DNA of 64,000 nucleotides, from NCBI GenBank assembly GCA_037176725.1, contig JAZBRS010000011.1, forward strand, positions 9,936,001-10,000,000, read 5' to 3'. The notes beneath the pieces were generated by a model that did not search any database, was not told the DNA's origin, and saw nothing but the letters and a program-made list of their open reading frames with translations. Numbering within the stretch: the stretch's first letter is position 1; every line of letters starts with the position of its first letter. The translations under genes and the position numbers were made by a program. Shown piece after piece: positions 1-64,000 of this stretch. The stretch is from Posidonia oceanica. Its lineage: Eukaryota; Streptophyta; Magnoliopsida; Alismatales; Posidoniaceae.

Positions 1-1689
1 CCTCTCGAGCAGCAAACTCTCTTCCAGCTCCCAAAGACTCCTGCATTCCACTCCCCAGTTACACAACCAAACACCCAGAGCCTCCTTCTCCCTCTTCGTG
101 CTTCCAGAACCCAGAATCCCAGCCCAAACTCCCGCAGCCTTCACTGACACCCAGACCTCCCTTCCCTTCAGAATTCCCAACTCCATAGCCCACACCATCT
201 CCTCCAACTCCTCCATCATACTCCTTGAACCTCCACCATCTCAGACCACCCCTCACTTCAGCCCGAAACCCCCACCATTGCCCCCAATCCACTGCAAACA
301 CCTCTACACCTGACTCCACTCAAAACGACCAAAACCTCAAACTCCTTCTAGAGCCGCCTCTCGACCCAATTCAACCCTTCCTTCACCTTCCTTGAACCTC
401 CAGCAAGCCACCGGAGGGATTCACTCAGCCCAGAGAGCAACATCCCGCACCAGCAACCTCCAGCTCCACCAGCAGCACCCAAAAAACCCATCTCCACCTG
501 CAAGCGTGCAAACTCGCTTCTGTTCAGCTCTTGAGCTCCGGAGGAGCACCAGCAACCAGTCCTTGCCGTTGCATGCCGCCGAGGACGTCCGCAGCAGCGC
601 CACCACCTCCGCCGACTCCTGCTCAACCCACTGAGGTCGGGGGAGCATTCCAGCCGCGCAAACAGGTATTTCTTCCTACCGGTAGCTTGGTTCTGTCCTT
701 CTCTAGCTTCCCAGCCCCTTAGATCTAGGTTTTGCTCCCTGGCTCGCCGAGTCGTCGCCGCCACGAGGTCTTCTTCTCCGGCGAGCTCAATTTGCGCAGA
801 CCGTGCTCTGGACATCCACAGCTCCCCCAACCGTGCTCCGAGCTCCGCTGAGGTCTCAGGAGCACCACCCTGCTCTCCCCTTCTGCTGCCGTCGCCTCCA
901 GCAGCTGGACCACCTCCAGCAGTCCTCTGTAGAGCTCCGCCGCCATCGTCAGGCCGCCTCCGACGTCGTCATGCACCGCCGACCGTCCCCCGAGCTCCAG
1001 GGAGATCCACTCCAGCCTCCGGCAGCCTCTGCTTTGCCGTGGCCCGCCTCCTTCTCTGGTGCAGGTAGACGGAAGCTCGCGGCAGCTGTAGCACTATTCC
1101 TTTCTATAGTTTTAATTTTCTTTTCAGTTGATGCATTGAATTTTTTTACAGCAACTTAGTTTATTTACTTTTAGGTCCAATCGTAGTTTAAGTTTGATTT
1201 AATTCTTGAATAAAACTTTATTACATTGCATTTAATTCCTGTCTTTTCTTTTTATTACATCTTAGTCCTGCTGTAGTTCAAAATCTTTTAGCTTTCTTTA
1301 GTTTTAGTCCAGTAACTTGTTTTCTTTACATTCAGGTCCTGTAATTGTTAAAATCATTTAATTTCATGTTTTTATCTTATTACATTGCATTTATTTTCTG
1401 TAGTTTATTTTATTTACGTTTCAATCCTCTGTTTTGTTTATCAATCATTTAAATTCTAAGTTTACCATATTGCATTGCATATTTTATTCTGTATTTTATT
1501 TTTATTACTTTAAAGTCCTCTGTTTAGTTGGAAATTATCTAATATCATACTTTACCATATTACATTGCACTTTTTATTCTGTATTATGCTTTTATTACTT
1601 TCCAGTCCTCTGATTGTTAGACATATCATTTAATTTGCATTTTACCTTACTGCTTTGCATAAAACACCAGTATTTTACTTTATTTGCAT

Positions 1690-1935
1690 CTAGGCCCCTG
1701 AGTTTACATTTTCATTGCATATAGGTCCCTAAGTTTGCATTTAGTTGCATCTAGGTCCCTAGGTTTGCATTTGCATTGCATTTAGGCCCCTGGCTTTTAA
1801 AATAATTGCATATAGGTCCCTGAGTTTGCATTTGCATTGCATATAGGCCCCTAGGTTTGCATTTGTATTGCATTTAGGCCCCTGGCTTTTAAAATAATTG
1901 CATATAGGCCCCTAGGTTTGCATTTAATTGCATCT
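1690..1935 (+). repeat. Short tandem repeat in E1 5' LTR (TAGGYCCCTRRGTTTGCATT words)
   Basis: Related units of about 30 bases alternate between TAGGTCCCTAGGTTTGCATT and TAGGCCCCTGGCTTTTAAAA. The 5' LTR has one more compound unit of about 85 bases (around 1800-1885) than the 3' LTR (46240-46395), so the two LTRs have diverged by unequal slippage as well as by substitutions. Confidence 0.8.
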
Positions 1936-2060
1936 GGCCCTCTACAGTCTCTCCTAATTACATTTAGGTCCTTTTTTCCTGCATTTTTGCATGCATAACT
2001 CCTAATTAGCTTTACATTTGCACTGTTTTGCATACATTTGCATTGTTTTGTTGCATTTGC

Positions 2061-2250
2061 ATTGTTTTGCGTGCCCGCACCCTGTTTTGCTTGCATTTGC
2101 ATTGTTTTGCGTGTCCGCATCCTATTTTGCTTGAATTTTCATTATTTTGCATGCCCGCACCCTGTTTTGCTTGCATTTGCATTATTTTGCATGCCCACAT
2201 CTTGTTTTGCTTCCATTTGCATTGTTTTGCGTGTCCACTCTTGTTTCCCT
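2061..2250 (+). repeat. 40-bp tandem repeat in E1 5' LTR, 5 copies
   Basis: The unit contains GCATTTGCATTGTTTTGCGT followed by GCCCGCACCCTGTTTTGCTT. Unit phases begin at 2071, 2111, 2151, 2191 and 2231, an exact 40-base period. The 3' LTR has six copies at about 46529-46740. This leaves long cysteine-rich frames in one direction, which I treat as by-products of the repeat. Confidence 0.88.
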
Positions 2251-2838
2251 TCACCTTTGCACCGTTTTGCATGCCTGTTTTCGTTTCTCGCACCGTTTTG
2301 CATATTTGTTCTTATTTTCCTTTGCATGTCGCTTGCATGTGTATGGCTTTACCACTGTTTTGTTTTATCGCTTGCATTTGCTTTTAGGGCAGTGATGCTT
2401 ACTGCCTGGAGTTCTCACGAACTAGGGTTCGCCTGGTTCAGAACACAGACAGCGCTACTGAGTACTTAGATTGCACGTTTAATTCCTTGCACGCATCTCA
2501 TCACTTAGAGCACACCTTTGAGCATCTAATTAGGCATTCATGGCACTTAGGCATTCAAAGCATGCATTTCTCTGCGTATGCAAGCGTAAGCCTAGAAAGA
2601 CCGATTCTCGGGCGTGTCGAGGGTGCCTAACACCTTCCCCGCACGTAACAGGAGTCCTTGCCCTTTCTCATGGCCCGGAATGACCATATTGCCCTTATCC
2701 TAGGCATGAGTCACATCATTTGCATATCATTGCATATCATTTCATCTGCTTTGCATCGCATTGCATCTTTTGCTTGGTTTTGCGTGTTTATTCACGCATT
2801 TCCCTGGTTTTCCTTGTCTCCCGACTTAATAGACACGG

Positions 2839-2849
2839 TGGCGACTCTG
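2839..2849 (+). other. PBS-like sequence inside the LTR
   Basis: TGGCGACTCTG lies 162 bases before the end of the LTR and matches the first 11 bases of the true PBS at 3013 except for C to T at the tenth base. The same word occurs at the equivalent place in the E1 3' LTR (about 47336), both E2 LTRs, SL1, SL2 and, in shorter form, the E3 LTR (about 56774). Confidence 0.75.
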
Positions 2850-3012
2850 ATTTGTCTTATCTTCCCCTTTTCTTTCCTTTTTTCCCTTTTTTAAGTGTTT
2901 CGCATCAAGTCTTCCTTCTCGGATACACCTGCTAATAGTGAACCTGATTCTGATCGGTGCACGCGAGCTTTGGCAGCGTGCTTGGACGATTCGAACATCG
3001 GGATTACTACAG

Positions 3013-3030
3013 TGGCGACTCCGCTGGGGA
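3013..3030 (+). promoter_or_regulatory. E1 primer-binding site
   Basis: TGGCGACTCCGCTGGGGA begins two bases after the end of the LTR. It is the complement of a tRNA 3' end including CCA. From memory this is the arginine-tRNA type PBS reported for Tat/Ogre elements. It primes minus-strand DNA synthesis. Confidence 0.9.
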
Positions 3031-4358
3031 TACTAGACTCCGGCTTTCGTTTTGGGTTTCTCGCTCGCTTGTTTTTGCTACTTTGCTTGCCTTGTGCCTT
3101 TGCACCCTTTGCTTGTTTGTTTGCTCCCCTGTGCCAATTCCTAGCGAGTCGCATTGTAGCAACTCTACTTGGGTTTTGCACTTCTTTGCCTGCTTTGCCT
3201 TGGCATGCTTTGTTATTTGCTCTGCTTTGTCTGCTTTGACTTTCTTGCTTGTTTACATGCTTTATTCTTTGATATGCTTTTATTTGCTTTACTGCTTACC
3301 TGTCTTTACTTTCTTTATCTGTTGGCTCATTATTGCTTTATTTCTCGCGTTATGCATGCCTACATACTTGTTTGGCAAAAATACATGCTTTTTGAGTGAT
3401 GAATGCTTGTCTTACACACTTGCTATGCCACTACACACGCACATGCCTTGTATATATGCCTTTTGATATGATGAGTGTTTCCCCTTCACTATCATGTCCA
3501 CAAACACTTGCACATGCCATGCACTTGCTTTTTGCAATGATGTGTGTTGTTTGCCTGCCATGTTTGGGTGATTTCCTTCCCCTTTTTTTGCACATGCCAT
3601 GTCTAGGATAGTAGAGATTGATTGCTTTCCCTGTGGCTAACTAAAAATGGCAAGTAAAAAGAAGTTCTAGGAACAACTAGAGACCTCAACAAACCTGCAC
3701 CCCCTTTGAGTTAATAAAACACGCAAGATAAAAAACTCTAATCATTTGCATGAAGCATCATATAGGGCATGCATCCTCTCATCTGAGTCCACCTATTAGT
3801 CTGCGAAGGACAGTCTCAGCCTCTTGTTCCACTACTTTGGCATGGCCCAAGTCAATCAGTCTGTCCTCCCTTGTCCAGGGGTCGTGTCGGTGCTAGTGGA
3901 GGGTACTACCCACGCTTTGGCAGGGTCAGGGCCACCAACGCATCACCCTGTTATCACCTGAGCTTTGGCCAGGATTTAGACAGGGGACCTACTTTTTCTG
4001 ACTTGAGTCGGTGACCCGTACACCTGTGAGTACCCAAAGTAGGCTGCCTACTAGGATACGCTAGATTGGTGAGGGAGAGCATGCTAGAAAGCATACATGT
4101 CATTCATGCCACTAATTTAACACATTTGCATCTTTCATTCAGTTTCTAACCCCTGTTTGTTTGTGTTTGTGTCAGTAGAGATCGGTAAGCGAGTTCCCTT
4201 GCTGGAGCTTGAGTACTATCCCCTACTGACACCCCTGTTGTGACTTTTGGTCGCGACCATTCCCCTCTGAGCTATCCACTTTTGCGACGATAGCTCCTCG
4301 TAGGACTCATCCTCTTTTCCCTCGTCGCAGCCCTATCCTCACGCGCTCTCGGTTAGCA
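3031..4358 (+). other. E1 untranslated leader
   Basis: This is non-coding sequence between PBS and gag. It is T-rich up to about 3650 and then contains blocks shared with the E2 leader (28999-30218) and the E3 leader (56976-57873), for example the TATAGGGCATGCAT segment near 3760. Pyrimidine tracts followed by AG near 4140-4180 could be splice acceptors, but I have no direct evidence for an intron. Confidence 0.85.
4269..4296 (+). promoter_or_regulatory. Conserved leader hairpin before gag (E1)
   Basis: GAGCTATC (4269-4276) pairs perfectly with GATAGCTC (4289-4296) around a 12-base loop. E2 has the same 8-bp stem and a 12-base loop of different sequence at 28971-28998. E3 has a shorter version near 63958-63985. 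It lies about 65 bases before the first ATG of gag. Confidence 0.75.
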
Positions 4359-7300
4359 ATGGCCCAGTTTGTTAGTGAGCCTCTTCTTACTGTTGTCACG
4401 GAGGGAGTTTCCGCTTCGGCCCCTCCGGTTCCCCCTTCAGCTCCCTTTGTGCCCCCTGTGATGCCAGGGTTTCCCCCTGCCGCCTTTGGTATCCCAGTTC
4501 GTCCTAGGGCATTGGCAGACATCCGCCCTTTCGGATCCGGTCGTCGAGTCCATCTTGGTGACCGTCACTCACGTTTTGGAGACGCCTTTGACCCCTCCTT
4601 CTCAAGGATACGTCACTCTTGACGCCCCTTCTGCTGCTGCTGCTGCGACTCTTGCTGTAGGACCTCTTTCCCCTAGACCGTCACTTACGTTCTGGAGACG
4701 CCTTTGACCCCTCCTTCTCAAGGATACGTCACTCTTGACGCCCCTTCTGCTGCTGCTTCTGCTCCATGCCACTTGCTTCTCATCCCTCGCCGGCACTGCA
4801 CTTCAGCGTTCCCGCTGACGGGACGCCTGAGGCACAGTACTAGCACCTGATGGAGCTCGTCCAGAGACTGCAGGACATGGCTCTATAAGTTCGTCCCCCC
4901 TTCGTTCTGCCGCTCCTGAGGTTCCCCTACGGCCAGTTTCTGCATATCATGCATTTGCCACTACACGTCCGCCTAGACCATCGTCTCAACTGCTCACGGT
5001 TCCGACAATGGGGGCACGGTTTCCGCCTCCCACAGCACAACACATAGCACAGCATGCACCTCCGCCACCTGGTGGCCAGTCCTTCGGGCTGGTTGGAGCA
5101 CAGTACCCCACTGGCTCGCTGTCTGGCACCCCGCCTGTGTAGCAACTGATGCTCCAGCACACTACACCTTCCACTACAGAGCATGTCATTTATCCCCCTC
5201 CCCTGCATAAGATCCAGAATCCTGCATACATCCCATCATACACCATACCAGCACACGGATACATCGGCCATCCCGTTTCTCCACCAGGCGACGCTATGGT
5301 AGATCCGGAGGAGCACCTAGGTGTGACCCACTCGGCGTATGTGCTCGCTACCCTTGCCGATCCCTCTCTTGCGGCAGCAAATCCAGACCCCATCAATAAC
5401 AGGATGGACGTCTTGGAGAAGGCACTACGACTAGTGCAGGGTACTGAACACCAGACCTACCAGTTCTAGGACCTCTGCTGCTTTCCAGAGGCGGTACTCC
5501 CACCGAAGTTCAAAATCCTGGACTTCGATAAATATAATGGTAAGGGCTATCCCATAGCACATCTGAAGGCGTATTGTGGTGATCTCGCTCAGCTCCAGGC
5601 TGACGAGAGGTTGCTGATTCGCCTGTTCCAGAAGAGCTTGATCGGGCCGGCACTCAAGTGGTTCACCTCACTTGATATGTCACCCATCAAGACTTGGAAC
5701 GACCTCGGTCAGGCGTTCCTGGAACAATATTCCTTCAACCTCGACCTGGTCCCAAAGCGTGCGGATCTAGTCGCAACCAAGCAGAATCCCAGCGAGCCGT
5801 TTGGGGAGTACGTCGGCCGCTGGCGCGCCCTTGCTTCACAAGTTCGAGATAGACCCTCTGATGAGGAGTCTATTGAGATCGTTGTCAAGGGGGCGCAGCC
5901 ATCTCTCGGGGCTCTGCTTAGCATTCAACTTGTCACTACTTTTGCAGCACTAATCCGAGCTGGAGCGTGCGTGGAGAGTTCGTTGCGGAGTGGCAACTTC
6001 CCTGCTCTCTCTGCGTTCGCTAAGCAGGCCATGACCAGCAACAACAGCGCCAACAGCAGCACCACCAACAACAACGGCAGTAGCAACAGCAATCGTCCCA
6101 AGAAGAAAGATTCTTCGAAGACTGCTGTTGCATACATCGATTCTCCTATTGCGCCTATTCATCTAGCGTCTCGGCCTGCCCCAGCTCAGATGGTGTATGC
6201 TCCTGCACCTAGGAATCCCCCCACACCACAGATCACCACCACCGCTCGACCGGTCTATCCCGTTGCACTGGTTTAGCAAGGCCAATACCCAAGGCAAAGA
6301 CGGCCTCCCACAGAACGGTGGAAGTTCGTCCCACTGGTGGAACCGTTGAACGCCATCTTGCCAAAGGTTGCATCGATCTTGAGATTCCCGGAGGTTCGCC
6401 CGCCCCCAAACCCCTTGCCGCATTGGTATAAGGCGAACCTCTTTTGCAATTTCCATCGAAGCGTCGGGCATTCGACGGACAATTGCTTCACCCTGCGGAA
6501 TGCTATTCAGGACTTGATCGAATCGGGAACGATTGTGATCGACACCCACGAGGCATCCACTCTTGCATCCACACATGCATCTACTCATTCATTTGTTCCT
6601 CCTCATCCCAGCATCGTTCGCCAACCTCTACTAGAGCACTCTTATCCGGGAGGTGCGGGAACCTCAGGAATTCACTCTCTTTTCCCTTCTAGGCCTACCA
6701 CATCTGTGGTAGACACTTCTGAGCTCATCTCTGATATCTCTGAGCCCTTTCCTATCAACCTTTATCTTGCGGCTGTTGCCGGCTCCGAGTCGGGAGTTCA
6801 CATGATCCGACCGCGAGCCAAGCTGTAGCGCTCCTTCGCGCCGCCACTGTGCTTCCTCAAGCTCAATCCCTTGTACACCTCCTAGCTAGGGACTAGTCTA
6901 GATCCTCTGTCCATCTCTTAGGATGGCCTTAGTTAGGATCCCTTGTACACCTTTTAGGCAGCCCTCAGTCTACCCCTGCCTTCCCTCCCCAACAACCTTA
7001 TCCATCTCCCCAGAATCCAATAGGCACCCCTGCAGCCCCTCCTGTGCTCACAGTACGTGCTCCCGTGGTTATTGATTTAACTTAGGACATCCGTTGCGTA
7101 CCATATAGCTACTCCATAGAAATGTGTGCGGAAGTAACACGATCGGGGAGGGTCTACAGACCCCCAGCACCGGCGGTTAGGCCAAACTATCCAGAACCTG
7201 CTGTACCCCTACCCTCTAGCCAACCCATAGCAGGCCAGACATCTAGCCAACCTCCTATACCTGTCCCCTTAGAACTTGCCACCAAAGCCACCCCTCTTGC

Positions 7301-9460
7301 TGCCAAGAAGAACCAACCCAAGGCTGACATTACCTCTCAGCTTAAGAAGGTTAAAGCCGACATTTCAATTTGGGACCTTATACACTCCTCTTCCGAACAC
7401 TGCGAGGCTTTTCTTCACGTGTTCCAAGCAGCCCATGTGTCCCAGACTATTGAACCTTCAGCCTTGGAAAGCATGGTAGGGATGATTGCGGAGCCTCAGA
7501 TCATCTCTTTCACGAGCGATGAACTGCCTCTGGCAGGGATTAATCATAACCAACCCTTATTCGTCATGGTTTAGTTCAAAAACTTTTGCATTCCCCTCAC
7601 ACTGGTTAATAACGGGTCGGGCCTTAATGTCTGCCCCTTGCGCACTGCAACAAAGCTCGGATTCAAAGCCGAGGATATCACTCCAACTATAAAGGGAATG
7701 ACAGCTTTTGATAATACCCACCATGACGCTCTAGGGATTCTGATTATTCCTCTTACCATTGGCCCGGTCGTATTCGATGTAGAATTCTACGTCGTCGACT
7801 TGAAGCCTAATTTTAACTTCCTGCTTGGGCACCCTTGGCTCCACAAGCATCAGGTCCTCCCCTCGACCCTCCATCGCATGATAAAGTACCACCGCGGTGA
7901 TGATGTCATTGTCGTCATGGTGGAGAACTTTGAGAAGGAGCGGATCGAGGCAGTCTCCCCCGTCTCTTCACAAAGTGTCCCCTTTGACCTTGAAATCTCC
8001 GATGCTTTGTATCGCGTTAACCGGTGCGAGCCGGTTAACTTCATTCCTGATCTTAAACGCGTCAACTCCTTGGCCGTTCACAATAACCCCTTCCAAATGG
8101 TCGACAATGTCTGTCACAGGTGGGGTTACATTAGGGGCACACCGCTCGGGCAATATGGCCAGGGGATCGTAGAGCCGATCATGGCAGTGGAGCGGAGAAA
8201 AACAAAAGGTCTCGGTTACGAGCACAAGCCCAACAATGATGAATGCTTTCAGCTGAAGAATCAGAAGACGGTCATCCCTAGGGACCTCACTAACTTCACC
8301 AGTGCAGGTACTCTGAGTTCAATCAATGGTCAAGCCGTGGTGCCGACAGAAGAATGGGTCTGCATTGAGGACTACTACTCAGATGAGGAGCAGTCTGGCA
8401 CAGTAGAGGCGGCCCAAACTTGTGGCAAAGTTCTGATCAGCATGGAGGCACCTCGGTTGATTTGTCTGGCCCTACCTTCAACAGATACAGCAGCCAATTT
8501 AGCAGGCCCTGTGGCAGGACTGACAAGCTTTCACATTTCTGCAGCCACATCAGCATCACAAGCACCAGCAGCAGCGGCAACTCAGAAGTCAGGAACACCC
8601 CTTCAGGCATAGTTAGCCAGTCTGCCTGTGGCCGCAGTCACATCAGTACAACTGTTACCCTCTCTAGAGGGTCAGTCAGCCAGTTTAGCCAGCAGCGCGA
8701 CTCGGCCCACTTCAGTAGCTGCATCACAGAGAATGCAGCCAGCGCTGTCAGGCACACATCTTCCTACCGCAAAATAGCAACCCTCGTGGTAGGCCCCCAT
8801 GGCATCAAAGGCCACACCCTCACTGTCACTACTAGATGTAGAGGTCCAGTCGAGCAGCACAACCTCCCAGCCATCGGGCCCTCAGAAGAGCAGCTTTGCC
8901 TACCCTCCAACTGCAGCAGTGACTTTGGTAACGCACCCATCTGCGGCCCCGCTGACCGATCTGTTTGGATCTCTGATCATGAAGCCGCCGCAATCAGGCG
9001 TGCTCGCAGGCCAGACAATGCAAGCATCCAGGGCGGTGGTACATCTAGCAGCCGGGCTAGAGCCAGAGGCCTCTGGCACCTACTACATCGACTCACCCTC
9101 AGATGAGGAGGAAGGAGTGGCGGCAGAGGCTCAAGTCGACTCATGGATGAGAGACTTAGAGCTACTGTACTAGGAACAGCTCAAGTCGCTAGCAGAGGAC
9201 CTGATAGAGCACCAAATAGAAGAAAGGAAAGGGAAAACCGTGGTTACGGACCCTCTCCCGCAGGAAGACCATGTCTCTATCATGGTCTTAGAAGAAGACT
9301 CAGTAGCGGCGGACTCCACTAGACTGGATGAGCTCATCACTCTACAACCACAAGGCGGGTCTAGGTGGTTTGTGCAGCACATGCCCCACTTAGGTAGTGC
9401 AGCAAGCGGCAGTACCCAGATCAGCCGCCAGTCTAGCATACCCTCCCAAGTACACTAGAA
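4359..9460 (+). pseudogene. gag-pro: E1 gag-protease, degenerate
   Basis: This would encode the capsid-like Gag and the aspartic protease that matures it. It starts at ATG 4359 (MAQFVSEPL), matching E2. Recognisable parts are: the retrotransposon Gag domain at about 5490-5960 (KFKI-DF, WFTSLDM, TWNDL, FLEQYSFN); a Cys/His knuckle at about 6440-6530 (CNFH, GHSTDNC); the protease at about 7575-7870 (NNGSGLNVCP, LLGHPWLH); and a G-patch-like stretch at about 8120-8230 (GYIRGTPLG, GLGYEHK). The reading frame moves from 0 to 1 near 4480, shows further shifts near 4880, and moves from 1 to 0 between 6828 and 7122. Stops include 5467-5469, 6274-6276, 6826-6828, 7572-7574, 8610-8612 and 9171-9173, all TAG. 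In the protease the Asp of the D-N-G motif found in E2 reads Asn here. It is clearly inactive. Confidence 0.9.
4564..4756 (+). repeat. Local direct duplication in E1 gag, 116-bp offset
   Basis: About 75-80 bases starting at 4564 recur starting at 4680 with very few differences (CACTCACGTTTTGGAG against CACTTACGTTCTGGAG). E2 has only one copy of this segment, so the duplication happened in E1 and adds to the damage at the start of gag. Confidence 0.8.
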
Positions 9461-9463
9461 GAT

Positions 9464-11321
9464 GTGGAGGAGGAAACATTGGCAGCGCAGACAGCAACTG
9501 AGTCAACAGTCCAGGCAGTAACAGAGCTGAAAGCAGCATCAGTAACAGAGTTATCAGCAGCCTCAGTAGTCGGGCCATCAGCAGCATCATTGACAGAGTC
9601 AGCAGAACCATCAGCAGAGTCAGTGGCAGAGCGCTTAGCAGAATCAGCCAGGTCAGAGCAGGTAGAGGAAGTTGCGAGGACGGTGGTCGCGCACCGAGGG
9701 TACAAGAACACTCGAGTAAGCGTGACCATCCTGAAGTGTCACCAGGGCCAAGCAGCGAAACATATACACTCTTTCGATATCACAAACCCCACTTTTGAGA
9801 AAGAGATCCTCTCGGAACTTATTGCATATGGAGAGGAGGATGATACGGGCGAGGATGAGAATGATGAACCATTGCCCGAGTTTCGGCCCTATGACGACGA
9901 TCCAGAAGGCCCCAACCTCCATGTTGAAGAAGAAACAGAGGTTGTTAATATCGGCATAGTTGAAGAAGCTAGAGAGGTCCATATCAGCGCCCAGCTGTCA
10001 TCCTAGGCCAGAGCAGAGTTCATTCCTGAAAGAGTATGCGGATGTCTTCGCCTGGAGCTACGAGGACATGGTCGGCCTCGATGTCAAGATAGTGGTGCAC
10101 AACCTACCCTTGAATCCAGATGCCAAGCCTGTAAAGCAAAAACTGAGAAGATGGTGACCGCAGTGGCTACTCATGATCAAAGAAGAGATCATGAAGCAGC
10201 ATAAAGTCAGTTTCCTGAAGGTCGTCCTTTATCCTGAGTGGCTTGCGAACATTGTGCCTGTGCCCAAGAAAGATGGTCGAGTCCGGATTTGTATCGACAA
10301 TAGGAACCTGAACAAGGCGAGTCCCAAGGACGATTTCCCATTGCCTCACATTGATATCCTAGTCGACAATACCGCGGGCCACAAGATGCTTTCCTTCATG
10401 GACAGCTTCTCCGGTTATAACCAGATCAAAATGGCAGAAGAAGACATGGAAAAGACTTCATTCATCACCCCCTAGGGAGTCTTCTGCTACCAAGTTATGC
10501 CGTTTGGGCTGAAGAATGCCGGCGCAACCTATTAGAAGGCCATGACTGCACTTTTCCACGACCTCATGCACCAAGAAGTGGAGGTCTATGTAGATGATAA
10601 GATTGCCAAAACCAAAGAGCCTGAGGATCACCTTGCCTGTTTGAAGAAGCTCTTTGACCGCTTGAGAAAGTACAAGCTGCACCTTAACCCCAATAAATGT
10701 GTATATGGGGTATCTTCTGGCAAACTTCTAGCCTACATTGTTAGCCAGAGGGGAATTGAAGTGGACCCAATGAAGGCAAAAGCCATCGTGGACATGCCAC
10801 CCCCCAGGACTGAAAAGGAGGTCAGGGGTTCGCTAGGGCGTTTACAATATATCAGTTGCTTCATTGCACAGCTTACGCCCATCTGCGAGCCAATATTCAA
10901 GCTCCTGAAGAAGAATGCATAGATCGATTGGAGCGAGGAGTGCCAGGCTGCATTCGACAAGATCAAGCAGCTGTTGATCAAGCCTCCTGTCTTGGTTCCT
11001 CCCACGCCAGGGAGACCTTTGCTTCTCTACCTTTCTACCATGTAGCATTCCATGGGCGCCGTCTTGGGCCAACATGATGAGTCAGGTAGAAAGGAGTGTG
11101 CCATTTATTACCTGAGCAAGAAGTTAAACGAATGCGAAGCCAGGTACAGCACAATAGAGAAGACCTACCTATCTCTTGTCTGGGCTGCACAGAAACTAAG
11201 GCATTATATGATGGCATACCCAGTTCAGCTCTTGTGCCGGCATGATCCTATCAAGTTCCTCTTCCAGATGCTGGCCATGGTGGGCAGATGTGTTAAGTGG
11301 CAGGTGTTACTATCTCAATAC
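9464..11321 (+). pseudogene. pol: E1 reverse transcriptase and first RNase H, degenerate
   Basis: This is the part of pol that copies RNA into DNA and degrades the RNA strand. A spacer rich in Ser, Ala, Glu and Val (9464-9660) precedes an acidic stretch. RT motifs in order: DVFAWSYEDM (about 10040), PVPKKDGRVRICID (about 10260), FMDSFSGYNQI, VMPFGLKNAGATY (about 10495), the catalytic YVDD (about 10590), and LRKYKLHLNPNKC. RNase H follows (MGAVLGQHDE, YYLSKKLNECEARYSTIEK, about 11050-11170). Stops at 10155-10157 (TGA), 10473-10475, about 10531-10533, 10920-10922 and about 11041 (TAG). The gene breaks at 11321 where E2 has inserted, and continues at 35952 in the same polyprotein. Confidence 0.9.
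11317..11321. other. Left target-site duplication of E2 (AATAC)
   Basis: AATAC at 11317-11321 is repeated at 35952-35956 immediately outside the right end of E2. Across the gap the E1 frame reads on as LSQYDITFV, which confirms the insertion site. Confidence 0.97.
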
Positions 11322-14300
11322 TGTAGCGATCCCGATCGGAATCAGGCTCGCTATTTAGCGGCGATTGGATCCGAGGAAGGGGCTCGACTCAAAAACACTT
11401 GAAATCGAGGAGAAAAGAGAAAGATAAGACAAATCAGAGTCGCCACCATGTCTATTAACGGGAGACAAGGAAAACTGGGGGAAATGCGTGAATTAACACG
11501 CAAAACCAAGCAAGAAATGCAAAGCAAAGCAATGCAAAGGAAACAAATGCAACTACATGCAAATGAGATGACTCTAGCCTAGGATAAGGGCAGTACGGTC
11601 ATTACGGGCCAAAAGACAGGGCAAGGACTCCGGTTACGTGCGGGGAAGGTGTTAGGCACCCCCGACACGCTCGAGAATCGGTCTTTCTAGGCTTACGCTC
11701 GCATACGCAGGAAAATGCAGGATTGAATGCCTATGTGCCTATAAATGCCTAAATGAATGCTCAAGGTGTGCTTTAAGTGAGAAGAGGCAAAGCAAGGAAA
11801 GTAAACGTGCTTTCTAAATGCTCAGCTGCGCTGTCTGTGTTCCGAATCAGGCGAAGCCTAGCTCGTGAGAACTCCAGACAGTAAGCATCACAGCCCTATA
11901 TGCAAATGCAGGCGAAAAAGCAAAACAACGGTAAAACCATGCAATGCGATCGACATGCAAGAGAAAACGGCGTAAAACACGCAAAACGAGGCGAAAAACA
12001 AGAAAGCGCGCAAAACGGTGCAAAAAGACAAGGTCGGTACGCAAAACGGGCGAGAGAGCAAGGCGGCACGCAAAACGAGACAGGGAAGCAAAGAGGCACG
12101 CGAAACGGTGCGGAAACGAGAGCGGGCACGCGAAACGGTGCCAAAACAGCGAAGCAAAAAAAAAACCTCGGAAAAGCCATGCGAATGCAAGAATGCAAGG
12201 AAAAGATCAGAAGAGGTCAAAGGGGAGGCAAAACAACATGTGTGTAAGAACAGACGTCGTTTAGGACCACTCAGAGTAGGTGTAAAGACCTACAGAGGGG
12301 GAGAGTGAGCAAACGGAGGGATTACCGCCTCTTTGCGACTGTTTCCCGCTAAACTGTTCCACGGTGTGTCTCGCACGCTGCCCAAAGCTCGCGATACGAT
12401 CGGATCGTGGAAAAAGGGGGAAGAAAGTCACATTAAGTGATAAATCCAGGGGAAACACAACGCAAAACACTCAGGAATACGCGAAACGGGGATTGGAATT
12501 TACGAGCAGAAAGGGGAGGCCCTATTCTACATGCTCAAAGAAACAGAAAGCGAAAACAAGGAAAACTGTGCAGATGGCATGCAAATGCAATGCAGGGGTT
12601 CAGGAGGACATACCTGGAGATCTGGGAGCCTGATCTGAAATCTATCTAGTCCATGCTGAAGAGCGCTTTGCTGCGGTCGCCTGGGCAGCTTGCTTGAGAA
12701 GATCCAACGGCCGGATCGGAAGATATCGCAGCTTCAAGGTAGGAAGGCCAGAACAGGGGAGAAGAGCAGATCTAGGTGTTCAAGAGGTCCTAGGGGTGTG
12801 CAAAAAGTTCTCCCAAGTGAAGGGGAGCTAAAAGTGCTTAGTGTGTGCAAAGGGATGCTGAAATGCAAAGCTAAATGAATGCAGAATGCATGCACAAGCA
12901 AGAAGAAACAAGGGGAAAAGAACTTGGAAAAAGACAGGAGTTAAAAAGCATTTTGAAAAAGAAATGGGCTAAAGTGCAAATTTTCACAGAAAACAGAGGC
13001 CCACAGGAAAGGATTTTGAAAACAGGGGAGGACAGGGGTCCATTTTGCAAAAAAAACTAGGCTTAGAAAGCTGTTTTGAAAAGAGGGTATGCTCTGAAAG
13101 AGGTTTTGAAAGCAGAAAGGGATCAGAAAGCAATTTTAAGAAAACTGGGGTCTAAGATGCAAATTTTCCAGAAAACAAGGTTCTGGGGAGTCTGGGAATA
13201 CTAGCGGAGGGTCTATATGCAATTTGGTAAGCATAGAAGCTAGGATGCAACCTAGGGGCAAAATGGTCTTTTTACATGATTTTTAAAGATGCAAGGACCT
13301 ATGTGTGATTTTTAAATCATGCGGGGGTCAAATATGCAATTTTATATGGAAAACATGCTCTGAAAACGCAGACTAAGGACTGGTGTGTGATTTTTGGAAA
13401 AAACAGGGTCAGAAATGCAATACAATAAGCCAAAATACATGCATAATAGCCACTGTCCATTTAAAATGGACCTAAGTGCAAATATGAAAAATCAGAGGGA
13501 AGGAAATGCAATGCAGTATGCAAAATAAGAAAATAAAAGCTAAGTTCCTACAGTGCATGGACCTATATGCAAAATCAGAAACATGCATGGACCTAGAATG
13601 CAATGCAGTATGGTAAAATGCAAGCAAATAAATGAACTGATCTACTGCAGGACCTATATGCAATAATCAAAAGCAGAGGGGCTAAACTACAAAATATTAT
13701 AACTGAAACGCACAGTAGAAGGACTGAAAAGCAAATAATGAAAAATGGAAATAAAAACAGCAATTTGGCATAGTATTTAATTTAAAACTAAGCAAACTAA
13801 ATGACAGAAGGACTGGAACGCAATAATTGAAAGACTTAAGCTAAACATGCAATATTTACATCTAAAACTTTATAAACAAGAAAATAAAGGAACAGTGCTA
13901 GTCGGCGGTCGACGAGCACTGTAGCAGAACGCCGGCAGTACTCGTGACCGCCGACAGGGGGGAGCTGGAGAGGCACTGCCTGACGGAGGATGCTGGCGGC
14001 GATCGTCCAGAGCTCCGGAGCGAGTCGGAGCGGCGTTCTGTTGGTCGGAGTGTCCGGAGGAAGAGCAGCCGGCGCCGAAGAAGGAGAACTGACCGGCGAG
14101 TCGGGGACGGAGCGGGAGACCGGGAAAGCTGCTTCTGGGCGGCAGGAAAGCATCAGGGGGAGAAGAGGAAGCTAGGGGAAGAAGGATTTACCTTTCTCCG
14201 CGTCTGAGTCGTTCCCCCGACGCCGGTGGTTCCAGAGGTGGCCGGCGGAGGTCGTTCAGTTGCTGCGGCGGTCGTCAGCTGCTCGCGAGGGCCGGAGCTA

Positions 14301-17037
14301 CTTCAGGGCGTGCTTCCGGTGCTTCCCAGATGATCGGACAGAAGCTCCTGCAGCTCGGACGGAGGGTCGGCTTTTTGGGTTCAGAGGACACTGCCAGAGG
14401 TGGGTGGAGGTTGTTGCTGCTCGTCCGGTGGAGCGAAACCCTCCGGGAGGTTGCTGGAGGCCTGAGGAGTCGTTCTGGATGCTCGGAGAAGGTTTCTGGA
14501 AGATATGGAGGGAGTTAGGAGGCTGGGCTGATTTCTGGTCTGGAGCGAAGCAAGGTGTTTGTTGTGGAGTTCTCTGCCGGTGGTGGGAGAGAGGGCTGAA
14601 GGTCGGGGCTCTGGAAAGGTGGGGGTTCGGTGGGTAGCTGGGTGTAGTTTGGAAGGATTCTGTGGATTGTGGTGAGGGGAATTGTCTGGTGGGTTGTGTT
14701 GGGTTTGAAGGTGGCTTCTGGGGGGGTTAGGAGGTGATTTTGTGGGTGGAAAGGCTGGGAGACGGTGAAGGGAAATGACTGGGTTTCTGGGTGAAATTGG
14801 GGGAGTGATTGGGAGGGAAATTGAGGCCTGAACGGGTGCTGGTTTTCTGGGAGAGGAAGAAGAAGATTTTCTGAATTTGGGAAGGAATGGGAGAGGTTCT
14901 GAGGAGTGGGAAATGGTGTGGGATCTGGGTTTCTCTCCGGGGTGCCAAAGACTTCCTCAAACACTCTCCTCTGGTCTCTCTTCTCTCTGGAATTGGAAGA
15001 TGAAGAGGAGAAGGAAGAGGGTCGCACAAGGGGGGAAGAAGCTTCGGAATTCTGGTCTGATGGCTCTCCACTCTCTGGTTCGCTCTGGATTGCTCTCACT
15101 CCGGCTCTGTCTGACACTCTGGATTGAAGGGAGGACGGGAGGCTTGTGAATGAGGAGGTGCTGCTGCTGGGCACGAGCTGAGAATTCAAACTCGGCCGGC
15201 GGTTACTGCAGCGGAGGGGACGGGGCGACCGGCTCCGGAAAAGCCGCAGAGAGGAAGGAGAGCGGCGGGCTGCTGTAGGCTGAAATGATGGAGGCTTGAA
15301 TTCAAACCGGAGGAGGGAATACTGCAGCTGGCCGTTCGTGGGAGAAAATGGTGAAGAAATCAGCTGAAGGAGGTGGGGAAGAAGAAGGGTGGAGAAGGGC
15401 CGGCCTGTGCTGCGGGCCGAGAAGAAAAAGAAATAAAGAAAAAGAAGAAACGGGCTGACGGGCCCAGTAAGGAAAAGAAAGAAAGAAAGAAGAGAAATAA
15501 GAAAGAAAGAGAGGGTAGGATGGGGAAATAAAATTAGTAAAAAAGGAACTAAAAATAAATAAAAATATTAGAAGGGTTGTGCTATAGATTAGGATTTTAA
15601 TTAGAATTTTTAATGGTCATTTTGAGTTGATTAATGTGTTTTGGGCTTAATTAGGGTTTTAGGGTTTTGGTTTTTCTTTTAGTTAGTTTTTTACTTGATT
15701 AAATGTTTGTTAAACCTTTTTTAAATTGTTTTAAAAATTGTATTTCCCTTGTTGGACACTTAGGATATTAATTAGGATTTTTTTAGGATTTAATTTCGTA
15801 TTAATCAAGGTTGGTTTTAGGTTTTTAAGTTTTAGTCTTCTTAGGGTTTCTTCCTTCTTAAGTCTTTTAAGTTATGTTTTGATTTTTATTTATTGATTTT
15901 TCTTGAAGTTTTTGGTTGGGTTTTTCTGGTTTGATAGGGTGTTTTTTAAGTCTTTCAGATGTGTTTTTCTTTTCTTTTTTAATTAAGTTTTTAACTTGTT
16001 TTTCTTATGTTTATTAGGTTAAGTCTTTTGCCTTCTTTAATTACTTGTTTTAGTGTTTGATTTTTAATTCTCCTTTTTAGGGTTTGTCTTTTAGTTCTTC
16101 TGATGCGGTTTTTATTTTTGGTGGGTTTCAATTTTATTTTAGCTTTTTTCTTGATTTTTCAGTGTTTTCTTTTGATTTGTTTTGCATTTTTTAGCTTACA
16201 TGTTTGGGTTTCCTTTTAGCTTGATTTAGTTAAGTTTAGGTTTTTAATTGCTTCCTTAATGCTTTTTAGTTGTTTTTCTTAGAGTTCTGAATTGTTTCTT
16301 TTATGTTTTGAGGTTTTACAGATTTTTAGGGTTTTTGTGGATTTTTGCAAAAGGGAGAAAAGGAAAAGAGAAGGAGGAAAGAAATGGAGAAAAGAGGGAG
16401 ATAAGAGGAAAAGAGATAGGTTGGAGGAAAACGATTTTTTTTAAAATTCAGAAAAAGTGTTAAAATAAAGTAAAAATAGGGATAAGATAGAGGAAGGATA
16501 GAAGCACAGAGGGGGCCCACAGCCAGACCAGAAAAAGGATAAGAAAGGGATGAAAAGAGAGATGATAATCAGGAGAGAGAGAGAGGAGAGAGAAAATGAT
16601 AATCCCGGAGAGAGAAAAAGATAATTTGGGTGAAAGAGGGTCTTAAAGGTCTCGGAATGGGGTGAGAATTGGTGAGTGGGTAGTCTAGGGTTTGAAGTCT
16701 CGGTTCTGAAGTTTTGGTTTGATTCTAAGGGGGTTTTGGAGGGGTTTCAAGGTGTAGAAAAAGGGTAGTTTCACCTAGGTTTTCTAGGGTTTTTGGGGAT
16801 GGGTTAGGTTTGGAAATTTCTAAGTTCTTGGGTAGGTTTGTTGGGTGGATAGTGGTGGATTTTCCTATGGATTTTGGTTAGGTTTTGAGGTTGGGAAGGG
16901 GGGTAAAGGTTTAGGTCAAAACAGGCTGATTTTGAAGGGTAGAGAGGGGGATTAGGGTTAGGGTTTTGTTGGGGTTTGATCCAGCAATCACCAAGAGGGC
17001 TCCAAGGGTCCGGGCCTGCCAAGATGGGGTGTCAACA
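11322..17037 (-). mobile_element. E2 3' LTR
   Basis: On the plus strand it starts TGTAGCGATCCC and ends GGGGTGTCAACA; in element sense it is TGTTGACACCCC to GATCGCTACA. It matches 30238-35951 along its full length. Differences cluster in the first 1.5 kb on the plus strand; the T-rich part 15500-16300 is almost unchanged. The many open frames here have no recognisable motifs. Confidence 0.97.
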
Positions 17038-17104
17038 GATGCCCCTCCCTGAGCGAGGGCAAGCGGAGCGCGGCCGCTGCTCAGGGTTGACAAGACACCC
17101 CATC
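17023..17104 (-). promoter_or_regulatory. E2 PPT and nested inverted repeat across the 3' LTR boundary
   Basis: The PPT in element sense is AGGGAGGGGCATC (17038-17050), directly before the LTR. Around it lie two nested perfect inverted repeats: GATGGGGTGTC (17023-17033) with GACACCCCATC (17094-17104), and CCCTGAGC (17047-17054) with GCTCAGGG (17079-17086). A short GC-rich stem AGCGG/CCGCT sits at the tip. The outer arm is the start of the LTR itself. E1 has the same two pairs at 42427-42502. Confidence 0.85.
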
Positions 17105-17540
17105 TGACCGGCAGGAGCAGCGGGTTGCTATGGGCGTGAGCTACTTATTCGGCGGATGCACCGAAGATCGTAGCTTGTTGCCGCAATGCGAGATGCCAAT
17201 GCAGATGGATGCTGTGTTGTGTGTATGCATGCTGATGCAAATGCCATGCAAGAGTTAGTATAAAAGTTAGTGCAGCTATAAGAAAATGCTGATGCTGTGC
17301 AAGTGATACTGATAATGCTAAAGTGATATGCAGTGCTAGCTAAGAAAGTGCAGAGATGATGCAGGAGAAATGATAAAAAGGTGCGAAGTGGTGCGAATAT
17401 CTGGCAGGGAGGCCAGACTTGCACGACAAAGCGAAGGAAAACAGGGTGCAGCTGGTCCCCGCCCGGGGAGCAAGCTAGCAGAGAGAAGAGAAAGGGGCGC
17501 GAGGGGAGAGAGGCCAACTCTCCTATCGCAGAAAGGGGGT

Positions 17541-17572
17541 GCGTGACTTCGTCTTCCTGGGACAAGTCACGC
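17541..17572 (-). other. 9-bp hairpin downstream of the E2 array
   Basis: GCGTGACTT (17541-17549) pairs with AAGTCACGC (17564-17572). E1 has a related but imperfect hairpin near 41988-42016 (GCGCGACTT and AAGTCCCGC). It marks the 3' border of the hairpin array in element sense. Confidence 0.6.
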
Positions 17573-17589
17573 CGAAAAGGAAAAAAAAT

Positions 17590-18480
17590 GATAAAGTGAC
17601 GGGCTTATCGTCCGGATAGTTTACGGTCCTATCAACCGGGAGTGACAGTTTACGGTCCTGTCAACCGGGGGCAGTTGTGAGTGATAGTTACTGGATATCA
17701 GCCGTATAACATGGTTGTGGGATAGTTTACAGTCCTATCAATTGGCGGATAGTTTACAGACCTATCAACTGGCGGATAGTTTACAGACCTATCAACTGGA
17801 AGCCACAAGCCATGAGGGATAGTTACTGGATATCAGCCGTATAACGCAATGCCGGATAGTTTACAGTCTATCATCTGGAGCGACAGTTTACGGTCCTGTC
17901 AACCGGCGGATAGTTTACAGACCTATCAACTGGCGGATAGTTTACAGTCCTATCAACAGGAAGCGGCATTGCGAGGGACAGTTACTGGATGTCAGCCGTA
18001 TAACATGATTGCGCGTGGTAGTTTACAGTCCTACCAACTGGCGGATAGTTTACAGACCTATCAACTGGAGCGACAGTTTACGGTCCTGTCAACCGGCGGA
18101 TAGTTTACAGACCTATCAACTGGAAACGCTCAATGATGAGGGATAGTTACTGGATATCAGCCGTATAATGCAATTGCTGGTGATAGTTTAGGAGTATCAG
18201 CCTAACGACAGTTTACGGTCCTGTCAACCGGTGGATAGTTTACAGACCTATCAACTGGAGAATAGTTTACAGTCCTATCAACTGGAAACCGCAATTGCAA
18301 GGGACAGTTACTGGATGTCAGCCGTATAACGTAATTGCATGCGATAGTTTACAGACCTATCAACTGGAGAGACAGTTTACGGTCCTGTCAACCGGTGGAT
18401 AGTTTACAGACCTATCAACTGGAGAAGTGCAATTACGAGGGACAGTTACTGGATGTCAGCTGTATAACACAACTGCGGGC
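17590..18480 (-). repeat. E2 covarying hairpin array with nested branch stems
   Basis: About 25 small hairpins in 0.9 kb. Type A is a 5-bp stem around TTTACAGAC or TTTACGGTC: GATAG/CTATC (for example 17615/17629, 17721/17735, 17775/17789), GACAG/CTGTC (17644/17658, 17882/17896, 18072/18086, 18207/18221, 18371/18385) and GGTAG/CTACC (18017/18031). Type B is a 4-bp stem around GTTACTGGA: GATA/TATC (17683, 17818, 18142) or GACA/TGTC (17977, 18303, 18441). Groups of A hairpins are enclosed by longer stems: 17710-17720 with 17803-17814; 17845-17854 with 17964-17973; 18004-18015 with 18127-18138; 18169-18177 with 18291-18299; 18330-18339 with 18428-18437. GCAGTTGTG (17671) and CACAACTGC (18468) bracket the whole. 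No coding potential is apparent. Confidence 0.88.
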
Positions 18481-18498
18481 CGACCATGGATCGACCAG

Positions 18499-18693
18499 AA
18501 GATAGTTTAGGAATATCAGCCTGAGATAGTTTCGGATATCAGCCTAGCACGAGTGATTGATAGATGATAGTTTAGGAATATCAGCCTGAGATAGTTTCGG
18601 ATATCAGCCTAGCACGAGTGATTGATAGATGATAGTTTAGGAATATCAGCCTGAGATAGTTTCGGATATCAGCCTAGCACGAGTGATTGATTG
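18499..18693 (-). repeat. 65-bp tandem repeat, 3 copies, two hairpins per unit
   Basis: Units start at 18501, 18566 and 18631. Each holds GATA-GTTTAGGAA-TATC and GATA-GTTTCGGA-TATC, which are 4-bp stems with loops of the same GTTTnnGGA type as in the neighbouring array. The copies are practically identical, so the amplification is recent. Confidence 0.88.
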
Positions 18694-18725
18694 ATTGATA
18701 AGAGGGGGCAAGATCATGATGAGAA

Positions 18726-19190
18726 TGATAAGATATCGGACTTATCGGCCGGCAAAGAGGGGATGAGATAATGATGAGAAGTTGATCTAAAGAGGGGGAT
18801 GAGATCATGATGAGAAATTAATCTAAAGAGGGGGATGAGATCATGATGAGAAATTAACCTAAAGAGGGGGATGAGATCATGATGAGAAGTTAATCTAAAG
18901 AGGGGGATGAGATCATGATGAGAAGTTAAGCTAAAGAGGGAGATGAGATCATGATGAGAAATTAATCTAAAGAGGGGGATGAGATCATGATGAGAAATTA
19001 AGCTAAAGAGGGGGATGAGATCATGATGAGAAATTAAGCTAAAGAGGGAGATGAGATCATGATGAGAAGTTAAGCTAAAGAGGGAGATGAGATCATGATG
19101 AGAAGTGTTGATTGATAAGATATCGGACTTATCGGCCGGCAAAGAGGGGATGAGGGAATGATGAGAATGATAAGATATCGGACTTATCGG
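18726..19190 (-). repeat. 36-bp tandem repeat (9 copies) flanked by GATAAG hairpins
   Basis: GAGATCATGATGAGAA recurs at 18801, 18837, 18873, 18909, 18945, 18981, 19017, 19053 and 19089, an exact 36-base period. On either side are identical hairpins, GATAAG-ATATCGGA-CTTATC, at 18727, 19114 and 19169. E1 has the same hairpin in a 39-bp repeat at 41019-41155. The 36-base period keeps one frame open for 142 codons with a 12-residue repeat, but I see nothing else to suggest a protein. Confidence 0.88.
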
Positions 19191-19297
19191 CCGGCAAAGA
19201 AGGGATAGGGGAATGATGAGAAGAAATCATCCCATGACGCCAGGAACGTCATAGGGGAAAGAGGGAAAGAATGATACCAAGGGGCGATCAAAAGATG

Positions 19298-19324
19298 CCT
19301 CTGGTGTCGGGATGACACCAGGGG
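19298..19324 (-). promoter_or_regulatory. Long hairpin shared by E1 and E2, with a compensated base pair (E2 copy)
   Basis: CCTCTGGTGTC (19298-19308) pairs with GACACCAGGGG (19314-19324) around a 5-base loop. The E1 copy (40899-40925) has GGTATC/GATACC where E2 has GGTGTC/GACACC. Both arms changed together, so the pairing is kept. Confidence 0.8.
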
Positions 19325-19364
19325 TTGGCCAGCGCGTCCTTGGCTTCGAAAGCAGAGAGTGATG

Positions 19365-19790
19365 ACAAGAGTGTCGTGCTTGTCAGACGAGTAGTTTGGG
19401 GGTACCAGCCCGCAAGGGACTCAGCTGAGGGTGATCAGCTGGGGACTTAGCTGGGGATGACCAGCCGAGAAGAGCGTCAGGTTGACGGACCTTTCGCCGA
19501 GCAGTTTGGGGTGCCAGCCCGCAGAGATAATGATCCAGCTGGGGGCGACCAACTGGGGACTCGACTGGGGATGACCAGCCGAGAAGAGTGTCAGGTTGAC
19601 GGACCTTTTGCCGAGCAGTTTGGGGTGCCAGCCCGCAAGGGACTCAGCTGAGGATGAACAGTTGGGGAGGATGACAGGTTGACGGACCTTTCGCCGGGCA
19701 GTTTGGGGTGCCAGCCCGCAGGGGACAGCGGCCCAGCCGGGGATGACCAGCTGGGGACGCTGGACGGCGGAGCTTGGTGTCGCGGGCCTG
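19365..19790 (-). repeat. Diverged tandem repeat of about 110 bp with further hairpins
   Basis: The segment GTCAGGTTGACGGACCTTT followed by GCAGTTTGGGGTGCCAGCCC occurs at about 19478, 19588 and 19673. Hairpins include GGCA-GTTTGGGG-TGCC (about 19697), CAGCTGA-GGGTGA-TCAGCTG (about 19422) and GCTGG/CCAGC variants. The loop GTTTGGGG fits the general array loop. A conserved counterpart in E1 is not obvious. Confidence 0.7.
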
Positions 19791-20031
19791 CAGATGCTCT
19801 GGGCTCCGGATTGGGTGCTGAGGACTTCGCCGCGTTGGGATGTCTGCAAGTCTGATTAGAGGGCCCAAGATAATGATGATGATGATATGCAATGCAGCAA
19901 AGAGTTTTGATGTGCAAGCAGAAAGCAGAAACAGTTTCCACTGATATGATCTTGATAAGTACAATGCCTGCGGCAGGCCAGAAATGTACAGCACAATTTG
20001 AAAGAAGACCACATGATGGTTGCACAAGGGC

Positions 20032-21234
20032 CTAGTCAACTCGGGCCTTCTTTGGCCGCCTGGAGTCGGGGAATAGGGGGCCGCCTGGCGGGACTTCAGT
20101 GATTGGCCAGAGCTGTCGAACTTCAGTTTCATACTCAGGGGTGCATTGTATACCTCTCACAGCTGCAATGTCTGTAGATTGGACCCCATGCTGCATCAGA
20201 CTAGCAAGCTTCTTGGTTGGGGCAGTTGTGCTGAGGGGGTACATTTGTAGAAGCTGGGGCGCTGTACTGTCAATGAAGGTGCCCTGCTGGAAGCCGAACT
20301 GGCGCATGACCCTGATTGGATGGTACTCTACGCCTGCTGTGAAACCTGGAAGGATGATCAGCCGCATGTCACGCGCGCTGAAGAAGACAGTGAATGGCTC
20401 TGCTGCAGAGGGGACAATACGCCAGGTTATAGCGTCGTCAGTCAGTGCTGACAGCCTCTCGTATTCTTCTTTGACGCTCTTTTCTGTCTTGGCACGGGAG
20501 CTGCTGCAGTAGGCTTCAAAAGCATGCACTTGAGGGCGCAGAAGGTCCATTTCTAAGTGCGCGGTCAGACAGACTTGTATGAATGCTCCGCAACCGTGGA
20601 AGTGGCGGCAGCGATGAGAGATGCGGTCCAGCCCGCAATAGGTCTCTGCTAGGACAACTGGTGCCAGGTCTATGTGCTGGGTCACCACTGCTAATGCAAT
20701 CTCTGCAACCTCGATGGCCACTGTCAGACGGCCGTGGGTAAAGATCAGCTCGCCCAGGAAGCGGACAACAAATCCTCGGAGCCACAGTTCATCTCCGAGT
20801 TCTGCGCGCTTGTTCAAGATATCATCAAAGTGTGCAAGGCGAAGCATGGGCTCTGGTCCACTGGTGCAGATTAGCTTCTGTTGACAGGTTCGAGTGGGGA
20901 GCCCAGTCAGCTGGCTCAGGACCTGGAGGTACCCGTCGCGCCTCATGAAAATAGGCGGCCCCAGGATCTTTGAAAAGCCGCAGACCCGACGCACCTCTTC
21001 CAGTGTAGGTGTCAGCTCAGTCTTGTTGAAACGGAAGACATGGTGCGCCGGCTTCCAGAATCTCGCGGCGGCACACAGAAGGTGGCGGCTGACCTCCACA
21101 TCAGCAGCCTTCAGCAGCTTAGTTGGCATGCCCCACAGGCGCAGTTGTTCACAGTCTTGTAGAGTGAGCCTGCTGATCCATTCTCGCAGGGCTTCTGAGC
21201 AGTGTGCAGGAGTTAGCAGAGTAGGAAAGCCCAT
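20032..21234 (-). CDS. Extra retrotransposon protein, plant mobile domain / DUF7745-like (E2)
   Basis: An intact 400-residue frame starting MGFPTLLTP and ending KKARVD. The open frame extends upstream to 21372, but similarity to E1 begins exactly at this Met (residue 47 of the longer frame in both copies), so I start here. Visible features: an amphipathic N-terminus with LREWISRLT, the stretch CAAARFWKPAHHVFRFNKTELTPTLEE split here as FWKPAHHVFRF and ELTPTLEEV, then LWLRGFVVRFLGELIFTHG and GVEYHPIRVMRQFG. The W-x-P...F-F...E-TPTLEE pattern resembles the plant mobile domain and DUF7745 proteins found in and around plant transposons; this is recalled, not searched. It is read in the same direction as gag-pol, downstream of integrase. 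How it would be expressed is unknown: its own promoter, splicing or re-initiation are all possible. E2 keeps it intact although pol is broken. No catalytic motif is evident and I cannot assign a function. Confidence 0.8.
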   Translation of the reverse strand: MGFPTLLTPAHCSEALREWISRLTLQDCEQLRLWGMPTKLLKAADVEVSRHLLCAAARFWKPAHHVFRFNKTELTPTLEEVRRVCGFSKILGPPIFMRRDGYLQVLSQLTGLPTRTCQQKLICTSGPEPMLRLAHFDDILNKRAELGDELWLRGFVVRFLGELIFTHGRLTVAIEVAEIALAVVTQHIDLAPVVLAETYCGLDRISHRCRHFHGCGAFIQVCLTAHLEMDLLRPQVHAFEAYCSSSRAKTEKSVKEEYERLSALTDDAITWRIVPSAAEPFTVFFSARDMRLIILPGFTAGVEYHPIRVMRQFGFQQGTFIDSTAPQLLQMYPLSTTAPTKKLASLMQHGVQSTDIAAVRGIQCTPEYETEVRQLWPITEVPPGGPLFPDSRRPKKARVD

Positions 21235-21372
21235 TATGCTGATTACAGAGGGACAGGCAGATAGCTGTAGAAGCTTGAAAGTACCTGCTATCAATAAGCA
21301 GTCAGATCTCGCAGGCGTGTATTCTTTGACAATAAACAGAAACTGAGGCTGATAAAGTAGTTCCATATGCAT

Positions 21373-22791
21373 TCAGTAGTTGATAACAGAACATGGCAAT
21401 TAAGCACAAATAAGCAAAGGGAATTGGCAGCAGTCTGGCGAATGCAGGGGCAAGGGCCGGCAGGAGATCTGGACCGGCGCAGCTTGAGTGTCGTCAATGC
21501 GCTCAGCTGGGGAGAAGTACTGTCTCAGGGCCTGAGCGTGTTGCAGAGCGGAGAGATTGATGGAAGAGGAAAGGAATGAAAGAGGATGCATGTATGCATG
21601 ATGCAGGTGATATGCTTATGAAGGTGAGTAGTATGCTTGGATGGATGAGTATGCTTAGGTGGAATGAGTATGCTTGGATGGAATGAGTATGCTTAGGTGG
21701 AATGAGTATGCTTGGATGGAATGAGTATGCTTAGTTGGAATGAGTATGCTTGGATGGAATGAGTATGCTTAGGTGCCCTCAGCATACGGAGTGCTTTGGT
21801 GCCTGCTGCGAAGGAAGGGAGTGGTCCCTGACTCACTGGGCCCTACCTAGACTCTTGGCTTGCTGGTGGCTCTCCGGAATGGGTTGTTGGCATTATACAG
21901 GTGGTGGTGTGGTGAGGACAGGCTGTTGGCCAGACTCTCAGGACCTACACCTATTCTTTCAGCTCTCTTTTTTTTGATTGATTTCTCCCTCATAGGTATG
22001 CAGTCTTTCTCTGCCCCTAGCCAGGAGAAGGGTGAGTGTTTGCTCTTGATGGGATGTAGTAGACCCTTTTAGGCTTGACATGCCGGGGATCTCTAGTGAG
22101 GCATGGGGGATAGCGGTGCCTGTGTTTTTTGGGCTACATTTTGCCTCTTTTTTTTGTTCTTTGCTTTGCTTGCTTTTTTTTTCCTTTTTTTTTGGTTTTT
22201 GTTCTATCTTTTTTCTTTTTTTTTGGGTTGTTTTGCTTTTCTCCTTTTTTTTTTAGGCTTTTGCTATCCCCATTTTGGTGGCAAAAGAAGGGTGCTCGAA
22301 ATGTAATGGATTTAGGCTTTGGGTCTGTTGTGTGATGGGTAGGAGGAGCAGAGTTGGACCGCACACCCCTATCTCTAGGGCCGGCTTCTGTCTTCGTCTT
22401 CTGTTCCTTGGATGTGCCCAAACCTAGGTGTTTACTCTCGCCTTTTTTTTTTTTCAGACTCACATCCTAACATTTTTTCTCCCTCAGAGGTGTATGTCCT
22501 TGCGAGATTAGGCGGTTCGCCTGTCCTCGTTGGTGGTGGCTCCCTCATTAGCTAAGACGTCTGAGTAGTGCCAAGTGAGGTAGGACGACTCTTTCCAGAG
22601 CAGGCAAGCACTTTCGGTTTTCATCATCGGGCCCAAGATACAATGCTTGGGAGGAAGATGATGATGATTTTGGAGAGAGAGAATGCAAGAGTTGAAAGGA
22701 TGACGATGATGATTTGAAACAGAGGTGAAGCAAGGAGGCGAGAATGCAAGTGCAGGTGGGAGAAGGGCATCTGCAACGGGGCCGCTTTCGG
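21373..22791 (-). other. E2 spacer between integrase and the extra ORF
   Basis: Non-coding. It holds a 19-bp tandem repeat (21647-21779), several T-runs on the plus strand (22140-22260 and 22443-22455), and short blocks that also occur in the E1 spacer 37851-39325, for example the CCTAGAGATAGGGGTGTGCG segment in sense. No gene was recognised. Confidence 0.8.
21647..21779 (-). repeat. 19-bp tandem repeat, 7 copies
   Basis: GAGTATGCTT starts at 21647, 21666, 21685, 21704, 21723, 21742 and 21761, with GGATGG and AGGTGG (once AGTTGG) units alternating. The E1 equivalent has only traces, so the array expanded in the E2 lineage. Confidence 0.92.
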
Positions 22792-23664
22792 CTACTGATA
22801 GTATTTCTTCAGATAGCAGAGGTTGACGGGCTCAGACTGCTCGACCTGGTCCATATCCTCAAGAGTTACAGCGCCTCCCAAAAAGATCTGCTTGACCACA
22901 AAGGGGCCACGCCAATTGGGTCGGAATTTCCCTCGACCGTCAGGCAAATGAATGGCGCGCAAGACAAGGTCCCCCGGCTGAAAGTTTCTGGGCTGGACCT
23001 TCTTCAAGAATGCTCTGGCCATCCGCTTCTGATAGCAGTGAGCGTTGTGCATAGCTTGCAGTCTGCGCTCATCAATTAAGTTCAGTTGGATGCAGCGGTC
23101 TTCGACCCATTCTGCCTCTTCCAACCCAGCTTCTCGTAGGATCCGCAGAGAGGGGATCTCTACTTCAACAGGTAACACCGCTTCCATTCCGTACACCAGA
23201 GAGTACGGGGTGGCTCCTGTAGAGGTCCGGATTGATGTCCTGTACGCCCAGAGTGCGTACGGGAGCTTGTCGTGCCAATCCTTGTGGGTTTCTGCCATTT
23301 TCTTCAGAATCTTGACAATGTTCTTGTTTGCAGATTCCACTGCTCCGTTCATCTGTGGCCGATAGGGCGAGGATCGATGGTGCTTGATCTTGAGACTTTG
23401 CAGGTATTCTTCGATCCTTTTGGCAATGAAGTTTGAGCCGTTATCAGAGATGACAGAGTGCGGGACCCCATATCGGGCAACAATATTGTTTCTGATAAAT
23501 TTTTCTGTTGCCGCAGCGGTGACTGTCCTGTAAGAGGCTGCTTCCACCCATTTGGTAAAGTAATCGATCGCTACCAGAATGTAACGATGACCATTTGAAG
23601 CAGCAGGGTGGATGGCGCCAATGACATCGATCCCCCAGGTGGAGAAAGGCCATGGTGAGGACAT
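22792..23664 (-). CDS. int: Integrase core and C-terminal region, remnant of E2 pol
   Basis: 290 residues from MSSPWPFSTWGIDVIG. The catalytic triad is complete: Asp13 (WGIDVIG), Asp74 (SDNGSNF) and Glu110 (GAVESANK), with exactly 35 residues between the last two, the DD35E spacing of retroviral-type integrases. Further Tat-type blocks are LPYALWAYRTS, TPYSLVYGMEAVLP and the C-terminal WRGPFVVKQIF and YLKKYYQ. The N-terminal HHCC zinc finger is absent because the upstream deletion removed it. The gag-protease frame enters the junction in a different phase, so this part could not be made as a fusion protein; an internal start at this Met is possible but unproven. Its normal role is joining element DNA to the chromosome. 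Confidence 0.85.
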   Translation of the reverse strand: MSSPWPFSTWGIDVIGAIHPAASNGHRYILVAIDYFTKWVEAASYRTVTAAATEKFIRNNIVARYGVPHSVISDNGSNFIAKRIEEYLQSLKIKHHRSSPYRPQMNGAVESANKNIVKILKKMAETHKDWHDKLPYALWAYRTSIRTSTGATPYSLVYGMEAVLPVEVEIPSLRILREAGLEEAEWVEDRCIQLNLIDERRLQAMHNAHCYQKRMARAFLKKVQPRNFQPGDLVLRAIHLPDGRGKFRPNWRGPFVVKQIFLGGAVTLEDMDQVEQSEPVNLCYLKKYYQ

Positions 23665-23674
23665 GTTGTGCAGC

Positions 23675-23700
23675 CGATGTGGAGGGCCCTTGCTGATTCT
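23675..23700 (-). other. Deletion junction removing RT, RNase H domains and the integrase zinc finger
   Basis: In sense, sequence matching E1 up to about 9655 (GCAGAATCAGC) passes into sequence encoding the PPHRLHNM stretch just before the integrase core, which corresponds to about 36960 in E1. Excluding E2, E1 has about 2.7 kb between these points. The join lies in GGGCCC (about 23685-23690), where a few bases of microhomology are possible. It also changes the reading frame. Confidence 0.85.
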
Positions 23701-23960
23701 GCTGAGTGCTCTACTGATCCTGCTGAGGGCCTTGCTGATTCTGCTGTTGATGCTGCTGACTGTTCTGCTGCTGAGGCTGCTGACAGCTTTACTGCTGAGG
23801 CATTCTGCTCTGCTGCTGCTGCATCTACTACTGATGCTCCTCCCTCTGGGTCTTCTAGTGTGCTCGTGGAGGATATGCCGGACTGGCGGCTGGTCTGGTC
23901 ACTGCCGCTTGATGCATTGCTCAGGTGAGGCATGGGTTGCACAAACCACCTAGACCCGCC

Positions 23961-26900
23961 TTATGGTTGAAGAGTGATGAGCTCATCTGGTCTAGGGGAG
24001 TCCGGCGTTGCTAAGTCTTCTAGGACCATGATAGAAGCATGGTCCTCTTGCAGAGGAGGATCTGTAACTACGGTTTTTCCTTTCCTTTCTGCAGCTTGAT
24101 GGTCTGCCAGGTCTTCTGCTATCGACTTGATCTGTTCTTGATAGAGTAGCTCTAAGTCAGACATCCAAGAATCGACCTGGGCTTCTATCGCCACTCCTTC
24201 TTCCTCGTCTGAGGGGGAGTCGACGTAGTAGGCGTCGGGGGCCTGCGGCACTGGCCTGGCTGCAAGACGGATTGCTGCCTTTGGAATCTGCATGATCTGG
24301 TTTACGGGCGCGTCCGCTGATGGCAGTTCTGATGTAGAAGGCCCAAATAGACAGGTCAGCGGTGCTACTGATGGATAAGCTTTCAGGGTCACTGCTGGAG
24401 AATAAGCAGGGGTGCTCTTTGGAGGGCTCAAGGGCCTGGAGAGTGTAGTGCTCAGTTGGCCTTTTGTATCGGGCCATAACTGAGAGAGCGCAGCCTCTGA
24501 CGCCATAGGGTCTTGCCATGAGAGCTGCTGCAGGTTGTCAGGGGGATGCGAAGCGGACTGCGCCTGCTGCATTCCCGGAGATGTGGATGCTGGGGCGGGC
24601 TGAGCCGCGCTGCTGACTGTATTGCTTGACTGCCCCTCCAGAGATAGGGACAGTGGCACTGATGTTGCTGTGACCGCTGGTAGCATGCTTGATTCTGCCA
24701 GAAGGAGTGTCTCTAACTCCTGCACTGCTGCTGTCTGTACTTGGGAAGCTGATGTGGCTGCAAAAGAGTGGGAACTTGCCTGCTCTGCCACAAGGCTTGC
24801 TGAGCTGCCTGCTGTTTCTGCCAGAGGAAGAGCTGAATAGATTGGCTGTGTGGCCTCTGCTCTGATCACTGTTTCTGCTGTGCTGGTTGGGACTACCTCT
24901 ATTGTACCAGACTGCTCCTCATCCGGGTAGTAGTCCTCAACACACACCCAATCCTCTGTCGGTACTGTGTCTTGATCGTCGGTCGGTCCCAGGGTTCCTG
25001 TACTGGTAAAGTTAGTGAGGTCTCTGGGAATAGCTGATGCATGGTCCTTGAGCTGGAAGCAGTGATCTTCGTTGGTTTTGGGCTCGTAGCCGAGGCCTTC
25101 AGATTTCCTTCGCTCCACTGCTACGATCGGCTCTGCGATCCCCTGGCCGTGACGCCCGAGTGGCGTACCCTTTATGTAACCCCACCTGTGACATACATTC
25201 TCGACCATTCGAAAGGGGTTGCTGTGAACGGTCAAGGAGTTGACACGTTCGAGATCAGGAATGAAGTTAACCGACTCACACCGATTAACGCGATATAGGG
25301 CTTCAGAAGTCTCGGGGTCAAACGGGATAGATTGCGAAGACACGGGAGAGACTGCTTCGATCCGCTCCTTCTCAAAGTTCTCCGCCATGACGACAATGAC
25401 ATCGTCGCCGCGACGGTACTTTATCATTCGATGGAGGGTCGAAGGAAGGACCTGATGCTTGTGGAGCCAAGGGCGCCCAAGCAGAAGATTGAAGTTAGGC
25501 TTCAAGTCGACGACATAGGATTCTACGTCGAAGACAACCGGGCCAATAGCGAGAGGAATAATCAGGACCCCTAGAGCGTCATGGTGAGTGTTGTCAAAGG
25601 CTGTCATTCCCTTCACGGCTGGCGTGATGTCCTCGGCTTTGAATCCGAGCTTGGTTGCTGTACGCAAGGGGCAGACGTTAAGGCCTGACCCATTATCAAC
25701 CAGTGTTAGGGGAATGCGAAAGTTTTTGAACTGCACCGTGACGAACAGGGGCTGGTTGTGATTAATCCCCGCTAGAGGCAGCTCATCACTCGTAAAAGAG
25801 ATGACCTGGGGCTCCGCAATCAACCCAACCATGCTCTCCAAGGCAGAAGGCTCAATGGACTGGGACACACGGGCAGCCTGGAACACACGAAGAAAAGCCT
25901 CGCGGTGTTCGGCAGAGGTGTGGATCAAGTCCCAGATAGAAATGTCGGCTTTGACCTTCTTAAGCTGGGAGGTCAAGTCTGCTTTAGGTTGGCTTCTCCT
26001 AGCAGCTGGAGGGGTGATTCTAGCAGGTTCTAAAGGGGTGGTGACAGGAAGCTGGGTTACTACAGGTTGGCTAGGAATTTGGCTAACTACAGGCTGATCC
26101 AGGGTTGGATCTGCTAAGGGTTGGCTAGAGGGTGGGGGCATAACAGGTCTAGGGTGAGTTGGCCTAGTTGCCGGTGTTGGGGGCCTGTAAACCCTCCCCG
26201 ATCGCGTTACTTCCACGCACATCTCTGTGGCGTAGCTGTAAGGGACGCGATGGGTGTCCAGGGTCAAATCAATGACGACTGGAGCACGTGCTGCGAGCAC
26301 AGGAGGGGTTACAGGGGGACCTACGGGGTACTGCGGTATATCTAATGGGTATGGTTGTTGGGGTGGGAAGGCTGGGGCAGGTTGAGGTCTGCCTAGGAGG
26401 TGTAGTTGAGGTTGCCCTAAGAGGTGGATGGGGAAACTAGGCTGGGCCCTAGCTAGAAGGTGCACAGGGGATTGAGCCTGGGGAAGCACGGTGGGAGGCG
26501 CGAGAGGGCGCTCCGGCCTGGCACGCGGTCGGATCAGGTGAATTCCCGACTCGGAGCCGGCAACTGTCGTGAGATAGAGACTGACTGGGAAAGGCTCAGA
26601 GATGTCAGAGATGAGATCAGAAGGGTCTACTACAGAAGCAGCAGGCCCAGAAGGAAAGACAGAGTGGATGCCTGAGGTTCCCGCCCCTCCCGGATAAGAG
26701 TGCTCCGGTAAAGGTTGGCGGATGATGCCAGGATGCGGGGGAACAGCTGAGTGTGGAGATGCATGAGTGTGTGCTTGAGTGGATGCCTCGTGCGTGTCGA
26801 TCACAATCGTTCCCGATTCGATCAAGTCCTGAATTGCGTTCCGCAGGGAGAAGCAATTGTCCGTCGAATGCCCGACACTTCGATGGAAATTGCAGAAGAG

Positions 26901-28022
26901 GTCCGACCTAAACCAATGCGGCAGAGGACTTGGCGGCGGACGAACCTCCGGGAACTTCAGGAGCGATGCAACCTTCGGCAAGATGACCGTGAGCGGCTCC
27001 ACCAGTGGGGTGAAACTACGCCTCTCAGTAGGTGGTCTTCTTTGCCTTGGGTGTGAGCCTTGCTGAACCGGTGCGGCAGGATAGACCGGTCTAGCGGTGG
27101 TAGTGATGTGTGGTGTGTGTGGACTCCTAGATGCAGGAGCGTACACCATCTGAGCTGGGGCAGGCCGGGATGGCAGGCGAACAGGCACAGCAGGGGAGTC
27201 GACGAACGCAACAGCGGGCTTTGGCGAATCCTTCCTCTTCGGGCGGTTGTTACTGCTGCCGCTGTTGTTGTTGTTGGAGGCGCTGCTGTTGGCACTGTTG
27301 CTGCTTATCACTGGCTGCTTAGCGAACACAGAGAGAGCCGGGAAGTTGCCACTCCGCAAAGAACTCTCCACGCGCGCTCCAGCTCTGATGAGTGCCGCAA
27401 AAGTAGTGACTGGTTGGATGCTAAGCAGAGCTCCGAGAGACGGCTGCGCCCCTTTGATAACGATCTCGATAGACTCCTCGTCAGAGGGTCTATCTCGAAC
27501 CTGAGAGGCAAGGGCGCGCCAGCGGCCGACGTACTCCCCGAACGGCTCGCCAGAATTCTGCTTGATTGCGATCAAGTCCGCTCTCTTTGGGACCAGATCG
27601 AGGTTGAAGGAGTATTGCTCCAAGAACGCTTGACTGAGGTCGTTCCAAGTCTTGATGACTGACATATCAAGTGATGTAAACCACTTGAGTGCCGGCCCGG
27701 TCAAACTCTTCTGGAACAAGCGGATCAGCAACCTCTCGTCGGCCTGAAGCTGAGCGAGATCACCGCAATACGCCTTCAAGTGTGCTACGGGGCAGCCCCT
27801 ACCATTATACTTCTCGAAGTCCGGGATTTTGAACTTCGGAGGGAGTACCGCCTCTGGAAAGCAGCAGAGGTCCCGGAATTGGTAGGTCTGGTGCTCAGTA
27901 CCCTGCACTAGTCGTAGTGCTTTCTCCAAGACGTCCATCCGGTTATTGATGGGGGTCTGGGATTGCTGTTGTAGGAGAGGGATCAGCAGGGGTAGCGAGC
28001 ACATACGCCGAATGGGTCGCAC
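23961..28022 (-). CDS. gag-pro: E2 gag C-terminal two-thirds, protease and G-patch region
   Basis: A long open frame of 1353 codons; similarity to E1 begins at about residue 23. Domains by residue: retrotransposon Gag about 55-215 (PPKFKIPDFEKYNG, WFTSLDM, FLEQYSFN); Asn/Ser-rich linker 240-260; Cys/His knuckle 377-400 (CNFH-RSVGH-STDNC), unlike the usual CCHC spacing; proline-rich linker 500-690; retropepsin-like protease about 765-870 with Asp776 in VDNGSG and the flap-side LLLGRPWLH; G-patch-like 947-978 (GYIKGTPLG, GLGYEP); then a long Ser/Ala/Gln-rich tail. It ends in TAA where E1 has CAA; beyond it the same frame continues Ser/Ala-rich to the deletion junction (23690-23960). Gag would form the particle, the protease would mature it. 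The first third of Gag is in another frame (next entry). Confidence 0.88.
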   Translation of the reverse strand: MRPIRRMCSLPLLIPLLQQQSQTPINNRMDVLEKALRLVQGTEHQTYQFRDLCCFPEAVLPPKFKIPDFEKYNGRGCPVAHLKAYCGDLAQLQADERLLIRLFQKSLTGPALKWFTSLDMSVIKTWNDLSQAFLEQYSFNLDLVPKRADLIAIKQNSGEPFGEYVGRWRALASQVRDRPSDEESIEIVIKGAQPSLGALLSIQPVTTFAALIRAGARVESSLRSGNFPALSVFAKQPVISSNSANSSASNNNNSGSSNNRPKRKDSPKPAVAFVDSPAVPVRLPSRPAPAQMVYAPASRSPHTPHITTTARPVYPAAPVQQGSHPRQRRPPTERRSFTPLVEPLTVILPKVASLLKFPEVRPPPSPLPHWFRSDLFCNFHRSVGHSTDNCFSLRNAIQDLIESGTIVIDTHEASTQAHTHASPHSAVPPHPGIIRQPLPEHSYPGGAGTSGIHSVFPSGPAASVVDPSDLISDISEPFPVSLYLTTVAGSESGIHLIRPRARPERPLAPPTVLPQAQSPVHLLARAQPSFPIHLLGQPQLHLLGRPQPAPAFPPQQPYPLDIPQYPVGPPVTPPVLAARAPVVIDLTLDTHRVPYSYATEMCVEVTRSGRVYRPPTPATRPTHPRPVMPPPSSQPLADPTLDQPVVSQIPSQPVVTQLPVTTPLEPARITPPAARRSQPKADLTSQLKKVKADISIWDLIHTSAEHREAFLRVFQAARVSQSIEPSALESMVGLIAEPQVISFTSDELPLAGINHNQPLFVTVQFKNFRIPLTLVDNGSGLNVCPLRTATKLGFKAEDITPAVKGMTAFDNTHHDALGVLIIPLAIGPVVFDVESYVVDLKPNFNLLLGRPWLHKHQVLPSTLHRMIKYRRGDDVIVVMAENFEKERIEAVSPVSSQSIPFDPETSEALYRVNRCESVNFIPDLERVNSLTVHSNPFRMVENVCHRWGYIKGTPLGRHGQGIAEPIVAVERRKSEGLGYEPKTNEDHCFQLKDHASAIPRDLTNFTSTGTLGPTDDQDTVPTEDWVCVEDYYPDEEQSGTIEVVPTSTAETVIRAEATQPIYSALPLAETAGSSASLVAEQASSHSFAATSASQVQTAAVQELETLLLAESSMLPAVTATSVPLSLSLEGQSSNTVSSAAQPAPASTSPGMQQAQSASHPPDNLQQLSWQDPMASEAALSQLWPDTKGQLSTTLSRPLSPPKSTPAYSPAVTLKAYPSVAPLTCLFGPSTSELPSADAPVNQIMQIPKAAIRLAARPVPQAPDAYYVDSPSDEEEGVAIEAQVDSWMSDLELLYQEQIKSIAEDLADHQAAERKGKTVVTDPPLQEDHASIMVLEDLATPDSPRPDELITLQP

Positions 28023-28953
28023 CTAAGTGCTCCTCCGGATCTACCATAGCGTCGCCTGGTGGAGCGACAGGATGGCCGGCGTATCCGTGCTGGGGGACTG
28101 TGTATGCAGGAGTGTATGCAGGATGCTGGGCCTGATGCAGAGGAGAAGAGTAGATGCCATGTTGTGCTGTGATAGGGGTAGGATGACGGAGCACCAGTTG
28201 CTGTACAGGTGGAGTGCCAGACAGCGAGCCAGTGAGGTACTGGGCTCCAGTCGGTCCAAAGGACTGACCACCAGGGGGAAGTGGAGCGTGCTGTGCTAAG
28301 TGTTGTGCAGCAGGAGGTGGCAAACGGGCCCCCATCGTCGGAACCGTGAGCAGTTGAGACGATGGTCGAGGCGGAGGTGTGGAGGTCGATGCATGGAATG
28401 CAGGAACTGGCCTCAGAGGAACCTCAGGAACGACAGGAATAGAAGAAGGACGAACTGATAGAGCCATGCCCTGCAGTTTCTGGGCAAGCTCCATCAGGTG
28501 CTGGTACTGCGCTTCGGGCGTCTCGCCAGTGGGGACGCTGAAGTGCAGTGCCGGCAAAGGCTGAGAAACAAGTGGCACGGACACAGACTGTCCGGGAGGG
28601 GAGGATTCTATAGCAAAGGTCGCAGCGACGGTGGAAGGGATGTCGAAAGCGACGTATCCCTGGGATGGAGGGGGCAGTGGCGTCTCCGAAACGCGAGTAA
28701 CGGTCGTCAAGATGGATTCGGCGACCGGATCCGGAGGAAGAGATGCTTGCCACTGTCCCGGGACATACTGAGAACCTAGAGACGTCAGAGGAGGAAACCC
28801 TGGCGTCGGAGGGGGAACAAGGGGGACAGAAGGTGCAACCGGAGGGGCCGGAATGGAAACACCCTCCGTGATAGAAGTGAAAAGAGGCTCACTAACGTAC
28901 TGGGCCATTGCTGACCTAGATCGCGTGAGAATAGGGCTGCGACGAGTGTTCAA
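27943..28953 (-). CDS. gag: E2 Gag N-terminal region, separated by a 1-base insertion
   Basis: A frame of 336 codons, starting MNTRRSPIL; an inner Met at 28908 (MAQYVSEPL) matches the E1 start and may be the real one. The product is rich in Pro, Ser and Thr with no recognised domain. It stops at 27943, just after a run of five G on the plus strand (27951-27955) where E1 has four bases of the same run. This one-base insertion moves Gag out of frame with the rest. I read it as a mutation and not programmed frameshifting, because E1 needs no shift here. Confidence 0.82.
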   Translation of the reverse strand: MNTRRSPILTRSRSAMAQYVSEPLFTSITEGVSIPAPPVAPSVPLVPPPTPGFPPLTSLGSQYVPGQWQASLPPDPVAESILTTVTRVSETPLPPPSQGYVAFDIPSTVAATFAIESSPPGQSVSVPLVSQPLPALHFSVPTGETPEAQYQHLMELAQKLQGMALSVRPSSIPVVPEVPLRPVPAFHASTSTPPPRPSSQLLTVPTMGARLPPPAAQHLAQHAPLPPGGQSFGPTGAQYLTGSLSGTPPVQQLVLRHPTPITAQHGIYSSPLHQAQHPAYTPAYTVPQHGYAGHPVAPPGDAMVDPEEHLGATHSAYVLATPADPSPTTAIPDPHQ

Positions 28954-28970
28954 GCGGTGAGTCCTAAGGG

Positions 28971-28998
28971 GAGCTATCTTCGCAAAGGCGGATAGCTC
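28971..28998 (-). promoter_or_regulatory. Conserved leader hairpin before gag (E2)
   Basis: GAGCTATC (28971-28978) and GATAGCTC (28991-28998) form the same perfect 8-bp stem with a 12-base loop as in E1 at 4269-4296. It ends 17 bases before the ATG at 28953. The loop sequence differs from E1 while the stem does not. Confidence 0.75.
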
Positions 28999-30218
28999 AG
29001 AAAGGGAATGGTCGCGAACAAAGTCGCAAAAGGGGTGTCAACGGGGGTCGGTACTCGAGCTCTGGCAAAGCGAAACCCGCTATACCGATCACGCTGACAC
29101 AACAGAAGGAAATTAGGGGTTAGAAACTAAAAGATGAATGCAAATGAGTTAGTTAAATGGCATGAATGATATGCATGCTTTCTAGTATGCCCCCCTTTCC
29201 TAACTAGTGTTTCCTAGCAAGGTTGTCTACTCCGGGTATCCCTGGGTGTACAGGTCACCGACTCAGGTCAGAAAAGTAGGTTCCCTGTCTAACTCCCGGC
29301 CCAAAGCTCAGGAAATGACAGGGTGGTGCGTTGGTGGCCTCTACCCTACCAAAGCGTGGGTGGTACCCTCTACTAACACCGACACGACCCCCGGGCGAGG
29401 GGGGACAGACCGACTGGCTCGTGCCACGCCCAAAGCGGTGGAACAAGAAGCCGGGACCGTCCTTCGCAGACTAATAGGTGGACTCAGATGAGAAGAATGC
29501 ATGCCCTATATGATGCTTATGCAAATGCTTAAAGTCTTTTATCTTGCGTGTTTTATTAACCAAAGGGAGTGAAGGATTGTTCAGAGTCTCTAGTTGCTCC
29601 TGGGTGTTCTTTTTACTTGCGTTTTTTAGTTAACCATGGGGAGAACAAACAAGTTTCTACTATCCTAGGCATGGCATGTGCAAAAGGGAAGAAAATCAGT
29701 CAAAATGGCAAGCAACCATCATACAACACAACAAAAGGCATGTTCATGGCATGTGCGAGTGTTTGTGAATATGATGGTGAAAAAGAAACATTCATCAAGT
29801 CAAAAGGCATGTAAGCATAGTATGTGCATGCGTAGTGACATAGCAAGGGTGTAAAAGAAGCATTCAACATCCAAAAAGCATGTATTTTAGCCAAACAAAG
29901 TATGTAGACATGCAATGCACAAGAATTGAAGCAATAATGAGCAAGTAAGGCAAGAAAAATAAAGGCAAGTAAGCTGTAAAGGAAGTAAGAGCACAAGCAA
30001 GACAATAAGTAAATAAACAAGCAAAGAAGCAGAGCCAAGCGAAAAGGGAGCGCAAACCGAGGCGAAAGAGGTGCAAAACCTAAGCAAAGTAGCCACAAAG
30101 CGACTTTCTAGGAGTTTGCACAGAAAAGCGAGCAAAACAGGCAAAGAAGGCACACAAGACAGACAAAACTGCGAAAACAAGCGAGCAAAAAGCCAGGAAC
30201 GAAAGCCGGAGTCTAGCA
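28999..30218 (-). other. E2 untranslated leader
   Basis: Non-coding, aligned in blocks with the E1 leader 3031-4268 and the E3 leader. The open frames on either strand here are short and lack motifs. No promoter or splice site can be assigned with confidence. Confidence 0.85.
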
Positions 30219-30236
30219 TCCCCAGCGGAGTCGCCA
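30219..30236 (-). promoter_or_regulatory. E2 primer-binding site
   Basis: On the plus strand TCCCCAGCGGAGTCGCCA; in sense identical to the E1 PBS. One base separates it from the LTR that starts at 30238. Confidence 0.93.
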
Positions 30237-30237
30237 C

Positions 30238-33200
30238 TGTAGCGATCCCGATCGGAATCAGGCTCGCTATTTAGCAGCGATTGGATCCGAGGAAGGGGCT
30301 TGACTCGAAAACACTTGAAATCGAGGAGAAAAGAGAAAGATAAGACAAATCAGAGTCGCCACCATGTCTATTAACGGGAGACAAGGAAAACCGAGGGAAA
30401 TGCGAGAATTAACACGCAAAACCAAGCAAGAAATGCAAAGCAAAGCAATGCAAAGGAAACAAATGCAACTACATGCAAATGAGATGACTCTAGCCTAGGA
30501 TAAGGGCAGTACGGTCATTGCGGGCCAAAAGACAGGGCAAGGACTCCTGTTACGTGCGGGGAAGGTGTTAGGCACCCCCGACACGCCCGAGAATCGGTCT
30601 TTCTAGGCTTACGCTCGCATACGCAGGAAAATGCAGGATTGAATGCCTATGTGCCTATAAATGCCTAAATGAATGCTCAAGGTGTGCTCTAAGTGAGAAG
30701 AGGCAAAGCAAGGAAAGTAAACGTGCTTTCTAAATGCTCAGCTGCGCTGTCTGTGTTCCGAATCAGGCGAAGCCTAGCTCGTGAGAACTCCAGACAGTAA
30801 GCATCACAGCCCTATATGCAAATGCAGGCGAAAAAGCAAAACAACGGTAAAACCATGCAATGCGATCGACATGCAAGAGAAAACGGCGTAAAACACGCAA
30901 AACGAGGCGAAAAACAAGAAAGCGCGCAAAACGGTGCAAAAAGACAAGGTCGGTACGCAAAACGGGCGAGAGAGCAAGGCGGTACGCAAAATGAGATAGG
31001 GAAGCAAAGAGGCACGCGAAACGGTGCGGAAACGAGAGCGGGCACGCGAAACGGTGCCAAAACAGCGAAGCAAAAAAAAAACCTCGGAAAAGCCATGCGA
31101 ATGCAAGAATGCAAGGAAAAGATCAGAAGAGGTCAAAAGGGAGGCAAAACAACATGTGTGTAAGAACAGACGTCGTTTAGGACCACTCAGAGTAGGTGTA
31201 AAGACCTACAGAGGGGGAGAGTGAGCAAACGGAGGGATTACCGCCTCTTTGCGACTGTTTCCCGCTAAACTGTTCCACGGTGTGTCTCGCACGCTGCCCA
31301 AAGCTCGCGATACGATCGGATCGTGGAAAAAGGGGGAAGAAAGTCACATTAAGTGATAAATCCAGGGCAAACACAACGCAAAACACTCAGGAATACGCGA
31401 AACGGGGATTGGAATTTATGAGCAGAAAGGGGAGGCCCTATTCTACATGCTCAAAGAAACAGAAAGCGAAAACAAGGAAAACTGTGCAGATGGCATGCAA
31501 ATGCAATGCAGGGGTTCAGGAGGACATACCTAGAGATCCGGGAGCCTGATCTGAAATCTATCTGGTCCATGCTGAAGAGCGCTTTGCTACGGTTGCCTGG
31601 GCAGCTTACTTGGGAAGATCCAACGGCCGGATCGGAAGATATCGCAGCTTCAAGGTAGGAAGGCCAGAACAGGGGAGAAGAGCAGATCTAGGTGTTCAGG
31701 AGGTCCTAGGGGTGTGCAAAAAGTTCTCCCAAGTGAAGGGGAGCTAAAAGTGCTTAGTGTGTGCAAAGGGATGCTGAAATGCAAAGCTAAATGAATGCAG
31801 AATGCATGCACAAGCAAGAAGAAACAAGGGGAAAAGAACTTGGAAAAAGACAGGAGTTAAAAAGCATTTTGAAAAAGAAATGGGCTAAAGTGCAAATTTT
31901 TACAGAAAACAAAGGCCCACAGGAAAGGATTTTGAAAACAGGGGAGGACAGGGGTCCATTTTGCAAAAAAAACTAGGCTTAGAAAGCTGTTTTGAAAAGA
32001 GGGTATGCTCTGAAAGAGGTTTTGAAAGCAGAAAGGGATCAGAAAGCAATTTTAAGAAAACTGGGGTCTAAGATGCAAATTTTCCAGAAAACAAGGTTCT
32101 GGGGAGTCTGGGAATACTAGCGGAGGGTCTATATGCAATTTGGTAAGCATAGGAGCTAGGATGCAACCTAGGGGCAAAATGGTCTTTTTACATGATTTTT
32201 AAAGATGCAAGGACCTATGTGTGATTTTTAAATCATGCGGGGGTCAAATATGCAATTTTATATGGAAAACATGCTCTGAAAACGCAGACTAAGGACTGGT
32301 GTGTGATTTTTGGAAAAAACAGGGTCAGAAATGCAATACAATAAGCCAAAATACATGCATAATAGCCACTGTCCATTTAAAATGGACCTAAGTGCAAATA
32401 TGAAAAATCAGAGGGAAGGAAATGCAATGCAGTATGCAAAATAAGAAAATAAAAGCTAAGTTCCTACAGTGCATGGACCTATATGCAAAATCAGAAACAT
32501 GCATGGACCTAGAATGCAATGCAGTATGGTAAAATGCAAGCAAATAAATGAACTGATCTACTGCAGGACCTATATGCAATAATCAAAAGCAGAGGGGCTA
32601 AACTACAAAATATTATAACTGAAACGCACAGTAGAAGGACTGAAAAGCAAATAATGAAAAATGGAAATAAAAACAGCAATTTGGCATAGTATTTAATTTA
32701 AAACTAAGCAAACTAAATGACAGAAGGACTGGAACGCAATAATTGAAAGACTTAAGCTAAACATGCAATATTTACATCTAAAACTTTATAAACAAGAAAA
32801 TAAAGGAACAGTGCTAGTCGGCGGTCGACGAGCACTGTAGCAGAACGCCGGCAGTACTCGTGACCGCCGACAGGGGGGAGCTGGAGAGGCACTGCCTGAC
32901 GGAGGATGCTGGCGGCGATCGTCCAGAGCTCCGGAGCGAGTCGGAGCGGCGTTCTGTTGGTCGGAGTGTCTGGAGGAAGAGCAGCCGGCGCCGGAGAAGG
33001 AGAACTGACCGGCGAGTCGGGGACGGAGCAGGAGACCGGGAAAGCTGCTTCTGGGCGGCGGGAAAGCATCAGGGGGAGAAGAGGAAGCTAGGGAAGAAGG
33101 ATTTACCTCTCTCCGTGTCTGAGTCGTTCCCCCGATGCCGGTGGTTCCAGAGGTGGCCGGCGGAGGTCGTTCAGTTGCTGCGGCGGTCGTCAGCTGCTCG

Positions 33201-35951
33201 CGAGGGCCGGAGCTACTTCAGGGCGTGCTTCCGGTGCTTCCCAGACGATCGGACAGAAGCTCCTGCAGCTCGGACGGAGGGTCAGCTTTTTGGGTTCAGA
33301 GGACACTGCCGGAGGTGGGTGGAGGTTGTTGCTGCTCGTCCGGTGGAGCGAAACCCTCCGGGAGGTTGCTGGAGGCCTGAGGAGTCGTTCTGGATGCTCG
33401 GAGAAGGTTTCTGGAAGATGTGGAGGGAGTTAGGAGGCTGGGCTGATTTCTGGTCTGGAGCGAAGCAAGGTGTTTGTTGTGGAGTTCTCTGCCGGTGGTG
33501 GGAGAGAGGGCTGAAGGTCGGGGCTCTGGAAAGGTGGGGGCTCGGTGGTAGCTGGGTGTAGTTTGGAAGGATTCTGTGGATTGTGGTGAGGGGAATTGTC
33601 TGGTGGGTTGTGTTGGGTTTGAAGGTGGCTTCAGGGGGGTTAGGAGGTGATTTTGTGGGTGGAAAGGCTGGGAGACGGTGAAGGGAAATGACTGGGTTTC
33701 TGGGTGAAATTGGGGGAGTGATTGGGAGGGAAATTGAGGCCTGAACGGGTGCTGGTTTTCTGGGAGAGGAAGAAGAAGATTTTCTGAATTTGGGAAGGAA
33801 TGGGAGAGGTTCTGACGAGTGGGAAATGGTGTGGGATCTGGGTTTCTCTCCAGGGTGCCAAAGACTTCCTCAAACACTCTCCTCTGGTCTCTCTTCTCTC
33901 TGGAATTGGAAGATGAAGAGGAGAAGGAAGAGGGTCGCACAGGGGGGGAAGAAGCTTCGGAATTCTGGTCTGATGGCTCTCCACTCTCTGGTTCGCTCTG
34001 GATTGCTCTCACTCCGGCTCTGTCTGACACTCTGGATTGAAGGGAGGACGGGAGGCTTGTGAATGAGGAGCTGCTGCTGCTGGGCGCGAGCTGAGAATTC
34101 AAACTCGGCCGGCGGTTACTGCAGCGGAGGGGACGGGGCGACCGGCTCCGGAAAAGCCGCAGAGAGGAAGGAGAGCGGCGGGCTGCTGTAGGCTGAAATG
34201 ATGGAGGCTTGAATTCAAACCGGAGGAGGGAATACTGCAGCTGGCCGTTCGCGGGAGAAAATGGTGAAGAAATCAGCTGAAGGAGGTGGGGAAGAAGAAG
34301 GGTGGAGAAGGGCCAGACTGTGCTGCGGGTCGAGAAGAAAAAGAAATAAAGAAAAAGAAGAAACGGGCTGACGGGCCCAGTAAGGAAAAGAAAGAAAGAA
34401 AGAAGAGAAATAAGAAAGAAAGAGAGGGTAGGATGGGGAAATAAAATTAGTAAAAAAGGAACTAAAAATAAATAAAAATATTAGAAGGGTTGTGCTATAG
34501 ATTAGGATTTTAATTAGAATTTTTAATGGTCATTTTGAGTTGATTAATGTGTTTTGGGCTTAATTAGGGTTTTAGGGTTTTGGTTTTTCTTTTAGTTAGT
34601 TTTTTACTTGATTAAATGTTTGTTAAACCTTTTTTAAATTGTTTTAAAAATTGTATTTCCCTTGTTGGACACTTAGGATATTAATTAGGATTTTTTTAGG
34701 ATTTAATTTCGTATTAATCAAGGTTGGTTTTAGGTTTTTAAGTTTTAGTCTTCTTAGGGTTTCTTCCTTCTTAAGTCTTTTAAGTTATGTTTTGATTTTT
34801 ATTTATTGATTTTTCTTGAAGTTTTTGGTTGGGTTTTTCTGGTTTGATAGGGTGTTTTTTAAGTCTTTCAGATGTGTTTTTCTTTTCTTTTTTAATTAAG
34901 TTTTTAACTTGTTTTTCTTATGTTTATTAGGTTAAGTCTTTTGCCTTCTTTAATTATTTGTTTTAGTGTTTGATTTTTAATTCTCCTTTTTAGGGTTTGT
35001 CTTTTAGTTCTTCTGATGCGGTTTTTATTTTTGGTGGGTTTCAATTTTATTTTAGCTTTTTTCTTGATTTTTCAGTGTTTTCTTTTGATTTGTTTTGCAT
35101 TTTTTAGCTTACATGTTTGGGTTTCCTTTTAGCTTGATTTAGTTAAGTTTAGGTTTTTAATTGCTTCCTTAATGCTTTTTAGTTGTTTTTCTTAGAGTTC
35201 TGAATTGTTTCTTTTATGTTTTGAGGTTTTACAGATTTTTATGGGTTTTTGTAGATTTTTGCAAAAGGGAGAAAAGGAAAAGAGAAGGAGGAAAGAAATG
35301 GAGAAAAGAGGGAGATAAGAGGAAAAGAGATAGGTTGGAGGAAAACGATTTTTTTTAAAATTCAGAAAACGTGTTAAAATAAAGTAAAAATAGGGATAAG
35401 ATAGAGGAAGGATAGAAGCACAGAGGGGGCCCACAGCCAGACCAGAAAAAGGATAAGAAAGGGATGAAAAGAGAGATGATAATCAGGAGAGAGAGAGAGG
35501 AGAGAGAAAATGATAATCCCGGAGAGAGAAAAAGATAATTTGGGTGAAAGAGGGTCTTAAAGGTCTCGGAATGGGGTGAGAATTGGTGAGTGGGTAGTCT
35601 AGGGTTTGAAGTCTCGGTTCTGAAGTTTTGGTTTGATTCTAAGGGGGTTTTGGAGGGGTTTCAAGGTGTAGAAAAAGGGTAGTTTCACCTAGGTTTTCTA
35701 GGGTTTTTGGGGATGGGTTAGGTTTGGAAATTTCTAAGTTCTTGGGTAGGTTTGTTGGGTGGATAGTGGTGGATTTTCCTATGGATTTTGGTTAGGTTTT
35801 GAGGTTGGGAAGGGGGGTAAAGGTTTAGGTCAAAACAGGCTGATTTTGAAGGGTAGAGAGGGGGATTAGGGTTAGGGTTTTGTTGGGGTTTGATCCAGCA
35901 ATCACCAAGAGGGCTCCAAGGGTCCGGGCCTGCCAAGATGGGGTGTCAACA
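30238..35951 (-). mobile_element. E2 5' LTR
   Basis: Same ends and structure as the copy at 11322-17037. It starts next to the PBS, which identifies it as the 5' LTR of a minus-strand element. Differences from the other copy are mostly C/T and G/A changes. Confidence 0.97.
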
Positions 35952-35956
35952 AATAC
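35952..35956. other. Right target-site duplication of E2 (AATAC)
   Basis: A perfect match to 11317-11321; E1 pol resumes here. Confidence 0.97.
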
Positions 35957-37850
35957 GACATCACCTTTGTCACTCAGAAGTCCATGAAGGGCCAAGCCAT
36001 GGCAGACCATCTTGCTGATTTCCCTCTGCCTGAATACCAGCCACTCCAGACGCAGTTCCCAGACGAGGATATCCTTTTTGCAATAGAGGACTCAAAGGAG
36101 AAAGACCCTGAGGACCACGAGCAGTGGCAGTTGTACTTCGATGGCGCTGTCAACAAGAAGGGCTGAGGCATAGGTGCAGTGCTGACAACGCCTCAGGGAC
36201 AGATGATTCCCTTCGCAAGGAAGCTGACCTTCAAATGCACCAACAACGAGGCAGAATATGAAGCGTGCATCCTAGAACTAAATGTTGCCCTCGAGCATGA
36301 GGTACAGAAGTTGCTTGTGCACGGTGATGCCATGCTGGTGATTTCTCAAGTGAATGGCGATTGGAAGACAAAGGATCCAAAGTTACTGCCATATCATGAA
36401 CACCTGCTGAAGCTGATAGAAGAATTTGCGAGCATCCGCTTCACATACATGAACAGAGCGAGGAACGCATATGTAGATGCATTGGCAACCTTGGCGTCCT
36501 AGCTCAGTATACCTGAAGACAGCACAGTGGATGTATCAGTTACTCGCAGAGAGCAGCCTGCACACTGCATGAGCATAGAAGAGGCAGATCTAGTAGAGAA
36601 GCAGCCCTGGTATCACGACATAAAGGCTTTCCTGGAGTCTGGCAGCCTTTCGCCCGCCACCTCAGTAGCAGATAAAAGAACTCTGGCACATCTGGCATCA
36701 AAGTATGTACTAGGGGCAGGACAGTTGTACAGAAGGTCATACAATCAAATGCTCCTGCGCTGCTTGAACAAATTGGAGGCCGACACGCTGATGCTTCAAG
36801 TGCATGCGGGAACTTGCGGCCTGCACATGAACGGCGTCCTCCTGGCCAAGAAGATAATGCTTCAAGGCTACTTTTGGCTAACCATGGAAGCAGACTACTG
36901 TCGGTTTGTGCACAGATGCCACAACTGCCAAGTGCATGGTAACTTCATTCGGGTGCCCCCATAGGAATTGCATAGCATGTCATCACCATGGCCCTTCTCC
37001 ACCTAGGGGATTGATGCCATTGGCGCCATCCACCCTGCAGCTTCTAATGGCCATCGCTACATTCTGGTAGCGATCGACTACTTGACCAAGTGGGTGGAAG
37101 CGGCCTCTTACAAAACAGTTACTGCCGTGGCTACAGAAAATTGTATCAGAAACAATATCATAGCCCGGTATGGGGTCCCACATGCGCTCATCTCTGATAA
37201 CGGCACGAATTTTATCGCCAAGAGGATCGAAGACTATTTGTAGAGCTTCAACATCAAGCACCACAGATCCTCACTTTATCGGCCGCAGATGAACAACGCA
37301 GTAGAGTCCGCCAACAAGAACCTTGTTAAGATCCTAAAAAAGATGGCGGAAACTCATAAGGACTGGCACAACAAGCTGCCTTACGCACTCTGGGCGTACA
37401 GGACATCTGTCCGGACTTCAACAGGAGCCACCTCATACTCTCTGGTGTATGGTATGGAAGCGGTGCTGCCTATCGAAGTAGAGATCCCCTCACTGCGGAT
37501 CTTATGAGAAGCTGAGTTGGAAGAGGTAGAATGGGTCGAAGACCGGTGCGTCCAACTAAATTTGATTGATGAGTATAGGTTGCAAGCTATGCACAATGCT
37601 CACTGTTACTAGAAGCGAATGGCTAGAGCATACTTGAAGAAGGTTCAGCCCAGAAGCTTCCAGTCAGGAGATCTTGTTCTGTGCACCATCCATTTACCTG
37701 ATGGTTGAGGCAAATTCCAACCTATTTGGCGTGGCCCCTTTGTGGTCAAGCAAATCTTCTCGGGCGGTGCTGTAACTCTTGAGGACATGGATCAAGTCAA
37801 GCCGTCTGAGCCTATCAACCTATGCTACCTCAAGAAGTACTATCAGTAGC
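35957..37850 (+). pseudogene. pol: E1 second RNase H and integrase, degenerate
   Basis: Continuation of E1 pol. The first block is KSMKGQAMADHLADFP. A second RNase H follows at about 36120-36500 (WQLYFDGAVNKKG, CTNNEAEYEACILELN, HGDAMLVISQV, ARNAYVDALATLAS), of the kind known as archaeal-like RNase H in the Tat lineage. Then comes the integrase: zinc-finger region with HAGTCGLHMNG and CHNCQVHG (about 36800-36940), the core with GIDAIGAI, SDNGTNF and NAVESANKN (about 37008-37320), and the C-terminal WRGPFVVKQIF up to KKYYQ, ending with TAG 37848-37850. In-frame stops: 36164-36166, 36500-36502, 36962-36964, 37241-37243, 37505-37507, 37610-37612, 37706-37708. The frame itself is unbroken (phase 2 throughout), so decay here is by substitutions only. 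Confidence 0.92.
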
Positions 37851-39325
37851 TTGGGGCAACCCCATTGCAGATCCATCTCCCCTATCCCGTCGCTTGCATT
37901 CTCACTCTTTGTATCTCTCCACACATCTCTTATCTCGCCTCTTGCATCTCTACCCCTGCATATCTCCATATATTCCTTCGACCCATCTCTTGCATTTCTT
38001 CCCCACTAAACATCCTCATACATTTTGTCCTTTCCAAACATTATCCCTTTCGAAATCATCATCGTCATCCTCATAAATCATGCATTGCATCTCGCCCGGT
38101 GATGAAGACCGGAAGTGCTTGCCTGCTCTAGAAGGAGTCCACCTTGCCTCACCCGGCACTACTCGGATGTCCTAGCTAGTGAGGGAGCCACCATCTAATC
38201 AGGATAGGCGAAATGCCCAAACTCATAGGACATACACCTCTAGAGGGAGGAAAAATGCTAGGGTGTGAGCTAAAAAAGAGTAAATGTCTAAGCTTGGGCA
38301 CAAATGAAAAACGACAGAAGGCGAAGACAGAAGCTGGCCCTAGAGATAGGGGTGTGCGGTCCAACCTTGCCCCTCTAGATCACCTTGGAGAGGACCCAAA
38401 GCCTACATCCATGAATCTATGCACCCCTTTTTACTTCCAAAATAGGGATAGCGGAAGCCTGTGAAAAAAAAGAGAAAAGGAAAAAAGAAGAAGAAACACA
38501 AAAAAGAAGAAGAAGAAAGCAAGCAAAAGAAAAAAAGAAAAGAGAAGAAAAGAAAGAGGTTGGACAAAAATCAGCCTCAGAAATACAGGCAATGTTATCC
38601 CCCCATACCTTAGAAAGGAAACAAGGGTGCAAGCCTGAACAATCTATAACTCCCCCGCCTCAAACTAGGCACCCATCACCTCCAAGCCAGGGGCAGGGAA
38701 AGCCTGCACACCCATGTGGGAGAAAACAAAAGAAAAAAAGAGAGATAGAAAATAGGTGTAGGTCTTGAAGAGTTTGGCAGGTAGCCTGTCCTCGTTACAC
38801 CACCACCAGAATACCACCAACATCCCTTCCGGAGTGCCACCAACAAGTTAGGAGTCCAAGTAGAGTCTAGTGAGTCAGGGACCACTCTCTTCCTCTACAG
38901 CAGGCACCAAAGCACTCCGTATGCTGAGGGCAAAGCATACCAATCATAAATAAAGCATATCAACCCATCATGCATATCTGCATCATCGATCATTCCTTCT
39001 CCCTCTCAATCATTCCACTCTGCAAAACTTGCCTCAGCTCTGAGACAGTACTCTTACCAAGCACGCATTGACGTCGTTCGAGCTGCGCTGGTCTAGAACT
39101 CTTGCCAGTCCCCGTCCCCATGCCAACAGAATCCCCTCTGCTTATATGTGCTTAACTGCTATGTTCTGATGTTAACTGCCGAATATATTGAACTGCTTTA
39201 CCAGCTTCAGATTTTGCTTTCAGCCAGCGATTATATGCCTGTGTGATCTGACTGTCTACAGCCTTGATAACAGGTACCTTGAAGATTCTACAGCAACCGT
39301 CTGCCTTCATTCTGCAGCCTGCGCC
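37851..39325 (+). other. E1 spacer between integrase and the extra ORF
   Basis: Non-coding. C/T-rich at 37860-38080, A-rich at 38460-38580. Shares blocks with the E2 spacer 21373-22791, such as GATAGGGGTGTGCGGTCCAA near 38345. ATG at 39188 opens the frame of the next gene early, but the part 39188-39325 is not conserved with E2. Confidence 0.8.
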
Positions 39326-40528
39326 ATGGGCTTCCCCACTCTCGAGACTCCAGTACACTACTCTGAGACCCTGCGAGGTTGGGTTGGCAAGCTCACTCAA
39401 GATGATTGTGAAAAGCTGCGCCTCTGGGGCATACCAACTAAACTTCTGAAGGCAACTGATGTCGAAGTAAGTCGACATTTCCTGTGCGTTGCCGCAAGAT
39501 TCTGGAAGTCGGCGCATCATGTCTTCCTCTTCGGAAGAACAGAACTGACACCTACGCTGGAGGAGGTGCGCTGGATCTGTGGCTTCTCCCGACTAATGGG
39601 ACCGCCCATCTTCATGAGGCGTGACAGGTACATAGCGGTCCTGAGCAAATTATCTGGGCTCTCTACTGATCGGTGCCAGCAAAGATTGATTTGCACCAGC
39701 AGCCTTACGCCCATGCTGCGCCTAGCATACTTCGATGAGATTGTGGACAAGCGTGCTGAGCTCGGAGACGATCTATGGCTCCGGGGATTTGTCACCCGAT
39801 TTCTAGGTGAGCTAATATTCACACACGGCTGGATGACAGTTGCGATAGAAATTGCTGAAATCACGCTTGCTGTGGTGACTCGGCAGATAGACCTGGCACC
39901 AGTTGTCCTGGCTGAAACCTATTGCGGACTGGACTACATCTCTCACCGCTGCTCCCACTTCCACGGCTGCGGAGTGCTAGTACAGATTTGGCTAGCTGCA
40001 CATTTAGAACTGGACATATTGCACCCCTAGGGCAATGCTATTGAAACATACTGCAATAGCGGCCATGCCAGGACAATCAAGAGTGTCCCGGAGGAGTATA
40101 AGAAACTATCAGAGCTGACGGACGATACCATAGCATGGCGCATCATTCCATCCACGGCCGAGCCATTCACTATCTTCTTTAGCACTCGTGATGTGCGACT
40201 TGTTGTGCTGCTAGGATTCACCAGGGGTGTGGAGTATCACCCCATCCGAGTCATGCAGCAGTTCGGCCTCCAGCAGGGTGCCTTCATCGACAGCACAGCC
40301 CCCAGGCTCCTCCAGGCATATCCATTCGGCTTGCCATCTGCTACAATTGAGCTAGCTGACCTGATGCAGCACGGAGTGCGGTCTACTGATATAGCATCCA
40401 CACAAGGCTCGGGATGCACTCCTGAATACCTGACGGAGGTGCAGGCGCTCTGGCCCATCAGTGAGATACCTCCTCGCGCTCCCCTGTTCCCCGACTCTAG
40501 AAAGTCAAAGAAAGCCCGGATCAACTAG
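39326..40528 (+). pseudogene. Extra retrotransposon protein, plant mobile domain / DUF7745-like (E1)
   Basis: This is the counterpart of 20032-21234 in E2, 400 codons long, starting MGFPTLETP within GCCATGGG, a good plant start context. Conserved blocks are FWKSAHHVF, ELTPTLEEVRW, LWLRGFVTRFLGELIF, GVEYHPIRVMQQFG and KKARIN at the end. It is interrupted only once, by TAG at 40028-40030, and the frame is otherwise open. That is far less damage than in the neighbouring pol, which has about one stop per 300 bases here. Function is not known. Its sense orientation downstream of integrase differs from Ogre elements, which as I recall place an extra ORF before gag. Confidence 0.8.
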
Positions 40529-40898
40529 GGCACATGTGTAGCTGTTTACTTGTTTAGTTTTTATGCTGTACCTTTTGGCCTGCCATAGGCATGTAATCAA
40601 AGCTCTATCAATACAAAGGCGTTCTGTGCCACTTGTTTGTGTTTCAAGTCTGCTCCAATGCATGCATATTCGCGCCAATCATATTGTAGGGTCCCTGGCC
40701 AGACTCGCTGTCAAACGCTGCAGGAAAGTTCTCCTCAATCAATCCAAATGCTGACCCACGCCGTCAAAACAAGCAAGGCCGCCGAGCACCATCACCAGGA
40801 TCTTCTCCCAAGGGCTAGTACCCCAAACTATTCGTTTGACAAACGCATCAGTTTTGTCTTTACCTTTCGTTTTCGATGCCAAGGACGTGCTGGCGATA

Positions 40899-40925
40899 CC
40901 CCTGGTATCATCCTGATACCAGGGG
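40899..40925 (+). promoter_or_regulatory. Long hairpin shared by E1 and E2, with a compensated base pair (E1 copy)
   Basis: CCCCTGGTATC (40899-40909) pairs perfectly over 11 bp with GATACCAGGGG (40915-40925), loop ATCCT. In E2 the A-T pair is replaced by G-C. It lies between the extra ORF and the hairpin array in both elements. Confidence 0.82.
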
Positions 40926-41018
40926 CATCTTTTTTGACCGCCCCTTGGTATCATTCCCCCCATCTATTCCTGGATATCACAGGATGATCTGCTCTCGCAA
41001 AACCTTCATTTGCCGACC

Positions 41019-41976
41019 GATAAGTCCGATATCTTATCACCCATTCATTTGCCAGCCGATAAGTCCGATATCTTATCACCCATTCATTTGTTGGCCGATA
41101 AGTCCGATATCTTATCATCCATTCTTTTGCCGGCCGATAAGTCCGATATCTTATCAATCAATGAATCAAGCACTTCTTCGGCTGATGATTCGAAACTCAT
41201 CATTCTTCGGCTGATGATCTGAAACTCATCACTCTTCGGCTGATGATCCGAAACTCATCACTCTTTCGGCTGATATCCAGTAACTATCACTCACAACTGC
41301 ACCCCTTCTGGTTTGATGAACCGTAAAACATCGCTTTCCGGTTTGATGATCCGTAAAACATCACTCTTCGACTGATGATCCGAAACTCATCACTCTTCGG
41401 CTGATATCCGAAACTGTCACCTGCAGTTGTGTTTTCCAGCTGATATGTAGTAACTATCACTTGCAAACGCCCCTTTCTGGTTTGATGATCCGTAAAACAT
41501 CGCTTTCCGGTTTGATGATCTGTAAAACATCGCCTTCCGGTTTGATGATCCGTAAAACATCGCCTTCCGATTTGATGATCCGTAAAACATCACTTTCCAA
41601 TTTGATGATCCGTAAAACATCACTCTTCGGCTGATGATCCGAAACTCATCACTCTTCGGCTGATATCTGAAACTATCATGGGCATTTGCGTTTTCTGGCT
41701 GATATCTAGTAACTATCACTCACGATTGCGCTTTCTGGTTTGATGATCCGTAAAACATCGCTTTTCGGTTTGATGATCTGTAAAATATCACTCTTCGGCT
41801 GATGATCCAAAACTCATCACTCTTCCGGCTGATATCCGAAACTATCTTGCGCAATTGTGTTTTCCGGCTGATATCCAGTAACTATCACCCTTCCGGTTTG
41901 ATGAACCGTAAAACATCACTTCCTGGCTGATGACCCGAAACTCATCACCTTCGGCCGATAAGTTCGATATCTTATC
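41019..41976 (+). repeat. E1 covarying hairpin array
   Basis: About 28 small hairpins. GATAAG-TCCGATAT-CTTATC occurs at 41019, 41058, 41097 and 41136 (39-bp period) and, with one loop change, at 41957. GATGA-TCCGAAAC-TCATC, GATA-TCCGAAAC-TATC, GATA-TCCAGTAAC-TATC and GATG-ATCCGTAAAA-CATC fill 41180-41950. Longer stems enclose groups of them: CACAACTGC (41292-41300) with GCAGTTGTG (41423-41431), TGCAAACGC (41462-41470) with GCATTTGCG (41682-41690, one mismatch and one wobble), and CACGATTGCGC (about 41722) with GCGCAATTGTG (about 41848, one G-U). Each branch is preceded and followed by a TCCAGTAAC-type hairpin, as in E2. Confidence 0.85.
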
Positions 41977-42426
41977 ACTTCCTTCGCGCGACTTTGCTCC
42001 AGGAGGACGAAGTCCCGCATGCCTCTGCGGTAGGAGAGAGTGTCCCTCTCCTCCCGCACCTCTTTTGTTCTTGCTTGCTCCCTCAGGCAGGGACAGGCCT
42101 CCACTTTTCCTCTCTCTCTTTGGGCTGGCAGGCCTGACTGCTCGGCCAACAAGCCCGTCAGACTTGTCCGGTGCCGCTTGTTGCCCAAGTTTGGGTGAGC
42201 CTCCAGATTTTCGCGTTGCATCGCTATTTTCCTTTTAGCTCCCTTCTACATCAGCCCTGCATTTTTTTTTAGATATGGCATCGCATGCTAGATAGTCGCA
42301 TTGCATTCCATCAGCTTTCACATCTGCATCAGCATTTTGCATTGCGGTGACGAGCCACGACGTTTGGTGCATCCGCGGAATAAGTGACTCATGCCGATAA
42401 CAATTTTGTGCTGTCGTCAGTCAGGT

Positions 42427-42502
42427 GGGGTGTCTTGTCAACCCTGAGCAGTGGCCTCACTTCGCTTGACTTCGCTCAGGGAGGGGCATCTGTAGACACC
42501 CC
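42427..42502 (+). promoter_or_regulatory. E1 PPT and nested inverted repeat across the 3' LTR boundary
   Basis: The PPT AGGGAGGGGCATC (42478-42490) precedes the LTR. GGGGTGTC (42427-42434) pairs with GACACCCC (42495-42502), and CCCTGAGC (42442-42449) pairs with GCTCAGGG (42474-42481). Arm lengths and order equal those of E2 although the inner loop sequence is different. Confidence 0.85.
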
Positions 42503-42599
42503 ATTTTGATAGGCTGAATTAGTGGAATCTCTCTCTAGTGGCTTCAAAAACCCTTCCATTTCAAAACCCTAAATCTTTTTCAAATCTGAAACTCTTCTA

Positions 42600-42765
42600 T
42601 CCATTCCCAAAATCAAACCTAAACCCAAACCCTAAACCCTAAACCTAAGACCAGAATCCAACCTAAACATCAAACCTAAACCTAAACCCTAAACCCTAAA
42701 CCTAAAACCAAACCCATTCCCTAAACCTAAACCCTAAACCTAAAACAAAATCCTTTTCACCAAAA
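42600..42765 (+). repeat. Telomere-like CCCTAAA words in the E1 LTR
   Basis: CCCTAAACCCTAAACC occurs at 42630-42645 and 42687-42702, within a longer run of degenerate CCTAAA/CCCTAAA words. This is the plant telomere sequence on the C-rich strand, but only two to three exact units stand together. Confidence 0.75.
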
Positions 42766-43329
42766 CCCTAAAATCAATCACAAAAACCTAAGAGAAAATC
42801 CAACTCAAACCCTAGAAAAGAACCCACTAAAAACCCTAGGTAAACCCTCCAAAAACCCTAGAAAAGAACCCACTAAATATCCTAGGAAAACCCTCCCATA
42901 AAAACTCTACAAAAGCACTTCAAAAACTTAGGAAAAAAGAAAGAAAGCAATTAAAAGAAAACCTAAAAACCCTAATTTAAAAAACTTGACAAGAAAACAG
43001 TTAATCAAAAGAAAAACATAAGAAAAGACAAATTAAAAACCCTAAAACCTTAATTAAAAAAGAAAACACAAGAAGAAACAAATCAAAACCTTAAAAAACA
43101 ATTAAAAAACTTGGACAAACAATTAGAAGAAAAATCCAGCTAAAAAACAACTAAAGACTAAGAATACAATCTAAAAATACAATTAAAACAAATAAAAGAA
43201 AATATAATTAAAACAAACAAAAGAAAAATATAATTAAAACAAACAAAAGGAGAAAACCCTTTTAAAAACAATCAAAAGAAAATCCTAGGAAAAAGAAACA
43301 ATCAAAGAACTTAGGATAAACAATTAAAA

Positions 43330-43740
43330 AACAAACAACAAACAATTAACAAACCTAAAAAAAAAGAGAACAATTAAAACATAAATTTAAGAAAAACAAT
43401 TAAAAGACTTAATTTAAAAAAGAAAAAACTTAATAAGTAAAACAAACTTAAAAATAATTAAAAAACAAAAACAAACAATTAACGAACCTAAAAAAAAGAG
43501 AACAATTAAAACATAAATTTAAGAAAAACAATTAAAAGACTTAACTTAAAAAAGAAAAAACTTAATAAGTAAAACAAACTTAAAAATAATTAAAAAACAA
43601 AAACAAACAATTAACAAACCTAAAAAAAAAATTAAAACATAAACCTAAGAAAAACAATTAAAAGACTTAACTTAAAAAAGGAAAAAACTTAATAAGTAAA
43701 ACAAACATAAAAATAATCAAAAGAAAAAACCTAACAAACA
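43330..43740 (+). repeat. A-rich tandem repeat of about 133 bp, 3 copies
   Basis: AACAATTAAC marks unit starts at 43341, 43474 and 43606. Units include AAGAAAAACAATTAAAAGAC and CTTAATAAGTAAAACAAAC. The surrounding 42900-43900 is a strongly A-rich strand. Confidence 0.8.
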
Positions 43741-46499
43741 ATTAAAACAAACTTAAAAACAATTAAAAGAAAAACTTAAGAAAAATAGTTATAAAAACTT
43801 AAACTTTAAACAAAAACAATCACTAAAACCTCTTTAAACCCTAATTAAAAAATTTAAAAAACAATCTTCTAAACCCTAATTAAAAACTTAACCTAAAAAA
43901 CAACCACTTTAAAACTATTCCCAACCCCCCGTTTTCTATTTCCAAAACCCAAATTCCCTTTCTTTTTCTCCTTCTTTTCCTCCTTTTCTTCCTCCCCATT
44001 TTCCTTTCTTTTCTTTCTTTCTTTTTTATCCAGCCTAGCCCACTGCCTCACAGCCTTCTCCTTCTTTTCTTTTTCCCTTTTTTTTCAGTGGCCCGGCCCA
44101 CCTTCTTCTCCTCCCTCTTTTTTTTTCTTCTTTCTTTTTCCTCGGCCCTCTCCTTCTTCTTCCTTCTCCTTTCTTCCTCCTGCAGCCCGCGGCCTTCAGC
44201 CGGCCTTCCTCCTCCTCCTCAACCTCTCCCTCGCGATTCAAAATTCCCCCCACCATCGCCATCACCTCGCCTGCCACCCCTGCACTCACAGCCCCTCACA
44301 AGCCCACCCATCCTTTGGTAGCACATCCTCTGCGGTAGTTACTACCGGCTGTCGTGCGTCCCGTTCGACAGGCCTCCTTCTCACAACATCCTCCTCCCCG
44401 CGCTCGTGGTTTGAATCCACCACTCGAGTGTCCACTCCTAGATAAAACTAGAGCCTTCTCCTTCTCCTTCTCCACCTTTTCAGAGCGTGCAATTGAGAGA
44501 GCAAGAGAGAGTCAGAGCCCTTCTCCCTCCTTCCAGAATTCCCAATTCCCTCCCGAGCAACAAACTCCCTTCCAGCTCCCAAAGACTCCTGCATTCCACT
44601 CCCTAGTTACGCACCCAAACACCCAGAGCCTCCTTCTCCCTCTTCGTGCTTCCAGAACCTAGAATCCAAGCCCAAACACCCGCAGCCTTCACTCACACCT
44701 AGACCTCCCTTCCCTTAAGAATTCCCAACTCCACAACCCACACCATCTCCTCCAACTCCTCCATCATACTCCCTGAACCTCCACCATCTCAGACCACCCC
44801 TCACCTCAGCCCGAAACCCCCACCATCGCCCCCAATCCACTACAAACACCTCTGCGCCTGACTCCACCCAAAACGACCAAAACCTCAAACTCCTTCCAGA
44901 GCCGTCTCCTGACCCAATTCAACCCTTCCTCCACCTTCCCTGAACCTCCAGCAAGCCACCGGAGGGATTCACTTAGCCCAGAGAGCAACATCCTGCACCA
45001 GCAACCTCCAGCTCCACCAACAGCACCCAAAAAACCCATCTCCACCTGCAAGCGTGCAAACTCACTTTTGTTCGGCTCCTGAGCTTCGGAGGAGCACCAG
45101 CAACCGGTCCCTGCCGTCGCGCGCCGCTGAGGATGTCCGCAGCAGCGCCACCACCTCTGCCGGCTCCTGCTCAACCCACTGAGGTTGAGGGAGCATTCCA
45201 GCCACGCAAACAGGTATTTCTTCCTACTGGTAGCTTAGTTCTGTCCTTCTCTAGCTTCCCAGCCCCTTAGATCTAGGTTTTGCTCCCTGGTTCGCCGAGT
45301 CATCGCTGCCGTAGGGTCTTCTTCTCCAGCGAGCTCAATTTGCGTAGATCGTGCTTCGGACGTTCGCAGCTCCCCCCGACTGTGCTCCGAGCTCCACCGA
45401 GGTCCCAGGAGCACGACCCTGCTCTCCCCTTCTGCCACCGTCCCCTCCAGCAGCTGGACCACCTCCAGTAGTCCTCTGCAGAGCTCCGCCGCCGTTGTTA
45501 GGCCGCCTCCGATGTCGTCATGCACTGCCGACCGTCCCCCGAGCTCCAGGGAGATCCACTCCAGCCTCCGGTAGCCTCCGCTTCGCCGTGGCCCGCCTCC
45601 TTCTCTGGCGCAGGCGGACTGAAGCTCGCGGCAGCTGTAGCACTATTCCTTTCTATAGTTTTAATTTTCTTTTCAGTTGATGCATTGAATTTTTTTACAG
45701 CAACTTAGTTTATTTACTTTTAGGTCCAATCGTAGTTTAAGTTTGATTTAATTCTTGAATAAAACTTTATTACATTGCATTTAATTTCTGTCTTTTCTTT
45801 TTATTACATCTTAGTTTTGCTGTAGTTCAAAATCTTTTAGCTTTCTTTAGTTTTAGTCCAGTAACTTGTTTTCTTTACATTCAGGTCCTGTAGTTGTTAA
45901 AATCATTTAATTTCATGTTTTTATCTTATTACATTGCATTTATTTTCTATAGTTTATTTTATTTACGTTTCAATCCTCTGTTTTATTTATCAATCATTTA
46001 AATTCTAAGTTTACCATACTGCATTGCATATTTTATTCTGTATTTTATTTTTATTACTTTAAAGTCCTCTGTTTAGTTGGAAATTATCTAATATCATACT
46101 TTACCATATTACATTGCACTTTTTATTCTGTATTATGCTTTTATTACTTTCCAGTCCTCTGATTGTTAGACATATCATTTAATTTGCATTTTACCTTACT
46201 GCTTTGCATAAAACACTAGTATTTTACTTTATTTGCATCTAGGCCCCTGAGTTTACATTTTCATTGCATATAGGTCCCTAAGTTTGCATTTAGTTGCATC
46301 CAGGTCCCTAGGTTTGCATTTGCATTGCATTTAGGCCCCTGGCTTTTAAAATAATTGCATATAGGCCCCTAGGTTTGCATTTAATTGCATCTGGCCCTCT
46401 ACAGTCTCTCCTAATTACATTTAGGTCCTTTTTTCCTGCATTTTTGTTTGCATAACTCCTAATTAGCTTTACATTTGCACTGTTTTGCATACATTTGCA

Positions 46500-46740
46500 C
46501 TATTTTGCTTGCATTTGCATTGTTTTGCGTGCTTGCACCCTGTTTTGCTTGCATTTGCATTGTTTTGCGTGTCCGCATCCTATTTTGCTTGCATTTGCAT
46601 TGTTTTGCGTGCCCGCATCCTATTTTGCGTGCATTTGCATTGTTTTGCGTGCCCGCACCCTATTTTGCTTGCATTTGCATTGTTTTGTGTGCCCGCATCC
46701 TGTTTTGCTTCCATTTGCATTGTTTTGCATGCCCATTCTT
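46500..46740 (+). repeat. 40-bp tandem repeat in E1 3' LTR, 6 copies
   Basis: Same unit as at 2061-2250, phases at 46529, 46569, 46609, 46649, 46689 and 46729. It has one copy more than the 5' LTR. Confidence 0.88.
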
Positions 46741-47510
46741 GTTTCCCTTTGCCATTGCACTGTTTTGCGTGCCTGTTTTCGTTTCTCGCACCGATTTGCG
46801 TATTTGCTCTTGTTTTCCTTTGCATGTCGCTTGCATGTGTATGGTTTTACCGCTGTTTTGTTTTATCGCTTGCATTTGCATTTAGGGCAGTGATGCTTAC
46901 TGCCTGGAGTTCTCACGAACCAGGGTTCGCCCGGTTCGGAACATAGACAGCGCTGCTGAGCACTTAGATTGCACGTTTAATTCCTTGCACGCATCTCATC
47001 ACTTAGAGCACACCTTTGAGCATCTAATTAGACATTCATGGCACTTAGGCATTCAAAGTATGCATTTCCCTGCGTATGCAAGCGTAAGCCTAGAAAGATC
47101 GATTCTCGGGTGTGTCGGGGGTGCCTAACACCTTCCCCGCACGTAACAGGAGTCCTTGCCCTTTCTCATGGCCCGCAATGACCATATTGCCCTTACCCTA
47201 GGCACGAGTCACATCATTTGCATCTCATTGCATATCATTTCATCTGCTTTGCATCGCATTGCATCTTTTGCTTGGTTTTGCATGTTTATTTACGCATTTC
47301 CTCGGTTTTCCTTGTCTCCCGTCTTAATAGACACGGTGGCGACTCTGATTTGTCTTATCTTCCCCTTTTCTTTCCTTTTTTCCCTTTTTTAAGTGTTTTC
47401 GTGTCAAGTCTTCCTTCTCGGATACACCCGCTTATAGTGAACCTGATTCCGATCGGTGCACGCGAGCTTTGGCAGCGTGCATGGACGATCCAAACACTGG
47501 AATTACTATA

Positions 47511-49076
47511 GTACCGGTCTGCCGATTTTGGTCTGGGATGCTCTCTCGGGCTTGTTTTCCAATGTGGTTTCCTCGATTGGTTTTGGGGCTTATTGTGGTT
47601 TAGCCCATGATATTTGATAAATGTTTTCAAAGAGATTTCTGAGGAAAATATGAATGGTTTGCAAATGGTTTTGCCGAGGTTTTCCATGGCCGAAAACCTG
47701 GGAGTTGTGTTGGCTGGACCCGAGGATGCGACAGCGTTCCTGGTGTGTCGCACACTTCGCCTGGGTTGAGGTTTGGGGGTCGGGGTGCCGGCCGTACCTA
47801 GCGGTATCGTAGTAGCGGACTCGGGAGGTATGATACTCCTGCGTAGCTGGGCGTGATACCCTAGTTGTTACGGGCACCGAGACTTGCCTGGTTTTGGGTG
47901 CTGGTTGAGCCTAGGGGTTGGAGCCTCTAGTGGTTTGAAGCACTGGTGCTGGCTGAGCCTAGGGGTTGGAGCCTCTGGTGGTTCGGAGCACTGAGTTGAG
48001 GTCGCCGTATATTAGGCGTGCCCTATGGTTTGTCTTGAGTGAGGACAACTTGCCCAGTTGGGGTGAGTAGCTCTTCCTAGTGGGGGATCACTTTTGAGGC
48101 GTCTCTAGTGATGAGATGCCGGGACGGACACACTCCTCCACAGGGCGGGTGTCCGTGGCAGTGCAGTGAGCTGCAGGGGTGAGTCTCTGGCTACTGCTTG
48201 AGGCCAGATTGGTTGCTTGGTGCCAGGCAATACGATCAGTTGTGGTTTTGTGCCCGTGGGGCTGTGTTTTGTTTGTTGCTGGCCGTATTAGGCCTTGAGC
48301 TTTGCCTGAGTACGGGCTTTGTGAGTTTTGCTGTTGTTTAGGCCATATTGGGCCAGTTGCTTTCCGCTTGTGTATGGCGTGAGATTGTGGTTTGTGTTTT
48401 GGGCCATATTGGGCTAGTTGCTTTCCGCCTGTGTATGGCATGAGATTGTGGTTTGTGTTTTGGGCCGTATTGGGCCAGTTGTTTTCCCGCCTAGTTATGG
48501 CGTGTGGCTTTGGTTTAAGCTTTGGGCTGGTGGGCCATTATATTGATTGAGATTTAGCTTTGCGAGGTATTTCCGCCTTGTCTTGGCCAGTGGGCCGAGT
48601 GTTTTCCCAACCTGAGGGGTTGGAGGGTTTTGATTGGTTTTGAGGTTTGGGCCTGTGGGCCGTGGCTTTGTGAATATTTTGTAAACGCCTGTTTTTCCCT
48701 GTGTTAGCATAGTGGCTTTGGGAATGGTGTTTTATTTAATTATATTGCTTATTGTGGACCCAGATTTTTAGGGTTTTACCGGTTGTACCGTGTTTGAGGT
48801 TTTATGCTGGTTTCTCGCGTGGTTTTGCGATGTGTGTGCTGGGTGACGATTTCTACGTCTCTCACGTGTGCTTTGTTTGGTTTTCAGTTACAGGTGTAGA
48901 TGATTAGCTGGTTGGGAGTTCTAATGCATATAGTGGGAGTCACGTAGCTGTTCACTGCAGGTTCCTAGCATAGATATTTGTTGTTTAGCCCAGTAATTTA
49001 TTGTAATTGTAATAGTTAATTAAGTTTTAAATTTGTTGGGCTTTTGGTTTTGTTGGTAGTGACTCGGGTCGTTACA
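47511..49076 (+). mobile_element. 3' part of an unrelated LTR, probably chromovirus (Tekay/Del-like)
   Basis: This begins where E1 ends and finishes GACTCGGGTCGTTACA. Chromovirus LTRs of the Tekay/Del group begin TGTAACGACCC and end with its inverse, from memory, so this looks like the tail of one, with the front part presumably left of the window because E1 inserted into it. It contains a 61-bp repeat and a two-copy repeat of about 52 bp (47900-47990, GGTTGGAGCCTCT). T/A-rich sequence before the end fits an LTR. The identity is inferred from the ends only. Confidence 0.5.
48340..48500 (+). repeat. 61-bp tandem repeat, 3 copies
   Basis: TTGCTTTCCGC or its variant starts at 48357, 48418 and 48479. 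The unit also contains GGGCCATATTGGGCC and GAGATTGTGGTTTGTG. Confidence 0.85.
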
Positions 49077-49694
49077 ACATGCTTAATGGTGTATGGATCC
49101 TGTGGCTGCTGTTCTCCAGGTATGCAAGTCCCTCTTAAGGTTGCATGTGGTTTACATATGTTTTATTTCCATATTTCCTCATGCATGTTTCTCTTAGTGT
49201 TCTATGTGGCATGCTTGCTTGACCTATGATGCATGACCTTGTTTGGACTGTTTTCCACAGCTTGCATCTATGTTTGAGTGGTTTTTAAAGCTCAGTTCTT
49301 GCTTACAGCATGTTATGCATCTTTTATGTGTTGGATGTAGGTACACTCTACGTCCTATGTTGGACGCAGATGTGCTCTGCGTCCTATGCTGCTGCTTAGC
49401 TGCTGTTGTTTTAATGCATGCATGATGTCTTTCCTTCCTATGCTTACTTGATCCATGTTTACATGCCTGAGGTTAGCCTATTTTCAGTAGCTTGAATGCA
49501 TGCATAACTGGTTTTTGGGCTGGTTCTTTCTGCAGTTGGCTGTGCTTCCTCTCTGTGTTGTACACCTCTGTTTGCTACGTCCTATGTTGGACGCAGCTAC
49601 AGCTTGCGTCCAATACATCTACATGCCTATCTGCACTTTACTGCTTGCATAATGCTCTGATCTCTTGTGTTTTGCTTGATCCATGCTTGCATGC
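49077..49694 (+). mobile_element. E3 5' LTR, segment left of SL1
   Basis: T-rich, GCATG-rich sequence with the hairpin words GGACGCAG and CTGCGTCC, which continue on the other side of SL1 at 55485. This continuity and the CATGC duplication show that it is one LTR interrupted by SL1. The beginning of the LTR is not recognisable; it may be cut by the LTR fragment at 47511-49076. Confidence 0.7.
49332..49613 (+). repeat. GGACGCAG hairpins in E3 LTR, left group
   Basis: GGATGTAG-GTACACT-CTACGTCC at about 49333 is followed at once by GGACGCAG-ATGTGCT-CTGCGTCC at about 49361. A third, TTGGACGCA (49587-49595) with TGCGTCCAA (49605-49613), lies about 230 bases on. Stems differ at two positions on one arm, with matching or wobble changes on the other. 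Confidence 0.75.
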
Positions 49695-52600
49695 TGTAGT
49701 AATCCCAGTGTTTAGATCGTCCATGCACACTGCCAAAGCTCACGTGCACCAATCAGAATTAGGTTCACTATTAGCGGCTGTGTCCAAGTAGGAAGACTTA
49801 ACTCGAAAACACTTAAAAAAGGGAAAAGGAAAGAAAAGAAGAAGATAAGACAATTCAGAGTCGCCACCATGTCTATTAAGTCGGGAGACAACGAAAATCA
49901 GGGAAATATGTGAATAAACACGCAAAACCAAGCAAAAGATGCAATGCAAGAGAAAAGAGATGCAAATGATATGACTCATGCCTAGGATAAGAGCAATATG
50001 GTCATTGTAGGCCAAAAGACTGAGCAAGAACTCCTGTTACGTGTGGGGAAGGTGTTACACAGGGAAATGCAGACTTTGAATGCCTAAGTGCCATGAATGC
50101 CTAATTATATGCTCATAGGTGTGCTCTAAGTGATGGAATGCATTGCAAGGAATTAAACGTGCTATCTAAGCGCTCAGCAACGCTGTCTGTGTTCCAAACC
50201 GGGCGAACCCTGGTTTGTGAGAACTCCAGACAGTAAGCATCACTGCCCTATATGCAAATGCAGGCGATAAAACAAAACAGCGGTAAAACCAGGCAATGCG
50301 GGCGACATGAAAGAGAAAACATCGTAAAACACGTAAAACGGTGCAAGAAACGAAAGTCGGCATGCAAAACGGTGCAAGAAACAAAACAGGCACGCAAAAT
50401 GGTGTGAAAAACAAAGTAAGCACGCAAAACGGTGCGAAAAACAAAGCAAGCACGTAGAACGGTGCAGAAACAAAGTGGGCATGCAAAACAGTGCGAAAAA
50501 CAAAGCGAGTATGCAAAACGGTGCCAAAAACAAAACGGGCACGCAAAACGGTGTCAAAAAACAAAGCAGGCACGCAAAATGGTGTAAGAAACAAGCAAAA
50601 TAAAACATTGTAAAAGCCATGCAGAGGCAGATGGAAAACCATGCAGAGGGGAAGAGCAGATCAAGTAGGAGAGGCAAACAGTGCGAGTATGAGAACAAAC
50701 ACTGCTCAAGGACCGCGCAATGTAGGTGTAAAGATCTACAAAGTGGAAAGGAAGCAAGTGGAGGGATTACCACTATTCTGTGACTGTTTCCCACTAAAGT
50801 GTCCCACGATATGTCTCACACGCTGTCAAAAGCTCGCGGTGCGATCGGATCGTGGAAAACAGGGAAGAAAGTCGCAATTAGTAGTGAATCTAGGGAAAAC
50901 TCAACCCAAAAACACTAGAGTACATGAAAAGGGAAGATAGAGTTGATAGATAAGAAGAGGAAGACCTAATCTACATGCTTGGAAAACGCGATGCAAAAAA
51001 CAATGCATGCATTGCAGATGATGTGCAAAAGATGCTGTGCAGGAGTTCAGGAGGACTTACCTTGGAGATCTGAAGCCTGATCTGAGAAAAGCTGGTTAGC
51101 ATTGAAGTGTGCTCTATCGGGGTGATCCAGGTAGCTTGATTGTGAAGATCCGGCGGTCTGATCAGTAGATATCTAGGCTTCAAGGCAGAAGGCTCAAGAA
51201 CAGAGGAGAAGAAGGGATCTAAGTGTAAAAGGAGTCCTAGGGGTGTGCAAAACAAGTCCTCCTACATACATGGGAGCTAAGATTACTTGAGTGTGTGCAA
51301 CGATGCTAAATGCAATGATGCATGGGTGCAATGCATGTAAGAATGCAAAAAAGGACCTAAATATGATGTTTTAGAAAAGTTGTGGACCTAAATGCAAGTT
51401 TTTGAAAAAGTTAAGGGCCTAAATGCAAAGTTTTTGAAAAGTTAGGGGCTTAAATGTAATATTTTTGAAAACTTAAGGGTCTGGTAGCAATTAAGATAAA
51501 ATGCAAGGTCTGAAATGCAATTTAATAAGGTAAAGATGCAATTGAATGATTTTTATAAACATGCAGTGGACTGAAATGCAATTTGAAAACATGCAGGGGC
51601 TAAAATGCAAATTTATAAGAAAAAGTATGCAAATAAATGAGTTTTGTAAACATACTGAGGACTAATATGCAATTTTGAATCATGCAGGGGCTAAAATGCA
51701 ATTTTATAAGGTAAGATATGCTCTTAAATGATTTCTGTAAACATGTTAAGGACTAATATGCAATTTTGAATCATGCAGGGGCTAAAATGCAATTTTATAA
51801 GGAAAAGTATGCAAATAAATGATCTGTGCATGCAAATGATGGACTAAAATGCAAAAATAAAGAAAGATGGGATAAAAGTGCAATGCAGTAAGGAAAAATA
51901 AAAATTAAATAAGTTTAACAACAGATCAGAGGACTAAATGACAAATAAAATAAACAGAAGGACTAAAAAGCAATTCAATAAGGTAAACAGAGGCATTTAA
52001 ATGACATTTATCAATCACAGGACCTAACTGCAAAAATAAAAAGCTACTGGACTAGAAAATAAAGAGCAAAAAACTATTTTACACTAGAGCAGGACCAATA
52101 TGTAAATAAAATAAATAACAGGACTGGAAATTAAAAGACAGAAATTTATTTGAACTAAGGTAGGACTAACATGTAAATAAAATAAATGACTGGGCTAGAA
52201 TTAAATAAAAGTTAAAGAACTGTAACTGTAGAGGACCAATAAGTAATAAAAATAACATGCTGGACTGAAATTAAAAGAAAACTAAAGAAATTATACAGCA
52301 GCAGGATTAACATGCAAATAAGCAAAAACATAGACTTTTCATGCAATTTCATAATGTTTTATTTTAGATTTAAATGATTCTTAAACGATGGCAGGACTGG
52401 AAAGTAAATAAGCAGGAAAGCAAGGCAGGAATGCAATTTATGGCAAAATTCCTAAGCTAAGCAAAAATAAAAGCAAACGAACGAAAGAAAATAAAAAAAC
52501 TGAAGGCACTGTAGCTCTGAGAACCAGAGCTTGGTGCTGGAGATGGAGGGATGCTAGGGAGGCGCAGACATGCCGGAGAGCTGCTCCGGAGCTGCATGGA

Positions 52601-55484
52601 GGCCGGAGACGCATCGTCGGGCCGTGACGAGGTCTGGAGCAGACCGGAGAGAGTAGCGGAGCTCTGCAGAGCTGCTGGAGGCAGACCGGAGGAAGGCGGT
52701 GTCGACTATGGAAATGAAGGATGGGGCTGTGCTTCTGGAAGCTTCGCAGAGCTCGGACGATCGTCGGCGAGGGATTTCGGAGGCTGGAGCAGCGGTTCGC
52801 GCGCAGAGGTTGCCGGAGAAGACGAGTCAGCGGCTGCGTTGACTCCAGGCGACGGCTACTGGAAACCTATTCTAAGGGGTGGAGAAGCATGCAGGAAAGA
52901 AACCTAAGCTAATGGTGTGAAGTAGCACCTGATTTGACGTCCGGAGCGCTCCCTCGACGTAGGTGACTGCTACAGAAGTCGGTGAGGATGGTCCGGCTGC
53001 TGGAGGCATCTCGGCGGCAAGCGAGGGCTTGGATCTGCTCCACGTGTCGTTCCGAAGCTCGCTGAATACTTGGACGCATGTTCTGCAGACCGGCGGAAGA
53101 AGTGGCAATTTTGGGTGCACAGAAGTCGCTTGAGGTGAGGGTGGGATTGTGTTGCTCCTTAGGCTGATTGGAAGCGTCTGGTGGGCTTCTGGAGTTGGGG
53201 TGAGTGTTTCTAGAAGGTCAAATTGGGTCGTGGAGGCTTGAGGATGGAGTTTGCAGGTGTGGTGATTTTTGACCAGAAAGACGGGCAACTGTTTGTTGTG
53301 GTGGGTTTGAACTGTGGTGAGGGTGAAGGCTAAAGCTTGGGTGGTTTGGGAAGGTAGTATTCGGGTGAGTTGCTGGGTGGATTTTGGGGAGATTTGGTGG
53401 TCTGTGTAGTCGGGAATTTCGGAGTGGAGGGAGTTGGGTCTTTGTGGAGGCAGATGGAGGTATTTGGGGTGATTCAGGGATGATTCGGAGAGTGGAATGG
53501 GTGGAGGCGATTGCTGGATGTTTGGTGAGTTTGGGGGATGAAAATGGAAGGGATTTGAAGGGGCTTGCAGGTCTGGTTTCAGGGGAACGAAAGGAGAGAG
53601 AAGTTGTTGATTTTTGCAAAGGATGAGGAGAGAATTCTGGAGGCTTCTCACGCACACTCAGGCTCTCTCTTGGATGGCAAAAAGGTGGTGGAAGGAGGAG
53701 CTGAGTGCTGGCTTTATCAGGGCGGCTTGAAGGAGATGAGCGCGCTTGTGGAATTTGAAATCCACCGGCGCGAGGCTATTGGAGTTGATGGAGAGGAGTT
53801 CGGCGAGGCGATAGGTAGTAAATGCCTACTAGAAAAAGGGCTGAGAGAAGGGAGAGAAGAGAGGGAGTTGTAGGTGATCTGATGGAGAGGGAATTTCGGA
53901 TTCAAATGGGTGGAGGGAGCACTGTTGAGCTCGCGGGAGAACAAACAGAAGAGGAAGAAGAAGGAAGAAGAAAGAAGGAGGGAAGGGTGGAGGAGGAGGA
54001 TGCTGGCAGTGGGCCGAGCCTTGTGCGGAAGGAAAGAAAGAAAGAAAAAAAGAAAAGAAAGAGAGGAGGGAGAAGGCAGCGGGAGGATGGGTCGGACTGG
54101 GCCAAGGAGAAAAGAAAAAAATAGGAAAGAAAAGAAAAGAGAAAGAAAGAAGAGAAAAAAGGAACGGAAGAAAAGGAAGAAGAAAAATAAAAGATTTGAA
54201 AATATTTTTAAGTAGTTGTTTTTAAGTTAGAATTTTTAATTAGGTTCTTAAAAGATTGTTTTTTTTTAATTAGTTAATTAGGGTTGAGAGGGATTTTAGT
54301 TTTTGTTTAAGTTTTTAAGATTTTTTTTAAGTTTTCTTTAAATTGTTTTTTGATTTGGTTTTAAAGTTAAGTTTTTCTTGTTAAGCTTTTTCCTCTTTTT
54401 TCTTTTTAATTAAGTTTTTTAAGTTTTGATTGTTTTAGATTTGTTAATTGCTTTTTAATTACTTATCTTAGAGTTTTTTAATTGCTTCTTTTTCCTTTTC
54501 TTTTTTTTTTCTTTTTTTTAGGTTTTGCTTTATGTTATCTTTAAAAGGGCTTTTGCTTTTTTGTTTGTTTTGATTATATTTTTCTTTTGTTCATTTTTAA
54601 TAGCATTTTCTTCTTGTCTTTTTATATTTTTTGTTTTAGATTGCTTTCTTAGTTAGTTTTCTTTTAGTTGGTTTTAGTTAGGTTTTTCTTTTAATTGTTT
54701 GTTCAAGTTTTTAATTATTTCCTTTTTTAAGGTTATGATTTGTTTCTCTTTTGTTTCCCTTTTTAATTAGAGTTTTAAAGATTTTTAAAGGTTTAGTAGA
54801 AGAATGGAAAAGGAAAAGGAGAGAAAGAAGAAGAGAAAGAAATGGAGAAAGAAAGAAGAAAGAGAGGAGAGGGAGGAAAATAAATATTAGAAAATCAAGG
54901 GATAAGATAAAATAAAGTAAAAATACCAATAAAATACAGAAAAGAGTGATGCACAAGGTGGGCCCATTGCCACGTAAGGAAAGGAGAGAGAAGGGAGTGA
55001 AAAGAAGGAGAATTAGAGGGAGGATCGAGAGGAGAGAGAAAAGAATAATTTAGGAGAGAGAAAAGGATAATTTGGAGAAATGAAGGGGATAAAGGCCTAG
55101 AAATGAGGTGGGATTTGGTAAGTGTGTGACCTAGGGTTTCTAGTGTTGGACCTAGGGTTTGAAGTTTGATTTTGGAAGGTTTTGTGTGGGTTTTGGGGTG
55201 TAGAAAAAGGGTAGTTTTACTTAGGTTTTCTAGGGTTTTTGGGAGTGGTTTTGGTTTGAAGTTCTAAGGGTTTTTTGGTGGGTTTTCTAAGTTAGGAAGG
55301 ATGGGTTTTGCTATGATTTTTGGACGGTTTTTGGGTTTAGAAAGTGGGTGTGATTCTAGGTTTTGGTTTGGGCTTGATTTGAAGAGAAGGATGAAGAGAA
55401 AGGTGTAGTTTTGGATCTAAGTTTTGGTTTAGAAGCCACCAGAAGGATTCCATTGGTTCAGCCTGTCAAAATGGGGTGTCAACA
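49695..55484 (-). mobile_element. SL1: solo LTR of a Tat/Ogre-type element
   Basis: 5790 bases from TGTAGTAATCCC to GGGGTGTCAACA on the plus strand, i.e. one complete LTR in minus orientation, with no PBS, PPT or coding region beside it. CATGC is directly duplicated at 49690-49694 and 55485-55489. It shares with E1, and not with E2, the GTGCAC...GAGCTTTGGCA block near the LTR end. It contains A/T-rich and purine-rich stretches, and no recognisable gene. It probably arose by recombination between the two LTRs of a full element. Confidence 0.95.
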
Positions 55485-56953
55485 CATGCATGTGCTTAGC
55501 CCTCTTAGCTACTGTCCCTAAGTTTGCTTGGCTTTTTATCAAAGTTTTATGCAGGTTCTAAATGTCTGTGCCTTCCCTTGTGTTGTGCGTAGGTATTCCT
55601 TGCGTCCTACATTGGACACAGGTGTAGCTTGCGTCCTACACACTGGTTGTGCTTTTTTTCCTTGCATGCTTTGCGGATGCCCTCCTTTTTGGATTTTTAC
55701 TTGATCCCTGTATACATGCTTAGCCTATACCTGTTACAACCACTGATATGCATGCCTCTATGTTTTTTTATCAATTTGTATGCCATTTCGCTATGCATCT
55801 GTCTGCAGCTTGTTGGATGCAGAGTTCTTCAGCGTCCAGTGTTGGACGCTGTGTACTCTAGCATCCAACACCCTGCAATGTTTAAATCACGTTCTATGCT
55901 TACATCTTGCTCTGAAATCATTTTCGATTTGTTGCCTTGATTGCTCTGCATGCCATACATGTATTCTACTACTTCATTGCATTTGCATCGCATCCATGCA
56001 TTTAGAATGCATGATTTTCAACTACATGGTTTCTGCTGTTTGCCATCTGTCTGTGTTGGACGCTGTCTAGTCCTGCGTCCAACATTGGACGCAGGTCATA
56101 GCTGCGTCCGACACTTACAGTTGGCTGAATGTCGTTTTAAAGCGCCGATTTGGTTTTGCTTGTCGCTTCCCGCGTTTTATCGCTTTCAACACATGCTTTG
56201 ACTCCTGTGCATGCTGCCAGACCCCTGTTTGGTTTTGCACCTTGCATCGCCTGTTTTCCCTTGGCTTTTCCACCCATGTTTGCTTTCCCCTTTGCATGTC
56301 GACTTGCATTGCGTGGTTTTATCAGCGTTTTGTTTTATCGCCTGTATTTGCATTAGGATAGTGATGCTTACTGCCTAGAGTTCTCATGAACCAGGGTTCG
56401 CCTGGTTCGAAACACAGGTAGTGCTGCTGAGCACATAGGCTGCACGTTTAATTTCCCATGCATGACATTCAGGCATGTTAGGCATTAAAGCATGGCATAG
56501 CACTTATCACCCCTTGGGCGTACAGTTAATGGCAATCATTGCCGAAATTCCTACAAATGCAAGCATTTAGCCAAGAAAGACCGATTCCTCGGGCGTGTCA
56601 GGGGTGCCTAACACCTTCCCCGCACGTAACAGGAGTCATCCTTTCATTGGACCTGCAATGACCATTTTGCCCTCGTCCTTGGCACGAGTCAATCTTTTAC
56701 ATAGTATTGCATTCATCTGCTTGTTTTCTATGCTTTTCCTTGGTTTTCCTCGTCTTCCCGATAATTGACTAGGTGGCGACTCTATTTTGTCTTGTCTCCT
56801 TCTTTGATTTCTTCACTGATTTCCTGGTGTTTTCGAGTCGAGTTTTCTCTTTGGATTCACTGCTGACCGTGGTTTCCCCTCTCTCTCACGGCACGATCGC
56901 GCATGAGCTATGGCAGCGTGCGAGGCCCACCATGGTTGGGCGGGATGGTCACA
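55485..56953 (+). mobile_element. E3 5' LTR, segment right of SL1
   Basis: Continues the LTR from 49694. The end is placed at 56953 (GGTCACA), 5 bases before the PBS. The block at about 56360-56780 (GTGATGCTTACTGCC, TCTCATGAACCAGGGTTCG, ACACCTTCCCCGCACGTAAC) is shared with all other LTRs in the window, so E3 belongs to the same group but is strongly diverged. Confidence 0.8.
55575..56115 (+). repeat. GGACGCAG hairpins in E3 LTR, right group
   Basis: Three pairs of adjacent hairpins at about 55580-55636, 55812-55868 and 56055-56110, spaced by about 235 bases. Clear stems: TTGGACGC/GCGTCCAA and GGACGCAG/CTGCGTCC in the last pair, TGGATGC/GCGTCCA (one wobble) in the middle pair. Others carry one A-C mismatch of the kind left by C to T change. 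Confidence 0.72.
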
Positions 56954-56958
56954 GAAAG

Positions 56959-56975
56959 TGGTGACTCTGCTGGGA
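56959..56975 (+). promoter_or_regulatory. E3 primer-binding site, decayed
   Basis: TGGTGACTCTGCTGGGA differs from the E1/E2 PBS by two C to T changes and one missing G. Confidence 0.8.
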
Positions 56976-57873
56976 CATTCGGACTCCAGCTTTCATTTTG
57001 GCTTTTCGCTTGCATGGGTTTTCGCTTGTGCTTTCCTTGCCTTGCTTTACTGCTTGCTTTATGCCTATTTGCCCGCCTTACTGCTTACATTGCCTTTACT
57101 TGCTTTATTTACGCATTATACATGTTTAAATATTTTCTTGATACACTATACATGCCTTTTGAGTGGTAAATGCTTTGTTCTACACAATTGCTATGCCACC
57201 CCACATGCACATGCCATGCATATCTACCTTTTGACATGATGAGTGTTTTCCTCTTCACTATCATGTCCACATACACATGCACATACCATGCCCATGCCTT
57301 TTGTAGTGATTGTATGTTGTTTGCTTGCCATGTTTGGGTGTTTTTCTTCCCCGTTTTTGCATTAGGCCTAAGGACAACTAGATACTGGTTGCTTCCCCCT
57401 TAGCAATTAAAAATAGCAAGTAAAAGTCGAATCTAGGAGCAACTAGAGACGCCAACACACTTTCACCCCCTTTGGGTTAATAAAACATGCAAGATAAAAA
57501 ACTTTAATCATTTTGCATGAATCATCATATAGGGCATGCATCTTCTCATCTGAGTCTACCTATTAGTCTGAGAAGGACAGTCCTGGTCTCTTGTTCAACT
57601 ACTTTGGCATAGGGCGAGTCGATCGGTTTGTCCCCCCTTATCAGGGGTCAAGTCGGTGCTACTAGAGGGTATAGCCCATGCCTCGGCAGGGTTAAGGCCA
57701 CTACCGCGCCACCCGTTATACCTAAGCTTTGGCCAGTGTCTAAATGGGAGCCTTACTTTCTGATCGAATCGGTGACCCGTACACTTGTGAGTTCGAATTA
57801 GACAACCTACTAGGACACACTAGATTGGTGAAAGAGAGCATGCTAGAAAGCATACCATTTGCATGAATGCATC
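56976..57873 (+). other. E3 leader, segment left of SL2
   Basis: Matches the E1 leader in order, for example ATAGGGCATGCATC at about 57530 and GGTGACCCGTACAC at about 57770. Non-coding. Confidence 0.82.
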
Positions 57874-60800
57874 TGTAGTAATCCCAATCGGAATCAGGCT
57901 TACTATTAGCGGTGATTGATCCGAGGAAGAGGCTCAACTCGAAAACACTTAAAATCGAGGAGAAAAGAGGAAGATAAGACAAATCAGAGTCGCCACCAAG
58001 TCTATTAACGGAAGACGAGGAAAACCGAGGGAAATGCGTGGATTAAACACGCAAAACCAAGCAGGAAATGCAAAGCAAAGCAATGCAAAGAAAAACAAAT
58101 GCAAATGAATGCAAATGAGATGACTCTAGCCTAGGATAAGGGCGATATGGTCATTGCGGGCCAAAAGACTGGGCAAGGACTCCTGTTACGCGCGGGGAAG
58201 GTGTTAGGCACCCCCGACACGCCCGAGAATCGGTCTTTCTAGGCTTACGCTCGCATACGCAGGGAAATGCAGATTTGAATGCCTATGTGCCTATGAATGC
58301 CTAAATGAATGCTCAAGGTGTGCTCTAAGTGGAGAGATGTAAAGCAAGGAAGTAAACGTACTGTCTAAGTGCTCAGCTGCGCTGTCTGTGTTCCGAACCG
58401 GGCGAAACTCAGCTCGTGAGAACTCCAGGCAGTAAGCATCACAGCCCTATATGCAAATGCAAGCGAAAAAGCAAAACAACGGCAAAATCATGCAATGCGA
58501 TCGACATGCAAGGGAAAACGGCGTAAAACGTGCAAAACGAGGCAAGAAGCAAGAACGGCACGCAAAAATGGGCGAAAAGCAAGGCGGCACGCAAAAATGG
58601 GACGAGAAAATAGAATGGCACGCAAAACGATGCAAAAGGCAGCAGCGGGCACGCAAAACGGTGCCAAAACAAGGCGAGCGCGCGAAACGGCGCAAAAGAC
58701 AAAGCAGGTACGCAAAACAGTGCCAAAAGCAGCGAGATAAAAACCTCGGAAAAGCCATGCGAATGCAAATGCAAGGAAAAAGATTAGGAGAGGCAAAAGA
58801 GAAGCAAAACAGCACGTGTGTGAGAACAGACGCTGTTTAGGGCCACACAGAGTAGGTGTGAAGACCTACAAAGGGGAAGAGGAGCAAGTAGAGGGATTAC
58901 CATTTCTTTGTGACCGTTTCCCACTAAACCGTTCTACGATCTATCTCGCATGCTGCCTAAAGCTCGCGATGCGATCGGATCGTGGAAAAGGGGGAAGAAA
59001 GTCGCATTAAGTGGTGAATCTAGGGAAAACACAACACAAAACACTCAAGAGTACGTAAAACGGGGATTGGAGTTGACAGACAGAAAGGGGAGGTCCTATT
59101 CTACATGCTCAAAGAGACAGAAAGCGAAAACAGGGCAAATAATGCAAATGCCATGCAAATGAATGCAATGTAGGGGTTCAGGAGGACCTACCTGGAAATC
59201 CTGGAGCCTGATCTGAGATCTGCTTGGTCCATGCTGAAGAGCGCTTCGCTGGGGTCGTCTGGGTAGCTTATTTGAGAAGATCCAACGGCCGGATTGGAAG
59301 ATGTCGCAGCTTCAAGGCAGAGGGGCCAGAACAGGGGAGAAGAATAGATCTAAGTGTTCAGGAGGTCCTAGGGGTGTGCAAAAGGTCCTCCCAGGTGAAA
59401 GGGAGCTAAGGGGCTTTGGTGTGTGCAAAAGATGCTTAATGCAGGACTAGAATGGGTGCAAATGCATGCAAGAAGCAAGAAAAGACAAGTAGGAGAATTT
59501 TCAGAAAACTGGGAGTTCAAATGCTATTTTTTAAAAAGATGGGGTTTTAATGCAAAAGTTTGGAAAAGATGGGGCTTTCAGGTAGGGGTTTTGAAAAACA
59601 GGGGGGTTGCATGCAGTTTTGCAAAGGATCGGGATTGAAATGCAATTTTTAAAAGTGGGTATGCATTAGGGGAGGTTTTGAAAACATGTTGCAAGTCAGA
59701 ATGCAATTTTGAAAAACTCTAGGGTCTAAAATGCAATTTTTCCAGAAAAACAGGGTCTTATGGAGTCTGGGAATGCAAGTGGGGGACCTACATGCAATTT
59801 TGCAAACATGGGGGGCTAAAATGCAATTTCAGAGTCAAAACATGCATTTAAATGATTTTTATAAGGATGCAAGGGACCTATGTGTAATTTTCAAATCATG
59901 CAAGGTCAAAAATGCAATTTAATAAGCAAAATATGCACTGAAAACACTGACTGTGGACTGACATGCAATTTTCACAAAATGCAGGGTTGAAAATGCAATG
60001 CAATAAGCTAAAATGCATGTAGAATGATTACTGTGCATTTAAAAAGGACCTATATGCAAAAATGAAAAGACAAAGGGACAAATGTGCAATGCATCAACCA
60101 AAAATTAAAATTAAAACCTAAGTTCTACAGTGCATGGGATTAAGATGCAAAAACAGTAAAATACAGGGGTACAGAATGCAATATTATATGGTAAAGTTCA
60201 TGCATTTAAATTGAATGATTTACTGCAAAACCTATATGCAAAAATAAAAAACAGAAGGGCTAAACTTAAACTTTTTATAACTAGAAAGCACAGTAAAAGG
60301 ACTAAAGAGCAAATACAGAGAAACACAAATATTTAATGCAATTTAGCATGATTTCAGATCATAAACATAGTAGATTAAATGACATAAGGATCAAAACGCA
60401 AAATAAAGAAAACTTAGACTAAACATGCAATATTCACCAGCAAACTATATAAATGAAAAAAATAACTGCACAGTAATGGCCGACGGCCGTGAGCACTGTA
60501 GCAGCTAGCTGCCAGCGCTCGCGACCGCCGGCACGGGGTTGCTGGAGGTGCGCTGATCGGCGGGGGAGGTGCTCCCGGAACTGACGGAGGTCAGGCGGCG
60601 ATCGGCGGAGGACGACACGGCCTGGAACGCACCGGAGCGCTCGCCGGAGGTCTGCAGAACTTCAGGAGGTTCGTCTGGCCGTTCGACACTGCGACGCGGC
60701 GTTCTGATGGTCGGAGAACATTCCCGAGGTTCATGCGGAGCTCGGACGGTCGCTGGAGCCACGTTCCGCTGGCCGGAGCGACGTGACGTCCGGAAGAGTT

Positions 60801-63793
60801 CGCCAGAGAAGACGATCTGACCGGAGAGTGGCATCGGAGCAGGAGGGCCGGAAGCTTACTTCTAAAGGGCGGAGAAGCAGCAGGGGAAGAAGAGGAAGCT
60901 AAGGGTGTAGAGAATCACCTCTTTCCGCGTCTGAGTCGTCCTCCCGATGTCGGTGGCTTCAGCAGTCGCCGGTGGAGGTCGTCCGGTCGCTGCGGTAGTC
61001 GTCAGCTGCTCGCGAAGGCTGGAGCGGCTTCAGGACGTTCTTCCGGCGCTTCCCAGTCGGTTGGACAGAAGCTTCGGAGCTCAGGCGGCGATTCGGCACT
61101 TTTTGGGTTCAGAAAAGTAGCCGGAGGTCGGAGGAGTTGTTTGCTACTCGTCGGACCGGATGGGTGGTTCTGGATGACTGCTGGAGGTTCAGGGAGTGAT
61201 GCAGGATAGCTAGGTTGGCTTTCTGGAGAGTGTAGGTGGAGTTTGGAAGATGGTCGATTTTCTGGTCTGAAGGTGACACAGGTGTTTGTGGTGGCGTTCT
61301 TAGCTGGTGGTGAGGGAGAGGGCTGGAGGCCAGGTGCTTCTGGAAGGTGGAGGTTAGGTGAGTATCTGGGAGGAATTTGGGAGGAATCAGTGGACTGGAG
61401 TGAAGGGAATTCTGGAGTGGGTTGTGTTGGGTTTACAGTTGGAGTTTTAGGTGACGTTCAGGTGATTTGGGATGGTTTCAGTGGTGGAATGGCCGAGAAA
61501 TGGTGGAGGGAGAAGGCTGGTTTGCTGGGTGAGTTTGGGGGATCAGTTGGGAGAAGTTCTGAGGCTTGGACGGGGTTTGGGTTACTGGAAAAAGAGGAGA
61601 AGGATCTGCTGAAGATGGAGGAAGGAATTGGAGAAGGTCTGGGTGTGGGAATGCTGGGGAATTGGAGGGCTCCCTCCGGGATGCCAAGGAGGACACTCAG
61701 GCGCTCTCTTACTGCTCTCTCTTTCTGGAAATTGGAGGAGGCAGAGAGGAGGGTTGAGGTCGTTTTAGGTGGAGAAAATCTTAATGGAATGGGTCTCTGG
61801 TTCGCTAGCTGCTGGTTCTCTCTGATTGCTCACACTGATTGCCAACTGAAGCAGATCTCCCTCTGATGGAATGAATGGAAGCTTATATGAGGAGGAGCTG
61901 GCTGCTAGCGCGCTGCTGAATTTGAATTCAGTCGGCGGTCACTGCAGCAGACAGGAGACGGCGAGGCGACCGGCATTCAAAGCCTCCGGAAAAAACGCTG
62001 AGATGGAAGAGAGGCGGTGAGTTGCTGTAGGCTGACAAGATGGAAGCTTGAAATTTGAACGATGGAGGGAGCACTGCAGCTAGCTGGCCGTGGGAGAAAA
62101 CGGAGGAAAATGTAGAAGGTTGAGGAAGAAGAAGGGTGGAAGGCAGGCCGGGCCGCGGGCCGAAAGAAAGAAAAAAGAAAAGAAAGAAGGTGGACGGGCT
62201 GGATTGGGCCCAGCAAGGAAAAGGAAGAAAAGAAAAATGAGAAGAAAGAAAGAAAGAGAGGGAAAAGAGAGGAAATAAAATTAGAAAAAATAAATTAAAA
62301 ATAAGTAAAAATATTAGGGTGTTTGTGGTGTGAGTTAGGATTTTAATCAGATTTTTAATGACTGTTTTTAGGTTAATTAGTGTCGTTTAAAGGAGTTTTG
62401 GGCTTGATTAGGGTTTTAGGGTTTTATTTGTTTTTAATTCGTTTTCCACTTGATTAAGTGTTTGTTAAACCTTTTTAAATTGTTCTTTTAACTGTGTTTC
62501 TCTTGTTAAATACTTAGGATGTTAATTAGGATTTTTAAGATTTATTTTTAGGTTAATTAGAGTGGGTTTTGGGCTTTTAGTTCTAGTCTTTTATGTTTTT
62601 CTTTCTTAAGTCTTTTGAATTAGGTTTTTGGTTTTTTCATTTGTTAAGTTTTCTTGATGTTTTTTTAATTAGGTTTCTCTTGTCTGATTGAGTGTTTTTT
62701 AAGTCTTTTTAATGTGTTTCTTATTTTCTTTTTAATTAGGTTCTTAAATTGTTTTTCTTAGGTTTGTTAATGTTAAGCTTTTTTCTTTCATTAATTGTTT
62801 ATCCTAGTGTTTTTAATTGTTTTGCTTCTTTTTTAGAGTTTGTTTTTTTAATTATTTTGATAGGGTTTTCACTTTTGGTGAGTTTTGATTTTATTTTAGC
62901 TTTTTCCTTGATTTTTCAGTATTTTCTTTTGGTTTGTTTTGCATTTTTTAGTTTGCATGCTTGATTTCCTATTTTAGCTTGATTTAGTTAGGTTTAAGTT
63001 TTTAATTGCTTGTTTAACGTTTTTTAATTATTTTTCTTAGAGTTCTGGTTTGTTTCTTTTATGTTTTAGAGTTTTACAGATTTTTAGGGATTTTTATGGA
63101 TTTTAGCAAAAGAAAGAAAAGGAAAGGAGAAGGAGGAAGGAAATGGAAAAAGGGAGAAATAAAAGGAAAAGAGATGAGTTGGAGGAAAATGATTTTTTAA
63201 AATTCAGGGAAAAAGCTAAAAATGAAGTAAAAATAGGAATAAGATAGTGAAGGGATAGAAGCACAAAGAGGGCCCACAGCTAGGCAAGAAAAAGAGCAAG
63301 AGGGGGATGAAAGGAGAGATGATAATCAGGAGAGATAGAGGAGAGAGAAAATGATAATCTTGGAGAGAGAAAAGGATAATTAGGGCAAATGGAAAGCTTA
63401 GAGGTCTTGGAATGGGATGAAACTTGGGGAGTGGGTAGTCTAGCGTTTGAAGAGCTGGGTCTGAAGTTTTGGTTTGATTCTAAGAAGGTTTTGGAGGGGT
63501 TTTAAGGTGTAGAAAAAGGGTGGTTTCACCTAGGTTTTCTAGGGTTTTTGGGAATGGCCTAGGTTTGAGAGTTTCTAAGTTCTTGGGTAGGTTTGTTAAG
63601 TGGGTGTTGGTGGGTTTTCCTATGGATTTTGGTCAGGTTTTGAGCTTGGGAAGAGGGGTAAAGGCTTAGGTCAAGTTGGCTTGGTTTTGAAGGGTAAAGA
63701 AGAGGGTTAGGGTTTGGTTTGGTTTGGGTTTGAGTCCAGCAATCACCAGGAGGGCTCCAAGTGGTCCAAGCCTGTCAAGATGGGGTGCCAACA
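57874..63793 (-). mobile_element. SL2: solo LTR of a Tat/Ogre-type element
   Basis: 5920 bases from TGTAGTAATCCC to GGGGTGCCAACA on the plus strand, minus orientation, flanked by GCATC at 57869-57873 and 63794-63798. It follows the E2 LTR along most of its length (for example the purine-rich block 63100-63400 and 60480-61900) and lacks the extra block near the end found in E1 and SL1. No internal element sequence adjoins it. Confidence 0.95.
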
Positions 63794-64000
63794 GCATCCA
63801 TACCACCAATTAAAAATTTACATTTTTTCTTTCAGGTTCTAACACCTGTTTTGCCTTGTTTGCAACAGAGACCAGTGAGCGAGTTCCCTAGTCGGAGCTT
63901 GAGTGCTTTTCTTCACTGATGCCTCTATTGTGACACTTGTTTTTGACCCTCCTCTTCTAAGCTACTCGCCTTTGCGACTATAGCTCCCCCTAGGTGTCGT
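63794..64000 (+). other. E3 leader, segment right of SL2
   Basis: Resumes the leader at the position equivalent to about 4110 in E1 (GGTTCTAACACCTGTTTTG, GAGCGAGTTCCCTAG) and ends about 50 bases before the place where gag should start. The pre-gag hairpin is partly preserved (AGCTA...TAGCT, about 63959-63984). Confidence 0.85.

Follow-up and report, generated by a model that had tools for sequence, protein, structure and literature searches.

The analysed stretch of DNA, 64 kb in length and referred to here as the window, holds two LTR retrotransposons, one nested in the other. Self-comparison revealed a 24.6-kb element of the Tat/Ogre type on the minus strand (E_A), that is inserted inside an older element on the plus strand (E_B). 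The LTRs of E_A are 99.0% identical over 5719 bases (BLAST), the 5-bp target duplication AATAC flanks the element on both outer sides and a polypurine stretch lies beside the 3′ LTR (approximately 17038-17056). The recognised parts of E_A, in sense order, are:

30238-35951, minus strand: 5′ LTR (BLAST 30236-35951; ends trimmed by eye to TG..CA)
23961-28022, minus strand: gag-protease frame (Pfam Retrotrans_gag, G-patch)
22792-23898, minus strand: integrase frame (Pfam rve; list of open reading frames)
20032-21372, minus strand: plant mobile domain protein (Pfam PF10536), the last recognised gene ahead of the array
11322-17037, minus strand: 3′ LTR (BLAST 11320-17037; trimmed by eye)

In E_B, pieces of RVT_1, RT_RNaseH, RVT_3 (a second RNase H) and integrase follow one another in that order and are split by the E_A insertion, and in both elements a plant mobile domain gene stands after pol (Pfam). 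The assignment to the Tat/Ogre type is based on the dual RNase H, the very long LTRs, the 3′ tandem repeats and the plant mobile domain gene; Ogre elements are described as carrying this gene in 57% of cases and LTRs of up to about 5 kb (PMC6317226). Prokaryotic or viral origin of the region was rejected, since its long frames encode plant retrotransposon domains, and neither a tRNA (ARAGORN over the window, a program not made for tRNA-like viral ends) nor, for the region, an Rfam match at gathering score was found. The gag-protease and integrase frames of E_A adjoin within 22792-28022, so that RT/RNase H do not fit between them, yet judged by its array the E_A type is hugely amplified; E_A may be dependent on other copies. 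Elsewhere in the window there is a further LTR-like copy (57873-63794), about 78-81% identical to the E_A LTR, and an internal fragment in the opposite orientation (57096-57855) adjoins it.

The described region corresponds to the 3′ UTR of E_A: the plant mobile domain gene precedes it and the 3′ LTR follows, and on account of this position the minus strand was taken as the RNA sense strand. An earlier description made from the letters alone, called here the sequence-only reading, had claimed that five longer inverted repeats, each enclosing three to four small hairpins, lie there in a tree-like layout, and all these arms and hairpins are indeed present. On the sense strand GCAGTTGTG and a separator hairpin are followed by five rounds of branch arm, three to four hairpins, branch arm and separator, and finally by CACAACTGC:

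18497-19194, minus strand: nine units before the tree, three of GATAAG type and six of GATA type (three of these six without full second stem)
18468-18476, minus strand: closing stem, 5′ arm, sense GCAGTTGTG (mean pair probability 0.99)
18441-18461, minus strand: separator 1, GGCTGAYATCCAGTAACTRTC type (motif search, as for all separators below)
18428-18437, minus strand: branch 1 stem, 5′ arm, perfect partner 18330-18339
18340-18427, minus strand: branch 1 interior, three pseudoknot units
18330-18339, minus strand: branch 1 stem, 3′ arm, perfect partner 18428-18437
18303-18323, minus strand: separator 2
18291-18299, minus strand: branch 2 stem, 5′ arm, perfect partner 18169-18177, nearly self-complementary
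18178-18290, minus strand: branch 2 interior, four pseudoknot units
18169-18177, minus strand: branch 2 stem, 3′ arm, partner 18291-18299
18142-18162, minus strand: separator 3
18127-18138, minus strand: branch 3 stem, 5′ arm, partner 18004-18015 with two mismatches in the window copy
18016-18126, minus strand: branch 3 interior, four pseudoknot units
18004-18015, minus strand: branch 3 stem, 3′ arm, partner 18127-18138
17977-17997, minus strand: separator 4
17964-17973, minus strand: branch 4 stem, 5′ arm, perfect partner 17845-17854
17855-17963, minus strand: branch 4 interior, four pseudoknot units, the one at 17954 without full second stem
17845-17854, minus strand: branch 4 stem, 3′ arm, partner 17964-17973
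17818-17838, minus strand: separator 5
17803-17814, minus strand: branch 5 stem, 5′ arm with one bulged base, partner 17710-17720
17721-17802, minus strand: branch 5 interior, three pseudoknot units, the one at 17739 without full second stem
17710-17720, minus strand: branch 5 stem, 3′ arm, partner 17803-17814
17683-17703, minus strand: separator 6
17671-17679, minus strand: closing stem, 3′ arm, sense CACAACTGC (mean pair probability 0.99)
17590-17668, minus strand: three more units after the tree

Thus the perfect arms of branches 1 and 4, the single bulge of branch 5, the two mismatches of branch 3 and the outermost pair closing the whole region are as had been described. The arms of branch 2 pair perfectly as claimed, but their self-complementarity is only near-complete. 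The separator motif, taken with up to 3 mismatches, matches ten times in the window (six times here and four times in a second array) and never in 100 shuffles, and the six sites here stand before, between and after the five branches, as was said of them. Of the E_A units, 18 lie inside branches and 12 outside the closing stem; those at 18497-19194 are interrupted by a 36-nt tandem repeat at 18754-19104. The latter comprises about ten 36-base repeats with the palindrome ATCATGAT, which could make loop-loop contacts, and none is listed in the E_B region.

The second array belongs to E_B and follows the same plan, with three branches instead of five:

41268-41886, plus strand: E_B tree, four separators and three branch stems
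41268, 41438, 41697 and 41866, plus strand: E_B separators
41292/41422, 41462/41680 and 41721/41849, plus strand: E_B branch stems, enclosing 4, 7 and 4 units

Upstream of both arrays there is also a long hairpin (19298-19324, minus strand, in E_A; 40897-40929, plus strand, in E_B), in which a compensatory pair is found, GTGTC/GACAC in E_A versus GTATC/GATAC in E_B. The E_B unit set was compiled without this long upstream hairpin (at 40904), and the E_A unit at 18279, which closes with G-U, was added by hand to the set.

Pairing of the stems was assessed by exchanging their arms. For the eight stems of the window (five in E_A and three in E_B) the true matching is the single best of 40,320 by pairing energy and totals -119.8 kcal/mol, the mean non-cognate pair reaching -6.6 kcal/mol; as an exception, the non-cognate pair of the E_B branch 3 5′ arm with the E_A branch 3 3′ arm beats a cognate one. 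In an alignment of nine positions, with one bulged base removed by hand and the outer stem left out, 69 of 72 cells are standard pairs, a number reached in none of 10,000 shuffles (maximum 67), and each of the nine columns contains at least two Watson-Crick types. The partition function at 37 °C gave mean pairing of 0.97, 0.99, 0.00, 0.99 and 0.84 for E_A branches 1-5, 0.99 for the closing stem and 0.96, 0.82 and 1.0 for the E_B stems; when the whole 3′ UTR was folded, the values were 0.97, 0.81, 0.00, 0.99, 0.84 and 0.99 for E_A and 0.92, 0.77 and 1.0 for E_B. Over 37 and 25 °C taken together, four of the five E_A branches, the outer stem and all three E_B stems remain at 0.72-1.0, in support of the proposed layout, but the third E_A branch does not form (0.00-0.01), which is attributed to its two mismatches acting together. 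The nested minimum energy is unremarkable on the sense strand (z of -1.93 in E_A and -0.65 in E_B) as well as on the antisense strand (-1.3 and -2.18), with 40 shuffles each, and it was therefore rejected as a proof of structure.

The small hairpins of the tree are present as claimed, on the minus strand, though they would probably be better described as H-type pseudoknots of the sense strand. The typical sense unit, CGGT-T-GACAG-G-ACCG-TAAA-CTGTC, can form two helices that cross each other, the loops measuring 1, 1 and 4. In E_A, 25 of the 30 non-separator units have a three-pair core of the second helix (shuffled mean 14.4, maximum 22 in 2000), while in E_B the 19 of 25 units that have it are no better than shuffled ones (all 2000 shuffles reach this number), because most E_B units share similar strands. 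When 18 E_A units (7 distinct) were aligned, 95.2% of cells pair and three pairs change on both sides; the covariation score was reached by none of 500 shuffles, but the number of further pair types was not raised (4 versus 4.5 in shuffles). Among 795 distinct units from all loci, collected by a finder that took hairpins anywhere in the loci with a neighbour within 150 bases, so that some may fall outside arrays, 53.5% reach a second-helix score of 8 (shuffled mean 34.8%, maximum 38.7% in 500) and 46.5% stay under this threshold. The types of second helix include CGG/CCG, CAG/CTG, AGG/CCT, TGG/CCA and TTCGG/CCGAA, and the commonest loops are L1 of 1-3, L2 of 0-2 and L3 of 4, within a search that was itself restricted to L1 of 1-3, L2 of 0-3 and L3 of at least 2. 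Under equal register limits a unit's own 5′ strand pairs better than that of the next unit in 586 of 1120 pairs and worse in 312; with any register allowed, own pairing scores 7.94 versus 7.57 for the next unit's upstream strand (own better in 693 and worse in 640 of 1833). Rough energies of single units, calculated for a part of them, range from -4.8 to +3.7 kcal/mol, most being below +1. Such weak units fit protein-assisted or cooperative folding, but they also argue against structure.

The separators behave differently from these units. Their 393 copies represent 73 forms, in which 18 of 21 positions are more than 90% constant, as measured in a motif search that allowed 4 mismatches and favoured the conserved positions. 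The sole variable pair of their 4-bp stem is T-A in 302 copies, C-G in 88 and broken in 3. The second helix occurs in just 6.0% of 348 separators, and a description of them as ordinary pseudoknots is thus unsupported; a separator may rather be a hairpin that presents a sequence-specific site.

The source genome (2.96 Gb) contains at least 109,569 matches to the separator at up to 1 mismatch, which would correspond to some 18,000 arrays at six separators each. The E_A unit has 234,241 matches at up to 2 mismatches (none for the reversed control) and an E_B unit has 1,949 at up to 1. For comparison 76 further stretches were used, picked by E_A unit matches on contig C1 (L010-L029), by E_B unit matches on C1, C2, C3, C5, C6 and C7 (L030-L049) or by exact separator matches on C1 (L050-L085); the sample is therefore non-random, comes from one host genome and consists of copies chosen by similarity to their units or separators. 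At least one branch was found in 74 of them (L037 and L080 have one separator and no branch), and with the two arrays of the window the analysis covers 78 arrays. In the first set the former of two separator-like matches less than 40 bases apart was dropped post hoc (L031, L032, L039, L040 and L047); these five loci, all of E_B type, have a separator-like unit 19 bases before the real separator.

In the first set, which comprises 152 branches of 41 loci including the window's two, the median energy of cognate arms is -16.2 kcal/mol versus -7.1 kcal/mol for 472 non-cognate pairs from the same loci, and -14 kcal/mol or better is reached by 113 of the cognate and 2 of the non-cognate pairs. The second set, chosen by separator matches alone (163 branches, 35 of 36 loci), gave medians of -13.4 and -6.2 kcal/mol (622 non-cognate pairs), with 57 cognate and 8 non-cognate pairs at that level. 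In 38 of 40 loci of the first set (exceptions L019 and L043) and in 32 of 35 of the second (exceptions L055, L061 and L069), the cognate arrangement scores better than any other matching of the arms. Ten of 315 branches are weaker than -8 kcal/mol, e.g., L031 branch 3, L069 branch 1 and L079 branch 2, a level that 157 of 472 and 151 of 622 non-cognate pairs also attain. Plain nested folding gave 6 or more expected pairs in 253 of 314 branches (75 of 78 arrays, the three with fewer than three separators being excluded).

The order of hairpin, stem, hairpins, stem and hairpin, for which the sequence-only reading had suggested a search of related copies, recurs in them. Six separators are found in 42 of the 78 arrays, four in 17, five in 8, three in 7 and other numbers in 4. 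It had been cautioned that the outermost pair could be two half-stems of neighbouring branches. In six-separator arrays, however, it acts as a closing stem, at -12 kcal/mol or better in 41 of 42 (exception L070) and outdoing every control pairing in 40 of 42, while in the three-branch family the same stem is an ordinary inner branch and nothing comparable closes the E_B-type array as a whole. The sequence of the closing stem is hardly variable, so that little covariation comes from it.

Eight loci were extended to 9.9 kb, and in seven of them integrase and plant mobile domain genes were found upstream of the array, the LTR-start motif lying beyond the array in four of these seven. In the eighth, L089 (G000:C1:7225600-7235500), neither gene was found in the roughly 8 kb that precede the array, which has six separators; this locus could represent a nested insertion or a short element that is non-autonomous. 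Compared with the E_A protein, the plant mobile domain proteins of the extended loci show 60-87% identity over the stretches that align; L093, whose protein is 60-69% identical, nevertheless has six separators. A protein search yielded eight relatives on contigs of about 1-2 kb with no gene context, a protein-based scan yielded one stretch encoding a relative of the plant mobile domain protein, and none of 12 matches in a protein-pattern scan was a relative. A further such scan led to L001, a distant contig of a bacterial bin with 31% identity, which was not used in the comparison; no plant element for comparison came from these scans. Separator scans of viral contigs and prokaryote genomes gave no match.

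The claim that pairing and not sequence is conserved is borne out both by the preference for cognate arms and by compensatory changes between copies. Copies of the branch with the 5′ arm CATxATT differ at the fourth pair (24 with G-C, 10 with A-U, 7 with C-G, 6 with C-C and 2 with G-U), and the window copy is one of the six C-C cases. At this mismatch of branch 3 the window has CATC with CATG, the middle state of a compensatory change between CATC with GATG and CATG with CATG, both of which occur elsewhere among the copies. The second mismatch of branch 3, A opposite G, is private to the window copy among 17 copies, and in other copies, such as L017, this stem is paired at 12 of 12 positions. 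Branch 4 occurs as CGCAATGCC/GGCATTGCG and as CGCAAATGCC/GGCATTTGCG, which amounts to a pair inserted on both sides. Overall, 175 of 315 branches have nine of nine standard pairs without gaps, representing 27 distinct stems, of which 11 are all Watson-Crick.

One may ask if such complementarity requires any function at all. Tandem duplication during reverse transcription could build an array, whose arms, as parts of imperfect palindromes, could be kept complementary by template switching from one to the other. This explanation appears quite improbable, as the distance from one separator to the next is 61-351 bases, the arms lying directly inside the separators, the six-separator plan recurs despite varying branch lengths, the one-sided intermediates occur as separate copies (the six C-C cases) and the pairing of separators, branches and pseudoknots is kept simultaneously. 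Pairing, covariation, a recurring plan and a place after integrase and plant mobile domain genes can be taken as established at the level of the copies' sequences, and they point to the array being a so far undescribed working part of the retrotransposon RNA.

Whether the working form is RNA or DNA was approached through the two strands. Six expected pairs are reached on the sense strand only by 87 of 314 branches, on the antisense strand only by 18, on both by 166 and on neither by 43, and by locus the sense strand prevails 62 to 13; base composition may be behind part of this difference. Acting as DNA, the structure would form hairpins in cDNA or paired protein sites in the double strand and serve reverse transcription, integration or chromatin. 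Such a role is compatible with hairpins that are possible on either strand, with an antisense strand that also folds well (184 of 314 branches) and with G-U and A-C cells that are equally common (35 and 36; 82 of 96 distinct arm pairs). This equality amounts to no wobble strand bias, and wobble asymmetry was accordingly rejected as a proof of RNA. By overall folding energy the sense strand is not favoured in both elements alike, and the counting of pseudoknots was rejected as a strand test, since the antisense strand has nearly as many (19 against 26 in E_A, 26 against 24 in E_B; shuffled means 8.3 and 6.4). Nevertheless, branch stems form more on the sense strand and vary in sequence, unlike a binding site, and the loops of 1, 1 and 4 belong to the sense unit, whereas in the antisense unit a loop of 1-3 would presumably have to span a stem of 4-6 bp on the shallow-groove side. 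A role as DNA is thus considered quite improbable; branch folding, position and unit geometry favour RNA, though they do not settle the matter.

We infer that RNA and not DNA is the working form, that it binds protein and that its purpose is export or packaging. The proposal, which is given about an even chance of being correct, is that the array is a conserved folded 3′ UTR RNA, a multivalent scaffold acting in cis through which genomic RNA is exported or packaged. The closing stem would open into a junction in which six near-invariant separator hairpins alternate with five branch stems, each carrying a run of short H-type pseudoknots. The separators would be recognised by sequence and the pseudoknots and stems by shape, so that many copies of one host or element protein would assemble on the unspliced genomic RNA, and the protein-loaded RNA would then be carried out of the nucleus or into particles, much as happens through the transport elements found in some animal retroelements. 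Motifs that are repeated, individually weak and set in a fixed frame would find their simplest use in a scaffold offering many sites to one protein.

The M-PMV CTE and the HIV-1 RRE are RNA transport elements of retroelements; the former sits between the last gene and the 3′ LTR, and the latter, branched in structure, takes up several Rev molecules. The position of the array, between the last gene and the 3′ LTR, is the same as that of the transport elements of some animal retroviruses. As a conserved structured RNA in a transcript, which is what an export element should be, the array displays covariation, and its presence in the transcript is predicted from its position; it would work like a nuclear export element, without being classed as a member. 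Unspliced Ogre RNA must leave the nucleus, given that Medicago Ogre elements have functional introns (PMC12786077). Other retroelements have RNA transport elements, such as IAP and musD, the latter with a pseudoknot (PMC12786077), or encode their own export factor, as described for Cer1 (PMC10309623). A more far-reaching view, in which the tree would be a new class of RNA architecture, a loading platform for the element-encoded plant mobile domain protein, a plant counterpart of Rev/RRE, and in terms of copy number among the commonest conserved RNA structures of the host, is rather improbable. It counts 18 pseudoknots in five branches, twelve beside them, six separators and one closing stem, and it takes as candidate partner the plant mobile domain protein, whose gene adjoins the array in both elements of the window and in seven of eight further copies.

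Yet a real RNA structure could also serve translation or stability, by recruiting translation factors or blocking decay. In the 3′ UTR of TMV three consecutive pseudoknots have roles in both translation and replication and are bound by eEF1A (PMC4683447), and an RNA element in the 3′ UTR of Evade raises mobility by protecting the poly(A) tail (PMC12501189). For the array such a role is judged unlikely: a branched layout of thirty units and six separators has little in common with a row of three pseudoknots, the array precedes a 5.7-kb LTR and may or may not be close to the end of the transcript, and the searches described above gave neither a tRNA-like gene in the window nor an Rfam match at gathering score.

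Plants are said not to use the TAP/NXF1 receptor, and according to the same review direct studies in plants of how retrotransposon RNA exits the nucleus are lacking (PMC12786077). The purpose of Tat/Ogre repeats and the export of plant retrotransposon RNA become directly testable with such arrays, for which more than 100,000 separator copies in one genome provide an unusually rich set of natural mutagenesis. The expression "secondary structure" does not occur in the main text of PMC7004042, and in the retrieved text of the Retand survey PMC11963269 both it and "hairpin" are absent; no such structure was met in the literature on Tat/Ogre/LTR repeats, pseudoknots and comparable RNAs, whose partial coverage makes this weak evidence of absence.

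Among described structures, the musD MTE and the IAP RTE are likewise structured cis-acting RNAs of retroelements, the MTE with a pseudoknot (PMC12786077). Where MTE, RTE, CTE and RRE each have one compact fold, the array has six separators and 30 pseudoknot units, and it has no Rfam match. The upstream pseudoknot domain of TMV also consists of consecutive small pseudoknots in the 3′ UTR of a plant-expressed RNA, but it is described with three pseudoknots and a tRNA-like end, and not with branch stems, separators or a closing stem (PMC4683447). The ENE of Copia93/Evade, likewise located in the 3′ UTR of a plant LTR retrotransposon, is an RNA structure by which mobility is promoted; it is, however, a motif forming a triple helix with the poly(A) tail and no array (PMC12501189). 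The Tat/Ogre 3′ UTR repeats share with the array the lineage features, the place after the genes and the tandem repetition (PMC7004042, PMC6317226). Lying between the genes and the 3′ LTR, these are described as hypervariable and as a source of satellites (PMC7004042), whereas the repeats reported here are ordered, nested and base-paired and form a covarying design across copies whose neighbouring protein differs by approximately 13-40% in aligned stretches.
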